Shown: one piece after another, positions 1 to 50,203 of the stretch
How positions within the stretch are numbered: the stretch's first letter is position 1
How the letters are laid out: each line of letters starts with the position of its first letter
DNA from: Melioribacteraceae bacterium
Lineage (GTDB): Bacteria; Bacteroidota; Ignavibacteria; Ignavibacteriales; Melioribacteraceae
Direction of reading: 5' to 3'
Assembly: GCA_016927595.1 (NCBI GenBank)
Contig: JAFGMI010000045.1
Coordinates: 1 to 50,203 of the forward strand
DNA length: 50,203 nt
The notes under the pieces: generated by a model
Told to the model about the DNA's origin: nothing
Database searches by the model: none
Seen by the model: only the letters and a program-made list of their open reading frames with translations
Made by a program: the position numbers and the translations under genes

Positions 1-53
1 CAGAAACCGACAGGATAATGAAAGAAATTGATAAGATTGATTTCATAAACTGA
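1..53 (+). CDS. C-terminal end of an upstream gene (partial)
   Basis: Frame 3 is open from the window edge to a TGA at 51-53 and reads ...ETDRIMKEIDKIDFIN. The other two forward frames stop within the first 30 bases. The charged amphipathic tail looks like a natural C-terminus, but seventeen residues are too few to name a family. The gene runs in the same direction as the following MscS gene, about 260 bp away. Confidence 0.35.
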   Translation, partial: ETDRIMKEIDKIDFIN

Positions 54-110
54 TTCAATACTTATTTTTGAAAAGTAATGATTTCTTCAAAGCAGTCCGA
101 GCCCATCATC

Positions 111-164
111 TAATCTTAATCCTGATCCTGATCTTAATCCTGTTCTAAATCCGAGTCCTGCTCT
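111..164. repeat. Degenerate hexamer tandem repeat, nine units
   Basis: Nine consecutive 6-bp units following roughly TRATCY can be read: TAATCT, TAATCC, TGATCC, TGATCT, TAATCC, TGTTCT, AAATCC, GAGTCC, TGCTCT. They lie in the 260-bp gap between the upstream gene end and the MscS gene, with no open frame of note across them. The first five units are well conserved and the last four are decayed. Role unknown; slippage-derived intergenic filler is the simplest reading. Confidence 0.6.
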
Positions 165-313
165 ACATTACCTTCAATAAAAGTCTATCGGCTGACGGAA
201 AGACCAAAGTTCCCAGATTACCCGCCATAAATATTTTTCACAAAGAGGGCTCATTGAATTGTAAAAATTCGTATTTTATCCCACAAATTATATCATAATT
301 AATTGAGTTGATT

Positions 314-1780
314 ATGAGAATTCCCCGGACAAGCAGCTTTCTTATTCCATCGGTATTATTTTTCGGCTTTCTGTTTTTGTCGCGTTCAGGCTATTTTAAT
401 TATCCGGATGATCCGCAGTCTGCGGGTGTGATGATGGATAAAGTTTTTTACTACTTTATAAATTCTGCACTCTGGATTTCAGCGGCGTTTCTGTTTAACC
501 TTATCATGAAAACTTTTTTCTGGGACGGACTTGTTCGATTTAAAGCTGGTTCGGTTATCGGTAAAACGGTTATTGATTTCACCTCCGTTCTTATATACTG
601 TGTAGCGCTTGCTGTTATTTTAATCGGCGTAATTAAAATTGAGTATTCAGTTACTCTGCTGCTGCTACTTCTCTCGTTCCTTTTTATCGCTTCGGTATTC
701 AGATCCAAGTTCCTTTCGCTGCTTAGTACAAAATATTTATCGTCGGAACATCCTTTTAATCTGGGCGACTGGATTGACCTGATTAATAAAGACGGAAAAA
801 CGGTAGTTACAGGTGAGGTTTATGATATTAGCAGAAAAGGGACACGAATTAAAACCGAAGAGAACACTATTGCATTAATACCGAACCGTCTGCTTGAAGA
901 GGAATATATAATTAAAAATTACTGGGGGAGCAACAGAGAAACCGAATTCAATGTGCATTTCACGGTTGATTTTAATGTGCCGATTGAACGTGTAAAAAGA
1001 ATTCTGATGGCTGGCGCAAAGCAGGCGATTGAAGAGAAAGGATTACTTAAAATTCCGGAGCCGAAAGTTGTGGTTAGTAACATTTCCGATTTCGGTATCG
1101 AATATACACTGAAATTCTGGATAGTGCCCTGGGATATTATTACGCCTGCTGAAGCTAAAGATAAGATTATTTCTAAAATAATTACGCATCTTGCAAAGTC
1201 GGGCTTGAGTCTGGCTTATCCCAAGAACGATGTATTTATTACCCAAATGCCTTCCAGACAGACCGATATTTTTATTGCTCAGGACAGACTTAAAATTATT
1301 TCGAATGTGGAATTGTTCAAAGGATTTAATGAAGCGGAGCTGCAGGCATTATCCGAGAAGATCAAATATTCCACTTACTCTAAAGGCGATGAGATAATAA
1401 AAGAAGGGGAGAGCGGAAGCTCGATGTTCGTTCTGGTGGAAGGACTTCTGAATGTTTTTGTAAAATCACAAAATGTTGAAATGATACAGGTAGGACAGCT
1501 TATTCCGGGACAATTCTTCGGTGAAATGTCAATGCTGACCGGAGAAAAAAGATCTGCAACTGTAATTGCATCCACCGATGTGCTTGTCTTTGAAATAACA
1601 AAAGAATCTGTGGCATCAATTCTGCAGAACAGGGAAGAACTGATTAAGGAAGTAAGCGAGTTTATTACAGAGCGTCATGAAATAAATGTTATTAAACTCA
1701 AGGAACACGAAACCAGAAAAGTGCATATTGTAGAAGCCTTCATGAATAAAATAAAGGGCTTTCTTGGTATAAAGCAGTGA
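314..1780 (+). CDS. MscS-type mechanosensitive channel with C-terminal cyclic-nucleotide-binding domain
   Basis: An inner-membrane channel protein of 488 residues. It has several hydrophobic segments in the first ~130 residues, then the MscS beta-domain (~residues 135-200, including FNLGDWIDL and the VYDISRKGTRIKTEENTIALIPNR stretch) and a mixed alpha/beta MscS C-terminal part to ~310. A cyclic-nucleotide-binding fold follows at ~330-450, with the phosphate-binding cassette FGEMSMLTGEKRSATV, where the FGE and R-A residues typical of cAMP/cGMP pockets are present. ATG at 314 is preferred over an in-frame TTG at 308 that adds only two residues. The family fuses tension gating to nucleotide sensing, and the cassette suggests real ligand binding. 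It heads a same-strand run with the next two genes. Confidence 0.88.
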   Translation: MRIPRTSSFLIPSVLFFGFLFLSRSGYFNYPDDPQSAGVMMDKVFYYFINSALWISAAFLFNLIMKTFFWDGLVRFKAGSVIGKTVIDFTSVLIYCVALAVILIGVIKIEYSVTLLLLLLSFLFIASVFRSKFLSLLSTKYLSSEHPFNLGDWIDLINKDGKTVVTGEVYDISRKGTRIKTEENTIALIPNRLLEEEYIIKNYWGSNRETEFNVHFTVDFNVPIERVKRILMAGAKQAIEEKGLLKIPEPKVVVSNISDFGIEYTLKFWIVPWDIITPAEAKDKIISKIITHLAKSGLSLAYPKNDVFITQMPSRQTDIFIAQDRLKIISNVELFKGFNEAELQALSEKIKYSTYSKGDEIIKEGESGSSMFVLVEGLLNVFVKSQNVEMIQVGQLIPGQFFGEMSMLTGEKRSATVIASTDVLVFEITKESVASILQNREELIKEVSEFITERHEINVIKLKEHETRKVHIVEAFMNKIKGFLGIKQ

Positions 1781-1810
1781 TTACAATAAATTTTATATGA
1801 GGTCAATAAA

Positions 1811-2212
1811 ATGGGTAACGATTTTTTATGTCCCTATTGTAAAGGCAAGCTCAACATAAAGGGAAACATATTGCTTACTATTAAAAAGGAGAATGGGCAA
1901 AGAGGTTTGATCTGTCTGAGCCCGAAACTCGGTAATTATAAGACGGAAACGCATCCGGATTTTAAGTTAGATAAAGGTGAAGAACTTAAGATATCATGCC
2001 CCATGTGTCATGCAAATCTTGCGGCTCTCGAATTCAACGAGCATCTGGCAAAAATACTAATGGTTGACAGCAATCATACTGTATATGAAATACTATTTTC
2101 AGGAATAGCCGGCGAGCATTGTACATATAAAATTAAAGAGCACGATGTTAAGGCTTACGGTGAAGATTCAAATGCTTACATGAACTATTTCGGTGAATCT
2201 CCAAAATTTTAA
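1811..2212 (+). CDS. Small zinc-ribbon protein of unknown function
   Basis: A 133-residue soluble protein with two CxxC pairs, CPYC at residues 7-10 and CPMC at 63-66, spaced as in a zinc ribbon. No signal peptide or membrane segment is present. GAGG at about 1799-1802 precedes the ATG at 1811. It begins 30 bp after the MscS gene and is probably co-transcribed with it. The fold is supported by the cysteines only, and I do not recognise the family or its role. Confidence 0.7.
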   Translation: MGNDFLCPYCKGKLNIKGNILLTIKKENGQRGLICLSPKLGNYKTETHPDFKLDKGEELKISCPMCHANLAALEFNEHLAKILMVDSNHTVYEILFSGIAGEHCTYKIKEHDVKAYGEDSNAYMNYFGESPKF

Positions 2213-2252
2213 TTAAGCAGTATCAATAAAGGATCGGTGGGAGAGAAATACA

Positions 2253-3680
2253 CTGTTTAAAAAAATCGGATTAATACTGGGGATTCTGACATATCTGTTT
2301 TTTCTGATTATCGGACCTCCCGAACAGATTCCTCAGCAAGCCTGGTCTACATCTGCAGTTGCATTGATGATGGCTGTCTTCTGGATAACCGAAGCTTTAC
2401 CCATCTCTGCTACAGCACTTTTGCCAATCGTTTTTTTCCCTCTGCTGGAAATCAGTCCGATTAAAGATGTTACGGTGTCGTATGCGCATCCATTAATATT
2501 CTTATTCCTGGGCGGATTTATATTGGCTCAATCGCTGCAGAAATGGAATCTGCACAAAAGAATTGCACTGAATATAATCAGACTCATCGGGATTAATCCT
2601 AACGGTATAATATTAGGCTTTATGATATCAGCCGCTTTCCTGAGTATGTGGATCAGTAATACTGCAACCGCACTTATGATGCTGCCTATTGCACTTTCTG
2701 CTAATCAGGTAATAACGGAAACAGGGGAAATAGAAGCGAAGCAGAGCAGGAATTTTTCTATAGTGCTCATGCTGGCGATAGCCTATTCATGTTCACTTGG
2801 CGGAGTTGCAACACTAATCGGTACACCGCCTAATGCATTAATGGTAGCTTATCTGAAAGAAAATTTTAATGTGAATATTGGCTTTGCACAATGGATGCTG
2901 CTGGGTGTTCCGTTTACCTTTGTTGCTATTCCGGTAGCTTATATTCTCCTTACTAAATTTATTTACCCGGTAAGATTTAGATTGAATAACGAAGTAAATA
3001 TAATATCTGTAGAGCTAAAAAAACTCGGTACAATAACCTTACAGGAAAAAATAGTTGCGGCGGTGTTTTCAACAGTTGCTCTGCTGTGGATACTCAGACC
3101 GCTTCTCGAAGACTACATTACCGGTATCTCGGATTCAGGAATAGCAATTCTCGGAGGCGTTGTTCTGTTTATTATTCCAGCAGGTGATAAAAGCAGGAGT
3201 TTCATACTTGGCTGGGAAGATGTTGAAAAAATATCGTGGGGAATTTTAATTTTGTTCGGCGGCGGACTTGCTCTTGCGTCAGCCATTCAGAAGAGCGGTC
3301 TTGCCGAAATAATAGGCAATTCTCTTCTTGCTGATTCAACTATCCCCGGCATTGTAATAATCACGTTAATTACAGTAACGATAATTTTCCTTACCGAGCT
3401 TACAAGCAATCTTGCAACAACCGCTGCGTTTCTTCCTATTACTGCATCACTTGCAGCAAACATGAATATTCATCCCATAGAATATGCCATCCCGACTGCT
3501 TTAGCAGCCAGCTGTGCCTTTATGCTCCCCGTTGCAACTCCGCCGAATGCAATTGTATTCACCAGCGGTTCGCTTAAAATAAGTGATATGTCGAAAGCAG
3601 GTATTTTTCTTAATATTACTTTTGTTGTTTTAATAGTCCTCTTCGTAAAAATATTAGCTCCGTTTGCATTCAACTACTGA
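2253..3680 (+). CDS. DASS/SLC13-family sodium-coupled anion (dicarboxylate/sulfate) symporter, likely CTG start
   Basis: A polytopic transporter. Family features seen are WITEALPISATALLP near the start, the internal SNTATALMMLPIA segment, GGVATLIGTPPNA, and the second-repeat motifs TELTSNLATTAAFLP and LPVATPPNA. In-frame homologous sequence (GLILGILTYLFFLIIGPPEQIPQ) continues upstream of the first ATG at 2367 and TTG at 2364 as far as an in-frame stop at 2214, and contains no ATG, GTG or TTG. A CTG at 2253 lies 7 nt behind GGGAGAG (2239-2245) and begins (M)FKKIGLILGIL, a normal N-terminus for this family, giving 475 residues. Substrate cannot be fixed from sequence. Confidence 0.85.
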   Translation: MFKKIGLILGILTYLFFLIIGPPEQIPQQAWSTSAVALMMAVFWITEALPISATALLPIVFFPLLEISPIKDVTVSYAHPLIFLFLGGFILAQSLQKWNLHKRIALNIIRLIGINPNGIILGFMISAAFLSMWISNTATALMMLPIALSANQVITETGEIEAKQSRNFSIVLMLAIAYSCSLGGVATLIGTPPNALMVAYLKENFNVNIGFAQWMLLGVPFTFVAIPVAYILLTKFIYPVRFRLNNEVNIISVELKKLGTITLQEKIVAAVFSTVALLWILRPLLEDYITGISDSGIAILGGVVLFIIPAGDKSRSFILGWEDVEKISWGILILFGGGLALASAIQKSGLAEIIGNSLLADSTIPGIVIITLITVTIIFLTELTSNLATTAAFLPITASLAANMNIHPIEYAIPTALAASCAFMLPVATPPNAIVFTSGSLKISDMSKAGIFLNITFVVLIVLFVKILAPFAFNY

Positions 3681-3997
3681 TCAGGTATCTGAATCCGTAA
3701 ACATTTTTAAATAAATATTTATTTAGCAATTATCTTATATCCTATTATTTCGCAATGATTGATAATAATATTTATCGATCGTTTGAGTCTAGGAAAAATA
3801 TACTTTTATAAATGATCATCATAATAATCATCTCAATGATTCTTTTAATCTATGCAATGCAAATAAATTATTGATACTGAAGGTACAAGTCCGCGATTGA
3901 ACAAACATTAATTTATTTCAGTACATTCCCCGCGATTATTCGCTGGTCTTGTTATTTTTTAATAACTTTTATTAATACAATTATTCAAGAGTGCCAT
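3681..3997. other. 317-bp AT-rich intergenic region upstream of the GH9 gene
   Basis: No open frame of interest, RNA gene or clear terminator is visible. It contains several overlapping ATGAT/ATCAT runs around 3750-3850 but no match to the sigma-54 element or to the tandem palindromes found at the mannan promoters. It presumably holds the GH9 promoter; I could not assign one. Confidence 0.5.
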
Positions 3998-6484
3998 ATG
4001 AAATATAATTACCTCTTCCATTATCTAATTGTATTCAATTATACAGTTATATCTTTGAATGCTTCAAGCGGATACGTAAGAGTAAATCAACTCGGATTTT
4101 TACCCAACTCAATTAAGGTCGCCGTATTTATTTCAAAAGATGAAGTTGATCTGGAGAACTTTTCAATAAATGATGCGCTTACTGATGAAATAATTTCATC
4201 ATACAGTAATGTTAAACAGTACGGAGATTATCCTCCTTTTAAATCCACGTACAGATTGGATTTTTCTGAATTCGACAGGTCCGGAGCGTTCTATATCAAA
4301 GCAAACGGTGTTCAATCAGTAAATTTCAGAATTGGTGCGCATGTTTATGATGGTATTGCAGATTTTATCCTTCAATACATGAGACAGCAGCGATGCGGTT
4401 ATAACCCGTTTCTAAAAGATTCGTGCCATACTGATGATGGTTATATTATTTATCATCCTGAACATGATTCTTTACACATTGATGTAACCGGAGGATGGCA
4501 CGATGCATCGGATTATCTTCAATACGTTACAACATCAGCAAACGCTGTTCATCAAATGTTATTTGCTTATCAGCAGAATCCCGGAGTATATGAAGATAAA
4601 TACAATTCGGACGGGGAAGACGAACCGAATGGCATCCCCGATATACTCGATGAAGCCAGATGGGGACTTGACTGGCTAGTCAAAATGAATCCCGACAGCG
4701 GCGAAATGTTCAATCAGATTGCAGACGATAGGGACCATATGGGTTTCAGGCTGCCTAATGAGGATACTATTAGTTATGGTAAAGGTTTAGAAAGACCCGT
4801 ATATTTCTGCAACGGTGAACCGCAGGGAGTTATAAAATATAAAAACAGAACTGACGGCATTGCATCAACCGCCGGTAAATATGCGTCCGCTTTTGCACTC
4901 GGTTCGATAGTTTTCAGAGAAATAGATAGGAATTTTTCTGATGTACTTAGACATAAATCGTTGCAGGCTTATTATTTCGGGAAGCTAAATCCGGGTGTAT
5001 GCCAAACCGCACCCTGCCGTGCACCATATTTTTACGAGGAGGATAACTGGTCCGACGATATGGAACTTGCTGCAGTTCAATTATACAGACTAACCGGGGA
5101 TGATCAGTTCAGGAAAGATGCTTTGTCATTTGGCGACCTGGAACGTATAACGCCGTGGATGGGAGCCGATACGGCAAAACACTATCAATGGTATCCTTTT
5201 ATAAATCTTGGTCATTATTATCTGGCTTATGACAATGGTCGGTTAAACGATAAGTTCATTTCATACCTGAGGCAAGGCATGAATATGGTCTATGAACGCG
5301 GTAAAAATGATCCTTTCCTGTTCGGTATTCCTTTTATATGGTGCTCAAATAATCTTGTTGCTGCATTTATTACACAGGCGAATCTATACAGAAAAATTAC
5401 CGGTGATAAAACATTCGAAGAAATTGAGAATTCGATGTTCGACTGGCTTTTCGGTTGTAATCCCTGGGGGACTTCGATGGTTGTCGGTTTGCCAGGTAAC
5501 GGCGATACACCCGGGGATACACATTCAGCGTTTACTCATCTTTACAATTATAAAATTGACGGAGGACTAGTTGACGGTCCGGTTTATTCAACTATATATA
5601 ATAAATTATTAGGAATAACGCTCTATAGTGGGGACGAATATTCGGATGTACAGCCTGTTATTGCAGTTTATCATGATGACTACGGAGATTATTCGACTAA
5701 CGAACCTACAATGGACGGTACAGCAAGTCTTTCTTATTATTTTTCGGAAATGGAAAAGAGAGCGATGCATCAGCCTAAGAGAAATTCCCGAGATTACTTA
5801 TACAAATACGGAAGCATAATAAGGGGTGATACAACTCAAAAGAAAATTTACCTCTTGTTTACAGGAGGTGATTATGCTGATGGAGCGGAAATTATTTTTA
5901 ATGTTCTTGATGAGCATAATATAAAAGCTATGTTTTTCTTCACAGGGGATTATTTAAGGAAGAAGGATAATACTAAACTTATAAATAAACTCCGGAGAGC
6001 AGGTCATTACATTGGAGCGCACTCGGATAAGCATCTTCTTTACGCTGATTGGTCAGATCGTGACTCTACACTTATATCGAAACAGGAATTCAAAGATGAT
6101 CTGAAAAATAATTACAAAGAACTGTCGGACTTTGGTATAATGAAGGAAGATGCTCTTTATTATTTGCCCCCTTACGAATGGTATAACACAGAAATTTCAG
6201 AATGGACAAAAGAACTTGGACTGAAGTTAATCAATTTTACGCCTGGCACGTATTCGAATGCCGATTATACTTTTCCGGAAATGAATGAGTCATATTTCAG
6301 CAGCGATAAGATCATGAACTGCATCCTGAATTATGAAAAAAAATCTCCCAGCGGATTGAACGGATTTTTACTGCTTACGCATGTAGGTACAGATAAAAGA
6401 CGGTCTGATAAGTTTTATAACAGACTCGATGAATTGATAATTCAGTTAAAAGAGAAAGGTTACGTGTTCGGTGTGTTGGAATAA
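3998..6484 (+). CDS. GH9 glycoside hydrolase fused to a degenerate NodB-type polysaccharide deacetylase domain
   Basis: A secreted two-enzyme fusion of 828 residues with an N-terminal signal segment ending around residues 22-25. An Ig-like CelD_N domain (YVRVNQLGFLPNS onward, ~25-110) is followed by a GH9 (alpha/alpha)6 catalytic domain (~115-590). The DASD motif at 169-172 supplies the catalytic base aspartates, LFGCNPWGTSMV is the usual glycine-rich stretch, and E569 in DYSTNEP is the predicted acid. From ~610 a carbohydrate-esterase-4/NodB-like domain follows, with HSDKH at 675-679 as metal motif 2 and LLLTHVG near the end. Its first motif reads FTGGD (621-625) instead of TFDD. Substrate is a beta-1,4-glucan-type chain by family; mannan or xyloglucan context is inference. 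Confidence 0.88.
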   Translation: MKYNYLFHYLIVFNYTVISLNASSGYVRVNQLGFLPNSIKVAVFISKDEVDLENFSINDALTDEIISSYSNVKQYGDYPPFKSTYRLDFSEFDRSGAFYIKANGVQSVNFRIGAHVYDGIADFILQYMRQQRCGYNPFLKDSCHTDDGYIIYHPEHDSLHIDVTGGWHDASDYLQYVTTSANAVHQMLFAYQQNPGVYEDKYNSDGEDEPNGIPDILDEARWGLDWLVKMNPDSGEMFNQIADDRDHMGFRLPNEDTISYGKGLERPVYFCNGEPQGVIKYKNRTDGIASTAGKYASAFALGSIVFREIDRNFSDVLRHKSLQAYYFGKLNPGVCQTAPCRAPYFYEEDNWSDDMELAAVQLYRLTGDDQFRKDALSFGDLERITPWMGADTAKHYQWYPFINLGHYYLAYDNGRLNDKFISYLRQGMNMVYERGKNDPFLFGIPFIWCSNNLVAAFITQANLYRKITGDKTFEEIENSMFDWLFGCNPWGTSMVVGLPGNGDTPGDTHSAFTHLYNYKIDGGLVDGPVYSTIYNKLLGITLYSGDEYSDVQPVIAVYHDDYGDYSTNEPTMDGTASLSYYFSEMEKRAMHQPKRNSRDYLYKYGSIIRGDTTQKKIYLLFTGGDYADGAEIIFNVLDEHNIKAMFFFTGDYLRKKDNTKLINKLRRAGHYIGAHSDKHLLYADWSDRDSTLISKQEFKDDLKNNYKELSDFGIMKEDALYYLPPYEWYNTEISEWTKELGLKLINFTPGTYSNADYTFPEMNESYFSSDKIMNCILNYEKKSPSGLNGFLLLTHVGTDKRRSDKFYNRLDELIIQLKEKGYVFGVLE

Positions 6485-6678
6485 AACAGAGTAATGTGTA
6501 AAAAGAACCGCGGGTTATTTTACAGTTTAATCTTCTTAAAAAGAAATACTATTCAACTTTCCGTATGAAATAAAGACTAATTAAAATAACAGTCCTGCAA
6601 AATGGGTTTAACTTTTTGAAAGTGGGCAGGAAATAGATATTTTTGACAATTCCAAATCAATAATTATCAGATTTACTT

Positions 6679-7923
6679 ATGAACGAGTTCAACAAAAAAT
6701 ACTCCCTGCCTAAAAATAAGATACGTGTTCTCTTGCTCGAGTGTATACACGAGAACGGTTTAAAATATTTTCATGAGAATGATTATACTAATGTTGAGTA
6801 TATCAAAGGATCTTTGGATAAAAAAGAACTGATCGAGAAAATCAGGGATGCTCACATCCTGGGAATCAGATCACGCACTAATATTACACGCGATATATTA
6901 AATTATGCTAAGAAGCTGATAGCAATAGGCTGTTACAGCATAGGTACAAATCAGGTTGATCTTCAAGCCGCAAAATTAAGCGGAATACCGGTATTCAACG
7001 CTCCGTTTTCCAACACAAGATCAGTTGCCGAACTGGTGATAAGCGAATGCGTATTTCTAATGCGACGTATACCTGAAAAGAATGAAGCAGCACACAAGGG
7101 ATTATGGCTTAAAGAATCAAGGCATTCTTTTGAAGTCCGGGGTAAGAATATTGGCATTGTTGGTTACGGGCATATCGGGTCGCAGGTTTCAATCCTGGCA
7201 GAGAGTATGGGGATGAATGTTTATTATTACGATATTGAAAAAAAACTTGCACTTGGAAATGCAAAATCAGTTGAAAGTCTGGATGATTTATTGCGAATAT
7301 CTGATATAGTAACACTTCATGTCCCTGAAACCGAACTGACAAGGAATATGATCTCCACCGCTGAGTTGAAAAAAATGAAACAGGGTTCATATATAATAAA
7401 TGCATCGAGAGGCAGTGTAGTTGTGCTGGAGGATTTAGCTAAGGAAATTAAAAGCAAACATCTAGCCGGTGCAGCTATTGATGTGTTCCCGTCAGAACCA
7501 GCTACAAACGATGAATATTTTCTTAGTGTTCTGCAGAATCTGCCAAATGTAATATTAACACCTCATATAGGAGGCAGCACTTCGGAAGCGCAGGCAAATA
7601 TTGCATTGGAGGTATCGGAGAAGCTTGTTAAATACAGCAACGTCGGTACCACGATAGGTGCAACTAATTTTGTGGAACTAGCTCTGCCGAGTAATGTAGA
7701 TAAGCAGAGGTTCCTGCATATTCATGAAAATAAACCCGGTATACTGAACGATATAAATAAAATATTCTCGTCAAGAAAAATAAACATCGGTTCGCAGTAC
7801 CTGCAGACAGACTCGCATATCGGATATGTAATAGTAGACATCGACAGAAAAATATACATAAAAGAAATAGCGGCTGAATTAAAAGCAATTCCCGGAACAA
7901 TAAAAACCAGAGTACTATTATAG
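6679..7923 (+). CDS. serA: D-3-phosphoglycerate dehydrogenase, ACT-domain type
   Basis: First step of phosphorylated serine synthesis: 3-phosphoglycerate plus NAD+ to 3-phosphohydroxypyruvate. It has 414 residues, close to the 410-residue E. coli form. Seen: substrate-domain start RVLLLECIHENGLKYF, Rossmann loop GIVGYGHIGSQ, catalytic R244 (NASRGSV), E273 (FPSEP) and H296 (TPHIGGST), each four residues on from the E. coli positions as I recall them, and a C-terminal ACT domain (~345-414, HENKPGILNDINKIF). The ACT domain implies serine feedback. It is a housekeeping enzyme between glycan-degradation genes, with its own 194-bp upstream gap. A general 2-hydroxyacid dehydrogenase is unlikely given the ACT tail. 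Confidence 0.93.
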   Translation: MNEFNKKYSLPKNKIRVLLLECIHENGLKYFHENDYTNVEYIKGSLDKKELIEKIRDAHILGIRSRTNITRDILNYAKKLIAIGCYSIGTNQVDLQAAKLSGIPVFNAPFSNTRSVAELVISECVFLMRRIPEKNEAAHKGLWLKESRHSFEVRGKNIGIVGYGHIGSQVSILAESMGMNVYYYDIEKKLALGNAKSVESLDDLLRISDIVTLHVPETELTRNMISTAELKKMKQGSYIINASRGSVVVLEDLAKEIKSKHLAGAAIDVFPSEPATNDEYFLSVLQNLPNVILTPHIGGSTSEAQANIALEVSEKLVKYSNVGTTIGATNFVELALPSNVDKQRFLHIHENKPGILNDINKIFSSRKINIGSQYLQTDSHIGYVIVDIDRKIYIKEIAAELKAIPGTIKTRVLL

Positions 7924-7966
7924 GTTCGGAGCTTCGTTGTTTCAACTTATCCGGATTATTTCATTA

Positions 7967-8000
7967 TTATCATTTTAATAAACATTTATCATTGAAATAA
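7967..8000. promoter_or_regulatory. Tandem palindromic activator sites upstream of the GH5-GH26 unit
   Basis: Two 15-bp imperfect dyads of the form TTATnAnnnTnATAA: TTATCATTTTAATAA at 7967-7981 and TTATCATTGAAATAA at 7986-8000 (one mismatch to the form). Their starts are 19 bp apart. The same pair with the same 19-bp offset occurs at 10718-10751 and 15152-15185. The pair lies 64 bp or more upstream of a sigma-54-like promoter, as expected for enhancer sites of an NtrC-type activator, here probably the regulator encoded at 20527. Local DNA is AT-rich, so chance matches are a risk. Confidence 0.55.
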
Positions 8001-8063
8001 TTTCTGCTCTTATTAGTATTGCCGTCGGATAGCAAATAATTCTGATATCATGATTTATTGTTG

Positions 8064-8078
8064 TGGCATAGTATCTGT
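8064..8078 (+). promoter_or_regulatory. Sigma-54-like -24/-12 promoter for the GH5-GH26 mannanase unit
   Basis: TGGCATAGTATCTGT has GG and the -12 G separated by ten bases, the strict sigma-54 spacing. The -24 half TGGCA matches consensus; the -12 half reads CTGT instead of TTGC. Predicted start of transcription is about 8090, 44 bp before the GH5 ATG. Two other mannan units carry the same variant. Confidence 0.5.
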
Positions 8079-8133
8079 TTAGTTACCAGAAATTATATGC
8101 CTTTTCTTTTCAGTTAAAGGAAACCGGTGATAA

Positions 8134-9498
8134 ATGATAAAAAGAATTCTGTTTTTAATTCCAGTAATATTAATACTACAGAGTTGTACAGGTTTGATAA
8201 CTAAAGAAAAGCAAAGTAATTTCATTCGGGTGGATAACGGAAGATTTATGCTGGATGGATGCCCATACTTCTTTTCCGGTACAAATTTCTGGCATGGCTG
8301 TTATCTTGGTTCTCCCGGTGAAACGGGAGATCGTGAAAGACTTAAACGTGAACTTGACTTTCTACTTTCTATCGGTGTTACAAACCTTCGCGTACTTGCT
8401 GCCTCGGAAGAATCCGATATCAAAAATTCTCTTAAACCAGCCATACAAAAAAAACCGGGTGACTATGACGAAGGTTTACTCGAGGGTCTTGACTATTTAC
8501 TCTCCGAGATGGGCAAGCGCAAAATGCATGCCGTAATATTTTTGAACAATTACTGGGAGTGGTCGGGCGGAATGGCACAGTATAATAGCTGGTTTGGCGA
8601 TCGCGAAATACCCGATCCATCGGATCCCCAAAGCAGCTGGAATGACTTCATGAATTACTCCGCTTCCTTTTATAGAAATAAAGAAGCCAATGAGTACTTC
8701 CGTCAGTTTATTGCGGTTATTGTTACACGGGTTAATAAATTTACCGGAGTGTATTATTACGAAGATCCGACCATAATGGCCTGGCAGCTTGCAAACGAAC
8801 CGCGTCCCGGGAATGGTGAACCCGCGGATAAATATATTGACTATTATTACGCCTGGATTGAATCAACTGCCAGGTTTCTTCATTCGATTGATCCTAATCA
8901 TCTGGTGACTACTGGCAATGAAGGTTTGATGGGTAGTAATGGTTCTGAAGAGTATTATATTAAAGCGCATGAGACTCAATACATAGACTATATTACATTC
9001 CACCTATGGGCAAAGAACTGGGGCTGGTTCGATGGTTCCAGGATTGAGGAAACATTTCCGCAAACTGTGAATAATGCCATTGAATATCTGAACAAACACA
9101 TCGAGTATGCAAGGCTATTGAAAAAACCGATAACCCTAGAGGAGTTTGGTATGCCCAGGGATGGCGAGTTATTTTTAACAGGATCACCGACTACCGCCAG
9201 AGATAAATATTATTCTGCTGTCTTCACGCTCCTTTCGGACAGTGCAGCAGCAGGAGCTCCGGTAGGCGGCTGGAATTTCTGGACCTGGGGAGGAGAAGGT
9301 AAAGCGCTACATGATGACGGGAAATGGCGCAAAGGCGATCCGTTTACAGGTGATCCGCCTCAGGAGGCACAGGGACTTAATTCGGTTTTTGAAAGTGATG
9401 AAAGCACAATAAAAGTAATAAAATATTTCAGTGATAAGATGAATTCACTGAGAAAAATTAAATTAGCTTCGGAAACAATTGCTCAGCAGAATGAATAA
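8134..9498 (+). CDS. GH5 (subfamily 7-like) endo-beta-1,4-mannanase, lipoprotein
   Basis: Hydrolyses internal beta-1,4-mannosidic bonds. It has 454 residues with a lipoprotein signal (lipobox LQSC, Cys18). The catalytic domain starts FIRVDNGRFMLDG...FSGTNFWHG, typical of GH5_7 mannanases. Acid/base E222 lies in WQLANEPRPG and nucleophile E337 in ITLEEFG, and the late WNFWTWGGEG stretch belongs to the same fold. AAAGGAAA at about 8116 precedes the ATG. It overlaps the GH26 start by 8 bp, so the two are one transcription unit behind the sigma-54-like promoter at 8064. Confidence 0.9.
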   Translation: MIKRILFLIPVILILQSCTGLITKEKQSNFIRVDNGRFMLDGCPYFFSGTNFWHGCYLGSPGETGDRERLKRELDFLLSIGVTNLRVLAASEESDIKNSLKPAIQKKPGDYDEGLLEGLDYLLSEMGKRKMHAVIFLNNYWEWSGGMAQYNSWFGDREIPDPSDPQSSWNDFMNYSASFYRNKEANEYFRQFIAVIVTRVNKFTGVYYYEDPTIMAWQLANEPRPGNGEPADKYIDYYYAWIESTARFLHSIDPNHLVTTGNEGLMGSNGSEEYYIKAHETQYIDYITFHLWAKNWGWFDGSRIEETFPQTVNNAIEYLNKHIEYARLLKKPITLEEFGMPRDGELFLTGSPTTARDKYYSAVFTLLSDSAAAGAPVGGWNFWTWGGEGKALHDDGKWRKGDPFTGDPPQEAQGLNSVFESDESTIKVIKYFSDKMNSLRKIKLASETIAQQNE

Positions 9499-10624
9499 AA
9501 TCAGGATAATATTTTCTATTGCAATTTTGATTATGCTTTCGAAATGTATCCCGGAATTTGACAGTATCGAATTCCAGAAAGAGCTCGGCGTAAAACTGGT
9601 GGATTCTTCAGCGACCCGGGAAACCGTACTGTTATTTTACAATCTTAAAAAACTTCCGCAGGATAGTATCATATTCGGTCATCATCACAGCACAGCATAC
9701 GGAGTTTTTTGGCAGGGTGATTCAAACAGGTCCGATGTAAAAGATGTTACAGGATCTTTCCCCGGAGTATATGGCTGGGATTTTGCTGAAGTTACCAACG
9801 TTCCGGACGAACCTGTTCATAAGGATTTGAGTAAATTAACATTGGAAGCGTTTAACAGAGGCGGTGTAAATATCTATGCCTGGCATTATAATAATCCGGT
9901 AACAGGCAATATCTTTTACGATACAACAGTCGCTGTAAAACATATATTACCAGGCGGATCAGTACATCAAAAATATAAAGAGGATCTAGAGAGTATTGCC
10001 CGATTTTCAAAATCACTTTACGCCGATGAAGATTTGCTGGTACCAATAATTTTCAGACCATTTCACGAATTTGACGGCTCATGGTTCTGGTGGGGTAAAA
10101 ACTTTGTTACAAAAGATGAGTTCATTCAATTATGGAGATTCACAGTTACTTATCTGCGTGATTCTCTCTGTGTAAATAATATGCTGTATGCATTTTCGCC
10201 GGATAGAAATTTCGATTCTGATTCGCTTTTCCTTGACCGTTATCCGGGCGATGATTATGTTGATTTGCTGGGAATGGATAATTACTGGGATTTTACTCCG
10301 GAAGGAGACGGACTTGATGCCGTTAAAGAAAAATTAAAGATTGTTTCGGGAATCACAGCAAGAAAAAATAAAATTGCTGCTTTTACTGAAACAGGTTTGG
10401 AAGGAATACCTGATACCACCTGGTGGACTGATAAATTGCTGTACGCTATCCGGGATGATTCAATTAATATTGCTTTTGTTATGGTATGGCGGAATGCTGA
10501 TAATAAACATCACTATGCTCCTTATAAAGGTCACTTAAGTGAGCGGAATTTCATTGAATTCAAAAATGACCCGACTATTCTTTTTGGAGACGAACTCCCA
10601 AATCTCTATAAACTTGAAAAATAG
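9491..10624 (+). CDS. GH26 endo-beta-1,4-mannanase, lipoprotein
   Basis: A retaining mannanase of a family unrelated in sequence to GH5. Using ATG 9491 (inside the overlap ATGAATAA with the GH5 stop) gives 377 residues and a proper lipoprotein signal with Cys19 (LSKC); an upstream TTG at 9479 adds only four residues. Diagnostic motifs are IFGHHHSTAYG, GVYGWDFAE, RPFHEFDGSWFWWG with acid/base E193, and AFTETG with nucleophile E300. The two lipoprotein mannanases are translationally coupled and probably act together at the cell surface or in the periplasm; which face they sit on cannot be seen. A GH26 with another specificity is less likely given the FHEFDGSWFWW signature. Confidence 0.9.
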   Translation: MNKIRIIFSIAILIMLSKCIPEFDSIEFQKELGVKLVDSSATRETVLLFYNLKKLPQDSIIFGHHHSTAYGVFWQGDSNRSDVKDVTGSFPGVYGWDFAEVTNVPDEPVHKDLSKLTLEAFNRGGVNIYAWHYNNPVTGNIFYDTTVAVKHILPGGSVHQKYKEDLESIARFSKSLYADEDLLVPIIFRPFHEFDGSWFWWGKNFVTKDEFIQLWRFTVTYLRDSLCVNNMLYAFSPDRNFDSDSLFLDRYPGDDYVDLLGMDNYWDFTPEGDGLDAVKEKLKIVSGITARKNKIAAFTETGLEGIPDTTWWTDKLLYAIRDDSINIAFVMVWRNADNKHHYAPYKGHLSERNFIEFKNDPTILFGDELPNLYKLEK

Positions 10625-10717
10625 AATTTACAGTTAAATGATGGTATAAAATTATTACCCAACCATTGTTATAGCATTCCTCTGATGCACAAGCACAATT
10701 TCTGTACACTTATCGTT

Positions 10718-10751
10718 TTATTATAATCATAATTTTTTATCAAGATGATAA
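10718..10751. promoter_or_regulatory. Tandem palindromic activator sites upstream of the symporter-GH130 unit
   Basis: TTATTATAATCATAA at 10718-10732 and TTATCAAGATGATAA at 10737-10751; the second is a perfect dyad TTATCA-AGA-TGATAA. Starts are 19 bp apart, exactly as upstream of the GH5 gene and upstream of the regulator operon. They sit about 53 bp before the sigma-54-like element at 10804. Probable binding sites of the NtrC-type regulator at 20527. Confidence 0.6.
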
Positions 10752-10803
10752 TCGGATTGTAAGATTTTAGTCTGTAATCTTCATTTTTCACCAATAATAT
10801 TTA

Positions 10804-10818
10804 TGGCACTATTTATGT
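10804..10818 (+). promoter_or_regulatory. Sigma-54-like -24/-12 promoter for the symporter-GH130 unit
   Basis: TGGCACTATTTATGT: the -24 half TGGCAC is a full consensus match, and the G of the -12 half follows GG after ten bases. The -12 half reads ATGT. Predicted transcription start is about 10830, leaving a ~97-nt leader before the ATG at 10927. Confidence 0.55.
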
Positions 10819-10926
10819 TGATTCAATGAATCCGGTATGAATTAACCGATCTGCTTTTCAAACCACAGGTACCGGCATTTTTTTTAGAGGGTCTTTAACA
10901 TTTTCTTAATATCAAGGAGTAGCTTG

Positions 10927-12345
10927 ATGTCATCGGACTCCGGTCATCCTAAATTATCTTTCCGGGAGAAAGCAGCATATGGTTGTGGTGACTTTGCATC
11001 ATCGATGTTCTGGAAATTGTTCTCGATGTTTCTTCTGTTCTTCTACACCGATGTCTTCGGTATTTCAGCTGCCGCAGTCGGGACAATGTTTCTGGTTACT
11101 AGAATCTGGGATGCGGTTAATGACCCCATGATGGGTCTGATTGCCGACCGGACTAGTTCGCGCTGGGGTAAATTCAGACCATACCTGTTGTTTGTTGCAA
11201 TCCCGTTCGGGATAGCGGGTGTTTTAACATTCACAACTCCCGATTTTGATGCAACGGGTAAACTTATTTATGCTTATGTAACCTACACACTGATGATGAT
11301 GGTCTATACTGCAATTAATGTCCCTTATGCTTCCTTAATGGGTGTAATGTCCAATAATACTGATGACAGAACTTCACTTGCATCTTTCAGATTTGTAGGG
11401 GCATTTTCCGGAGGCTTGTTCGTTACTGCAACTGCAAATACGCTTATTGAATACTTCGGTTCAGCAAGCGGCACTGAAACCGGTTATCAGCTGACAATCG
11501 CAGTTTATTCAGTTACAGCAGCCATATTTTTTGTACTGACTTTTCTAGGGACAAAGGAAAGACTCAAACCGGTTGTGAGTAAGCAGTCTACCTTAAAAGA
11601 AGATTTACATGACCTGGGCAAGAACGGTCCTTGGTTTATAATGCTAGGTGCGAATATATCTATACTGATTTTTAATTCATTGCGTGACGGCTCCATACTT
11701 TATTATTTCAAATATTACATTAAAGATCAGACAATAAATTTCTTCGGAACAGAATACGCCTTTGGTCAGGCGGCGCTTGCATCGGCTTATATGTCGATCT
11801 GGGTAGGAACCAACATCATAGGAGTTATGCTGGCAAAACCGATTGCACATAGATTGGGTAAAAAGAAAACTTATTTTATTTCTGTCGCTTTATCAGCTAT
11901 GCTCAGCATTCTGCTCTTCTTTCTTACTCCAGATCAGATTGAGATGATATTCATCTCGAACATACTCATCGGAGTCTCAGCGGGAATTGTTCTGCCGCTG
12001 ATCTGGTCGATGTATGCTGATATTGCAGATTATTCTGAATGGAAAACGGGAAGAAGGGCAACCGGATTAATTTTTTCATCTTCTTCAATGTCACAGAAAT
12101 TCGGTTGGACACTTGGAGGAACTCTTACCGGCTGGCTGCTGGCTGCGTTCGGATTTCAGGCGAATGTAGAACAGACTGATGATTCTCTGCTGGGCATCAG
12201 GTTAATGATAAGCTTAATTGCGGGTGTTGGTGCAGTGTTGGCAGGGGTATTTATGTATTTCTATAAACTCGACGAAAAATTTATGGCAAAAATTGAAAAA
12301 GAACTGGATGAAGCCAGAAACGGGAAGAAAAAAGAACAATTATAA
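10927..12345 (+). CDS. GPH-family (MelB-like) sugar:cation symporter
   Basis: An inner-membrane importer with about twelve hydrophobic segments. The N-terminal YGCGDFASSMFWKL and the helix-2 motif WDAVNDPMMG carry the two aspartates (DxxxD) that bind the coupling cation in MelB; GKFRPYLL and the C-terminal YADIADYSEWKTGRRATG are further GPH signatures. Start at ATG 10927 (472 residues) because AAGGAG at 10914-10919 sits 7 nt upstream; a TTG at 10924 is less likely. GH130 follows 30 bp later, so the likely cargo is beta-mannobiose or longer manno-oligosaccharides. Cargo is inferred from context. Confidence 0.88.
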   Translation: MSSDSGHPKLSFREKAAYGCGDFASSMFWKLFSMFLLFFYTDVFGISAAAVGTMFLVTRIWDAVNDPMMGLIADRTSSRWGKFRPYLLFVAIPFGIAGVLTFTTPDFDATGKLIYAYVTYTLMMMVYTAINVPYASLMGVMSNNTDDRTSLASFRFVGAFSGGLFVTATANTLIEYFGSASGTETGYQLTIAVYSVTAAIFFVLTFLGTKERLKPVVSKQSTLKEDLHDLGKNGPWFIMLGANISILIFNSLRDGSILYYFKYYIKDQTINFFGTEYAFGQAALASAYMSIWVGTNIIGVMLAKPIAHRLGKKKTYFISVALSAMLSILLFFLTPDQIEMIFISNILIGVSAGIVLPLIWSMYADIADYSEWKTGRRATGLIFSSSSMSQKFGWTLGGTLTGWLLAAFGFQANVEQTDDSLLGIRLMISLIAGVGAVLAGVFMYFYKLDEKFMAKIEKELDEARNGKKKEQL

Positions 12346-12375
12346 TATGATTATTAAGTAAAGACGGTGTTTTAA

Positions 12376-13566
12376 TTGACTAAACATGAACACTATATAA
12401 AAATAAAAGAATTGATTAAAAATCAGGAAGATTTTTTAACAATGTCCAATAGTCCGGTTGATAATTATAACGGTATATATACACGTTATAAAAATCCTGT
12501 ACTTACAGCGGCGCATGCACCGGTTCACTGGCGGTTTGATCTGGATTATTATACTAATCCCGAGTTACAGGAACGTCTCGGTGTGAACGCTACATTCAAT
12601 GCCGGTGCCATTGAACATGAAGGTAAAATTCTGGTTGTAGCAAGAGTTGAAGGATATGACAGAAAGTCATTTTTCGGAATTGCCGAATCGCCAAACGGTA
12701 TTGATAACTTCAGATTCCGGGATTACCCTGTAACAATGCCTGAAACAGATGACCCGGATACTAATGTCTATGATATGCGGTTCGTAAAGCACGAAGACGG
12801 ATGGATATACGGTTTGTTCTGTACTGAAAGAAAAGATCCTGATTCATCCGAGAGTGATACATCGGCTGCCGTGGCGCAGTGCGGAATAGCTCGTACAAAA
12901 AATTTTGTAAACTGGGAAAGATTACCGGATCTTAAAACTAATTCACCGCAGCAGCGTAATGTTGTATTGCATCCTGAATTTGTAAATGGAAAATATGCTC
13001 TATACACACGTCCCCAGGATGGATTTATCAGCACCGGCACGGGCGGAGGAATTGGGTGGGGTGTTACCGATTCGATGGAAAATGCTGTTATTGAAAAAGA
13101 GATTATAGTTGATGACAGGGTATATCACACAATAAAAGAACTGAAAAACGGTCAGGGACCTTCTCCGATTAAAACTGATAAAGGCTGGCTCCACCTGGCT
13201 CATGGTGTAAGAGGAACTGCCGCCGGTTTAAGATATGTGCTTTACATGTTTCTGACTGATCTGAAAGAACCTTACAAGGTAATTGCAAAGCCAGGCGGAT
13301 ATTTTATAGCACCGGAAGGTGATGAAAGAGTTGGTGATGTATCTAATGTTGTTTTCAGTAACGGCTGGGTTGCAAAAGAAAACGGAGATGTTTTTATATA
13401 TTATGCGTCTTCCGATACGCGGCTCCATGTAGCGACATCAACTGTAAACAAACTTATTGATTACGTTTTGAATACTCCCGAGGATGGATACAGATCTGCT
13501 TTGAGTGTAAAAACAAGAAATGAACTGATTGCAAAAAACCTGAAAATTCTGAAAGGTTTCAAATAA
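12376..13566 (+). CDS. GH130 subfamily 1: 4-O-beta-D-mannosyl-D-glucose phosphorylase, TTG start
   Basis: A cytoplasmic enzyme: mannosyl-beta-1,4-glucose plus phosphate to mannose-1-phosphate and glucose. The 396 residues match the Bacteroides fragilis enzyme closely as remembered: [56 protein letters not shown], catalytic D133 in [50 protein letters not shown]. The start is TTG, directly after an in-frame TAA (12373); the first ATG would remove 22 residues that align with the family N-terminus. It partners with the 2-epimerase encoded on the other strand just downstream. Specificity for Man-Glc over mannobiose is supported by that neighbour. Confidence 0.92.
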
Positions 13567-13602
13567 AACTTACTCCTCATGTTAAGACCTCATCGACCCG
13601 AA

Positions 13603-13630
13603 AAAAAATCCGGCTTCAGCCGGATTTTTT
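13603..13630. terminator. Bidirectional intrinsic terminator between convergent GH130 and epimerase genes
   Basis: Perfect 12-bp stem: AAAAAATCCGGC (13603-13614), loop TTCA, GCCGGATTTTTT (13619-13630). It has an A-run on the left and a T-run on the right, so it can stop transcription in both directions. It lies 36 bp after the GH130 stop and 31 bp after the end of the minus-strand epimerase gene. Confidence 0.9.
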
Positions 13631-13661
13631 ATTACCAACCAACTATTTAGGAGGAGAAACA

Positions 13662-15047
13662 CTACAATTTCTGAGCTGTAAATTTCCATTTCTCTAAAAA
13701 ATTATCGAAACTATTTTTAATTTGTTTAAACGCCGGATTTGACTTGTATAATTCAAAATCCTTGTCAGATAAAACTAATATACAATTCATCAATGAACGA
13801 GCAGTGTGATAGGTACACTTCCAGATACTTCCTTTTGGTTCTGTTTTCTGAGCTGGTTCTTTTTCCAGACTGCCCCAGTAAAAATCTCCTTGCTCGTGAT
13901 CAATAAGATATGTTATTATATATTCCCACATTTCAAAGAAAAGTCCGGAGTACTTTTTTTCATCCGGGAATATTTTTGAAAAAATCAGCAGGGCATTTAG
14001 TCCTTCTATTTGAGCCCACCATGTTTTAGTTTTTTTTACAATCTCACATTTATCGCTTTCATCGAAGTAATATCCTTCATCGAAAAAACCCGCACTGGAA
14101 TTATCCCAGCCGTTATCAATTGCATGGTCCAGCATTTTTTTAGCTTTGTTCAGGGTTAATACATCATTATCAATTCCGAGTGCGTGTGATGCTTCGAGCA
14201 TAAGAAACGCAGTCTCATAATCATGACCGAAAGAAACGTGATCCAGCCTGAAATTCTTTTGAATAATATCTCTTGATTCCTCCCTGAATGAAACTGGATT
14301 CCACTTCTTGTCGAAGAATAAACGGAGATAACCATCCGGATGTGCTATGGTATCCCGTATAAGTCTGAGGAGAGCTGATAGTTGCTTCTTTAATCCCGGA
14401 TCTTTCCAAACATGATATAATTCGGTATAGGCTTCGAGAAGATGAATTGAGGAATTCTGATCTTTATAACCGACTTCCACTGCATCCGATGCTTTTGTTT
14501 TATACTTGCTGTTTATATTGAATATTTCGTTGTCTGCTGTTAGAAATTGAAAATATCCTCCGAATTCGGGATCATAGGCATACTCTTCAATCCAGTAATA
14601 AATTTTCTGAGCAAAGTCCAATACTTCTTTGTTTGCGGTTTCAGCAAAAAGTGCTGCTAATCCATAAACCGCGAATGCGTTTCCGTAGGTTCTCTTTTCA
14701 TCGAAGAATCCCTCACAATCAGATAAGCCGCAATCCATTGAGCGCATTTGGTATAAACCACCGGATTGATTATCCCACATACAGGTTTTTAAAAATTTAT
14801 AACCGTGTTCTGCATATTTAATAAATTCCCTCTTGGACAAAAATTTCGCAGACTTCGATGCAGTCCAGATGTGTCTTGCCTGAGTAACCAGCATCTTTGG
14901 CTGTTCATCCATAATTTTGAAGTCATATGTAAGATTTGTAAAATAACCTCCTTTTTCGCTGTCAATGCATATTGGATACCATTTATAAAGCAGCTTTGAA
15001 GTGAGAATCTCGTACATCTCAATTGCAATTTCATTTTTACTTTTCAT
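13662..15047 (-). CDS. AGE-family cellobiose/mannobiose 2-epimerase
   Basis: Predicted to epimerise the reducing-end sugar of beta-1,4-mannobiose to give mannosyl-glucose, the GH130 substrate. An (alpha/alpha)6-barrel of 461 residues, longer than the usual ~390-430. Seen: QARHIWTAS (57-65), RTYGNAFAVYGLA, SSIHLLEAYTEL with H202, SFGHDYETA with H275, KTWWAQIEGLNALL (341-354), and WKCTYHTAR near 403-411 with the second catalytic His. No signal peptide, hence cytoplasmic. It is the only gene of the mannan set on the minus strand and is divergent from the GH-A/sensor operon. N-acylglucosamine 2-epimerase activity is the alternative, but the FGHDYE and context favour the disaccharide epimerase. 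Confidence 0.85.
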   Translation of the reverse strand: MKSKNEIAIEMYEILTSKLLYKWYPICIDSEKGGYFTNLTYDFKIMDEQPKMLVTQARHIWTASKSAKFLSKREFIKYAEHGYKFLKTCMWDNQSGGLYQMRSMDCGLSDCEGFFDEKRTYGNAFAVYGLAALFAETANKEVLDFAQKIYYWIEEYAYDPEFGGYFQFLTADNEIFNINSKYKTKASDAVEVGYKDQNSSIHLLEAYTELYHVWKDPGLKKQLSALLRLIRDTIAHPDGYLRLFFDKKWNPVSFREESRDIIQKNFRLDHVSFGHDYETAFLMLEASHALGIDNDVLTLNKAKKMLDHAIDNGWDNSSAGFFDEGYYFDESDKCEIVKKTKTWWAQIEGLNALLIFSKIFPDEKKYSGLFFEMWEYIITYLIDHEQGDFYWGSLEKEPAQKTEPKGSIWKCTYHTARSLMNCILVLSDKDFELYKSNPAFKQIKNSFDNFLEKWKFTAQKL

Positions 15048-15085
15048 TCAATCCGCTTCATTTAACTTGTTCTGTTAATATCTAC

Positions 15086-15100
15086 TCAAATTCTATGCTA
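15086..15100 (-). promoter_or_regulatory. Weak sigma-54-like element for the epimerase gene
   Basis: On the minus strand the bases read TAGCATAGAATTTGA, eleven of fifteen identical to the element at 8064 and with the same ten-base spacing, but the key -24 GG is AG and the -12 ends GA. It lies about 39 bp from the epimerase ATG and 50-100 bp from the tandem palindromes at 15152-15185, which could serve both directions. The missing GG makes this doubtful. Confidence 0.2.
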
Positions 15101-15151
15101 AGTGAAAAATGATAAAAGCAGAAAAATTTATGATATTTCGCTGAAATCGGT

Positions 15152-15185
15152 TTATAATAATGATATGATTTTATTAAAATGATAA
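15152..15185. promoter_or_regulatory. Tandem palindromic activator sites upstream of the GH-A/sensor operon
   Basis: TTATAATAATGATAT at 15152-15166 (one mismatch to TTATnAnnnTnATAA) and TTATTAAAATGATAA at 15171-15185, again offset by exactly 19 bp. They sit between the divergent epimerase gene and the operon that encodes the NtrC-type regulator, about 83 bp before the sigma-54-like element at 15268. This implies autoregulation. Confidence 0.55.
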
Positions 15186-15267
15186 ATAATTTTATTCATT
15201 GAAGTCTGAAAACTGCCTTTTTGTTCAATTTATTGGCTGAATTCTATGTGATGATCTTGAAAGACTA

Positions 15268-15282
15268 TGGCATTTCAATTGT
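15268..15282 (+). promoter_or_regulatory. Sigma-54-like -24/-12 promoter for the GH-A/sensor operon
   Basis: TGGCATTTCAATTGT: TGGCA at -24 and TTGT at -12 with ten bases between GG and the -12 G, the closest -12 match of the three elements. Predicted start of transcription is about 15294, upstream of the 68-codon ORF at 15389 and of the GH-A gene at 15669. Confidence 0.55.
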
Positions 15283-15388
15283 GACCTTAAAATAAATTGT
15301 TGAAGCACTTTAATTGAGAGTCAATTTGTGTATTGAGAAGTTCTTTTGTTAATAATTTCTTCTTTTCATTTACTCTCCGGATGTATAA

Positions 15389-15595
15389 ATGAAAGATTTC
15401 ATCAAAATAATGGATATACTTGATGCATGGTGTATTGCTCCATATGATTCGGTGAAACGTCTGCCCGATGCAAGGATTAATATGTTGAATATTCTGGGTC
15501 TGAAACGCAGCGAATATGATTGGAGTGAAGAATATTTTGCGTCGATGCAACTGGAACCATCGTTTGAAAATCAGAAAATGATTACTGCAGTCTGA
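15389..15595 (+). CDS. Hypothetical 68-residue protein or gene remnant
   Basis: An open frame of 68 codons begins with ATG about 95 bp after the predicted transcription start at 15294 and reads MKDFIKIMDILDAWCIAPYD... No signal peptide, membrane segment or known motif is recognised, and the ribosome-binding site is weak. The composition is protein-like and it sits in an otherwise empty 620-bp gap. It may be a small gene, a remnant of a longer gene, or chance. Confidence 0.3.
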   Translation: MKDFIKIMDILDAWCIAPYDSVKRLPDARINMLNILGLKRSEYDWSEEYFASMQLEPSFENQKMITAV

Positions 15596-15668
15596 AATTC
15601 GTTTTTTGAAAATTTTGTATTCGGGGGATTTTTTAATTTATTAAGCCATATAATCAAAAGGGAACTGG

Positions 15669-17528
15669 ATGAAGCCTTCGCTTAAAATAATTATAATAAT
15701 TTTATTTTTATACATTCTTGGATGCCAGCGTGAAATGGAAAAACCATTTGAAAACTTTATCAGCGTGAAGGGAAACCAACTAATGGATGGTGACAGCTTG
15801 TTCCGTTTTCTTTCATTCAATATTCCGAATTTAAATTTCGTTGAAGATGAAATGAATTTTACAACCCTTCATCCTTTTAGATTACCAGTCAGTTATGAAA
15901 TCAGAGATGCTTTAATGAGCGTAAAACAGATAGGCGGGCAGGTCGTAAGATCATATACGCTTCCCGTAAGAAGAGAATCCGATACACCTGATATTCCGCG
16001 ATATGTAATTGGTCCAGGTGAATTTGATGAAAACTCATTCAAAGTCATGGATACAGTGCTGGCAATTGCTAATGAAGCCGGGATAAGATTAATTGTACCT
16101 CTTCTGAATAATTGGAAGTGGATGGGAGGTGTACCGCAATATGCCGCATTCAGGGGTAAGTTGCCTGAAGAATTTTGGACCGACTCGCTGTTGATTGAAG
16201 ATTTCAAAAAAACTATAGAGTATACACTTAACAGAACGAACACTGCATCGGGGATTAAGTATAAAGATGATAAAGCAATTCTGTGTTGGGAAACGGGGAA
16301 TGAACTAAGCTCGCCTTATTCCTGGACTAAGGAGATTGTAAGCCATATAAAATCGATAGATACCAATCATCTCGTAATGGACGGATTTAATGCAATAGAC
16401 GGAATCGATATTCCTAACGAATCTATTGAAGATTCGCTTATAGATATACTTACAACACATCATTATAAACTTAATCCCGACGAAATTATTTCGGATATCC
16501 GAAAACAACTGGTGCGTATAAACGGTAAGAAGCCGTATATTATTGGTGAGTACGGATTTTTAGGTACGGGTGCCATTGAGCAGATATCAGATTATATTAT
16601 TAATAACGGAATATCAGGCGGTCTTTTGTGGAGTTTGAGATTTCATCGAAGAGAAGGGGGATTTTACTGGCATACCGAACCGTTAGGAGGCGGAATCTTT
16701 AAAGCTTTTCATTACCCTGGTTTTTCATCAGGACGGGAGTATAATGAAGAAGATTTGATGACGATGTTCAGAGACAAAGCATTCCAGATTAAAGGTCTTA
16801 AACCTCTTCCGGATCAGATTCCTGACCCACCTGAACTTTTTCCGATCCATAAGCCGTCTGAAATTTCATGGCAGGGATCTGTCGGGGCAAAATATTACGA
16901 TGTAGAACGATCTGTATCACCCGACGGTAACTGGATTATTGTCGGATATAATGTTTCTGACGCCTGTCAGTACTACACCCCTTTATTCAATGATTATTCC
17001 GCACAGTACGGACAGCAATATTTTTATAGAGTAATTGCTAAAAATATTGCCGGAGAATCGGATCCTTCAAATGTTGTTGGACCCGTCAAAACTTCCGGCA
17101 GAACTCTGGCAGATGATTTCAGGAATATGACGGTTATGTATTTTTATGAAGGTGATATTAATCTGATATCGCGTAACGAACGGGAATTTAAGGAGATAAA
17201 ACACAGGCTCGAATCAAATGAGGGAAGTGCGGTTTATTATTATGTACCTGGGACCATTAAATCTGTCAGGATAAACTTATTCACACAGGAAGATACAACC
17301 TCACTCTCGCTTTCTCTTTCAGAAGACTTTAAAGTATATGATAAGCAGTCAATCGAAAGAAAATCTTATTTCATGGGAAAAGGTGATTATAATTACTGGA
17401 TACCTTCGCAATACTATTCCTCTGTTAATGACACTGCTAAATCGTATAGATACGTTAAGATTAGTATTGAAAAAACGACACAACTTGCACGAGTTGAAAT
17501 AGAATATAAACCTGAAAACATTAAATAA
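15669..17528 (+). CDS. Clan GH-A (GH5-like) glycoside hydrolase lipoprotein with Fn3-like and beta-sandwich C-terminal domains
   Basis: A 619-residue lipoprotein (lipobox ILGC, Cys19). A TIM-barrel at ~30-380 carries the two GH-A glutamates: E212 in WETGNEL and E294 in IIGEYGFLG. GLLWSLRFHRREGGFYWHTEP closes the barrel. A fibronectin-III-like stretch (~395-475, with ISWQGSVGAKYYDVERS) and a last ~140-residue beta-rich domain, possibly carbohydrate binding, follow. I would guess a mannan-acting enzyme (beta-mannosidase or mannanase) from the context; the subfamily is not recognised. ATG at 15669 follows AAAGGGAACTGG. It is the first large gene of the operon that leads into the sensor genes. 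Confidence 0.75.
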   Translation: MKPSLKIIIIILFLYILGCQREMEKPFENFISVKGNQLMDGDSLFRFLSFNIPNLNFVEDEMNFTTLHPFRLPVSYEIRDALMSVKQIGGQVVRSYTLPVRRESDTPDIPRYVIGPGEFDENSFKVMDTVLAIANEAGIRLIVPLLNNWKWMGGVPQYAAFRGKLPEEFWTDSLLIEDFKKTIEYTLNRTNTASGIKYKDDKAILCWETGNELSSPYSWTKEIVSHIKSIDTNHLVMDGFNAIDGIDIPNESIEDSLIDILTTHHYKLNPDEIISDIRKQLVRINGKKPYIIGEYGFLGTGAIEQISDYIINNGISGGLLWSLRFHRREGGFYWHTEPLGGGIFKAFHYPGFSSGREYNEEDLMTMFRDKAFQIKGLKPLPDQIPDPPELFPIHKPSEISWQGSVGAKYYDVERSVSPDGNWIIVGYNVSDACQYYTPLFNDYSAQYGQQYFYRVIAKNIAGESDPSNVVGPVKTSGRTLADDFRNMTVMYFYEGDINLISRNEREFKEIKHRLESNEGSAVYYYVPGTIKSVRINLFTQEDTTSLSLSLSEDFKVYDKQSIERKSYFMGKGDYNYWIPSQYYSSVNDTAKSYRYVKISIEKTTQLARVEIEYKPENIK

Positions 17529-17542
17529 TATCTGACTGCTGT

Positions 17543-17647
17543 ATGAAAATTAATAATAAGTCCGGAGAATCTGTTAACCAGCTTGTTTTTATAATAGGGG
17601 CAATTATCGTCCTGCTTCTAAGTATATGTTACAGATTATTTATGTAG
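17543..17647 (+). CDS. Putative 34-residue single-pass membrane protein
   Basis: ATG at 17543 opens a 34-codon frame ending in TAG at 17645-17647. A short polar head (MKINNKSGESVNQ) is followed by a continuous hydrophobic segment (LVFIIGAIIVLLLSICY) and a short positive tail, the plan of a small inner-membrane protein. It begins 14 bp after the GH-A gene and ends 63 bp before the binding-protein gene, so it would be in the same transcript. No strong ribosome-binding site is seen and no family is recognised. Confidence 0.35.
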   Translation: MKINNKSGESVNQLVFIIGAIIVLLLSICYRLFM

Positions 17648-17710
17648 TTTTGAGAGCAATAAAAACAGCTAAGGATTATGTTTTAACCACAAAATAATCA
17701 GATCAGATTA

Positions 17711-19021
17711 ATGACGATAAAAATAAAACAGAAATGGGGACTCGCCTTTTTAGTTCTTGTAACATTCATTTATGTTATTATCAACGTGCTGGATTTTTAC
17801 TCAATCGGTGTTGATGTAAAGGAAATTTATTTTGCAGACCGCATTACGGCAGCGCACGAAATAATTATTGAGAAATATAACAGATTAAATAAAGGCAGAG
17901 TCAGAGTTATACCGATAGATTTCCCGAATTATGATTTTTCCACTAACGAAAGGAAAGAACTTTTAGCCAGATCGTTGAGAGGCAGAGGAGACGGTATCGA
18001 TTTGTTTGCTGTCGACGTTGTTTGGGTACAAAGATTCGCTAAATGGAGTGAACCTTTGGACAAGTATTTCAGCCGGGACGAGAGGGCAAGGCTTCTGAAA
18101 TCGGCAATGGAATCATGCTATAATGACAGCGTACTTGTTGCAGTTCCCCTCGACGCGGTTCAGACGGTGATGTACTACAGAGAGGATCTGTTATTACAGC
18201 TTGAACAAGGACGGGAAATAATTAGCAAGGTTAAAAATCAAATAACATGGGAAGAATTTATTAAATTAAAAAAATATACTGATAATAATTCGCCTCTTTA
18301 TATTTTCCCCGCCGCTGATTATGAAGGATTAATATGCAGTTTTACCGAATTGCTTTTGAGTATTAAACCTGATTATTTCGAGGTAGAGGGATTTAATTTA
18401 ATGACACAGGAAGCAAAAAAAGCGCTTACTTTACTTGTCGATCTTGTTCATAAGTATAAAGTCACACCCCAGATTGTAACGGAGTTTACAGAAGTGCCCA
18501 GCTATGAGTACTTTATTAAAAACGATGGCTATTTTATATGGGGATGGCCCAGCTATGATAAAGATTTCATACAATCGCCATTCGATCCTGACAAAGAAAA
18601 ACATCTGAGAAAAGCCCCATTACCGCATTTCAAGGAGGGAAAGCCGACATCTGTTATCGGTGGATGGAATTTGATGATTTCAAAATTTTCAGATAAAAAA
18701 GAAGAAGTAGTTGAATTTGTGAAATACCTTTTAAGCGATGAATCCCAGGAGATATTCTATACTGAAGCAGGTTACTATCCGGTTATTGAAAAGTTCTACA
18801 CTTCTGAAGAATATATACTTAAATATCCTGAAGCACATGAGGTAAAGGATCATTTAAAGACAGGGGTGCACAGACCAGCTCACGTAGAGTATACACGCTA
18901 TTCTGAAATTCTGTCGCATTTTTTTGAAATGGCTATCCGCAACGAGATAAGTGTGGATGGTGCGCTTATTGAATCGACTAATGCCATAGAAGAAGACAAA
19001 GTTATTACTAAACAGTTCTGA
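17711..19021 (+). CDS. Membrane-anchored extracellular solute-binding protein (family 1, sugar type), probable sensory subunit
   Basis: A 436-residue protein with the fold of ABC sugar-binding proteins: ITAAHEIIIEKYNRLNKGRVRV, DGIDLFAVDVVWVQRFA, VPLDAVQTVMYYREDLL, WEEFIKLKK, GGWNLMISKFS and YLLSDESQEIFYTEAGYYPV. Instead of a cleavable or lipoprotein signal it has a single hydrophobic anchor (~9-29) with no lipobox cysteine and no obvious cleavage site. No ABC permease or ATPase gene is near; the next genes, 15 bp and 8 bp apart, are a histidine kinase and a sigma-54 activator. This suggests it presents a manno-oligosaccharide to the kinase rather than to a transporter. Ligand and partner are inference. 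Confidence 0.78.
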   Translation: MTIKIKQKWGLAFLVLVTFIYVIINVLDFYSIGVDVKEIYFADRITAAHEIIIEKYNRLNKGRVRVIPIDFPNYDFSTNERKELLARSLRGRGDGIDLFAVDVVWVQRFAKWSEPLDKYFSRDERARLLKSAMESCYNDSVLVAVPLDAVQTVMYYREDLLLQLEQGREIISKVKNQITWEEFIKLKKYTDNNSPLYIFPAADYEGLICSFTELLLSIKPDYFEVEGFNLMTQEAKKALTLLVDLVHKYKVTPQIVTEFTEVPSYEYFIKNDGYFIWGWPSYDKDFIQSPFDPDKEKHLRKAPLPHFKEGKPTSVIGGWNLMISKFSDKKEEVVEFVKYLLSDESQEIFYTEAGYYPVIEKFYTSEEYILKYPEAHEVKDHLKTGVHRPAHVEYTRYSEILSHFFEMAIRNEISVDGALIESTNAIEEDKVITKQF

Positions 19022-19036
19022 TATTGAATATTAAAT

Positions 19037-20518
19037 ATGTTCAGGCAAAAGGTTAAAAATAAGTTCTCGAAGTACAGGTTTGAAATCAGGCACATAACCA
19101 TATTCTTTACTGTGCTTATAATCTTCCAGATTCTGCTTTCGCTTATTCAGAAGACTTCACTCCAGGACTTTCTTGAGGAAACACAGAACTGGTATCAAAA
19201 GCATTCTGCGGAAAGGCTTGCAATAATCACTTCAACAAGCATGGAATTACTTTTTGAGAATTTGTTTTTATTTGAAGATCTCACAGAATACGAGAAGCGC
19301 AAGTTAATTTCCTCTTTTAATGTAATCTTTAAACAGCAGCTTTTACAAAAAAGCGTTGAAGATATTTGCCTGATTCTCAGAAAAGACAACAGTATATATA
19401 TTATCGACAGCGGAAATAAGCTGAATGATTTTATTTCAGGGACACTTGAACCTTTTAATGGTGAATCTAATCAGCATCGTGAAGGAGTCGAGTTCTATTT
19501 AAAGCATAAAGAATCGATGAGGGCTGATGAGGTAATATTCAGTACTCTTGAGAATCAACTTACTTTTGATATTCTGGTTCCTTTTGTACCCGACGGCGAA
19601 TACCTCGGGGTTATGTATATGAAAATAACGCCGAATTTTTCGTTTATAACAAAAGAAGTTGCAGCAAATTTTAATCAGGTAGCTATCGTATATTCCGCGC
19701 TCATATTTATTGGTCTGATTGCAATCTTTCTGGTTTCATCCCAGGCAGTTAAAGAACGCAACGAAGCTAAACAGAAATTATATGAGGAGCACGAGGAAAA
19801 TCTTAAAAAACAAATCAAGCTTGAAAAAGAGTCATTGTTTACGAAAAGAATTTATCATACTCATCATAAGGCAGAAAAAATTATCGGTTTTATTAAAAGT
19901 GATATAAGACAGATAAGCGCTGATAATATAGAGGAAACAAGAAAAAGAGTTGTTACCTATTCAAATTTTATTTCCAGAATAATTTATGACATGAAATGGT
20001 ACGACCAGCCCATTAATACTATTGTTAACCCGATGTTCAGGACTGATATCAACGAAGTATTCAGGTTTATAATTCAATATGTTTTTCTGCGGATATCAAG
20101 CAAGAACGAAATGTTTGATTTTAAACTTAACCTGGATGAGAGGATACCTGTTGTAAATGTAAATGAATTTGTCGTCTGGGAAATATTTGAACCACTTATT
20201 CAAAACAGCATTGATCATGGTAAGAAAAAGTATTTAAATATAATAATTGATACCAGGTATGATGTTGAAAATAAAAAGACTTATATCAGCATATCAGATG
20301 ACGGCATAGGAATTTCACCGGAGCTTCTTAAACCCGGCGAGAACGGCATCAAAAAAATATTTCTTGAGAACGAATCCACAAAAAGAATTGAAGGTACTAA
20401 CTCGGGATACGGATGCTATATTGCATATCAGCTGGCAGTGGGTAAATGCGGATGGAGTATGGATGCGGAAAATCTCCCGACCGGGGGCTGCAGCTTTAAA
20501 ATGATAATTTCACATTAG
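19037..20518 (+). CDS. Membrane sensor histidine kinase with divergent phosphoacceptor region
   Basis: A 493-residue inner-membrane kinase. TM1 ~21-38, a periplasmic sensor domain of ~170 residues (VEDICLILRKDNSIYIID... and ILVPFVPDGEYLGVMYMKI, reminiscent of a dCache/PAS-like fold), TM2 ~214-234, then a coiled-coil linker rich in K/E. The presumed dimerisation region has three histidines, H274, H276 and H277 (IYHTHHKAEKIIGF), and lacks the usual H-E/D-x-x-T/P motif. The ATPase domain is normal: N box EPLIQNSIDHGKK, G1 SDDGIGIS, G2 GTNSGYGCYIAYQ. It lies between the binding-protein gene and the sigma-54 activator gene, its likely partners. Confidence 0.88.
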   Translation: MFRQKVKNKFSKYRFEIRHITIFFTVLIIFQILLSLIQKTSLQDFLEETQNWYQKHSAERLAIITSTSMELLFENLFLFEDLTEYEKRKLISSFNVIFKQQLLQKSVEDICLILRKDNSIYIIDSGNKLNDFISGTLEPFNGESNQHREGVEFYLKHKESMRADEVIFSTLENQLTFDILVPFVPDGEYLGVMYMKITPNFSFITKEVAANFNQVAIVYSALIFIGLIAIFLVSSQAVKERNEAKQKLYEEHEENLKKQIKLEKESLFTKRIYHTHHKAEKIIGFIKSDIRQISADNIEETRKRVVTYSNFISRIIYDMKWYDQPINTIVNPMFRTDINEVFRFIIQYVFLRISSKNEMFDFKLNLDERIPVVNVNEFVVWEIFEPLIQNSIDHGKKKYLNIIIDTRYDVENKKTYISISDDGIGISPELLKPGENGIKKIFLENESTKRIEGTNSGYGCYIAYQLAVGKCGWSMDAENLPTGGCSFKMIISH

Positions 20519-20526
20519 GAGACAGC

Positions 20527-21984
20527 ATGACAAAAAACAAGCATATAGACATATTGCTGGTTGAGGATGAGGACTTTGATGTTCAGCGTGTTAAAAATAC
20601 AATCAGTTATTATGACACCAGTATAAAGATTACCGATACTGTTTCGAACGGACTGGCTGCGCTCGAATTGATAAAAGAGAATCCGGATAAGTATGATGTT
20701 GTTATTCTCGATTACCAGATCTCAGGCGGTCTGATGGGCGAAGAATTAATAAAAAAAATAAAGGAGTCGGATCCCTTCATTCAGATTATTGTTATTACGA
20801 AAATGACAATTAACATAACCGATTATGAATTTGCAAATAACCTTATCAAATCCGGTGCTTTCTGGTATTGCACAAAATATCCGGGCAATATTGAGGATTA
20901 CATTTATCAGCCTACAGACTTTATACTGAGTATTTTTAACGCTCATGAAAAGAAAAAACTTGAGAAGCACAAACTAAAATCCGACAGCAGGCTGAAAAAA
21001 AATATTGATGCTTTGCTCGATTCCAAAAAAATAATCGGTGAATCAAAACAAATAATTCAGCTTAAAGAAATGATTGAAAAATATGCGAAAAGTGATGTGA
21101 ATGTTTTGATAAACGGACCCTCCGGAACAGGCAAAGAACTCGTTGCCTGGAATATTCATCTGAAAAGCAACCGCAAGTATGAAAATTTTGTGCCGATAAA
21201 CTGCGGAAGTATACCCGGCGAACTAATTGAAAGCGAATTGTTCGGATATGAACGCGGCTCTTTTACGGGAGCTGTTACCACAGGTAAATCAGGATTATTC
21301 GAAATTGCGAATAACGGTACGATATTTCTGGATGAAGTTGCTGAATTACCTCTATCGGCGCAGGTTAAATTGCTGAGAGTAATCCAGGAGGGTGAAATTG
21401 AAAAAATCGGTCGTACCAAAAAAATTTCGGTTAATGTGAGAATTATTGCGGCAACAAATAAAAACCTTGTGAACGAAGTGAATAATAAGAAGTTTAGAGA
21501 GGATTTGTATTATCGTTTGAATGTAGTCCCGATAGATATAGTACCCTTAAGAAAAAGGGGAAACGACATATTGTTGCTGTTCGATCATTTTATGCAGTAT
21601 TTCAGCAATGATCTGGGTATGGAAGAACCGGAGCTGGCAGATGATGCAAAAGAAATTCTTCTCAACTATAAATGGCCCGGAAATGTTAGAGAATTAAGAA
21701 ATGTTGCACAAAGACTGATACTTAATTGTAATGGAATGATTACAGCTAAGGATATGAGTAATCCTATGATTTTAAGAAACCATATGATTCTTACAGAAGA
21801 AACAAACTTTGAGGAACTAAACTTCGGACAAGTTTTACCTTTAAGAGAGATAGAGAAAATATTCAGGGTAAAGTACTTCAAATATGTAAGAAGCATTTCC
21901 AGCTCGGATTCCAGCGCTGCGGAAAAACTTGGATTAGCTCCGTCCAATTTTTACAGGATGTGTAAGGAACTTGGAATTAAATAG
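20527..21984 (+). CDS. NtrC-family sigma-54-dependent response regulator
   Basis: A 485-residue activator. The receiver domain (~5-130) has acidic residues VEDEDFD, phosphoacceptor D62 (VVILDYQ) and the conserved lysine in CTKYP. The AAA+ domain (~170-400) has Walker A NGPSGTGKE, a sigma-54 contact loop ESELFGYERGSFTGA (GSFTGA for the usual GAFTGA), Walker B GTIFLDEV, sensor-I AATNKNL and the arginine-finger stretch REDLYYRLNVVPI. A C-terminal Fis-type helix-turn-helix (~445-485, SSAAEKLGLAPSNFYRMCKELGIK) binds DNA. It follows the kinase by 8 bp. Its predicted targets are the tandem palindromes at 7967, 10718 and 15152, including its own operon. Confidence 0.93.
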   Translation: MTKNKHIDILLVEDEDFDVQRVKNTISYYDTSIKITDTVSNGLAALELIKENPDKYDVVILDYQISGGLMGEELIKKIKESDPFIQIIVITKMTINITDYEFANNLIKSGAFWYCTKYPGNIEDYIYQPTDFILSIFNAHEKKKLEKHKLKSDSRLKKNIDALLDSKKIIGESKQIIQLKEMIEKYAKSDVNVLINGPSGTGKELVAWNIHLKSNRKYENFVPINCGSIPGELIESELFGYERGSFTGAVTTGKSGLFEIANNGTIFLDEVAELPLSAQVKLLRVIQEGEIEKIGRTKKISVNVRIIAATNKNLVNEVNNKKFREDLYYRLNVVPIDIVPLRKRGNDILLLFDHFMQYFSNDLGMEEPELADDAKEILLNYKWPGNVRELRNVAQRLILNCNGMITAKDMSNPMILRNHMILTEETNFEELNFGQVLPLREIEKIFRVKYFKYVRSISSSDSSAAEKLGLAPSNFYRMCKELGIK

Positions 21985-22088
21985 AAAAACATGGACACGG
22001 TTTCAAAAAATGTTATATAATCTTCTAAAAAAAAATTGTCAGTTCTATTTAATTGCAGTCATTTATAAAATCTAAAGAAGAGGGGACG

Positions 22089-24059
22089 ATGTTACTGAGA
22101 GCAGGAATATTGTTTACGATTATGGTATTTGCAAATTATAATTTAATTGCTGAAGATATTTTCGAACTTAATTCACCCGACAATAAGCTCAGGATAAATA
22201 TTTCGGTTGATAATGATATTAAATGGTCTGTAATTCTAAATAGTATTCAAATTATTAGTCCTTCAAATCTCTCGATGAATATTGATGGGAAGTTAATTCC
22301 CGGTAAACATCCAACACTTGTCAGTTCCGAGACAAATTATATTAATCGAAATTATTATCCGATTGTTCCGATAAAGAGTAAGGTTGTAAACGATGAATGC
22401 AACGAAATAATTTTATACTTCGAATCGAACTGCTCTGTTATTTTCAGAGCATATAATAATGGTTGTGCGTATAGATTTATTCTTGGTATCGAAGATAGTA
22501 TAAGGGTAATTGATGAAGAGTTATTGCTTAATTTCCCTGATGAATACTATATATATTTTCCCCAGGAAAGCAGTTTTATATCTCATTTTGAACAGAACTA
22601 TTCATACAAAAAAATAAAAACAATCTCACAATCTGAATTCTGTTCACTTCCGGCGTTAGTGGATACCCGACAGGGAGTAAAAATAGGATTGACGGAATCA
22701 TCGCTTTACGATTATCCCGGATTATTTCTTTCCGGTACTTCAGGAAATTCACTGAAGGGAATTTTTCCTAAAGCAATACTTGAGGCATCTTCAGCCGAAA
22801 TCGGTGCAGACAGAAACGAGGTAATTAAAAAAGAAGCAGATTATATTGCAGCAACAACAGGCAAAAGAAGCTTCCCCTGGCGGATATTTATGATTTCACA
22901 TATAGACGCAGAACTGCTCGAAAACCAATTGGTTTACCTGTTATCGGATGAACTTAAATTAGAAGATACTGATTGGATTAAACCCGGAAAGGTTGCATGG
23001 GACTGGTGGAATGCATTAAATATTTATGGAGTGGATTTTAAGTCGGGTCCGAATACAGAAACATATCAATATTATATAGATTTTGCTTCGGAATACGGGA
23101 TAGAATACATAATTCTGGATGAAGGTTGGTCGAAATCAGGAGAAGAGATAATGGAACCGAATCCGGAGATTGACGTTGTTGAGCTTATTAATTACGGAAA
23201 AACTAAAAATGTCGGGGTGATCCTCTGGGTTCTGTGGAAACCATTGTATAATAATCTGGAAAAGGCTTTGGATCTTTATGCATCATGGGGAGCCGCTGGT
23301 GTTAAGGTTGATTTTATGCAGAGGACGGATCAATGGATGGTTAATTATTATGAATTGATTTCGGAAGAAACCGCCAGGCGAAAAATGCTGGTGGATTTTC
23401 ACGGTGCGTTTAAACCCTCCGGACTAATGCGCCCTTATCCCAACTTTATTACTAATGAAGGTGTTAAGGGTCTTGAACATGCGAAGTGGAGTACAGATAT
23501 AACCCCAGAGCATACTCTGATTCTTCCATTCACCCGCATGCTTGCAGGACCTATGGATTTTACTCCGGGAGCAATGAATAATGCACACGAGAGAAATTTT
23601 AATATACTATTTGAAAGACCGATGAGCATGGGCACCAGGTGTCATCAGGTTGCCATGTACATTGTTTACGAAAGTCCGTTGCAGATGCTTTGTGATAATC
23701 CTTCAAATTATATTAAAGAATCTGAAACAACAAAATTTATATCTTCAATTCCCACCGTATGGGACGAAACAAAAGTAATTGATGCATCAGTATCAGATTA
23801 TATAATTATCGCCCGCAAAAAAGATGACACTTGGTATGTCGGAGCTATCACGGACGGAACAGCACGTGTTTTTAATATCAAGTTGGATTTTCTAAGTGAC
23901 GGTGCATTTACCGCGGAAATTATGAAAGACGGTGTTAATGCAGATCGCTACGCCAGCGATTATAAACACTTCTTTCAGAAAGTAAACAATCAGGAAGAAT
24001 TGGAAATAAATATGGCAAGTGGCGGAGGATGGGCGGCTATTATCAAAAAGAGTGAATAA
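22089..24059 (+). CDS. GH97 glycoside hydrolase, probably retaining alpha-galactosidase type
   Basis: A secreted enzyme of 656 residues from ATG 22089, chosen because AGAGGGG lies directly upstream and a signal peptide (LLRAGILFTIMVFANYNLIAED) follows; an upstream TTG at 22053 has neither. GH97 features: an N-terminal beta-sandwich (FELNSPDNKLRINISVDND), the barrel start GKVAWDWWNALNIYG, D408 in AGVKVDFMQRTDQ at the position of the retaining-type nucleophile, E457 in ITNEGVKGLE as acid/base, and TRMLAGPMDFTPGA. The aspartate in KVDF argues for the retaining alpha-galactosidase branch rather than the inverting SusB branch. It lies just upstream of GH27, fitting removal of galactose from galactomannan. 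Confidence 0.88.
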   Translation: MLLRAGILFTIMVFANYNLIAEDIFELNSPDNKLRINISVDNDIKWSVILNSIQIISPSNLSMNIDGKLIPGKHPTLVSSETNYINRNYYPIVPIKSKVVNDECNEIILYFESNCSVIFRAYNNGCAYRFILGIEDSIRVIDEELLLNFPDEYYIYFPQESSFISHFEQNYSYKKIKTISQSEFCSLPALVDTRQGVKIGLTESSLYDYPGLFLSGTSGNSLKGIFPKAILEASSAEIGADRNEVIKKEADYIAATTGKRSFPWRIFMISHIDAELLENQLVYLLSDELKLEDTDWIKPGKVAWDWWNALNIYGVDFKSGPNTETYQYYIDFASEYGIEYIILDEGWSKSGEEIMEPNPEIDVVELINYGKTKNVGVILWVLWKPLYNNLEKALDLYASWGAAGVKVDFMQRTDQWMVNYYELISEETARRKMLVDFHGAFKPSGLMRPYPNFITNEGVKGLEHAKWSTDITPEHTLILPFTRMLAGPMDFTPGAMNNAHERNFNILFERPMSMGTRCHQVAMYIVYESPLQMLCDNPSNYIKESETTKFISSIPTVWDETKVIDASVSDYIIIARKKDDTWYVGAITDGTARVFNIKLDFLSDGAFTAEIMKDGVNADRYASDYKHFFQKVNNQEELEINMASGGGWAAIIKKSE

Positions 24060-24108
24060 AAAAACATATCAGATTAATATATACCTGAAATTCAGACAGG
24101 GATAAAGT

Positions 24109-25314
24109 ATGAAAAGATATTTCATCATTATTATATTATCAGTGGCAGCTTCATTAAATGCCCAAAAGTTCGAAGGCTTAGCATTAACTCCGCCAATGGG
24201 TTGGAACAGCTGGAATAATTTTGCCTGTGATGTCGATGAAAATATGATTAAAGAGATAGCCGATGCAATGGCAACAACTGGTATGAAGGACGCGGGATAT
24301 CAGTATGTGGTGATCGATGACTGCTGGCATGGTGAACGCGACAGTCTGGGTTTTATTCAGCCTCACCCCGATAGGTTCCCGTCAGGTATGAAAGCCCTCG
24401 CCGATTACATTCATTCAAAAGGATTGAAGTTCGGTATTTATTCCGATGCAGGCTGGAAAACCTGCGGAGGAAGACCGGGCAGCAGAGGTTATGAATATCA
24501 GGATGCTATGAAATATGCCGAGTGGGGCGTGGATTACCTGAAGTATGATTGGTGTAATACCGAGGGAATGAATGCGGAGGGTGCGTATCTAACTATGAGA
24601 GATGCAATATTTAAAGCAGGCAGACCAATTGTTTTTAGCCTTTGTGAATGGGGGAATAATAATCCATGGGAATGGGCAAAAGATATAGGACATCTCTGGC
24701 GAACTACAGGTGATATCACCAATTGCTTCGATTGTGTCGTTGATCATGGTACCTGGAAGTCATGGGGAATCATGCAGATTTTAGATATGCAGGATGGATT
24801 GAGAGAATTTGCCGGTCCTGATCATTGGAATGATCCTGATATGATGGAAGTTGGGAACGGCATGTCTGTTAATGAAGACCGGGCTCACTTTTCAATGTGG
24901 TGTATGCTGGCCGCCCCGCTTATTGCCGGTAACGACCTGAGAAATATGACTAAAGAGACGATAGAAATTCTTACCAACTCTGAAGCAATATCAATTAACC
25001 AGGATCGGCTCGGGATTCAGGGATTTAAATATTCTGCCCGGGATAGTCTGGAAATATGGTTTAAACCTCTTGAGTATGGACATTGGGCAGCATGTTTTTT
25101 AAATCGTGCAGAGCAATCAAGAGTTGTTGAATTTGACTGGGAAGAAAATAAAATTAACGATGAATTCTCAAAACGGAGTCTCAACACCCAATCTGAAATT
25201 TACAATTTATATAATGTATGGGCGCGGAAGTCTTTTGGCAATACATCAGCAAAATTTAAGTCTGAAGTTCCTGCTCATGATGTTGTATTAATGAGATTAA
25301 CTCCCGTTGAATAA
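24109..25314 (+). CDS. GH27 alpha-galactosidase
   Basis: Releases alpha-1,6-galactose from galactomannan oligosaccharides. It has 401 residues with a Sec signal peptide ending near residue 18 (SLNAQ). Hallmarks are LTPPMGWNSWNNFACDV, YVVIDDCWHGERDSLG, FGIYSDAGWKTCGGRPGS, nucleophile D147 in YLKYDWCN, and acid/base D244 in HWNDPDMMEVGN; a short beta-sandwich closes the protein. AGGGATAA lies just before the ATG. It is the last gene of the unit and ends 46 bp before the convergent pirin gene. Confidence 0.94.
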   Translation: MKRYFIIIILSVAASLNAQKFEGLALTPPMGWNSWNNFACDVDENMIKEIADAMATTGMKDAGYQYVVIDDCWHGERDSLGFIQPHPDRFPSGMKALADYIHSKGLKFGIYSDAGWKTCGGRPGSRGYEYQDAMKYAEWGVDYLKYDWCNTEGMNAEGAYLTMRDAIFKAGRPIVFSLCEWGNNNPWEWAKDIGHLWRTTGDITNCFDCVVDHGTWKSWGIMQILDMQDGLREFAGPDHWNDPDMMEVGNGMSVNEDRAHFSMWCMLAAPLIAGNDLRNMTKETIEILTNSEAISINQDRLGIQGFKYSARDSLEIWFKPLEYGHWAACFLNRAEQSRVVEFDWEENKINDEFSKRSLNTQSEIYNLYNVWARKSFGNTSAKFKSEVPAHDVVLMRLTPVE

Positions 25315-25360
25315 TAAATGTTCTTATTGGCTGCTGATATTGTATCCGTTAACCGAATAT

Positions 25361-26110
25361 TTACTTCCAGATTAAGGGGACTGTCAAAGAAACATCAAAT
25401 AAGAGTATCTCGGTATCATCATTAAATTCGATTATATATTCATCCTCGGTTCGTATCCCAATTCCATCACCGGATTCAAGCGATTGATCTGCAATATTTA
25501 ATATGCCTTTAACAACCTGTAACCATACACCCCTTCCAGCAGATAGACGATAGGTATATTTGTCACCTGCACTGAATAGACCTGCATAAATGTATGCATC
25601 GGTATTGATTTTCATACTTCCGTCACGTCCGTCCGGAGAAATATACAGGCGCAAATTTCCTTTCAATTCATCTTTACTGAATCCTTTTTGACCGTAACTG
25701 AATGATGTATCGCTTCTGTCCGGAATCAGCCACATCTGATAATTGTGCTCAACTGTATTCTGCAGATTTTCTTCTGAATGAATCATCCCCTTGCTTCCTG
25801 CACTTATAAGCTGCATCTCGTACGCTTTTACATCTGCTTTATGACCGAAATTATCGCCATGAGTTAAAATGCCTGAGGAGACGTATGTAACAATTTCTAC
25901 GTCTTTATGAGGATGAGACGGGAAACCTGAATGGGGCTGAATATGATTTTCGACCATAACACGAAGTGGTCCGAAATTATTCCATTCAGGATTATGATAA
26001 TTAGCAAATGAGAAAGTCATCCAATTATCCGCCCAGCCGAAGTCCTCATAACCGCGTTCGTCGCTTCTCCTTAATAACAATCTATTATTATCTTCATTCG
26101 TTTTATTCAT
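25361..26110 (-). CDS. Pirin-family cupin protein (YhhW/quercetinase-like)
   Basis: A 249-residue double-cupin protein. The pirin metal ligands are present with the canonical spacing: H66 and H68 (SHPHKDVEIVTYV), H111 and E113 (GMIHSEEN). The C-terminal cupin half ends in a beta-rich tail. Some bacterial pirins open flavonoids such as quercetin, and others act as regulators. Between galactomannan and pectin genes, a role against plant phenolics is possible but is inference only. It is divergent from the GH105 gene and shares its upstream region. Confidence 0.88.
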   Translation of the reverse strand: MNKTNEDNNRLLLRRSDERGYEDFGWADNWMTFSFANYHNPEWNNFGPLRVMVENHIQPHSGFPSHPHKDVEIVTYVSSGILTHGDNFGHKADVKAYEMQLISAGSKGMIHSEENLQNTVEHNYQMWLIPDRSDTSFSYGQKGFSKDELKGNLRLYISPDGRDGSMKINTDAYIYAGLFSAGDKYTYRLSAGRGVWLQVVKGILNIADQSLESGDGIGIRTEDEYIIEFNDDTEILLFDVSLTVPLIWK

Positions 26111-26210
26111 TATTCATTCCTTATACTTTTGAAAATATTTTAATAATAGAATAAACATGAAAAAATTGTTCGGAGTTCAGTTAATTGTAAAACTTTAATG
26201 AGAATTTTGC

Positions 26211-26240
26211 TTGATATTTCAATGATTTTTGCTAATTTGC
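26211..26240 (+). promoter_or_regulatory. Candidate promoter of the GH105-LacI-GH28 unit
   Basis: TTGATA at 26211-26216 and TAATTTGC at 26233-26240, 16 bp apart, resemble the Bacteroidota -33/-7 pattern (TTG...TAnnTTTG, one T short). The 19-bp LacI-type element starts 7 bp further on, a position suited to repression. Confidence 0.35.
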
Positions 26241-26246
26241 AAAAGT

Positions 26247-26265
26247 AAAGTAATCGATAAAGTAA
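26247..26265. promoter_or_regulatory. LacI-type operator upstream of GH105
   Basis: AAAGTAATCGATAAAGTAA, with a central CG as in LacI-family operators. Nearly the same 19 bases occur at 30111-30129 and 46750-46768. It lies immediately after a candidate promoter and 42 bp before the GH105 ATG. The LacI gene is the next gene downstream, which suggests autoregulation. Confidence 0.6.
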
Positions 26266-26306
26266 AGAATAAAGTTAGGATTAATAATCTAACTGGAAAA
26301 TATATT

Positions 26307-27524
26307 ATGTTAATATCAACACGTATCCTTCAGCTGTTATTTGTAGTCTCATCGATTCTTATTTTCATTAACTGCAATTCCGATGACAATCTCCTTCTGA
26401 ATGAAATCCAGCCATGGTCGGTAAGACTTGCGGAATCTTTTTATTTGAAACACCCTGATGCTGTTACATATAATGATGTTATGAAAGACCAAAAATGGAA
26501 TTATGAGCAGGGCGTTATACTTGAAGCTTTGCGAAGAGTGTACCTTGAGTATGATATTCAAAAATACTTTGAGTTTCTGAGGAAAAATATTGAAAAGTAT
26601 GTGGATACAAGCGGGACAATACACAGATACGAGTATGATGATTTTAATCTGGATAATATTAATCCCGGCAGACAATTGCTTTTTCTGCATGAGAAGACAG
26701 GTAAGGCAAAATATAAAATTGCTGCTGATATGCTAAGAATGCAGCTGGAAAATCAGCCACGTACAAAAACCGGAGGCTTCTGGCATAAAAAGATTTATCC
26801 TTACCAGATGTGGCTGGACGGGCTTTACATGGCTCAGCCATTCTATGCGAAGTATATAAGTCTATTTGGAGACTCTTCAGGATATGATGATGTTGTTCAC
26901 CAGTTTCAGATTATTTATGATAAGACCCGTGATCCCGAAACAGGTTTGTTGTATCATGCATGGAACGAAAACCGGGAGCAGAAATGGGCTGACCCCGAAA
27001 CCGGAAGATCTCCCCATGTCTGGGGAAGAGCTATGGGATGGTTTATGATGGCTTTAGTGGATGTTTTGGAGATTTTACCTGAAAATTATAGTCAAAAGCA
27101 AGTGCTAATAAAAATATTAAATGAAACTTCGCAATCCATTGTAAAATATAGAGATAACGATTCTCAACTATGGTTTCAATTAATAGCTTTTAATGAAAGT
27201 GACGGGAATTACCTCGAATCTTCATGCGCTGCCATGTTTACTTATGCTTTTGCTAAGGGAGCACGTTTTGGATGGCTGGATCCGGAGTATTTAAAAATTG
27301 CTAAAGAATCATTTACGAATATAATCAGTCACCATATAACAATAGACAAAGACGGACACATTTATTTGCATAATACTTGTGCGGGAGCAGGATTAGGCGG
27401 TAATCCGTATCGTGACGGTTCTTTCGAATATTATGTCTCGGTTCCCAAAAATACAAACGATTATAAAGGTTACGGACCATTGATTTATGCAGCAATTGAA
27501 CTTGAAAAACAAAATGAATTATAA
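26307..27524 (+). CDS. GH105 unsaturated rhamnogalacturonyl/glucuronyl hydrolase, lipoprotein
   Basis: Removes the 4,5-unsaturated uronic acid from the non-reducing end of lyase products. ATG 26307 gives 405 residues with a lipoprotein signal (Cys23, LIFINC). An upstream TTG frame would begin before the operator and hide the signal, so it was rejected. An (alpha/alpha)6 fold: WNYEQGVILEALRRVY, catalytic D171 in YQMWLDGLYMAQPF, and HVWGRAMGWFMMALVD. The C-terminal region has GGNPYRDGSFEYYVSVP. It heads a unit with the LacI and GH28 genes. GH88 is a related alternative, but the MWLDGLYM motif is GH105-like. Confidence 0.9.
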   Translation: MLISTRILQLLFVVSSILIFINCNSDDNLLLNEIQPWSVRLAESFYLKHPDAVTYNDVMKDQKWNYEQGVILEALRRVYLEYDIQKYFEFLRKNIEKYVDTSGTIHRYEYDDFNLDNINPGRQLLFLHEKTGKAKYKIAADMLRMQLENQPRTKTGGFWHKKIYPYQMWLDGLYMAQPFYAKYISLFGDSSGYDDVVHQFQIIYDKTRDPETGLLYHAWNENREQKWADPETGRSPHVWGRAMGWFMMALVDVLEILPENYSQKQVLIKILNETSQSIVKYRDNDSQLWFQLIAFNESDGNYLESSCAAMFTYAFAKGARFGWLDPEYLKIAKESFTNIISHHITIDKDGHIYLHNTCAGAGLGGNPYRDGSFEYYVSVPKNTNDYKGYGPLIYAAIELEKQNEL

Positions 27525-27542
27525 TTATACAGTGTGGTTAAA

Positions 27543-28571
27543 ATGACTGAAAAATCAGTAACACTTAATGATATTGCAAAAAGACTTAATTACTCCACGG
27601 TTACCATCTCAAAGGCACTTAGAAATCATCCGGATATTTCCCCTCAGACAACCAAACTGATTAAATCTGTCGCCGAGGAAATGGGTTATACTCCGAATAT
27701 AATGGCACGTAACTTATCTGCCAGACGATCGAATACAATCGGAGTTGTCGTTCCTAAAATAGCACATTTCTTTTTCAGTGCTATCATCGAGTCGATTTAT
27801 GACTATGCGTTCAATCATAATTACGAAATAATTCTAACCGTTTCGCAGGAAAATGCCGAAAGAGAAAAGAGACATATTCAAACTTTACTGGCTATGAAGG
27901 TCGATGGTATTATCGTTTCAATTTCCCAGGAGACCAAGAATTATGAAATATTTGAAACTGTAAGAAGACGAGGTGTGCCTCTCGTTTTTATGGATCGTAT
28001 ACCTGCAATCGAAAATATTAATACTGTACAGGTTAACGACAGAGAAGGCGCATTCAAGGCAATTGAACACGCAATAAAATTAGGTTACAGAAATATTGCC
28101 CATTTTGCAGGTTACTCAGATATTAATATAGGTCGCGAAAGATATTACGGATTTAAGGATGCGATGGATCAATACAATATACCGATAAAACCGGAATGGG
28201 TGGTAGCCGGTGAATTCGGAGAAAATCATGGTTATGATGGTTTAATGGAACTGCATAGACAAAATAATCTTCCTGATCTCATTTTTACTGTTACGTATCC
28301 CGTTGCACTTGGAGTTTATATGGCAGCCAGAGAACTGAATCTCAAAATACCGGATGATATCGATGTAATATGTTTCGGGAACGCAAAGGTGCAGAACTTT
28401 TTATCACCGCCGCTAAGCTGTGTCGATCAGCCTACTAATCTGCTGGCATCAGAATCTATGGAGATTTTACTTGAGAATATTAACTCTGCTGACGGTTTCG
28501 AACCCAGAAATATACAGATCCCGACCGAATTGATTTTGCGAGGTACCTGCAGAAAATTCAATAAGGAATAA
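27543..28571 (+). CDS. LacI-family transcriptional regulator
   Basis: A 342-residue regulator from ATG 27543; a GTG at 27534 adds three residues. The helix-turn-helix VTLNDIAKRLNYSTVTISKALRNHPDISPQT is followed by the hinge helix NIMARNLSARRS and a periplasmic-binding-like effector domain starting TIGVVVPKIAHFF, with MKVDGIIVS and VPLVFMDRIP. It lies 18 bp after GH105 and 46 bp before GH28. The 19-bp element at 26247, 30111 and 46750 is the probable operator. Effector is likely a pectin breakdown sugar, by context only. Confidence 0.93.
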   Translation: MTEKSVTLNDIAKRLNYSTVTISKALRNHPDISPQTTKLIKSVAEEMGYTPNIMARNLSARRSNTIGVVVPKIAHFFFSAIIESIYDYAFNHNYEIILTVSQENAEREKRHIQTLLAMKVDGIIVSISQETKNYEIFETVRRRGVPLVFMDRIPAIENINTVQVNDREGAFKAIEHAIKLGYRNIAHFAGYSDINIGRERYYGFKDAMDQYNIPIKPEWVVAGEFGENHGYDGLMELHRQNNLPDLIFTVTYPVALGVYMAARELNLKIPDDIDVICFGNAKVQNFLSPPLSCVDQPTNLLASESMEILLENINSADGFEPRNIQIPTELILRGTCRKFNKE

Positions 28572-28617
28572 AGTTAAGAGCATTGAAGCATAAACAAAAC
28601 AAAAAGGACTGAACGGC

Positions 28618-30042
28618 ATGAAATATTTACGTGTAAGTTTTATAAGCTCGGTTTTATTCTTTCTTTTTATAGGCTGCCAATCATCGCAGGAAACTTTTGT
28701 TGCCGGTAAATGGGCTGAAGCGTACAAGATTCTGGATCAAATAAAAGTTCCTGATTTCCAGCCAAATATATACAATATTACTGAATTTGGAGCGGTTGCC
28801 GATGGTAAGTCGGATGTCAGCCGATCAATAAATCGCGCTATAGAAACATGCAATATGAACGGCGGCGGTAAGGTAATAGTGCCTCAAGGTGAATATTTTG
28901 CAAAAGGTCCGATAGTTCTGTTAAGCAATGTGAATCTGCATCTGGAAGACAGCGCCTGCATAAGGTTCAGCACTGATCCGAAAGATTATTTACCTGTGGT
29001 TAAAACCAGATGGGAAGGAGTGGAGTGCTATAATTATTCGCCCCTGGTTTATGCCTACAGAGCAAGAAATATTGCGGTAACCGGCAACGGTATACTAGAC
29101 GGTCAAGCCAGCGATGAAAACTGGTGGAAATGGAAAGGACGCAAACAGTACGGATGGGAAGAAGGACTTGCAAGTCAGTCGGACAGCAGTTCGCGCCCGC
29201 GTTTAATGAAACTAAATGAAGAAAATGTCGCGGTAGAAGAGCGAGTATTTGGCGATGGGTTCTATCTTCGACCGAATTTTTTACAATTCTACGAATGTGA
29301 AGTGGTACTGCTGGACGGCATTACTTTCCTTGATTCGCCTATGTGGTTTGTTCATCCAGTCCTATGTGAAGATTTGACTATCCGGAAAATCACAACAAAA
29401 AGTAACGGTCCGAATACCGATGGATGCAACCCCGAATCCTGTAGAAACGTATCTATTAATGATTGTTATTTCGACAACGGGGACGATTGCATCGCAATAA
29501 AATCCGGAAGAAATAATGACGGAAGAAGAATCGCAAGGGCAAGTGAAAATATAATTATACAAAACTGCCAGATGAAAGACGGGCACGGCGGAGTGGTTAT
29601 TGGCAGTGAAATATCGGGAGGATGCAATAATGTTTTTGTTGAAGACTGTACTATGGACAGCCCGAGTCTCGATAGAGCAATACGTATTAAAACAAATTCG
29701 TTCAGGGGAGGTAGAGTTGAGAACATTTTCGTAAGAAATGTGAATGTTGGTCAGGTCGCAGAAGCTGTTGTTAAAATAAATATGCTCTACGATTCCAAAG
29801 AAGCAATCAAGGGTAGTTTTAGACCGGTTATACAGAATATTTATATCGAAAATCTCAAAAGTCTTAAAAGCCGACACGCTCTTTATCTGGACGGACTAAA
29901 AGATACCTCGATAAAAAATATTTATCTATCCGACTGTACTTTTAATGGGGTTGAAAAGGATAATATCCTTAACTACACTGAAAATATCGTTTTAGATCAG
30001 GTCAGGATTAATGGCGATTTTGTTGAAAGCCTTCAGCAGTAA
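28618..30042 (+). CDS. GH28 polygalacturonase, lipoprotein
   Basis: A right-handed beta-helix enzyme that hydrolyses alpha-1,4-galacturonan. It has 474 residues with lipobox Cys20 (LFIGC). The N-terminal NITEFGAVADGKSDVSRSINRAIETC is the usual GH28 opening. Active-site motifs are NTDGCNP (D268), GDDCIAIKSG (D289, D290), GHGGVVIGSE (H323) and RIK (R356-K358). AAGGA about 9 nt before the ATG. Probably exo-acting on oligogalacturonides, judged from the long pre-helix insertion around WWKWKGRKQYGW; the exo/endo mode is not certain. Confidence 0.93.
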   Translation: MKYLRVSFISSVLFFLFIGCQSSQETFVAGKWAEAYKILDQIKVPDFQPNIYNITEFGAVADGKSDVSRSINRAIETCNMNGGGKVIVPQGEYFAKGPIVLLSNVNLHLEDSACIRFSTDPKDYLPVVKTRWEGVECYNYSPLVYAYRARNIAVTGNGILDGQASDENWWKWKGRKQYGWEEGLASQSDSSSRPRLMKLNEENVAVEERVFGDGFYLRPNFLQFYECEVVLLDGITFLDSPMWFVHPVLCEDLTIRKITTKSNGPNTDGCNPESCRNVSINDCYFDNGDDCIAIKSGRNNDGRRIARASENIIIQNCQMKDGHGGVVIGSEISGGCNNVFVEDCTMDSPSLDRAIRIKTNSFRGGRVENIFVRNVNVGQVAEAVVKINMLYDSKEAIKGSFRPVIQNIYIENLKSLKSRHALYLDGLKDTSIKNIYLSDCTFNGVEKDNILNYTENIVLDQVRINGDFVESLQQ

Positions 30043-30069
30043 GAATAATATGAGATTGTTTTAAAAGAC

Positions 30070-30100
30070 TTGACAAAAAGCTGATATTTTTATAGCTTGT
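30070..30100 (+). promoter_or_regulatory. Candidate promoter of the T9SS beta-helix gene
   Basis: TTGACA at 30070-30075 and TAGCTTGT at 30093-30100, 17 bp apart, fit a TTG/TAnnTTG pattern like that at 26211. The LacI-type operator starts 11 bp later. Confidence 0.35.
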
Positions 30101-30110
30101 AGTTATTGAT

Positions 30111-30129
30111 AAAGTAAACGGTTAAGTAA
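30111..30129. promoter_or_regulatory. LacI-type operator upstream of the T9SS beta-helix gene
   Basis: AAAGTAAACGGTTAAGTAA matches the elements at 26247 and 46750 in at least 15 of 19 positions. A second partial copy, AAGTAATCGATTTTA (30124-30138), overlaps its end. It lies 75 bp before the ATG at 30204. Confidence 0.55.
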
Positions 30130-30203
30130 TCGATTTTATCATGAGAAACGATATCTAAATTTCATTAAGTGTTTTTCTAAAATAAAAGAGGAGCTCGAAG
30201 TTT

Positions 30204-31553
30204 ATGAGGAAATATTTACTACTGTTGTTATTACTAACAGGTATAATAAGTTCACAGGTTATCGGACAAACTCTTGTATTGCCAGGTGAAGGCGCTCTGA
30301 GTCAGGCTATTGCTGATGCGGCTGATGGTGACGTTCTTCAGCTACTGTCAGGTGCAGAATATACAGAGACCGGTACTGAGGTAGCCAACCTTGCAAAAAG
30401 TATTACAATTGAGATGGAAGGTACAGATCCTGAAGCAGTCAAGCCTAAAGTATTCTTCACAGCAGACGGTGGTACGGAAAACGCTTTTTTCAATATGCAG
30501 GACGGATCATCAATTACTTTAAGAGGAATTGAATTCGACGGCAGAATTGACGGCTCTATTGCCGCAGAGCATTTAATCCGTGCAGATGTTACAGAGAACA
30601 AGGTTTATACTACAATTAATAAAATTGTGATTGATAACTGCTATGTTCATCACTTTAATGATAACATGGTTGATGCCGGCAATTCAGCTATGAAAACTCT
30701 GGTGCTTTTTGATTCTACTTTCGTTAATAACTGCGTGGTTCACGATATAGCCACTTCACTGTACTATAAATATTCCGGTGAAAATTATATTGAAATTACA
30801 AACTCAACTTTTTACAGATTAACAAGCTACGGACTAAGAATAGCCGGACCCGGGGAGAGCGGTGATTACGATCATACTGCTGCTGCATATATCGACCGTA
30901 CAACATGGTATGATATGGGAAGCTTAGACGGCAGAGAGATTCTTCTTCTTGAAAAAGGTCCGAATATGAATCCCTGGATTGTAAAAAACTCTATCTTTCA
31001 GAAACAATGGAATAAAGGTAAGATAGTAATTAACCTAAAAGACTTGCCCGATAACATTTCAACTGTAACAAATATTTGCTACTGGGATGTAGGCGACAGA
31101 AACTGGAGAAATAATATTATAGGCGACACATTGATGGCTGATCCCTCTTTTGCTGATCCTGATAACGGTGATTTCACATTGCCCGAAGGGAGTGTGCTTT
31201 ATACATTTGCAGATGACGGCGGTGCTATCGGCGACCCCAGATGGGCTACTAATGCAACATCGGTTGAAACAGATCTTGGCTTAGTCCCGGAAAAGTTTGC
31301 ACTGGCTCAGAACTATCCTAATCCGTTTAATCCTTCTACCAGTATTGAATTCAGCATATTAAACAGCGGATTTGTTTCATTAAAAATTTACGATTTGCTA
31401 GGGAAGGAAATAGCTGTCCTGGTAGATAAACAGATGCAACCCGGTACTTACCGTTATAAATTTGATGCAAATAATCTACCGTCGGGAATCTATCTTTATA
31501 AACTGGCAGCGGGTAATAATACTCTGACCCGTAAAATGGCATTAATTAAATAG
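30204..31553 (+). CDS. Secreted parallel beta-helix protein with T9SS C-terminal sorting domain (polysaccharide lyase-like)
   Basis: 449 residues: a Sec signal peptide ending VIGQ (~21), then a beta-helix-like region (~25-350) with repeated IDNCYVHHF/FVNNCVVHDI/EITNSTFYRL turns, then the type IX sorting domain from ~365 (FALAQNYPNPFNPSTSIEFS..., ending GIYLYKLAAGNNTLTRKMALIK). The fold resembles pectate-lyase/chondroitinase-type beta-helices (DUF4957/DUF5123-like proteins) but no catalytic motif can be named. AGAGGAG lies 10 nt before the ATG. It is under the LacI-type operator at 30111, and the partial gene at 50036 appears to be a relative. Confidence 0.8.
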   Translation: MRKYLLLLLLLTGIISSQVIGQTLVLPGEGALSQAIADAADGDVLQLLSGAEYTETGTEVANLAKSITIEMEGTDPEAVKPKVFFTADGGTENAFFNMQDGSSITLRGIEFDGRIDGSIAAEHLIRADVTENKVYTTINKIVIDNCYVHHFNDNMVDAGNSAMKTLVLFDSTFVNNCVVHDIATSLYYKYSGENYIEITNSTFYRLTSYGLRIAGPGESGDYDHTAAAYIDRTTWYDMGSLDGREILLLEKGPNMNPWIVKNSIFQKQWNKGKIVINLKDLPDNISTVTNICYWDVGDRNWRNNIIGDTLMADPSFADPDNGDFTLPEGSVLYTFADDGGAIGDPRWATNATSVETDLGLVPEKFALAQNYPNPFNPSTSIEFSILNSGFVSLKIYDLLGKEIAVLVDKQMQPGTYRYKFDANNLPSGIYLYKLAAGNNTLTRKMALIK

Positions 31554-31574
31554 TAGAATTATTTGTGAAGATTT

Positions 31575-31620
31575 AAGAAAGCATCTGTTCATAATAAATA
31601 ATTTGGATGGATGCTTTCTT
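31575..31620 (+). terminator. Terminator-like hairpin after the T9SS beta-helix gene
   Basis: Perfect 11-bp arms AAGAAAGCATC (31575-31585) and GATGCTTTCTT (31610-31620), with a 24-nt AT-rich loop and TGTTT after the stem. It sits 22 bp beyond the stop codon. The large loop weakens the case for a classic terminator. Confidence 0.5.
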
Positions 31621-31674
31621 TGTTTAATACATCAGATTAAAAAAGAATACCCGTTCAATTTTGATATTTATAGC

Positions 31675-33090
31675 ATGGAATCAACATCACTATACTTGCT
31701 TCAGAAATGCATCAGCACTAACATCTGGTTAATAGTTGTTTTGCTCTTTGCAAATGTTCCGGGGATTTATCCGGCTCCGCAGAGCGACGAACTGAAAGAT
31801 GAGGTTTTAAATGCTATTGAAAAAGGAATCGATTTTTATCACAGTCTTAATCGTAATGGCGGATACGTGTATTTCTATTCAGCTGATATGCAAAAACGCT
31901 GGGGAGAAGAATTAGCGGATGAGAATACCGTTGAAGTTCAACCCCCGGGTACTCCTGAAGTAGGACTAACATTTTTAAAAGCTTATAATACAACAGGTAA
32001 GCAAAAGTATTTATCCTACGCATTGGAAACGGGTTATGCACTCGTTGCAGGACAAAACAAATACGGCGGATGGGATCATACTATTACTTTCAACGAAAAT
32101 ATCAGGAACACAATTGTAAGTTTTGATGATAACCAGACTCAGAGATCAGTAGAGTTTTTAATTGCATTGGATCGTGCGGTGAATGATTCATTAATAAATT
32201 CTACGGTTGAAAAAGCTTTAAATCTTATGCTGGAAAGTCAGTTGGAAAACGGAGGATGGCCTCATTATTATCCCCAACAGGGCAATTATCATGATTTCGC
32301 TACATTCAACGACGGAAGTATTAACGACTGCATCGATGTCATGATAAGTGCTTATAAATATTACAAATCTAAAGATTATCTTGAGAGCATTAAAAAAGCA
32401 GGAAGGTTTTTGCAAATATCACAGATAGCGCCTCCTCAGAGCGGATGGGCGCAGCAGTATAATGAATATCTGCAGCCTGCATGGGCAAGATCGTTCGAAC
32501 CTCCGGCAGTAAGTCCACGTGTGACTCTTCGTAATATTAATTCATTACTCGATATGTATCTTGTTACGGGGAATGAAGATTTGCTAGAACCAATACCCGA
32601 TGCTTTCAGGTGGGTTAAATCAGTGCAGCTGTCCAACGGCAAGTTTCCCAGATTTGTTGAATTATACACGAATCAACCTGTCTATTATGACCGCGGCAGA
32701 ATACGCGTAAACTCTGTTGATGAGCTAAGTCTGGAAAGAAGAATGATATACGGTTATGAGCAGGATTTAAGCGTTGAACTTGATTCAATATCTTCGAAGT
32801 ATGAGGCTGTTAAAAAATTGGGCCGGAAGAATTATGTGAAGAATTTTGCAAATAACAAATTGAAGATTGCACAAAAACACAGGTTATCTGCAGACAGAAT
32901 AAGAGAAATTTTATACACACAGGATTCGAACGGAAGGTGGCTTACAAAGGACACCGTTTACAGGGATAAAAACCCCGATGAAAGATGGAAAGGTGAATTT
33001 GTTAAGGAAGACAGAATCAGCGGTTTTATTTTTAACCAGAACGTAAATGATTTATGTGATTATCTTATTATGAGCAATTTTAAAAATTGA
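31675..33090 (+). CDS. PL10-family pectate lyase
   Basis: Cleaves polygalacturonate by beta-elimination. ATG 31675 gives 471 residues with a signal peptide (STNIWLIVVLLFANVPGIYPAP); a TTG-initiated extension from 31603 would overlap the hairpin and was rejected. (alpha/alpha)3-type features of PL10: GGYVYFYSADMQKRWGEE, TPEVGLTFLKAY, GWDHTITFNENIR, FDDNQTQRSVEFLI, GGWPHYYPQQGNYHDFATFNDGSINDCIDVM, ARSFEPPAVSPR, then NGKFPRFVELYTNQPVYYDRGR. It lies in the same run as the TonB receptor 50 bp downstream. Confidence 0.85.
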   Translation: MESTSLYLLQKCISTNIWLIVVLLFANVPGIYPAPQSDELKDEVLNAIEKGIDFYHSLNRNGGYVYFYSADMQKRWGEELADENTVEVQPPGTPEVGLTFLKAYNTTGKQKYLSYALETGYALVAGQNKYGGWDHTITFNENIRNTIVSFDDNQTQRSVEFLIALDRAVNDSLINSTVEKALNLMLESQLENGGWPHYYPQQGNYHDFATFNDGSINDCIDVMISAYKYYKSKDYLESIKKAGRFLQISQIAPPQSGWAQQYNEYLQPAWARSFEPPAVSPRVTLRNINSLLDMYLVTGNEDLLEPIPDAFRWVKSVQLSNGKFPRFVELYTNQPVYYDRGRIRVNSVDELSLERRMIYGYEQDLSVELDSISSKYEAVKKLGRKNYVKNFANNKLKIAQKHRLSADRIREILYTQDSNGRWLTKDTVYRDKNPDERWKGEFVKEDRISGFIFNQNVNDLCDYLIMSNFKN

Positions 33091-33140
33091 TGAGAATAAT
33101 TTATTTAATTTTAATATAATCTCTCATAAAGGAGTTGAGA

Positions 33141-36100
33141 ATGACTAGCAAGTTTAAAACTCTAAAAATGGTGTTGCTTCTTTTTCTGTTACCGCAGATA
33201 CTAATGTTCGCACAGAGAAGCAGGATAATCGGTACCGTAGTTGATTCCAAAGGTGAACCGATATTCGGAGCAAATGTTGTGGTACTCGATTCATTTTTAG
33301 GTGGCGCTACTGACGAAGAGGGACAGTTTTTCATAGTGAATGTTCCTGTAGGGACTTACAATGTAAGAGCTTCCGCAATCGGTTATACACAAAAAACGAT
33401 TCAGAATGTTCTCGTATCGGCTGACCGGACAACGCAGCTGGAATTCACTTTAGTTGAAACATCTATTCAGAGCGAAGAAATTGTTGTTACAGCAGAAAGA
33501 GACGTACTCCATAAAGAAGTTTCAAACACTCAAATTGTAGCGACTAATGAACAGATTACCAATGCAGCTGGGATAAGGGAGATTAATGCTTTTCTCCAGA
33601 AAATGCCGGGAGTATCTGAGAGTGACGGATATCTTACAATCCGCGGTGGAACGGCAGACCAGGTTGGTTCTATGGTGAATGGTTTGAGTTACAATAACCT
33701 TGCGGTAGGAAACGCCGAAACAAGTGTGCCACTAAGTGCAATTGAACAGGTATCGCTGCTCTCCGGTGGTTACAATGCCGAGTATGGAAACTTCAGGTCG
33801 GGTTTGATAAATATTACAACCAAGTCGGGAACAAAGGACGGTTATCACGGAACGATAAATGTGTCGCGGGATCAGGAACACATGCGCAGATTTGGACCCC
33901 GGTTAAGTGATCCCCATAATCCGATTTTAGTCTCGTACCTCGACGCAGACGTTGCGTTCGCAGGTACAAAAGAGGTCTGGGCTGATGACGAATACAAACA
34001 GAATCAACATCCGATTTTTATGGGCTGGAATAAAGCAGCAGAGAATTACAACCGTCTGAAACTACCTGAAGAAATGGTTACGCCGTTTGATCTCTATCTG
34101 CTGGGCGCCTGGATGTTTATGGCTGAACCGGATTATGAAGGTCTCGCGGAACTGGGTTATGTCGTTTCTGAAGAACACAGAAGATTGTTTGAAGAGCGTA
34201 TCAGGGAAGAGGACGGTTATGATATAAACATTGATGCCGGTTTCGGAGGTCCGGTTCCTTTAATCGGTAAATATCTCGGTGATGCAACTTTTTATCTTTC
34301 AAATAAATCTACCGAAAGACATTATATAATGCCCGTCTCAAGAGATAAAGATAAAAACTATACTACAATGCTTACTGTCAAATCGAATCCTTTGACTTCG
34401 TTATCAGTGACGTTTAACGGATTATGGAAAAGGCAGCTTGGAGCCAGCGCTATCAGACCGCCATGGGGTGATTCTCCATCGGTTAACGGAAGAGGCGGCT
34501 TCATGAATGTAAATAACGTTAAGTACTGGTCGGATGATGTAACTTATTTCTTTGACCCTCCGTTTTTCCCCGAAATAGATCAGACAACTGTTATGGGTGG
34601 CGTCACAATAAACCATGTGCTTAGCAACTCTACATTTTACGAACTGACACTAAGTGCTTTGTCAATTCAAAACGGCAGCAACACGGGAGACTCACGGGAT
34701 ACAACCGAGATAACAAAGTTTGGTCCGATACCGGTTGATGAGATGCCTTTCGGTAAATGGCAGTACGCTCCGGATCATACGGTTTCCGGTTATAAATTTC
34801 CCAGTTACGATGGTTTGCCGGGAATTGCCGAATACAGGTTCAGAGGTAAAGAAGGCGATCTGTACGACAATTCAAATATAACTCAGTACAGGGCGAAATT
34901 CGATATAGCCTCGCAGCTGAACGAACATCATTATATTAAAGCCGGTATTGAATATAACTTAATAGACATAGATCATCATTTATGGCAGAAGTGGAATAAT
35001 AATGCTTATAATACTTACGAGTTTAATTACCACCGCAAACCCAGCCAGACAGGATTTTATCTGCAGGATCAGATTTCATTCGAGGGCATAGTTGCTAATC
35101 TTGGTGTAAGAATGGATTATTACTACGGCGGAGGCGGTAAATGGCCTACCGGGGATCCATTTGCTATTGAAGCGTTTAGAAACAGGCGAAATGAAGTTGA
35201 TACTTCACTTTACAGCTATTTAGCAGCAGGTGGATCATGGATATGGGATTTGTGGAATGAATATGACAAGGAAAATCCGGGTTTTCTGGAGCCTATTAAA
35301 AACTGGTTTACAATCAGTCCAAGGCTGGGTATTTCATTCCCTATAACAGATCGTTCGAAGTTTTATTTCAACTATGGTCATTTCCGATCCAATCCTCCTT
35401 ACTATTCAATGTACCTGTTCAGATACAGATACGATAAAAACGGTTTGTACGATATGGCTAACCCTAATCTTGAACCACCGAAAACTATTTCGTACGAATT
35501 AGGCACAGCCTATAATTTTTATGACAGTTATATACTGAAATTGTCGGGTTATTATAAAGATGTTACCGGGCAGAACGGCGAGGTAAACTATCAGAATCAG
35601 ACCGGTCAGGTTGATTACGACAGGTGGGAAAATAATGAATATGAGGATATTCAGGGACTTGAGATCAACATATCCAAAAACGACAACAGCTGGATAACAG
35701 GATGGATTAATTTTAACTATATGCTCAGGAAAAACGGTCTTACAGGACGTGAAACAATAACTGATGTAACCGTTAATAACGACAAGGAAGGTTTGTACGA
35801 CGGGCAGGAAAGCAGATTCCTACCCCGACCACAGATGAATGCCAACATTACATTCCGGTCACCAAGCCATTGGGGTCCGGCAATATTCGATGATCATTTA
35901 CTCGGCAACTGGAATCTTACTTTCTTTTTCGAATGGCAGGCAGGCAGTTACTTTACCTGGAATCCTCTTGATAAACTTCACTACAGTAATAATCTGCAAT
36001 ATCCCGATTACTATATGCTGGATATGAAGTTGAGTAAAACGTTCACTATCGGAGGTTTTCAAACAACTTTCTTTGTGGATGTGAGTAATCTGCTGAATTT

Positions 36101-36365
36101 AAAGGTCAGTTTACTTAACAGAGAATATGCATTTAAGGATGATCAGGACAGAGATAATTATTATGCATCATTACGATTACCGATGTACGATTCACCCGAG
36201 TTCGATCAGTTGAGAGAATTAAAACCGGGTCAATATATATCAGGAAACGATGAAGTCGGCGATCTTAGAAGTAAAGATAAACCCTATATCGATGATCCGA
36301 ATTATTCATTCTGGCTCTATGGTCAGCCGCGTGATATTTGGTTCGGACTCAGAGTCGATTTTTAG
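33141..36365 (+). CDS. TonB-dependent outer-membrane receptor with carboxypeptidase-regulatory-like N-terminal domain
   Basis: An outer-membrane importer of 1074 residues. ATG 33141 follows AAAGGAG by 6 nt. Signal peptide to ~24 (MFAQ); a CarboxypepD_reg-like domain (~27-110, IIGTVVDSKGEPIFGANVVV, YTQKTIQNV); a plug domain (~130-235, INAFLQKMPGVSESDGYLTIRGG, GYNAEYGNFRSGLINITTKSG); then a 22-strand-type barrel with many aromatic strands, ending IWFGLRVDF. Unlike Bacteroides SusC it is not followed by a SusD; the next two genes are a T9SS-type protein and a PorV-like protein. Cargo is probably pectin oligosaccharides. Confidence 0.92.
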   Translation: MTSKFKTLKMVLLLFLLPQILMFAQRSRIIGTVVDSKGEPIFGANVVVLDSFLGGATDEEGQFFIVNVPVGTYNVRASAIGYTQKTIQNVLVSADRTTQLEFTLVETSIQSEEIVVTAERDVLHKEVSNTQIVATNEQITNAAGIREINAFLQKMPGVSESDGYLTIRGGTADQVGSMVNGLSYNNLAVGNAETSVPLSAIEQVSLLSGGYNAEYGNFRSGLINITTKSGTKDGYHGTINVSRDQEHMRRFGPRLSDPHNPILVSYLDADVAFAGTKEVWADDEYKQNQHPIFMGWNKAAENYNRLKLPEEMVTPFDLYLLGAWMFMAEPDYEGLAELGYVVSEEHRRLFEERIREEDGYDINIDAGFGGPVPLIGKYLGDATFYLSNKSTERHYIMPVSRDKDKNYTTMLTVKSNPLTSLSVTFNGLWKRQLGASAIRPPWGDSPSVNGRGGFMNVNNVKYWSDDVTYFFDPPFFPEIDQTTVMGGVTINHVLSNSTFYELTLSALSIQNGSNTGDSRDTTEITKFGPIPVDEMPFGKWQYAPDHTVSGYKFPSYDGLPGIAEYRFRGKEGDLYDNSNITQYRAKFDIASQLNEHHYIKAGIEYNLIDIDHHLWQKWNNNAYNTYEFNYHRKPSQTGFYLQDQISFEGIVANLGVRMDYYYGGGGKWPTGDPFAIEAFRNRRNEVDTSLYSYLAAGGSWIWDLWNEYDKENPGFLEPIKNWFTISPRLGISFPITDRSKFYFNYGHFRSNPPYYSMYLFRYRYDKNGLYDMANPNLEPPKTISYELGTAYNFYDSYILKLSGYYKDVTGQNGEVNYQNQTGQVDYDRWENNEYEDIQGLEINISKNDNSWITGWINFNYMLRKNGLTGRETITDVTVNNDKEGLYDGQESRFLPRPQMNANITFRSPSHWGPAIFDDHLLGNWNLTFFFEWQAGSYFTWNPLDKLHYSNNLQYPDYYMLDMKLSKTFTIGGFQTTFFVDVSNLLNLKVSLLNREYAFKDDQDRDNYYASLRLPMYDSPEFDQLRELKPGQYISGNDEVGDLRSKDKPYIDDPNYSFWLYGQPRDIWFGLRVDF

Positions 36366-36398
36366 CAGAACAAGAAAGGAAAATTTTTGGAGAATCAA

Positions 36399-38648
36399 AT
36401 GAATATAAAAAAGATAATTACCGGAAATTATTTAGCAGGGAAGTTATCGCTCTTCATTTTTTTGTGGAGTGCACAGGTTTCGTTTGTAAACGCACAGGGA
36501 ACGCCTGAACAGGCTGTCGCACAAATGAAAATGGGAAAACTCTGGGCGGGTGTTACAGCGAACGGCGGTACATCTACATTTGAATACAGAGCCGGTTTCT
36601 TTCCGAATGATTACGGAATACTCGGTCATCGCGGTCAGTATTATGAAGCCTACACCGGCGGAAATCTGACTTTGGCAACTACGGGCTGGTACAACCCTGA
36701 TCCCCTGGTTGATTCTGTTGTTAATGTCGCAATTTATAGAATGGTTAATCAATATATGACAACGGGCAAAGTACTGGAACCGATGAGAAATTATATCCGT
36801 TACAAATATCCGCAGCAGGTTATAGATTTCCAACCGCTCGACCTTACCGATTTTGGCGAGTACAATCCCGGTTACCCGGAATTTCAGAATTATACATTTG
36901 ATCAGGTAGTGGAAGTAACTAATGAACATATCTTCGGGACAAATCCGTTTGATCCTCAAAACAGCGGTCCGGGAATTAAAATAAAGAGAAAAATAATGTC
37001 GTGGTCACAGACTTTTCATGATAATTATATTATCTCGGATGTTGAACTTGAAAATGTGACCGACAGTACCTGGGAAAACTTTTATATTAGTATCCAGGAA
37101 AACGCTTATAATGTCTACTTTTCAAACGGCAGTAATCCTGCTCCTCCTGCAAGTGAAAGATTTAATCCTGCGGAAACCTGGCAGCATTATCATGGCGGAC
37201 GCGCAAGCGATACATCGAAGACATTCGTAAACGGAGCCGTATCCGGTAAACTGAGAGTTTATTATGAGTACAGTGCTGACGATCCGCGCTCACCCGGTGA
37301 TAACATGGGAGCCCCGGTGCCTTCTCAGGATGGAAGACTCACTAATCCTAACATGATTTTTTACACTATACTTCATGCATCGAAACAGCCTTACAGCGAC
37401 GCTTCGGAGGATGAAGATGATTTTCTGCAACCGAGAGTTACTTACACGGGTAAAGCAACTGAAATACCGTACAATCAGGCGAATGATGAGTTCGGCAGCA
37501 GCAACTTCTATGCGATCCGAGGTGGTTATGCGGCTGATTATCCGATGCAGGGCGATATTTTTGAAGGTACATATCACGGTTTGAATCCTGATGAACTCGG
37601 TGTTACAGATTACGCCGATTATGTAGCAGGTTATCCCACAGGCGCGCATGAGAAAACTGTTGCATTCGGTCCTTATACTTTTGAACCGGGCAAAAAAATC
37701 AGACTCGTTTGGGCTAGCGGAACTGCAGGCATTGGCTTCGAGAAAGGGAAGGAAATTGGTAACAAATGGATAAACGGAACTCTTGATAATCCTCCGAATA
37801 TGCCTGATGCAGAAACGGGATGGCTGCCGTCTGATTTTAAGTTCCCGATTGATGCAACGGAGATGGATAAGCGGAAAGACCGATGGATAAGCATGGGAAT
37901 TGATTCTGTTATGCTTACCGCCGCACGTGCAAAATGGAATTTTGACAATAACTACAATGTTCCTCAATCGCCGCCGCCGCCTGATTATGTTAATATTACC
38001 GGTCTCGGGACAGGCGTGGAAATAGCATGGTCGGATCCCGGTGCTGAAGCAATGCCTAATTTCGCAGGCTACAGGATAATGCGAAGAATTTCGGCAGCCG
38101 ATACGGTTTTTTATGAGCCGATTTATGATTCGGGTCCCGATGATATAGCTGCTGACCATTTATACATCGATAACACTGTTCTGCCGGGAGCACAATATTA
38201 TTATTATGTTCAGGCGAAAGCAGTTATTGATGAAAACGACATGAGTGCTCATCCTCTCAGCAGAGGGAAAATAATTTACAGCAGCCGGCTGCTTCATCCC
38301 AATGTTGATTTTATCGACCCCCCGAGGCTATCGCAGGATGATCTGTCTAAGATAAGAATTGTACCTAATCCTTACAATATCAATGACCCGGCTCTTAATG
38401 ATTACGGATGGACGGATAAAAGAGGACTGGTTTTCTTCAATCTCCCTGGGACGGTTACCGTAAAAATATATACAGAAAATGGTGATCTTGTCCAGACACT
38501 GGAACACGACAGTCCTGTAAAAGCCGGATCGTTCCGCTGGGATATGATTACATCCAACCAGCAGGTTATAAGCAGCGGTGTTTATATAGCGGTATTTGAA
38601 AAGCCGAACGGTGAAATATCATACCAGAAATTTATCGTAGTACGATAA
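36399..38648 (+). CDS. Large secreted protein of unknown function with Fn3-like and C-terminal sorting/FlgD-like domains
   Basis: A 749-residue secreted protein. ATG 36399 has GGAG 6 nt upstream; a TTG at 36387 is less likely. Signal peptide ends near FVNAQ (~33). The N-terminal half holds WAGVTANGGTSTFEYRAGFFPNDYG and a beta-rich region with WSQTFHDNYIISDVELENVTD; a fibronectin-III-like stretch (~530-610, VEIAWSDPGAEAMPNFAGYRIMRR) follows. The last ~95 residues (IRIVPNPYNINDPALND... GVYIAVFEKPNGEISYQKFIVVR) look like a type IX sorting or FlgD-Ig domain. It sits 33 bp after the TonB receptor and 22 bp before the PorV-like gene. No catalytic motif; a surface glycan-binding role replacing SusD is a guess. 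Confidence 0.75.
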   Translation: MNIKKIITGNYLAGKLSLFIFLWSAQVSFVNAQGTPEQAVAQMKMGKLWAGVTANGGTSTFEYRAGFFPNDYGILGHRGQYYEAYTGGNLTLATTGWYNPDPLVDSVVNVAIYRMVNQYMTTGKVLEPMRNYIRYKYPQQVIDFQPLDLTDFGEYNPGYPEFQNYTFDQVVEVTNEHIFGTNPFDPQNSGPGIKIKRKIMSWSQTFHDNYIISDVELENVTDSTWENFYISIQENAYNVYFSNGSNPAPPASERFNPAETWQHYHGGRASDTSKTFVNGAVSGKLRVYYEYSADDPRSPGDNMGAPVPSQDGRLTNPNMIFYTILHASKQPYSDASEDEDDFLQPRVTYTGKATEIPYNQANDEFGSSNFYAIRGGYAADYPMQGDIFEGTYHGLNPDELGVTDYADYVAGYPTGAHEKTVAFGPYTFEPGKKIRLVWASGTAGIGFEKGKEIGNKWINGTLDNPPNMPDAETGWLPSDFKFPIDATEMDKRKDRWISMGIDSVMLTAARAKWNFDNNYNVPQSPPPPDYVNITGLGTGVEIAWSDPGAEAMPNFAGYRIMRRISAADTVFYEPIYDSGPDDIAADHLYIDNTVLPGAQYYYYVQAKAVIDENDMSAHPLSRGKIIYSSRLLHPNVDFIDPPRLSQDDLSKIRIVPNPYNINDPALNDYGWTDKRGLVFFNLPGTVTVKIYTENGDLVQTLEHDSPVKAGSFRWDMITSNQQVISSGVYIAVFEKPNGEISYQKFIVVR

Positions 38649-38670
38649 GAAACATAGGAGAGTTTAAGAA

Positions 38671-39687
38671 ATGAAATTGAATAAACTAAAACTGTTTTTG
38701 ATTGTTCTTTTATCCTGTGTATCAAATATTTACAGCCAGGTGGGATTGGATAAGCTCGCACAAAGTACTATGAATTTTCTTTTAGTAGGTGTTTCACCAA
38801 GAGCCAGTGCAATGGGCGAAGCATTTTTTGCAGTTAATACAGGTGTTGAAAGCATATTCTATAATCCCGCCGGTCTGGCTGAATCACAAAATGAATTTGA
38901 AGGGACTGTCAGTTACACGCAATGGATTGCGGATATTAACTATTTAAGCGGTGCTCTGGCTTATAATCTTGGTAATATCGGTACTTTCGGTCTTAGTATT
39001 CTTACAGTAGATTACGGTACGATTAACGGGACTACACTTCTCCCATTCGCTCAGAGGTTTGAGTATCCCGCCGGGTACATCGAGACAGGACCGGTAGATA
39101 ACGTCGGGGCTTATTCTTTTGGAATATCTTATGCTAAAGCAATAAGCCAGCAGTTTTCGATTGGAGGAAACCTGCGTTATGTAGGTCAGAGTCTCGGTGA
39201 AAATAAGTACTTCAACGGAACTACAAAAAAGAATGATGCAACCAAGCTTGTTTTCGATGCAGGTGTTAAATACAATACCGGTTACAAAAACTTCAGATTT
39301 GGTATGGCTATACGTAATTTTTCTTCGCAGATAAAAAGAGAGGAAATCGACGAGCAGTTGCCCTTAACGTTTACAATCGGAACTGCGGTTGATCTGTTTG
39401 AAATATTTCTGCCTGAAGCTGATCAGTCTACGTATCTGACGCTTGCCGTAGATTACCTGCATTCGAACAACTTCTCTGAAAGAATGAATGTTGGATTGGA
39501 ATATATGGTGCTCGGAAGAATATATGTGCGTGGCGGTTACCAGACAAACCGCGATATCGCCTCATGGTCGGGCGGCATCGGGTTATCCCAGTCTTTAGGA
39601 GATTATACACTCCAGGTGAATTATTCATACTCACAGATGGATACGTTTGATAATGTAAACAGGTTATCTCTCGGTTTCAACTTTTAG
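38671..39687 (+). CDS. PorV/PorQ-family outer-membrane beta-barrel protein
   Basis: 338 residues with signal peptide to ~22 (NIYSQ). The family hallmark is FLLVGVSPRASAMGEAFFAVNTGVESIFYNPAGLAE, followed by GTVSYTQWIADINYL and regularly alternating barrel strands, ending in an aromatic (LSLGFNF). PorV carries type IX cargo from the translocon to the sortase; such local copies may serve the CTD protein encoded just upstream. TAGGAGAG precedes the ATG. Confidence 0.85.
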   Translation: MKLNKLKLFLIVLLSCVSNIYSQVGLDKLAQSTMNFLLVGVSPRASAMGEAFFAVNTGVESIFYNPAGLAESQNEFEGTVSYTQWIADINYLSGALAYNLGNIGTFGLSILTVDYGTINGTTLLPFAQRFEYPAGYIETGPVDNVGAYSFGISYAKAISQQFSIGGNLRYVGQSLGENKYFNGTTKKNDATKLVFDAGVKYNTGYKNFRFGMAIRNFSSQIKREEIDEQLPLTFTIGTAVDLFEIFLPEADQSTYLTLAVDYLHSNNFSERMNVGLEYMVLGRIYVRGGYQTNRDIASWSGGIGLSQSLGDYTLQVNYSYSQMDTFDNVNRLSLGFNF

Positions 39688-39696
39688 TTTTTTGGC

Positions 39697-39717
39697 GGGG
39701 AGAAGTTTATTCTCCCC
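39697..39717. terminator. Hairpin downstream of the PorV-like gene
   Basis: GGGGAGAA (39697-39704), loop GTTTA, TTCTCCCC (39710-39717): a perfect 8-bp GC-rich stem 9 bp after the stop codon. No T-run follows on the plus strand, so it may act as a transcript-end stabiliser rather than an intrinsic terminator. Confidence 0.45.
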
Positions 39718-39758
39718 CGAATTAATCTCGTCAGTTATTTTGATCTGCCCGGAATGAA

Positions 39759-41255
39759 ATGAATAAAACCATGTTACAAATAATAACCTTTTTTCTACTC
39801 TCCGGTTTAACCTGCTTCGCACAGGTATATGTCGCTGTTGACGGTAATGATGATAATCCCGGTTCTATTGATAAACCATTCGCTACAATTCATAAAGCAA
39901 TTCAGTCGATCGAAAATGCCGGTGATACAATATTCGTAAGAGGCGGCGTCTACAACCTTTTTAATCCTATCAAACCAACTTTTTCTGGCGAACCGGATAA
40001 TTATAATAGAATATTTGCCTATCAGGGCGAGAGACCGGCACTTGATTTTTCAACGCAGCCCTTTAATTCGAATGCCAAAGGAATTATGATTTCTGCAGAC
40101 TATTGGCACATTAAAGGTTTTGAAATTTTAGGCGCTGGCGATAATGGGATTCATATTTCAGGTGATTCAAACAAAGTTGAAAAATGTATTATACATCATT
40201 GCAGAGATACAGGTATTCAGATCAGTGACGGAGGCAGTTACAATATTATAATTAACTGCGATTCCTATCTGAACTTTGACAGCGGAAATAAGGGAGAGAA
40301 CGCCGACGGTTTTGCGGCAAAACTTGAAATAGGTCCGGGTAATGAATTTCACGGATGCCGGGCATGGTCGAATTCAGATGATGGATGGGATCTGTACGAA
40401 GGATCAAATACGGTTTTAATTGATAGCTGCTGGGCTTTTAACAACGGACGCAATATATGGAATATATCGGGTTTTGCAGGCGACGGGAACGGATTTAAGC
40501 TGGGCGGAAATTATGTCCCAGCTCAACATTTCGTTACTAACTCTGTTTCATTCGATAATGTGTCAAAAGGCTTCGACCAGAATCACAATACTTCAGGTGT
40601 TACTATTTTCAATTGTACAGCATGGCGTAATAACAGAAACTTTGCATTCGGAGAAATTCCAAAAAACGGGATTAAGAATGTCTTTAAAAACAACCTGTCT
40701 TACCTTGGAAATAACAGTATTGAAAGTACTGCAATAGCCGAATCGAACAGCTGGCAGGGCTTTTCAGTGTCTCTAGACGATTTCGTAACTCTTGATACAT
40801 CTCTGGCAAAAGTTGCAAGGTTAAACAACGGCAAATTACCTTATACCGGACTATTAAAGCTTAAAGATGGCAGCCAACTTATCGATGCTGGTGTTGATGT
40901 AGGTATTGCCTATACCGGTTCAGCTCCTGATTTGGGCGCGTTTGAGACTGGTTCCGCAACGCTTATTTCAGATGAAAATTTTGCAGCTCCTGCATCAGTT
41001 TTGTTATTACAGAATTATCCTAATCCGTTTAATCCAATAACAACAATTGAATATTCAATTCAGTATGATGATTATATTCGATTAGTAGTATATGATTTAC
41101 TCGGTAATGAAATAGATATATTGTTTAATGAGTATCAGAATGCAGGCAGTTACAGTTTTATATTTGATGGTTCAGCCTGTGCTTCTGGAATATATCTGTA
41201 TAAACTAATTGCAGGTAGACATTCAGTCTCGGGGAAAATGACATTGCTTAAATGA
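39759..41255 (+). CDS. PL9-family pectate lyase with T9SS sorting domain
   Basis: 498 residues, signal peptide to ~22 (CFAQ). A beta-helix (~24-400) with the PL9 signature ENADGFAAKLEIGPGNEFHGCRAWSNSDDGWDLYE (D183, K188 and the SDDGWD aspartates, calcium ligands in this family) and GNGFKLGGN with K247 as the probable catalytic base. VAVDGNDDNPGSIDKPFATIHKAI is the usual N-terminal opening. The C-terminal ~75 residues are a type IX sorting domain (LLLQNYPNPFNPITTIEYS, GIYLYKLIAGRHSVSGKMTLLK). Its stop overlaps the CE8 start by ATGA, so lyase and esterase are translationally coupled. Confidence 0.9.
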   Translation: MNKTMLQIITFFLLSGLTCFAQVYVAVDGNDDNPGSIDKPFATIHKAIQSIENAGDTIFVRGGVYNLFNPIKPTFSGEPDNYNRIFAYQGERPALDFSTQPFNSNAKGIMISADYWHIKGFEILGAGDNGIHISGDSNKVEKCIIHHCRDTGIQISDGGSYNIIINCDSYLNFDSGNKGENADGFAAKLEIGPGNEFHGCRAWSNSDDGWDLYEGSNTVLIDSCWAFNNGRNIWNISGFAGDGNGFKLGGNYVPAQHFVTNSVSFDNVSKGFDQNHNTSGVTIFNCTAWRNNRNFAFGEIPKNGIKNVFKNNLSYLGNNSIESTAIAESNSWQGFSVSLDDFVTLDTSLAKVARLNNGKLPYTGLLKLKDGSQLIDAGVDVGIAYTGSAPDLGAFETGSATLISDENFAAPASVLLLQNYPNPFNPITTIEYSIQYDDYIRLVVYDLLGNEIDILFNEYQNAGSYSFIFDGSACASGIYLYKLIAGRHSVSGKMTLLK

Positions 41256-42514
41256 TACGTGTAAAAAAAATATTTCTGAGCGTTTTTCTTATAGTCATTG
41301 AGTTAACTACATCTGTGGGAGCAGATGACAGACGAACGTTTATCATTGTAGCTCAGGATGGTTCGGGAGATTATAGCACAATAACCGAAGCGATCCATGC
41401 ATTGCCGATGTTCGTGTATGAGAGAGTAATAGTTTTTATTCGCAATGGTGTTTACAACGAGAAAATAAGGGTCGAGCAGGATAACATTACTCTATACGGT
41501 GAAAGCAGAAATAATACTATTATTCAGTTCAGTCAGTTAAGAACTGACTGGATCGAAAATAAGGACGCTGCAGGACCTGCGGTTATAAATCTTCATGCAG
41601 ATGATATAATACTGGATAACCTTACTATTATTAATACGCAGTCCCTTACAGGACCGCACGCATTTGCAATTTACGGTACCGGCACAAGAATAATAATTAC
41701 AAACTGCAATGTGATAAGCAAAGGCGGTGATACCGTCTCGCTATGGAATTATAAAAACGGAATGTATTATCATTCAAATTGTTACTTCGAAGGAGCAGTC
41801 GATTTTGTATGTCCGCGAGGCTGGTGTTTTATAAAGGACTCAAAATTTTATGAGGTTAAAGAAACAGCGGCTTTATGGCATGCAGGAGGCTACAATGAGA
41901 ACCAGAAGTTTGTGATACTCAGTTCTGAATTTGACGGCGTTAAAAATTTTAAACTCGGCAGACATCATTATGAAGCCCAATTTTATTTGATTAATTGCAG
42001 ATTCTCGTCAAATATGGCTGATCGACCAATTTACAGAGTAACATATGAAGATACGACAAGAAATCGACCCTTTAACTGGGGAGAAAGATACTATTTTTAC
42101 AATTGTTCGAGGGCTGGAGAGAATTATCGATGGTTCTCTGATAACATTAGTGAATCGGAATTTAAATTAATAAATGCTGCCTGGACCTTTGACAACAAAT
42201 GGTTCCCTGAATCTTTGTTGCCCACCCAACTGCAAATCGCAAGTCGACCCGAAATAGTTGTTAAAAACAAAAATAATAAGGAATCTGAACTTGTTCTCAA
42301 ATGGATTCCGGGCAGCAGTTCTGAATCGCATCTGATTTATTTTGGTGTTGATAAGAATGTCGGATTGATAAGTAATGAATCATCCTGTCAGTATAAATTC
42401 AGGATATTGAATTCTTACAGGAATTTTTATTTTCGAATTGACGTAGTAGCCTCTTCGGATACTATTAAAGGTTTAATCTGGGAATTTGATACCAGTGAGA
42501 TAATAAATAAGTGA
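41252..42514 (+). CDS. CE8-like pectin methylesterase with an atypical active site
   Basis: A 420-residue beta-helix protein with a signal peptide (LSVFLIVIELTTSVGA). Family features: VAQDGSGDYSTITEAI near the start, VRPGVY replaced by IRNGVYNEKI, and the two catalytic aspartates D160 (GGDTVSLWNY) and D184 (EGAVDFVCPRG). Departures: the usual QDT is GDT, VDFIFG is VDFVCP, and LGRPW is LGRHHY, so the arginine is kept but the oxyanion-hole glutamine is lost. A C-terminal beta-sandwich (~340-415) is appended. It may act on an unusual ester or uronide. TRAP genes follow 23 bp later. Confidence 0.8.
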   Translation: MIRVKKIFLSVFLIVIELTTSVGADDRRTFIIVAQDGSGDYSTITEAIHALPMFVYERVIVFIRNGVYNEKIRVEQDNITLYGESRNNTIIQFSQLRTDWIENKDAAGPAVINLHADDIILDNLTIINTQSLTGPHAFAIYGTGTRIIITNCNVISKGGDTVSLWNYKNGMYYHSNCYFEGAVDFVCPRGWCFIKDSKFYEVKETAALWHAGGYNENQKFVILSSEFDGVKNFKLGRHHYEAQFYLINCRFSSNMADRPIYRVTYEDTTRNRPFNWGERYYFYNCSRAGENYRWFSDNISESEFKLINAAWTFDNKWFPESLLPTQLQIASRPEIVVKNKNNKESELVLKWIPGSSSESHLIYFGVDKNVGLISNESSCQYKFRILNSYRNFYFRIDVVASSDTIKGLIWEFDTSEIINK

Positions 42515-42537
42515 ATTAATAATAATATTCTATAACT

Positions 42538-43506
42538 ATGAAAAAAATTATTGTTGTTTTTCTGATTGTGTTAATATCCGGCTGCAGCAGGGATTCGTCT
42601 GTAAAACATATTAAAATCGGGCACGGACTTGATCAGTCCCATCCTGTACACAAGGCGATGTTGTATCTTGCGGAAAAAGCAGAGGAAAAATCCAAAGGTC
42701 AGTTGAAGATAAGTGTTTATCCAAGCCAGCAACTGGGAACCGAAAGAGAATGCCTTGAGCTGCTTCAGATAGGAAGCCTGGGAATGACCAAGGTGTCATC
42801 ATCGGTACTTGAAGGATTTGCCCCCGACTTTAAAGTCTTTTCACTTCCGTTTATATTCAGGAATGATGAGCATAAGTTTGCATTTTTTGAAGGTGAACTC
42901 GGTAAAAAGTTATTAACAAGCACCGAGAAATACTGGTTAAGAGGATTGTGTTATTACGATGCGGGGAGCAGGAGTTTTTATACAAAAGATAAACCGGTTT
43001 TAACTCCCGATGATTTAGCGGGGTTAAAAATAAGAACTCAGGAAAGCCCGACTTCGGTGAAGCTTGTAAATGCGCTTGGTGCCTCGGCAACTCCAATATC
43101 ATGGGGCGAACTTTACACTGCTCTTCAGCAGGGTGTGGTTGATGGCGCGGAAAATAATCCTCCAAGTTTTTATCTCTCGAGACACTATGAAGTATGTAAG
43201 CACTATTCTCTCAATGAACATACATCGGTGCCGGATGTACTGCTGATCAGCACGGTGATCTGGAATGACCTGACTTCTACGCAGCAGCGATGGCTTCAGG
43301 AAGCAGCGGATGAATCATATGAATATCAGAAGAACTTGTGGCAGGAAGCAACTCAGAATGCACTTGAGGAAGTGCAAAAGTCGGGAGTAAAGGTATATTA
43401 TCCCGATAAGGCGACTTTCGCTGAAAAAGTCGAGTCGCTTATTGAGGAGTTCAAATCGGAACCTCAGATTTACAAATTGATTCAACAAATCAAGGCTATA
43501 AAATGA
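42538..43506 (+). CDS. dctP: TRAP transporter solute-binding protein DctP, lipoprotein
   Basis: A periplasmic receptor of 322 residues with lipobox Cys16 (LISGC). Family hallmarks: LSPSQQLGTERECLELLQIGSLGMT-type region, FKVFSLPFIFRNDEHKFAFF, DDLAGLKIRTQESPTSVKLVNALGASATPISWGELYTALQQGVVDGAENNPPSFYLSRHYEVCKHY. The arginine in KIRTQE binds the substrate carboxylate in this family. It overlaps the DctQ start by ATGA. Placement after PL9-CE8 suggests galacturonate or unsaturated uronates as ligand. Confidence 0.93.
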   Translation: MKKIIVVFLIVLISGCSRDSSVKHIKIGHGLDQSHPVHKAMLYLAEKAEEKSKGQLKISVYPSQQLGTERECLELLQIGSLGMTKVSSSVLEGFAPDFKVFSLPFIFRNDEHKFAFFEGELGKKLLTSTEKYWLRGLCYYDAGSRSFYTKDKPVLTPDDLAGLKIRTQESPTSVKLVNALGASATPISWGELYTALQQGVVDGAENNPPSFYLSRHYEVCKHYSLNEHTSVPDVLLISTVIWNDLTSTQQRWLQEAADESYEYQKNLWQEATQNALEEVQKSGVKVYYPDKATFAEKVESLIEEFKSEPQIYKLIQQIKAIK

Positions 43507-43991
43507 CGGAAAAGGTTAAGAACAATATCGATCTTGTACTCAAATGGATACTTGTTGTAATAATGGCAGCAATGACTATAAATGTTCTGTGGCAGGTTTT
43601 CTCGAGATTTGTACTTCAGAATCCCAGTTCATTTACTGAAGAGCTTGCGCGCTATATGCTGATATGGGTCGGTATACTTGGTGCTAGTTATGTAGCGGGT
43701 CAGAAAATGCATCTGGCTATCGATTTGCTGTCGACGAAATTGACCGGCAGATCGAATTCATTGCTCGAAATGTTTATTCAGCTAACGATATTCCTTTTTT
43801 CGCTCTTCGTGATGGTGATAGGAGGTGTAAGACTGGTTACAATTACTTTGGCACTAAACCAGATATCGGCAGCTATACAGGTACCATTAGGATATATATA
43901 TCTTGTTGTTCCGGTAAGCGGGATTTTAATGATGTACTACAGTTTGTTTTATATAGTTAAAGAAGTCCGGAAAATTAAGAGTACTGCATAA
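43503..43991 (+). CDS. dctQ: TRAP transporter small membrane subunit DctQ
   Basis: 162 residues with four hydrophobic segments (~12-32, ~47-65, ~88-110, ~128-148). Seen: NVLWQVFSRFVLQNPSSFTEELARYMLIWVGILGASYVAGQKMHLAIDLL, the standard DctQ motif. The start overlaps the DctP stop in ATGA, so the two are co-translated. Works with the large subunit encoded next. Confidence 0.93.
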   Translation: MTEKVKNNIDLVLKWILVVIMAAMTINVLWQVFSRFVLQNPSSFTEELARYMLIWVGILGASYVAGQKMHLAIDLLSTKLTGRSNSLLEMFIQLTIFLFSLFVMVIGGVRLVTITLALNQISAAIQVPLGYIYLVVPVSGILMMYYSLFYIVKEVRKIKSTA

Positions 43992-44022
43992 TCATTTCAT
44001 AAATCATACGACGCAGGTTATT

Positions 44023-45321
44023 ATGGAATTATTCGAAATTTTATTACTGGTTATTTCATTCGTTCTACTTCTGTCGCTCGGCGTACCGATATCTTTCAGT
44101 ATTGGTATATCGAGTTTGCTTACCATGCTGGTCAGCATTAAATCCCTGCCTTCATTAACGACGGTTGCCCAGAGAATGGCTACAGGTATTGATAGTTTTG
44201 CCCTACTTGCAATTCCATTTTTCATACTAGCCGGACAACTAATGAACAGCGGGGGAATTGCACGCAGACTTATTGACTTCGCTAAAATACTGGTCGGAAA
44301 GCTTCCCGGCGGTTTGGCTTTTGTGAATATAATGGCTGCCATGCTTTTCGGAGCTATATCGGGGTCAGCTGTTGCCGCTGCTTCAGCTATCGGCGGATTC
44401 ATGACGCCTGTTATGGATAAAGAAGGATACGACAGATCATTTTCGGCAGCAGTGAATATAACTTCAGCGACGACGGGAATGATTATTCCCCCGAGCAACA
44501 TTTTGATAGTCTATTCACTCGCTAGCGGCGGGGTGTCAATCGCCGCTCTGTTTTTAGCAGGGTATATCCCCGGAATTTTGCTGGGTCTGTCGCTTATGGT
44601 TGTGGCTTTCGTATATGCTAAAAGGCATTCGTACAAGGTAAAAGTTGAATTTACTCTTGGCGACGCTTTGATTAAATTTCTCGATGCGCTCCCAAGTCTG
44701 CTGCTTATAATTATAGTTATCGGAGGGATAGTAGCTGGTTATTTTACTGCAACCGAGGCATCGGCAGTTGCGGTATTATATGCTTTCATCTTATCCGTCT
44801 TTCTATACAAGGAAATTAAGTTCGAAGATTTACCGGATATTTTATTAAACAGTGCTTCAACTACTGCAATTGTCATGCTGCTTGTAGGAACATCAATGGC
44901 AATGTCGTGGGTAATGGCATACGAAAATATTCCCCAAAATGTTGCTGAGGCTTTAATTACACTTTCGGACAGTAAATTCGTTATTCTCGTAATTATAAAT
45001 ATCGTTCTTTTATTTGTCGGGGTTTTTATGGATATGACACCGGCAGTATTAATTTTTACACCAATTTTTTTACCGGTTGCTATGCAACTGGGAATCAGTC
45101 CTATTCACTTCGGAATAATAATGGTAATGAATCTGAGCATAGGCTTGTGTACGCCTCCGGTCGGGAGTGTCCTTTTTGTCGGCTGTTCCGTAGCAAAATT
45201 GCCAATAACGAAGGTAATTAAACCACTGATTCCGCTTTTCGTTGCGATGATTATTACGCTCATGTTCGTAACATATATCCCGGAGTTGAGTTTGTGGATA
45301 CCCGAATTCTTCGGGTTTTAA
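44023..45321 (+). CDS. dctM: TRAP transporter large membrane subunit DctM
   Basis: 432 residues, about twelve membrane segments. Hallmarks: LGVPISFSIGISSLLTML, FFILAGQLMNSGGIARRLIDFAKILVGKLPGGLAFVNIMAAMLFGAISGSAVAAASAIG, MIIPPSNILIVYSLASGGVSIAALFLAGYIPGILLG, and ATEASAVAVLYAF. It lies 31 bp after DctQ and completes a three-part, sodium-driven importer with no gaps. Confidence 0.94.
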   Translation: MELFEILLLVISFVLLLSLGVPISFSIGISSLLTMLVSIKSLPSLTTVAQRMATGIDSFALLAIPFFILAGQLMNSGGIARRLIDFAKILVGKLPGGLAFVNIMAAMLFGAISGSAVAAASAIGGFMTPVMDKEGYDRSFSAAVNITSATTGMIIPPSNILIVYSLASGGVSIAALFLAGYIPGILLGLSLMVVAFVYAKRHSYKVKVEFTLGDALIKFLDALPSLLLIIIVIGGIVAGYFTATEASAVAVLYAFILSVFLYKEIKFEDLPDILLNSASTTAIVMLLVGTSMAMSWVMAYENIPQNVAEALITLSDSKFVILVIINIVLLFVGVFMDMTPAVLIFTPIFLPVAMQLGISPIHFGIIMVMNLSIGLCTPPVGSVLFVGCSVAKLPITKVIKPLIPLFVAMIITLMFVTYIPELSLWIPEFFGF

Positions 45322-45354
45322 TTCGTAATTAATTAATAATCAGAGAATAGAATT

Positions 45355-46566
45355 ATGAAAAAAATATTATCGGTCATTAGCTTAATTATAATCGTGTCCG
45401 GATGTTCGACACAGAGCAATATCAGAATTACATTGACAAATCCATCTTCATTTGACAGATCGGATGCATTGGTAGAAATAGACAAATCCACTCTTGTAGA
45501 AATGGATAATGAATTTGAATTTGATTCATTCATTATACTCGATGGGTATAATGAAATACCTTATCAGGTTACTGAAAATAAGGTGTTATTCGTTACCGAT
45601 ATCAAAGCAAATCAGGAAAAAGAGGTGCTGTTCGTATTTGGTGGGGATATCAAACCACAGGAATATGAAACCAGAACATATGCGGAACTTGCTATGAAGC
45701 CGGATAATAAAATTGTTGATGGAAAGTTCAGAGGAGACCATTTCGTGAATGTAACCGATATAAAAGTACCTTCTATTCATAAGGACCACGATGCATTATT
45801 TAAATATGAAGGTCCTGGATGGGAATCCGAACTTGTGGGTTACAGGTTCTATCTGGACTGGAGAAATGCCACCGATATTTTCGGCAAGAAGAAGATAGGA
45901 CTCGTTCTTAAAAAGGTAGGTGTAACGGACACGGTTGCCCAAGATGATTCATATCATGAAATGCAGGACTGGGGTATGGATATATTTAAAGTCGGTAACT
46001 CTCTGGGTATTGGATCGATAGGCATGTGGAATGACGGGAAAGTCTACAGAGTAGAAAAAACGGATAGTATATTTTGTAAGATTTCTCAGAATGGTCCCGT
46101 CCGATCGCAGGTTAAAACAAAATATTACGGATGGAATGTAGGACAAAATAAATACGATCTTATTTCCACGTTATCAATTGCAGCGGGCAGCAGGTTAACA
46201 AAAAATGAATTGGAAATTACAGGCGAACCGGAGAATATATCTACCGGATTGGCTAAGTACGAAGGAACAAAATTTTTAGAGGGTAATACTGAGAGCGAGT
46301 GGTCGTATATAGGATTGTATGGCAGGCAAACCCTTGCAGACGATGATCTGGGCATTGCTGTTTTATTCAGATCGGATGATTTGATTGAACTGAACGAGGA
46401 TGAATTGAGTCATGTGGTAAAATTAAGACCTGTTGATGGAAAATTGACATACTATTTTTGTGCAGCATGGGAAAAGGAACCGGATGGAATAAAATCGGAA
46501 GAGGAATTTATAAATTATCTGATTCAGACAGCTGATGGATTAAGTAACAAAATAGAGGTGAAATAA
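45355..46566 (+). CDS. DUF4861-like lipoprotein
   Basis: A 403-residue lipoprotein (lipobox VSGC, Cys17). An N-terminal beta-rich region (NIRITLTNPSSFDRSDALVEI) precedes a larger beta-sandwich part with GPGWESELVGYRFYLDWRNATDIFGKK, YHEMQDWGMDIFKVGNSLGIGSIGMW, NGPVRSQVKTKYYGWNVGQNKYDLISTLSI and AGSRLTKNELEI. These match DUF4861 proteins as remembered, which are frequent in pectin loci. Biochemical function is not known to me. It lies 33 bp after DctM and ends this operon. Confidence 0.8.
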   Translation: MKKILSVISLIIIVSGCSTQSNIRITLTNPSSFDRSDALVEIDKSTLVEMDNEFEFDSFIILDGYNEIPYQVTENKVLFVTDIKANQEKEVLFVFGGDIKPQEYETRTYAELAMKPDNKIVDGKFRGDHFVNVTDIKVPSIHKDHDALFKYEGPGWESELVGYRFYLDWRNATDIFGKKKIGLVLKKVGVTDTVAQDDSYHEMQDWGMDIFKVGNSLGIGSIGMWNDGKVYRVEKTDSIFCKISQNGPVRSQVKTKYYGWNVGQNKYDLISTLSIAAGSRLTKNELEITGEPENISTGLAKYEGTKFLEGNTESEWSYIGLYGRQTLADDDLGIAVLFRSDDLIELNEDELSHVVKLRPVDGKLTYYFCAAWEKEPDGIKSEEEFINYLIQTADGLSNKIEVK

Positions 46567-46910
46567 AATGGCTGATTAGTCTTTATTATTGAAGTCCCCT
46601 TAATTTTAGTTAAAATAGTACTTTTTACACTTTTCATTACGCAATTCAAAGGTGAAAACCCGCTTTACTACACTTCAGGTCAAATAATTGGTTTATAATT
46701 AAAAAATAACTTGACACTAATAAAAAAATATTGCAGTTTAAAAAACGATAAAGTAATCGATTAAGTATACAATAAAGTTATCGTTAATATTTTTTGATTA
46801 TTTCCAGTCCTATTCTGTTTCCGGGTTTATACATTCCCCCCTATAGAAAATATAAAGTTGACATACATAGTATCATATAAACTTATAAGCATTATACATA
46901 GGATAGACAG
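46567..46910. other. 344-bp regulatory intergenic region upstream of the second TonB receptor
   Basis: Very AT-rich, no open frame of interest. It holds a TTGACA at 46711-46716 (candidate -35/-33 box), the LacI-type element at 46750-46768 framed by inverted octamers, and AGGATAGAC just before the ATG at 46911. No clear terminator is seen after the DUF4861 gene. Confidence 0.5.
46744..46785. promoter_or_regulatory. LacI-type operator framed by an inverted octamer repeat
   Basis: The core AAAGTAATCGATTAAGTAT at 46750-46768 contains the 10-bp palindrome TAATCGATTA and matches the elements at 26247 and 30111. It is flanked by AACGATAA (46744-46751) and its exact inverse TTATCGTT (46778-46785), which also carry CG centres. 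This could be a double operator. It lies 34 bp after a TTGACA box. Confidence 0.6.
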
Positions 46911-49900
46911 ATGAGAATAAGAAATTATAATGTCATACTTTTCCTTCTAGCCTTATCAGTATCAAACGTATTTGCACAGGGTTCAGTAAAAGGTATTGTC
47001 ACTGATTCGCTTATGGGCAATACACTGTTCGGAGCTAATGTATTTCTGACTGGTACTTCTCTTGGCGCTGCATCCGATATTGAAGGTGAATATAGAATAT
47101 CTCCGGTACCCGCCGGCGAATACACGGTCAAATTTTCCTATATCGGGTATCAGCAGAAAGAGATTGATGTAGTTATTCAGGACGGCAGAACTCTGGAACT
47201 AAATATGTCTCTTTCGCCTATGGTAATCGAAGGTGAGTTGGTAGTTGTGACAGCTCAGGCTCAGGGTCAGGTAGCAGCTATCAACCAGCAGTTATCATCC
47301 AATACAATTGTGAATGTAGTATCGGAGGAGAAAATAAAAGAACTGCCTGATGCGAATGCAGCGGAGGCAATCGGCAGACTTCCGGGTGTATCAGTTACAA
47401 GATCAGGAGGAGAAGCTAATAAAATAATACTGAGAGGATTAAGCGACAGGTACACGAATGTTACAATTGATGGTATTCAACTTTCAGGTACCGATTCCAC
47501 TGCACGTGGTATCGACCTCAGCACAATTTCTCAGGGATCACTGGCAGGTATAGAACTCTACAAAGCATTAACACCGGATAAAGACGCAGATGCAATTGCC
47601 GGAAGTGTAAATCTTGTTACAAAAAAAGCCCCTGGCAAAAGAGAAATACGTGTTGTAACGAAAGGAGGCTATAATGATCTGATGAATTCTTTTAAGCAGT
47701 ATGATTTTAACGTTAAATACGGTGAAAGATTTTTTAACAATGCATTGGGTGTTCAGTTAGCAGGTAACATCGATGATAAATTCCGCAGTAATGAGAGAAT
47801 AGATCTGGGGTACACAACGTACGGCGATCGTGCTCAATACTATTTCATTAACGATTTTGAAGTCCAGTTCACAAACGAAAAAAGAACGAGAAAAGGATTT
47901 AGTACAATTTTTGACCTGGATACTCCTGATGATGGTGTTGTGAAATTCAGTACGAATTACAACGCGACAAAAAGAGATTATCTGATCTCCCAACGCAATT
48001 ATCCCAATGGGGCTGATGGTGGAAGTTCCCAGGTTAGCGGTGTAGGTTACTCATACAGAGACAGGCAGCAGGAAATTACAACTTTCAGTTCGGCGATAAC
48101 CGGTGATAATAATTTTTTCGATTATAATTTGACATACGGCTTGTCCTATGCTCAGTCAAAAGCTGATTATCCATATGATTATGAAATGATTTTTTCGGAG
48201 CCTTCGATACTGGGTGTTTCAGGAATGCGAAATGTTGAACCAGTAAAAGAGAATCCTGAAAAATACATAACTGCTGCTTATAACAACTTTCTGGCTGCCA
48301 CACTTTCGGGAGCGAATTACAGGACTCAGAACAACTTTGAAAAGAACCGGACTGCGTACCTGAACATTTCGAGGGAGTATAATTTATGGGGTTTATCGGG
48401 TGAGTTAAAACTTGGTGCGAAGTATAAAACCAAGTACAGAAACAACAGTAATACTCTTAAATATGCACCTTATTATTTAGGATTCTGGCAGCCCTATGAA
48501 AGAACTTCTGACGGATCGATAAGAATGAAAGATCTAACCGGAACTTCTTTTGATGATTTCTGGCAAAGATACCTTCTTAACCCGCAAAACAGAACATTGT
48601 CCTTCAGTGAATTGCTAAATGATTCACCAGAATCACGTGATATTTTCGACAAGTATGCGCTTAATCCCTTAATCGACAGGGATAAAATGCATGAATGGTA
48701 TGACTTAAATAAAAACGGGATAGGTCAGGCTGGTTTGGATGCGAACCTCGAATACTTCAACGACAAATCGGTTCAGGCTAATAACTACAGCATAACCGAG
48801 TCAGTATTTTCAACATATCTGATGAACACTCTCAATATCGGCCAGTCTATAACTTTAATAGCCGGACTCCGAATCGAGCAAGAAAATAACAATTATAAAA
48901 ATAAGTATTCCAAGCAGCGTTTTGCAGGTTTCCCTGTCCCAAATGCAACTACAAGAGATACGTCTTCTTCTTATACCGAAACAATTATACTGCCCAACTT
49001 TCACTTGAATATTCAGGCAACCGATTTTATGAATATACGCATTGCTGCGTACAAAGCCTTATCAAGACCTGATTTTAATATGAGGTTAAATACATATTTC
49101 GCGTGGAGACCGGCTGCTGTTAGCAGTACGAAACAATTATTTGCAGGCAATCCCGGATTAAAGACGGCTAAAGCATGGAATTTTGAAATCAACACTTCAT
49201 TCTATGGCAATGAGATAGGATTAATTTCAGTTTCAGCATTCTACAAAGAGATTGCAGATATGTACCACATGCTTAATCAATTAAACACAGCAGGCGATAC
49301 AGTATTTAAAAGCCTGGATCTTGATTTCTCTTCTTTGCATCAGGGTAGTTATGCTCTTACTATACCTTATAACTCTCCTGAAAAATCAATGGTATGGGGA
49401 TTTGAGTTTGAACATCAAATAAATTTCGCATTTCTTCCCGGATTATTGAAAAATATAGTGCTCAGTTACAATACTTCAATAATACGCTCTGAAACTACAT
49501 TATTCAGAACGGTTGTTGATACTGTTTATAAAACAATTCCGGGATTCCCGATACCTCTGCCTTCTTACGAAGAGCGGGTTGTTCAGATAACGCAACAATT
49601 GGAAAACCAGCCGGAATTATTCGGTAATATTTCCCTTGGTTACGACATAGCGGATTTCTCTGCAAGAATATCGCTGTTTCATCAATCACAGTATAATGTT
49701 TCTTTCTCATCAAGCAGGAGAGGAGACAGAGTGAGTGAAGCTTACACGCGTCTTGATTTGGCTTTAAAATATAAAATCACCGATTATCTGTCCACGATGC
49801 TAACTGTAAATAATCTGAACAACATCAAAGAAAGCAAATTAATATACAATAGAGAAATCGGATATAAAATACTTGATACAAGTGAACTGTACGGATTGAC

Positions 49901-49931
49901 TGCTGATCTTAGTATCAAACTGAATTTGTAG
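46911..49931 (+). CDS. TonB-dependent receptor (TonB-dependent carbohydrate receptor type)
   Basis: An outer-membrane receptor of 1006 residues. Signal peptide to ~23 (VFAQ), CarboxypepD_reg-like domain (~26-105, VKGIVTDSLMGNTLFGANVFL), plug with IKELPDANAAEAIGRLPGVSVTRSGGEANKIILRGLSDRYTNVTIDGIQLSG and IELYKALTPDKDADAIAGSVNLVTKKA, then a barrel with GLRIEQENNNY and a final strand YGLTADLSIKLNL. The ELPDANAAEAIGRLPGV motif marks the TIGR01782 type seen in Xanthomonas-like CUT loci, unlike the first receptor at 33141. No SusD follows; the next gene encodes a beta-helix-type protein. Controlled by the operator at 46750. Confidence 0.92.
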   Translation: MRIRNYNVILFLLALSVSNVFAQGSVKGIVTDSLMGNTLFGANVFLTGTSLGAASDIEGEYRISPVPAGEYTVKFSYIGYQQKEIDVVIQDGRTLELNMSLSPMVIEGELVVVTAQAQGQVAAINQQLSSNTIVNVVSEEKIKELPDANAAEAIGRLPGVSVTRSGGEANKIILRGLSDRYTNVTIDGIQLSGTDSTARGIDLSTISQGSLAGIELYKALTPDKDADAIAGSVNLVTKKAPGKREIRVVTKGGYNDLMNSFKQYDFNVKYGERFFNNALGVQLAGNIDDKFRSNERIDLGYTTYGDRAQYYFINDFEVQFTNEKRTRKGFSTIFDLDTPDDGVVKFSTNYNATKRDYLISQRNYPNGADGGSSQVSGVGYSYRDRQQEITTFSSAITGDNNFFDYNLTYGLSYAQSKADYPYDYEMIFSEPSILGVSGMRNVEPVKENPEKYITAAYNNFLAATLSGANYRTQNNFEKNRTAYLNISREYNLWGLSGELKLGAKYKTKYRNNSNTLKYAPYYLGFWQPYERTSDGSIRMKDLTGTSFDDFWQRYLLNPQNRTLSFSELLNDSPESRDIFDKYALNPLIDRDKMHEWYDLNKNGIGQAGLDANLEYFNDKSVQANNYSITESVFSTYLMNTLNIGQSITLIAGLRIEQENNNYKNKYSKQRFAGFPVPNATTRDTSSSYTETIILPNFHLNIQATDFMNIRIAAYKALSRPDFNMRLNTYFAWRPAAVSSTKQLFAGNPGLKTAKAWNFEINTSFYGNEIGLISVSAFYKEIADMYHMLNQLNTAGDTVFKSLDLDFSSLHQGSYALTIPYNSPEKSMVWGFEFEHQINFAFLPGLLKNIVLSYNTSIIRSETTLFRTVVDTVYKTIPGFPIPLPSYEERVVQITQQLENQPELFGNISLGYDIADFSARISLFHQSQYNVSFSSSRRGDRVSEAYTRLDLALKYKITDYLSTMLTVNNLNNIKESKLIYNREIGYKILDTSELYGLTADLSIKLNL

Positions 49932-50035
49932 TTTACCACTGGCTGTATTTGTTTTAATTGCTTGTTTTATCTGTGTGCGAAGCAATCAGTATCACCGGAT
50001 AAATTAATTTAACCAACTAATAATCGGGAGGGCTT

Positions 50036-50203
50036 ATGACCAAAAATCATTACGGTGCATTTGTTCTGATCTTCGTTTTTCTTATAGTTACAGTAACATC
50101 GGCACAAAACGTTTTAACACTTACACCATCAGACGGGACAGCCGCGACTGAACTTGTATCTCAGATATTGGCGGATACCACGGCAGATGGTAGAATTCCG
50201 GCA
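50036..50203 (+). CDS. Secreted protein, N-terminal part only, similar to the beta-helix protein at 30204 (cut by window end)
   Basis: ATG at 50036 is preceded by GGGAGG 4-5 nt upstream, a strong site. 56 codons are visible: a signal peptide (FVLIFVFLIVTVTSAQ), then NVLTLTPSDGTAATELVSQILADTTADGRIPA, which parallels the TLVLPGEGALSQAIADAADGDVL opening of the protein at 30204. Probably another beta-helix or DUF4957-type secreted protein of the pectin set. Confidence 0.6.
   Translation, partial: MTKNHYGAFVLIFVFLIVTVTSAQNVLTLTPSDGTAATELVSQILADTTADGRIPA

Follow-up and report, generated by a model that had tools for sequence, protein, structure and literature searches.

Three promoters of a mannan utilization locus each carry two 15-bp palindromic dyads whose starts lie 19 bp apart. 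We found the reading of these pairs as the two-dimer enhancer of a system comprising a solute-binding protein (SBP), a sensor kinase, and an NtrC-type response regulator, acting over a mannan regulon, to be well supported by sequence comparisons, because the pairs co-occur with the regulator across relatives, neighbor mannan or TonB receptor genes, and precede helically phased sigma-54 elements. In a lineage represented chiefly by metagenomes, they would provide an enhancer of sigma-54 control over hemicellulose use that is defined by sequence, and they make the mannan regulon readable from genomes. We also observed, as the initial annotation of this DNA had not, that paralogous regulators are associated with nearly the same palindrome at a wider spacing.

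Paired dyads and their background

The window (the whole stretch analyzed, 50,203 nt) contains the six dyads proposed in the initial annotation (Table 1). That reading had allowed each at most one mismatch to a common form and had given a constant offset, and both points hold: four are perfect matches to TTATnAnnnTnATAA, those at 7986 and 15152 each have one mismatch, and the offset is 19 bp in all three pairs, leaving a gap of 4 nt between the dyads. Single dyads with up to one mismatch occur 22 times in the window, against 9.1 expected and a maximum of 17 in 100 shuffles. When at most one mismatch is allowed in total, pairs occur three times at offset 19 and not at all at any other offset from 8 to 44.

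A scan of the 3.85-Mb genome (59 contigs) with the two-site pattern recovered four offset-19 places with ≤1 mismatch, three of them the window pairs, versus none for the reversed pattern. The genome background was judged from a Markov null together with matches to the reversed pattern, in place of a dinucleotide shuffle. By these measures and by the offset profile, the pair stands far above background, as the initial annotation had anticipated; no pair with ≤2 mismatches arose in three genomes simulated under the Markov null. With ≤3 mismatches, 10 places were found versus 7 for the reversed pattern; hence, the signal resides only in low-mismatch matches, and 3-mismatch matches were excluded from use. 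Six promoters of this genome carry pairs, of which those at C53:5570 and C38:65811 (two mismatches) are less certain, since three random genomes of the window's intergenic composition yielded 14 pairs with ≤2 mismatches and 1 with ≤1.

Table 1. Dyads, sigma-54 elements, and genes of the mannan locus in the window
Feature	Position	Strand	Evidence
Dyad 1, promoter P1 (GH5-like/GH26 unit)	7967..7981	no strand	Exact TTATnAnnnTnATAA
Dyad 2, promoter P1	7986..8000	no strand	One mismatch to TTATnAnnnTnATAA; offset 19 from dyad 1
Sigma-54 -24/-12-like element of P1, TGGCATAGTATCTGTT	8064..8079	+	Best near the pair, 12.6 bits
GH5-like, lipoprotein-like gene (putative mannanase; family name from the initial annotation)	8134..9498	+	No Pfam match at E ≤ 0.001
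GH26 (beta-mannanase family)	9479..10624	+	Pfam Glyco_hydro_26, E 7.5e-44
Dyad 1, promoter P2 (symporter-GH130 unit)	10718..10732	no strand	Exact TTATnAnnnTnATAA
Dyad 2, promoter P2	10737..10751	no strand	Exact TTATnAnnnTnATAA
Sigma-54 element of P2, TGGCACTATTTATGTT	10804..10819	+	13.1 bits
MFS_2 sugar symporter	10924..12345	+	Pfam MFS_2, E 9.9e-98
GH130 mannoside phosphorylase family	12376..13566	+	Pfam Glyco_hydro_130, E 1.6e-25
GlcNAc_2-epim epimerase (putative mannobiose/cellobiose 2-epimerase), divergent from P3	13662..15047	-	Pfam, E 3e-38
Dyad 1, promoter P3 (sensor operon)	15152..15166	no strand	One mismatch to TTATnAnnnTnATAA
Dyad 2, promoter P3	15171..15185	no strand	Exact TTATnAnnnTnATAA
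Sigma-54 element of P3, TGGCATTTCAATTGTG	15268..15283	+	10.9 bits
GH5-like hydrolase, encoded by the first large sensor-operon gene	15669..17528	+	Pfam Cellulase, E 3.5e-6
Solute-binding protein, proposed sugar sensor	17711..19021	+	Pfam SBP_bac_1; N-terminal hydrophobic stretch 7-34
Sensor histidine kinase	19037..20518	+	Pfam HATPase_c; two hydrophobic stretches (15-42, 210-240)
NtrC-type response regulator, proposed to bind the pairs	20527..21984	+	Response_reg, 1.8e-11; Sigma54_activat, 6.9e-69

Sigma-54 elements and helical phase

Each window pair is followed by a sigma-54-like element, identified with position scores built on the general consensus (TGGCA-N6-TG) rather than derived from these genomes. 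With the elements located at 8064, 10804, and 15268, the distances from the start of dyad 2 are 78 (P1), 67 (P2), and 97 (P3) bp, in agreement with the initial annotation. A second element (10.3 bits) at P3 points in the opposite direction, toward the epimerase gene. The genome has one RpoN (Sigma54_DBD, 203 bits, at C6).

For a set of 52 pairs with offset 18 to 19, in which identical pair sequences were counted once, no pair had a dyad with ≥2 mismatches, and pairs in coding DNA were retained, an element of ≥9 bits was recovered downstream of 31 (shuffles: mean, 2.4; maximum, 6), and 21 were without one. Most pairs with an element lie 66 to 97 bp upstream of it without overlap, the search having started 20 bp past the start of dyad 2. 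The distances from pair to element are helically phased (R of 0.69 near 10.3 bp), with none of 3,000 jittered sets as good; the phasing is weaker when each distance is counted once, with 22 of 3,000 jittered sets as good for the offset 18 to 19 pairs and 48 of 3,000 when both clades are pooled.

The sensor operon and the neighbors of the pairs

The regulator encoded at 20527 combines a receiver with a sigma-54 interaction AAA+ domain, and one of the pairs stands at the head of its operon. The loop of the protein reads GSFTGA (GAFTGA or GSFTGA in seven aligned orthologues), and its conserved C terminus has letters resembling a helix-turn-helix, with no Pfam model of that fold matching at E ≤ 0.001. 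A HisKA match to the kinase was sought at E ≤ 0.1 and not found. Of the 27 orthologous loci that extend 3.5 kb or more upstream, 25 keep the SBP-kinase-regulator order. A small open reading frame (ORF) at 15389 to 15595 has no relative among the loci compared. The sensor operon differs from SusR/HTCS-type control, in which a hybrid two-component regulator or SusR accompanies SusC/SusD genes: here the kinase and the sigma-54 response regulator are separate proteins, and SusD had no match in a scan of 25 window proteins, 20 of which were compared with Pfam.

Fifty of the 51 offset 18 to 19 pairs listed (≤2 mismatches) fall outside ORFs. A mannan-core or TonB receptor gene adjoins 28 of these 51, and 23 are without such a neighbor by the rule used. 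At ≥50% identity, recurrent neighbors are the GH130 gene (8 genomes), the GH5-like gene (8 genomes), and the C53 TonB receptor (7 genomes); relatives of the GH5-like gene at 8134 that are 56 to 64% identical lie downstream of paired dyads in other genomes.

Co-occurrence of the pairs with the regulator

We surveyed 146 relatives, of which 21 have an orthologue (≥70% identical) of the regulator and 125 do not. Offset-19 pairs with ≤1 mismatch occur in 20 of the 21 and in 15 of the 125, respectively (Fisher P = 3e-14, kinship ignored). Inspection of 14 of these 15 genomes without the orthologue (all but G073) showed that in 7 the pair overlaps a pair of offset 21 to 24 and in 3 it lies in coding DNA. 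The pairs in the other four (L061, L166, L174, and L177) are neither coding nor overlapping with a wider pair, and only L174 has a relative of a window sugar gene, a weak one (31% over 145 residues), within 1.5 kb. The same filter applied to the 47 pairs of the 20 orthologue-bearing genomes removed one pair and no genome, so that with coding and overlapping cases removed on both sides the counts become 20 of 21 versus 5 of 125. The exception, G042, has the regulator and no offset-19 pair with ≤1 mismatch; in G002, the pair adjoining the sensor operon has three mismatches in one dyad. In 29 of 33 orthologous loci, many represented by short stretches, no pair with ≤1 mismatch lies in the stretch around the regulator gene. 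The paired pattern is kept in relatives, a point on which the initial annotation had made its reading depend: it recurs ahead of the same kinds of genes and tracks the regulator orthologues.

Proposed mechanism and alternative explanations

The proposal of the initial annotation that the pairs are a putative enhancer of the regulator at 20527 finds support in the background counts, the recurrence, the orthologue co-occurrence, the sigma-54 elements, and the domains of the regulator. We consider it highly probable that each pair serves as an upstream activating sequence for two dimers of this protein. The anchored SBP, together with the kinase, would sense a mannan-derived oligosaccharide in the periplasm, and the kinase would then phosphorylate the regulator. 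The latter would assemble on both dyads at their 19-bp offset, loop to sigma-54 RNA polymerase at the TGGCA-N6-TG element 67 to 97 bp further on, and open the promoter through ATP hydrolysis. The predicted targets include the mannanases, the mannoside phosphorylase and symporter, the epimerase, and the C53 TonB receptor, as well as the sensor operon itself, which would imply autoregulation.

A chance or compositional origin of the pairs in AT-rich intergenic DNA might be suspected from the fixed positions of TTATnAnnnTnATAA, which are A and T only, and from the 10 versus 7 matches at ≤3 mismatches. At ≤1 mismatch, however, the reversed control was absent from the source genome and gave 6 pairs versus 64 across the 146 relatives, with none in 33 plus 47 regulator loci; the offset distribution has a sharp peak, and in relatives genes of the same types are found again next to the pairs. 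We reject this origin on the genome, window, locus, 146-genome, and random-genome counts, and regard its probability as negligible.

The remaining alternatives concern the protein bound and its effect. The pairs could be recognized by another factor sharing the regulon, either a paralogous NtrC-type regulator (e.g., that at C55:22677) or an unrelated palindrome-binding repressor, with the co-occurrence reflecting shared mannan genes. The recognition regions of same-genome paralogues do closely resemble that of the regulator, and the palindrome at their sites is almost identical; moreover, co-occurrence by itself does not separate a regulator from its gene set. We nonetheless judge this unlikely, given that pairs around the paralogues mostly have offsets of 21 to 24 instead of 19, that offset-19 pairs are rare in genomes without the orthologue, and that the downstream sigma-54 element calls for a sigma-54 activator, with the regulator itself encoded in a pair-headed operon. 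Still less probable, and in our view very unlikely, is that the dyads are operators for repression or modulation by this regulator or another protein: sequence is silent on the direction of control, but the position of most element-bearing pairs, 66 to 97 bp upstream, phased, and nonoverlapping, is the usual place of an activator enhancer.

Dyad spacing and the paralogous regulators

Wider offsets, mostly 21 to 24, characterize the pairs of the paralogous regulators, with 13 stray offsets in the wider clade. The regulator tree requires one change of spacing, with 45 of its 83 rows carrying no spacing label (2 of these being ties) and the label of the window assigned manually on the basis of the three pairs it contains. 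Because the sister activators have a near-identical palindrome at 21 to 24 bases, the spacing seems to have changed once, as the mannan regulator arose, and it may help to insulate the paralogues from each other. In six genomes with both kinds of pair, mannan-core genes lie downstream of 11 of 20 offset-19 pairs and 0 of 16 wider pairs; this comparison used selected genomes and selected wider pairs, with an offset-19 limit of two mismatches in the source genome and one elsewhere.

We tentatively suggest, as a possibility falling somewhat short of probable, that dyad spacing encodes specificity among paralogous enhancer-binding proteins (18 to 19 bp in the mannan clade and 21 to 24 bp in the others), with a single switch at the root of that clade in effect creating a new regulon. 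With near-identical recognition regions and palindromes, separation would come chiefly from the seating of two dimers on the DNA. At 22 bp from center to center, four half-sites would recur every 11 bp on one helix face; at 19 bp, the second dimer would be turned by about 100 degrees. A pure spacing code is only partly supported: a leave-one-out classifier using the dyad letters alone correctly placed 38 of 44 pairs with offset 18 to 19 and 39 of 51 with wider offsets, figures inflated by kinship, indicating that the dyads themselves also differ slightly between clades.

The neighbor of the paralogue at C55:22677 is a GH5 gene with CBM6/CBM35, and the report on the M. roseus genome (PMC3534657) refers to a GH5 with CBM6 as a predicted mannanase; hence, this paralogue may touch mannan too rather than being a pure beta-glucan regulator. 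The many genomes with two sister regulators constitute a natural experiment on how paralogues with a common recognition sequence are kept apart.

Comparison with known systems

To our knowledge, TTATnAnnnTnATAA with a rigid 19-bp center distance is not among the sites of known enhancer-binding proteins, and we found no description of the paired site in the literature searched. NmpR of Myxococcus xanthus, likewise an NtrC-like response regulator with two palindromes per promoter, is described in the relevant sections of its report as recognizing GCGCA-N5-TGCGC, with 14 to 15 nt between the sites in five of seven bound promoters, a spacing that its authors suggest is important (PMC11841059). It differs in palindrome, in gap (4 nt here), and in its oxygen regulon, and those sections do not compare the spacings used by paralogues. 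CelR and other Clostridiales sigma-54 sugar regulators share the sigma-54 control of carbohydrate (cellobiose) use, but CelR has a PTS regulation domain, according to a title in the reference list of that study, and is not a two-component system with an SBP; the word mannan is absent from the main text (PMC6615313). According to excerpts of the work on VnfA1 of Azotobacter vinelandii, most promoters have two similarly spaced motifs and paralogous enhancer-binding proteins are involved (PMC9542535), as in the present case; however, the motif is GT(T/A)C-N6-GTAC, the targets are nitrogenase genes, and the paralogues work in concert instead of being insulated from each other. More generally, PMC7057263 describes NtrC family enhancers as dyads, often paired, about 100 to 150 bp upstream of a -24/-12 promoter served by an AAA+ activator. 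The upstream activating sequences of NtrC, NifA, PspF, and ZraR thus resemble the pairs reported here in their dyads, frequent pairing, promoter type, and activator, whereas mannan targets in Ignavibacteria-like genomes belong to the present system.

Paired palindromes in the window and in the genome

The dyad-pair finding is real. The initial annotation had described tandem 15-bp palindromes with an invariant offset (start-to-start distance) at three mannan promoters, P1 to P3, and we found two copies of the palindrome TTATnAnnnTnATAA in each of these intergenic regions, four of the six copies being exact and two carrying one mismatch. The copies are separated by 4 bp in all three pairs; within the window, pairs whose mismatches total no more than one occur at 19 and at no other offset from 8 to 44. 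Across the 3.85-Mb genome (59 contigs), the offset-19 pattern with at most one mismatch occurs in four places, three of them being the window pairs, versus none in three genomes simulated under a second-order Markov model, which lacked even pairs with two mismatches. When intergenic composition was imposed throughout, three simulated genomes held 1 pair with at most one mismatch and 14 with at most two. At three mismatches, the reversed pattern matched 7 times versus 10 for the true pattern in this genome; therefore, weaker matches carry no meaning.

Coordinates of dyad pairs, sigma-54-like elements, and a paralogous operon (C38, C53, and C55 are other contigs of the same genome; L041 is a fetched locus; all other positions are in the window; SBP, solute-binding protein)
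Feature	Position	Spacing	Remark
P1 dyads	7967/7986	offset 19	intergenic
P2 dyads	10718/10737	offset 19	intergenic
P3 dyads	15152/15171	offset 19	intergenic
TGGCA-N6-TG element, P1	8064	78 bp past second dyad start	downstream of pair
TGGCA-N6-TG element, P2	10804	67 bp past second dyad start	downstream of pair
TGGCA-N6-TG element, P3	15268	97 bp past second dyad start	downstream of pair
Fourth pair, at most one mismatch	C53:17587	offset 19	genome scan; 3 bases from contig end
Pairs with two mismatches	C53:5570 and C38:65811		genome scan
Paralogous SBP-kinase-regulator operon, regulator	C55:22677-24116		
Paralogous operon, pairs	C55:24122, C55:26309 (L041:10122, 12309)	offset 22	

Sigma-54 elements and the predicted regulator

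The distances claimed between the second dyads and a sigma-54-like element agree with the elements located at P1 to P3. In the fetched loci, 31 of 52 distinct pairs with offset 18 or 19 have an element scoring 9 bits or more within reach on either side, under a scoring model set by hand from a -24/-12 consensus (shuffled flanks: mean 2.4, maximum 6), and the other 21 have none; for pairs around the paralogous regulators described below, the count is 25/55 versus 1.9 in shuffles. The 31 distances (55 bp, 66 to 68 bp in 6 cases, 75 to 79 bp in 14, 90 and 97 bp in 2 each, and 106, 119, 131, 139, 146, and 159 bp) show helical phasing with a vector strength of 0.69 near 10.3 bp, a value that none of 3,000 jittered sets (shifts of at most 6 bp) reached. 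With each distance counted once, 22 of 3,000 jittered sets reached the observed value, and 48 of 3,000 did so when unique distances of both clades were pooled.

The gene at 20527 encodes a protein with receiver and sigma-54-activator domains and GSFTGA in the sigma-54-contacting loop; the solved structure that matches it best is 4l4u, an NtrC-family regulator. A single RpoN is encoded in the genome. The regulator gene is preceded by genes for an SBP (17711) and a kinase (19037), an arrangement shared by 34 of 40 paralogous loci and by 25 of the 27 orthologous loci whose upstream sequence is long enough to judge. The source records of the 80 named loci are 49 Ignavibacteria(e)/Melioribacter/Stygiobacter, 26 Bacteroidetes/Bacteroidota, 2 KSB1, and 3 others. 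The SBP has an N-terminal membrane stretch that looks uncleaved, and the adjoining kinase is of a two-helix form (17711 to 20518). No ABC permease was found among the window proteins scanned, and the SBP may be a sensor rather than part of a transporter.

An orthologue with at least 70% identity to the 20527 regulator is present in 21 of 146 relatives (one is partial). The pairs co-occur with it: an offset-19 pair with at most one mismatch occurs in 20 of these 21 genomes versus 15 of the 125 others (Fisher p = 3e-14, a statistic that ignores relatedness), with G042 having the orthologue and no such pair. In total, there are 48 pairs in the 21 genomes and 16 in the 125, and the reversed pattern gives 6 in all 146. 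In 14 of the 15 pair-bearing genomes without an orthologue (all but G073), 7 overlap a pair with offset 21 to 24, 3 are coding, and 4 are unexplained; the same check on 47 pairs of the 20 orthologue-bearing genomes gave no overlap and one coding pair, leaving a clean pair in 20/20. In one locus (L061; G053:C48:7407), a perfect offset-19 pair occurs in a genome where the mannan-clade regulator was not found, and no window sugar gene lies within 1.5 kb of it.

From these sequence comparisons, the prediction that the pairs are the enhancer bound by the 20527 regulator is well supported. The SBP and kinase would signal manno-oligosaccharide, and two phosphorylated dimers seated on the two dyads would build the ATPase ring; looping over a phased distance would bring the regulator to the sigma-54 polymerase, and the promoter would be opened.

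A probable spacing switch between sister regulators

In 33 loci of the mannan clade (clade A; regulator identity of about 70% or more), pairs with at most one mismatch have offset 18 (1 pair) or 19 (7 pairs) and no other among 12 to 45; all of them are confined to 4 of these loci. The 47 loci around paralogues of 58 to 64% identity have offsets of 21 (13), 22 (27), 23 (10), and 24 (3), plus 13 pairs with stray offsets, of which 5 are at 18 or 19 and some are overlapping registers of one site. The reversed pattern gave no pairs in either set. Separately, two wide-spaced pairs stand about 90 bp apart (G127:C20:92312 and 92401; L137:15743 and 15833); the L137 double pairs lie between divergent genes, each facing a sigma-54-like element.

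The C-terminal region is nearly identical between the clades (LAPSNFYRMCKELG versus, e.g., LAPPNYYRMCKELG). Their palindromes are also nearly the same, differing slightly at position 5 and in the flanking bases. At offset 22, the half-sites TTAT, ATAA, TTAT, and ATAA recur every 11 bp. An offset of 19 shortens the middle one of these steps to 8 bp, and the second dimer would thus be turned by about 100 degrees. Geometry may contribute to keeping the two regulators apart; the dyad letters by themselves already sort 38/44 offset 18-19 pairs and 39/51 wider pairs correctly. On one quick tree of 83 regulators (5 rows labeled 18-19, 33 labeled 21-24, and 45 without a label), the spacing label changes once, on a branch with support of 100. 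Clade A appears nested among the paralogues, and hence 21-24 would be the older state, a reading that depends on a root placed on one very long branch.

In six genomes with both regulators, mannan-core genes lie downstream of 11/20 offset-19 versus 0/16 offset 21-23 pairs (Fisher p = 0.0006), the core set being defined from the window, so that its own pairs count by construction; with our genome left out, the figures are 8/15 versus 0/14 (p = 0.002). Ten proteins scanned beside wider pairs in other genomes were GH3 (4), GH9 (1), SSF (3), and MFS (2), a set that would fit the use of beta-glucan. The split in substrates is less clear in our own genome, where the C55 paralogue neighbors a GH5 with CBM6/CBM35, an SSF symporter, a CBM9 protein, and a TonB receptor, because a GH5 with CBM6 is termed a predicted mannanase in M. 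roseus (PMC3534657).

The predicted mannan regulon

Pairs with offset 18 or 19 and at most two mismatches lie outside open reading frames (ORFs) in 50 of 51 cases in clade-A genomes. Counting as adjacent any relative beside a pair that shares 50% identity or more, GH130 and the GH5-like gene adjoin pairs in 8 genomes each, the C53 TonB receptor in 7, GH26 in 3, the epimerase in 2, and GH27 in 1; by this rule, a mannan-core or TonB gene stands beside 28/51 pairs, and 23/51 are without one. In our genome, the regulon would comprise the GH5-like gene and GH26 at P1; MFS and GH130 at P2; the epimerase facing the GH5-like/SBP/kinase/regulator genes at P3, with GH97 and GH27 downstream; and, on C53, the TonB receptor with its CBM35/type-IX-secreted partner. 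Less surely, it would include two further groups: on C53, a GH94 that faces an MFS together with a GH130-like gene (28% identity), and on C38, the GH3. Going by family names, these would be the parts needed for galactoglucomannan breakdown.

Between the P3 sigma-54 element and the GH5-like gene lies a 68-codon ORF (15389 to 15595), with no relatives in the fetched loci. Elsewhere in the window, a LacI-family regulator (27534 to 28571) adjoins GH88, alpha-galacturonidase-like, and pectate-lyase-like genes in what looks like a pectin cluster under different control logic, and the first part of the protein at 308 to 1780 matches MscS channels and its last part cyclic-nucleotide-binding regulators.

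Comparison with known systems

A literature search mostly of papers free of subscription, and of the accessible parts of these (including PMC12316311, PMC3534657, PMC11841059, PMC9542535, PMC6615313, and PMC7057263), returned no description of this site or of sigma-54 control of Ignavibacteriota mannan genes. Of the present results, the one change in spacing that separates the sister regulators is of greatest interest, and it lends itself to a simple test. Two sites per promoter with a preferred spacing were already known for NmpR (PMC11841059) and VnfA1 (PMC9542535).
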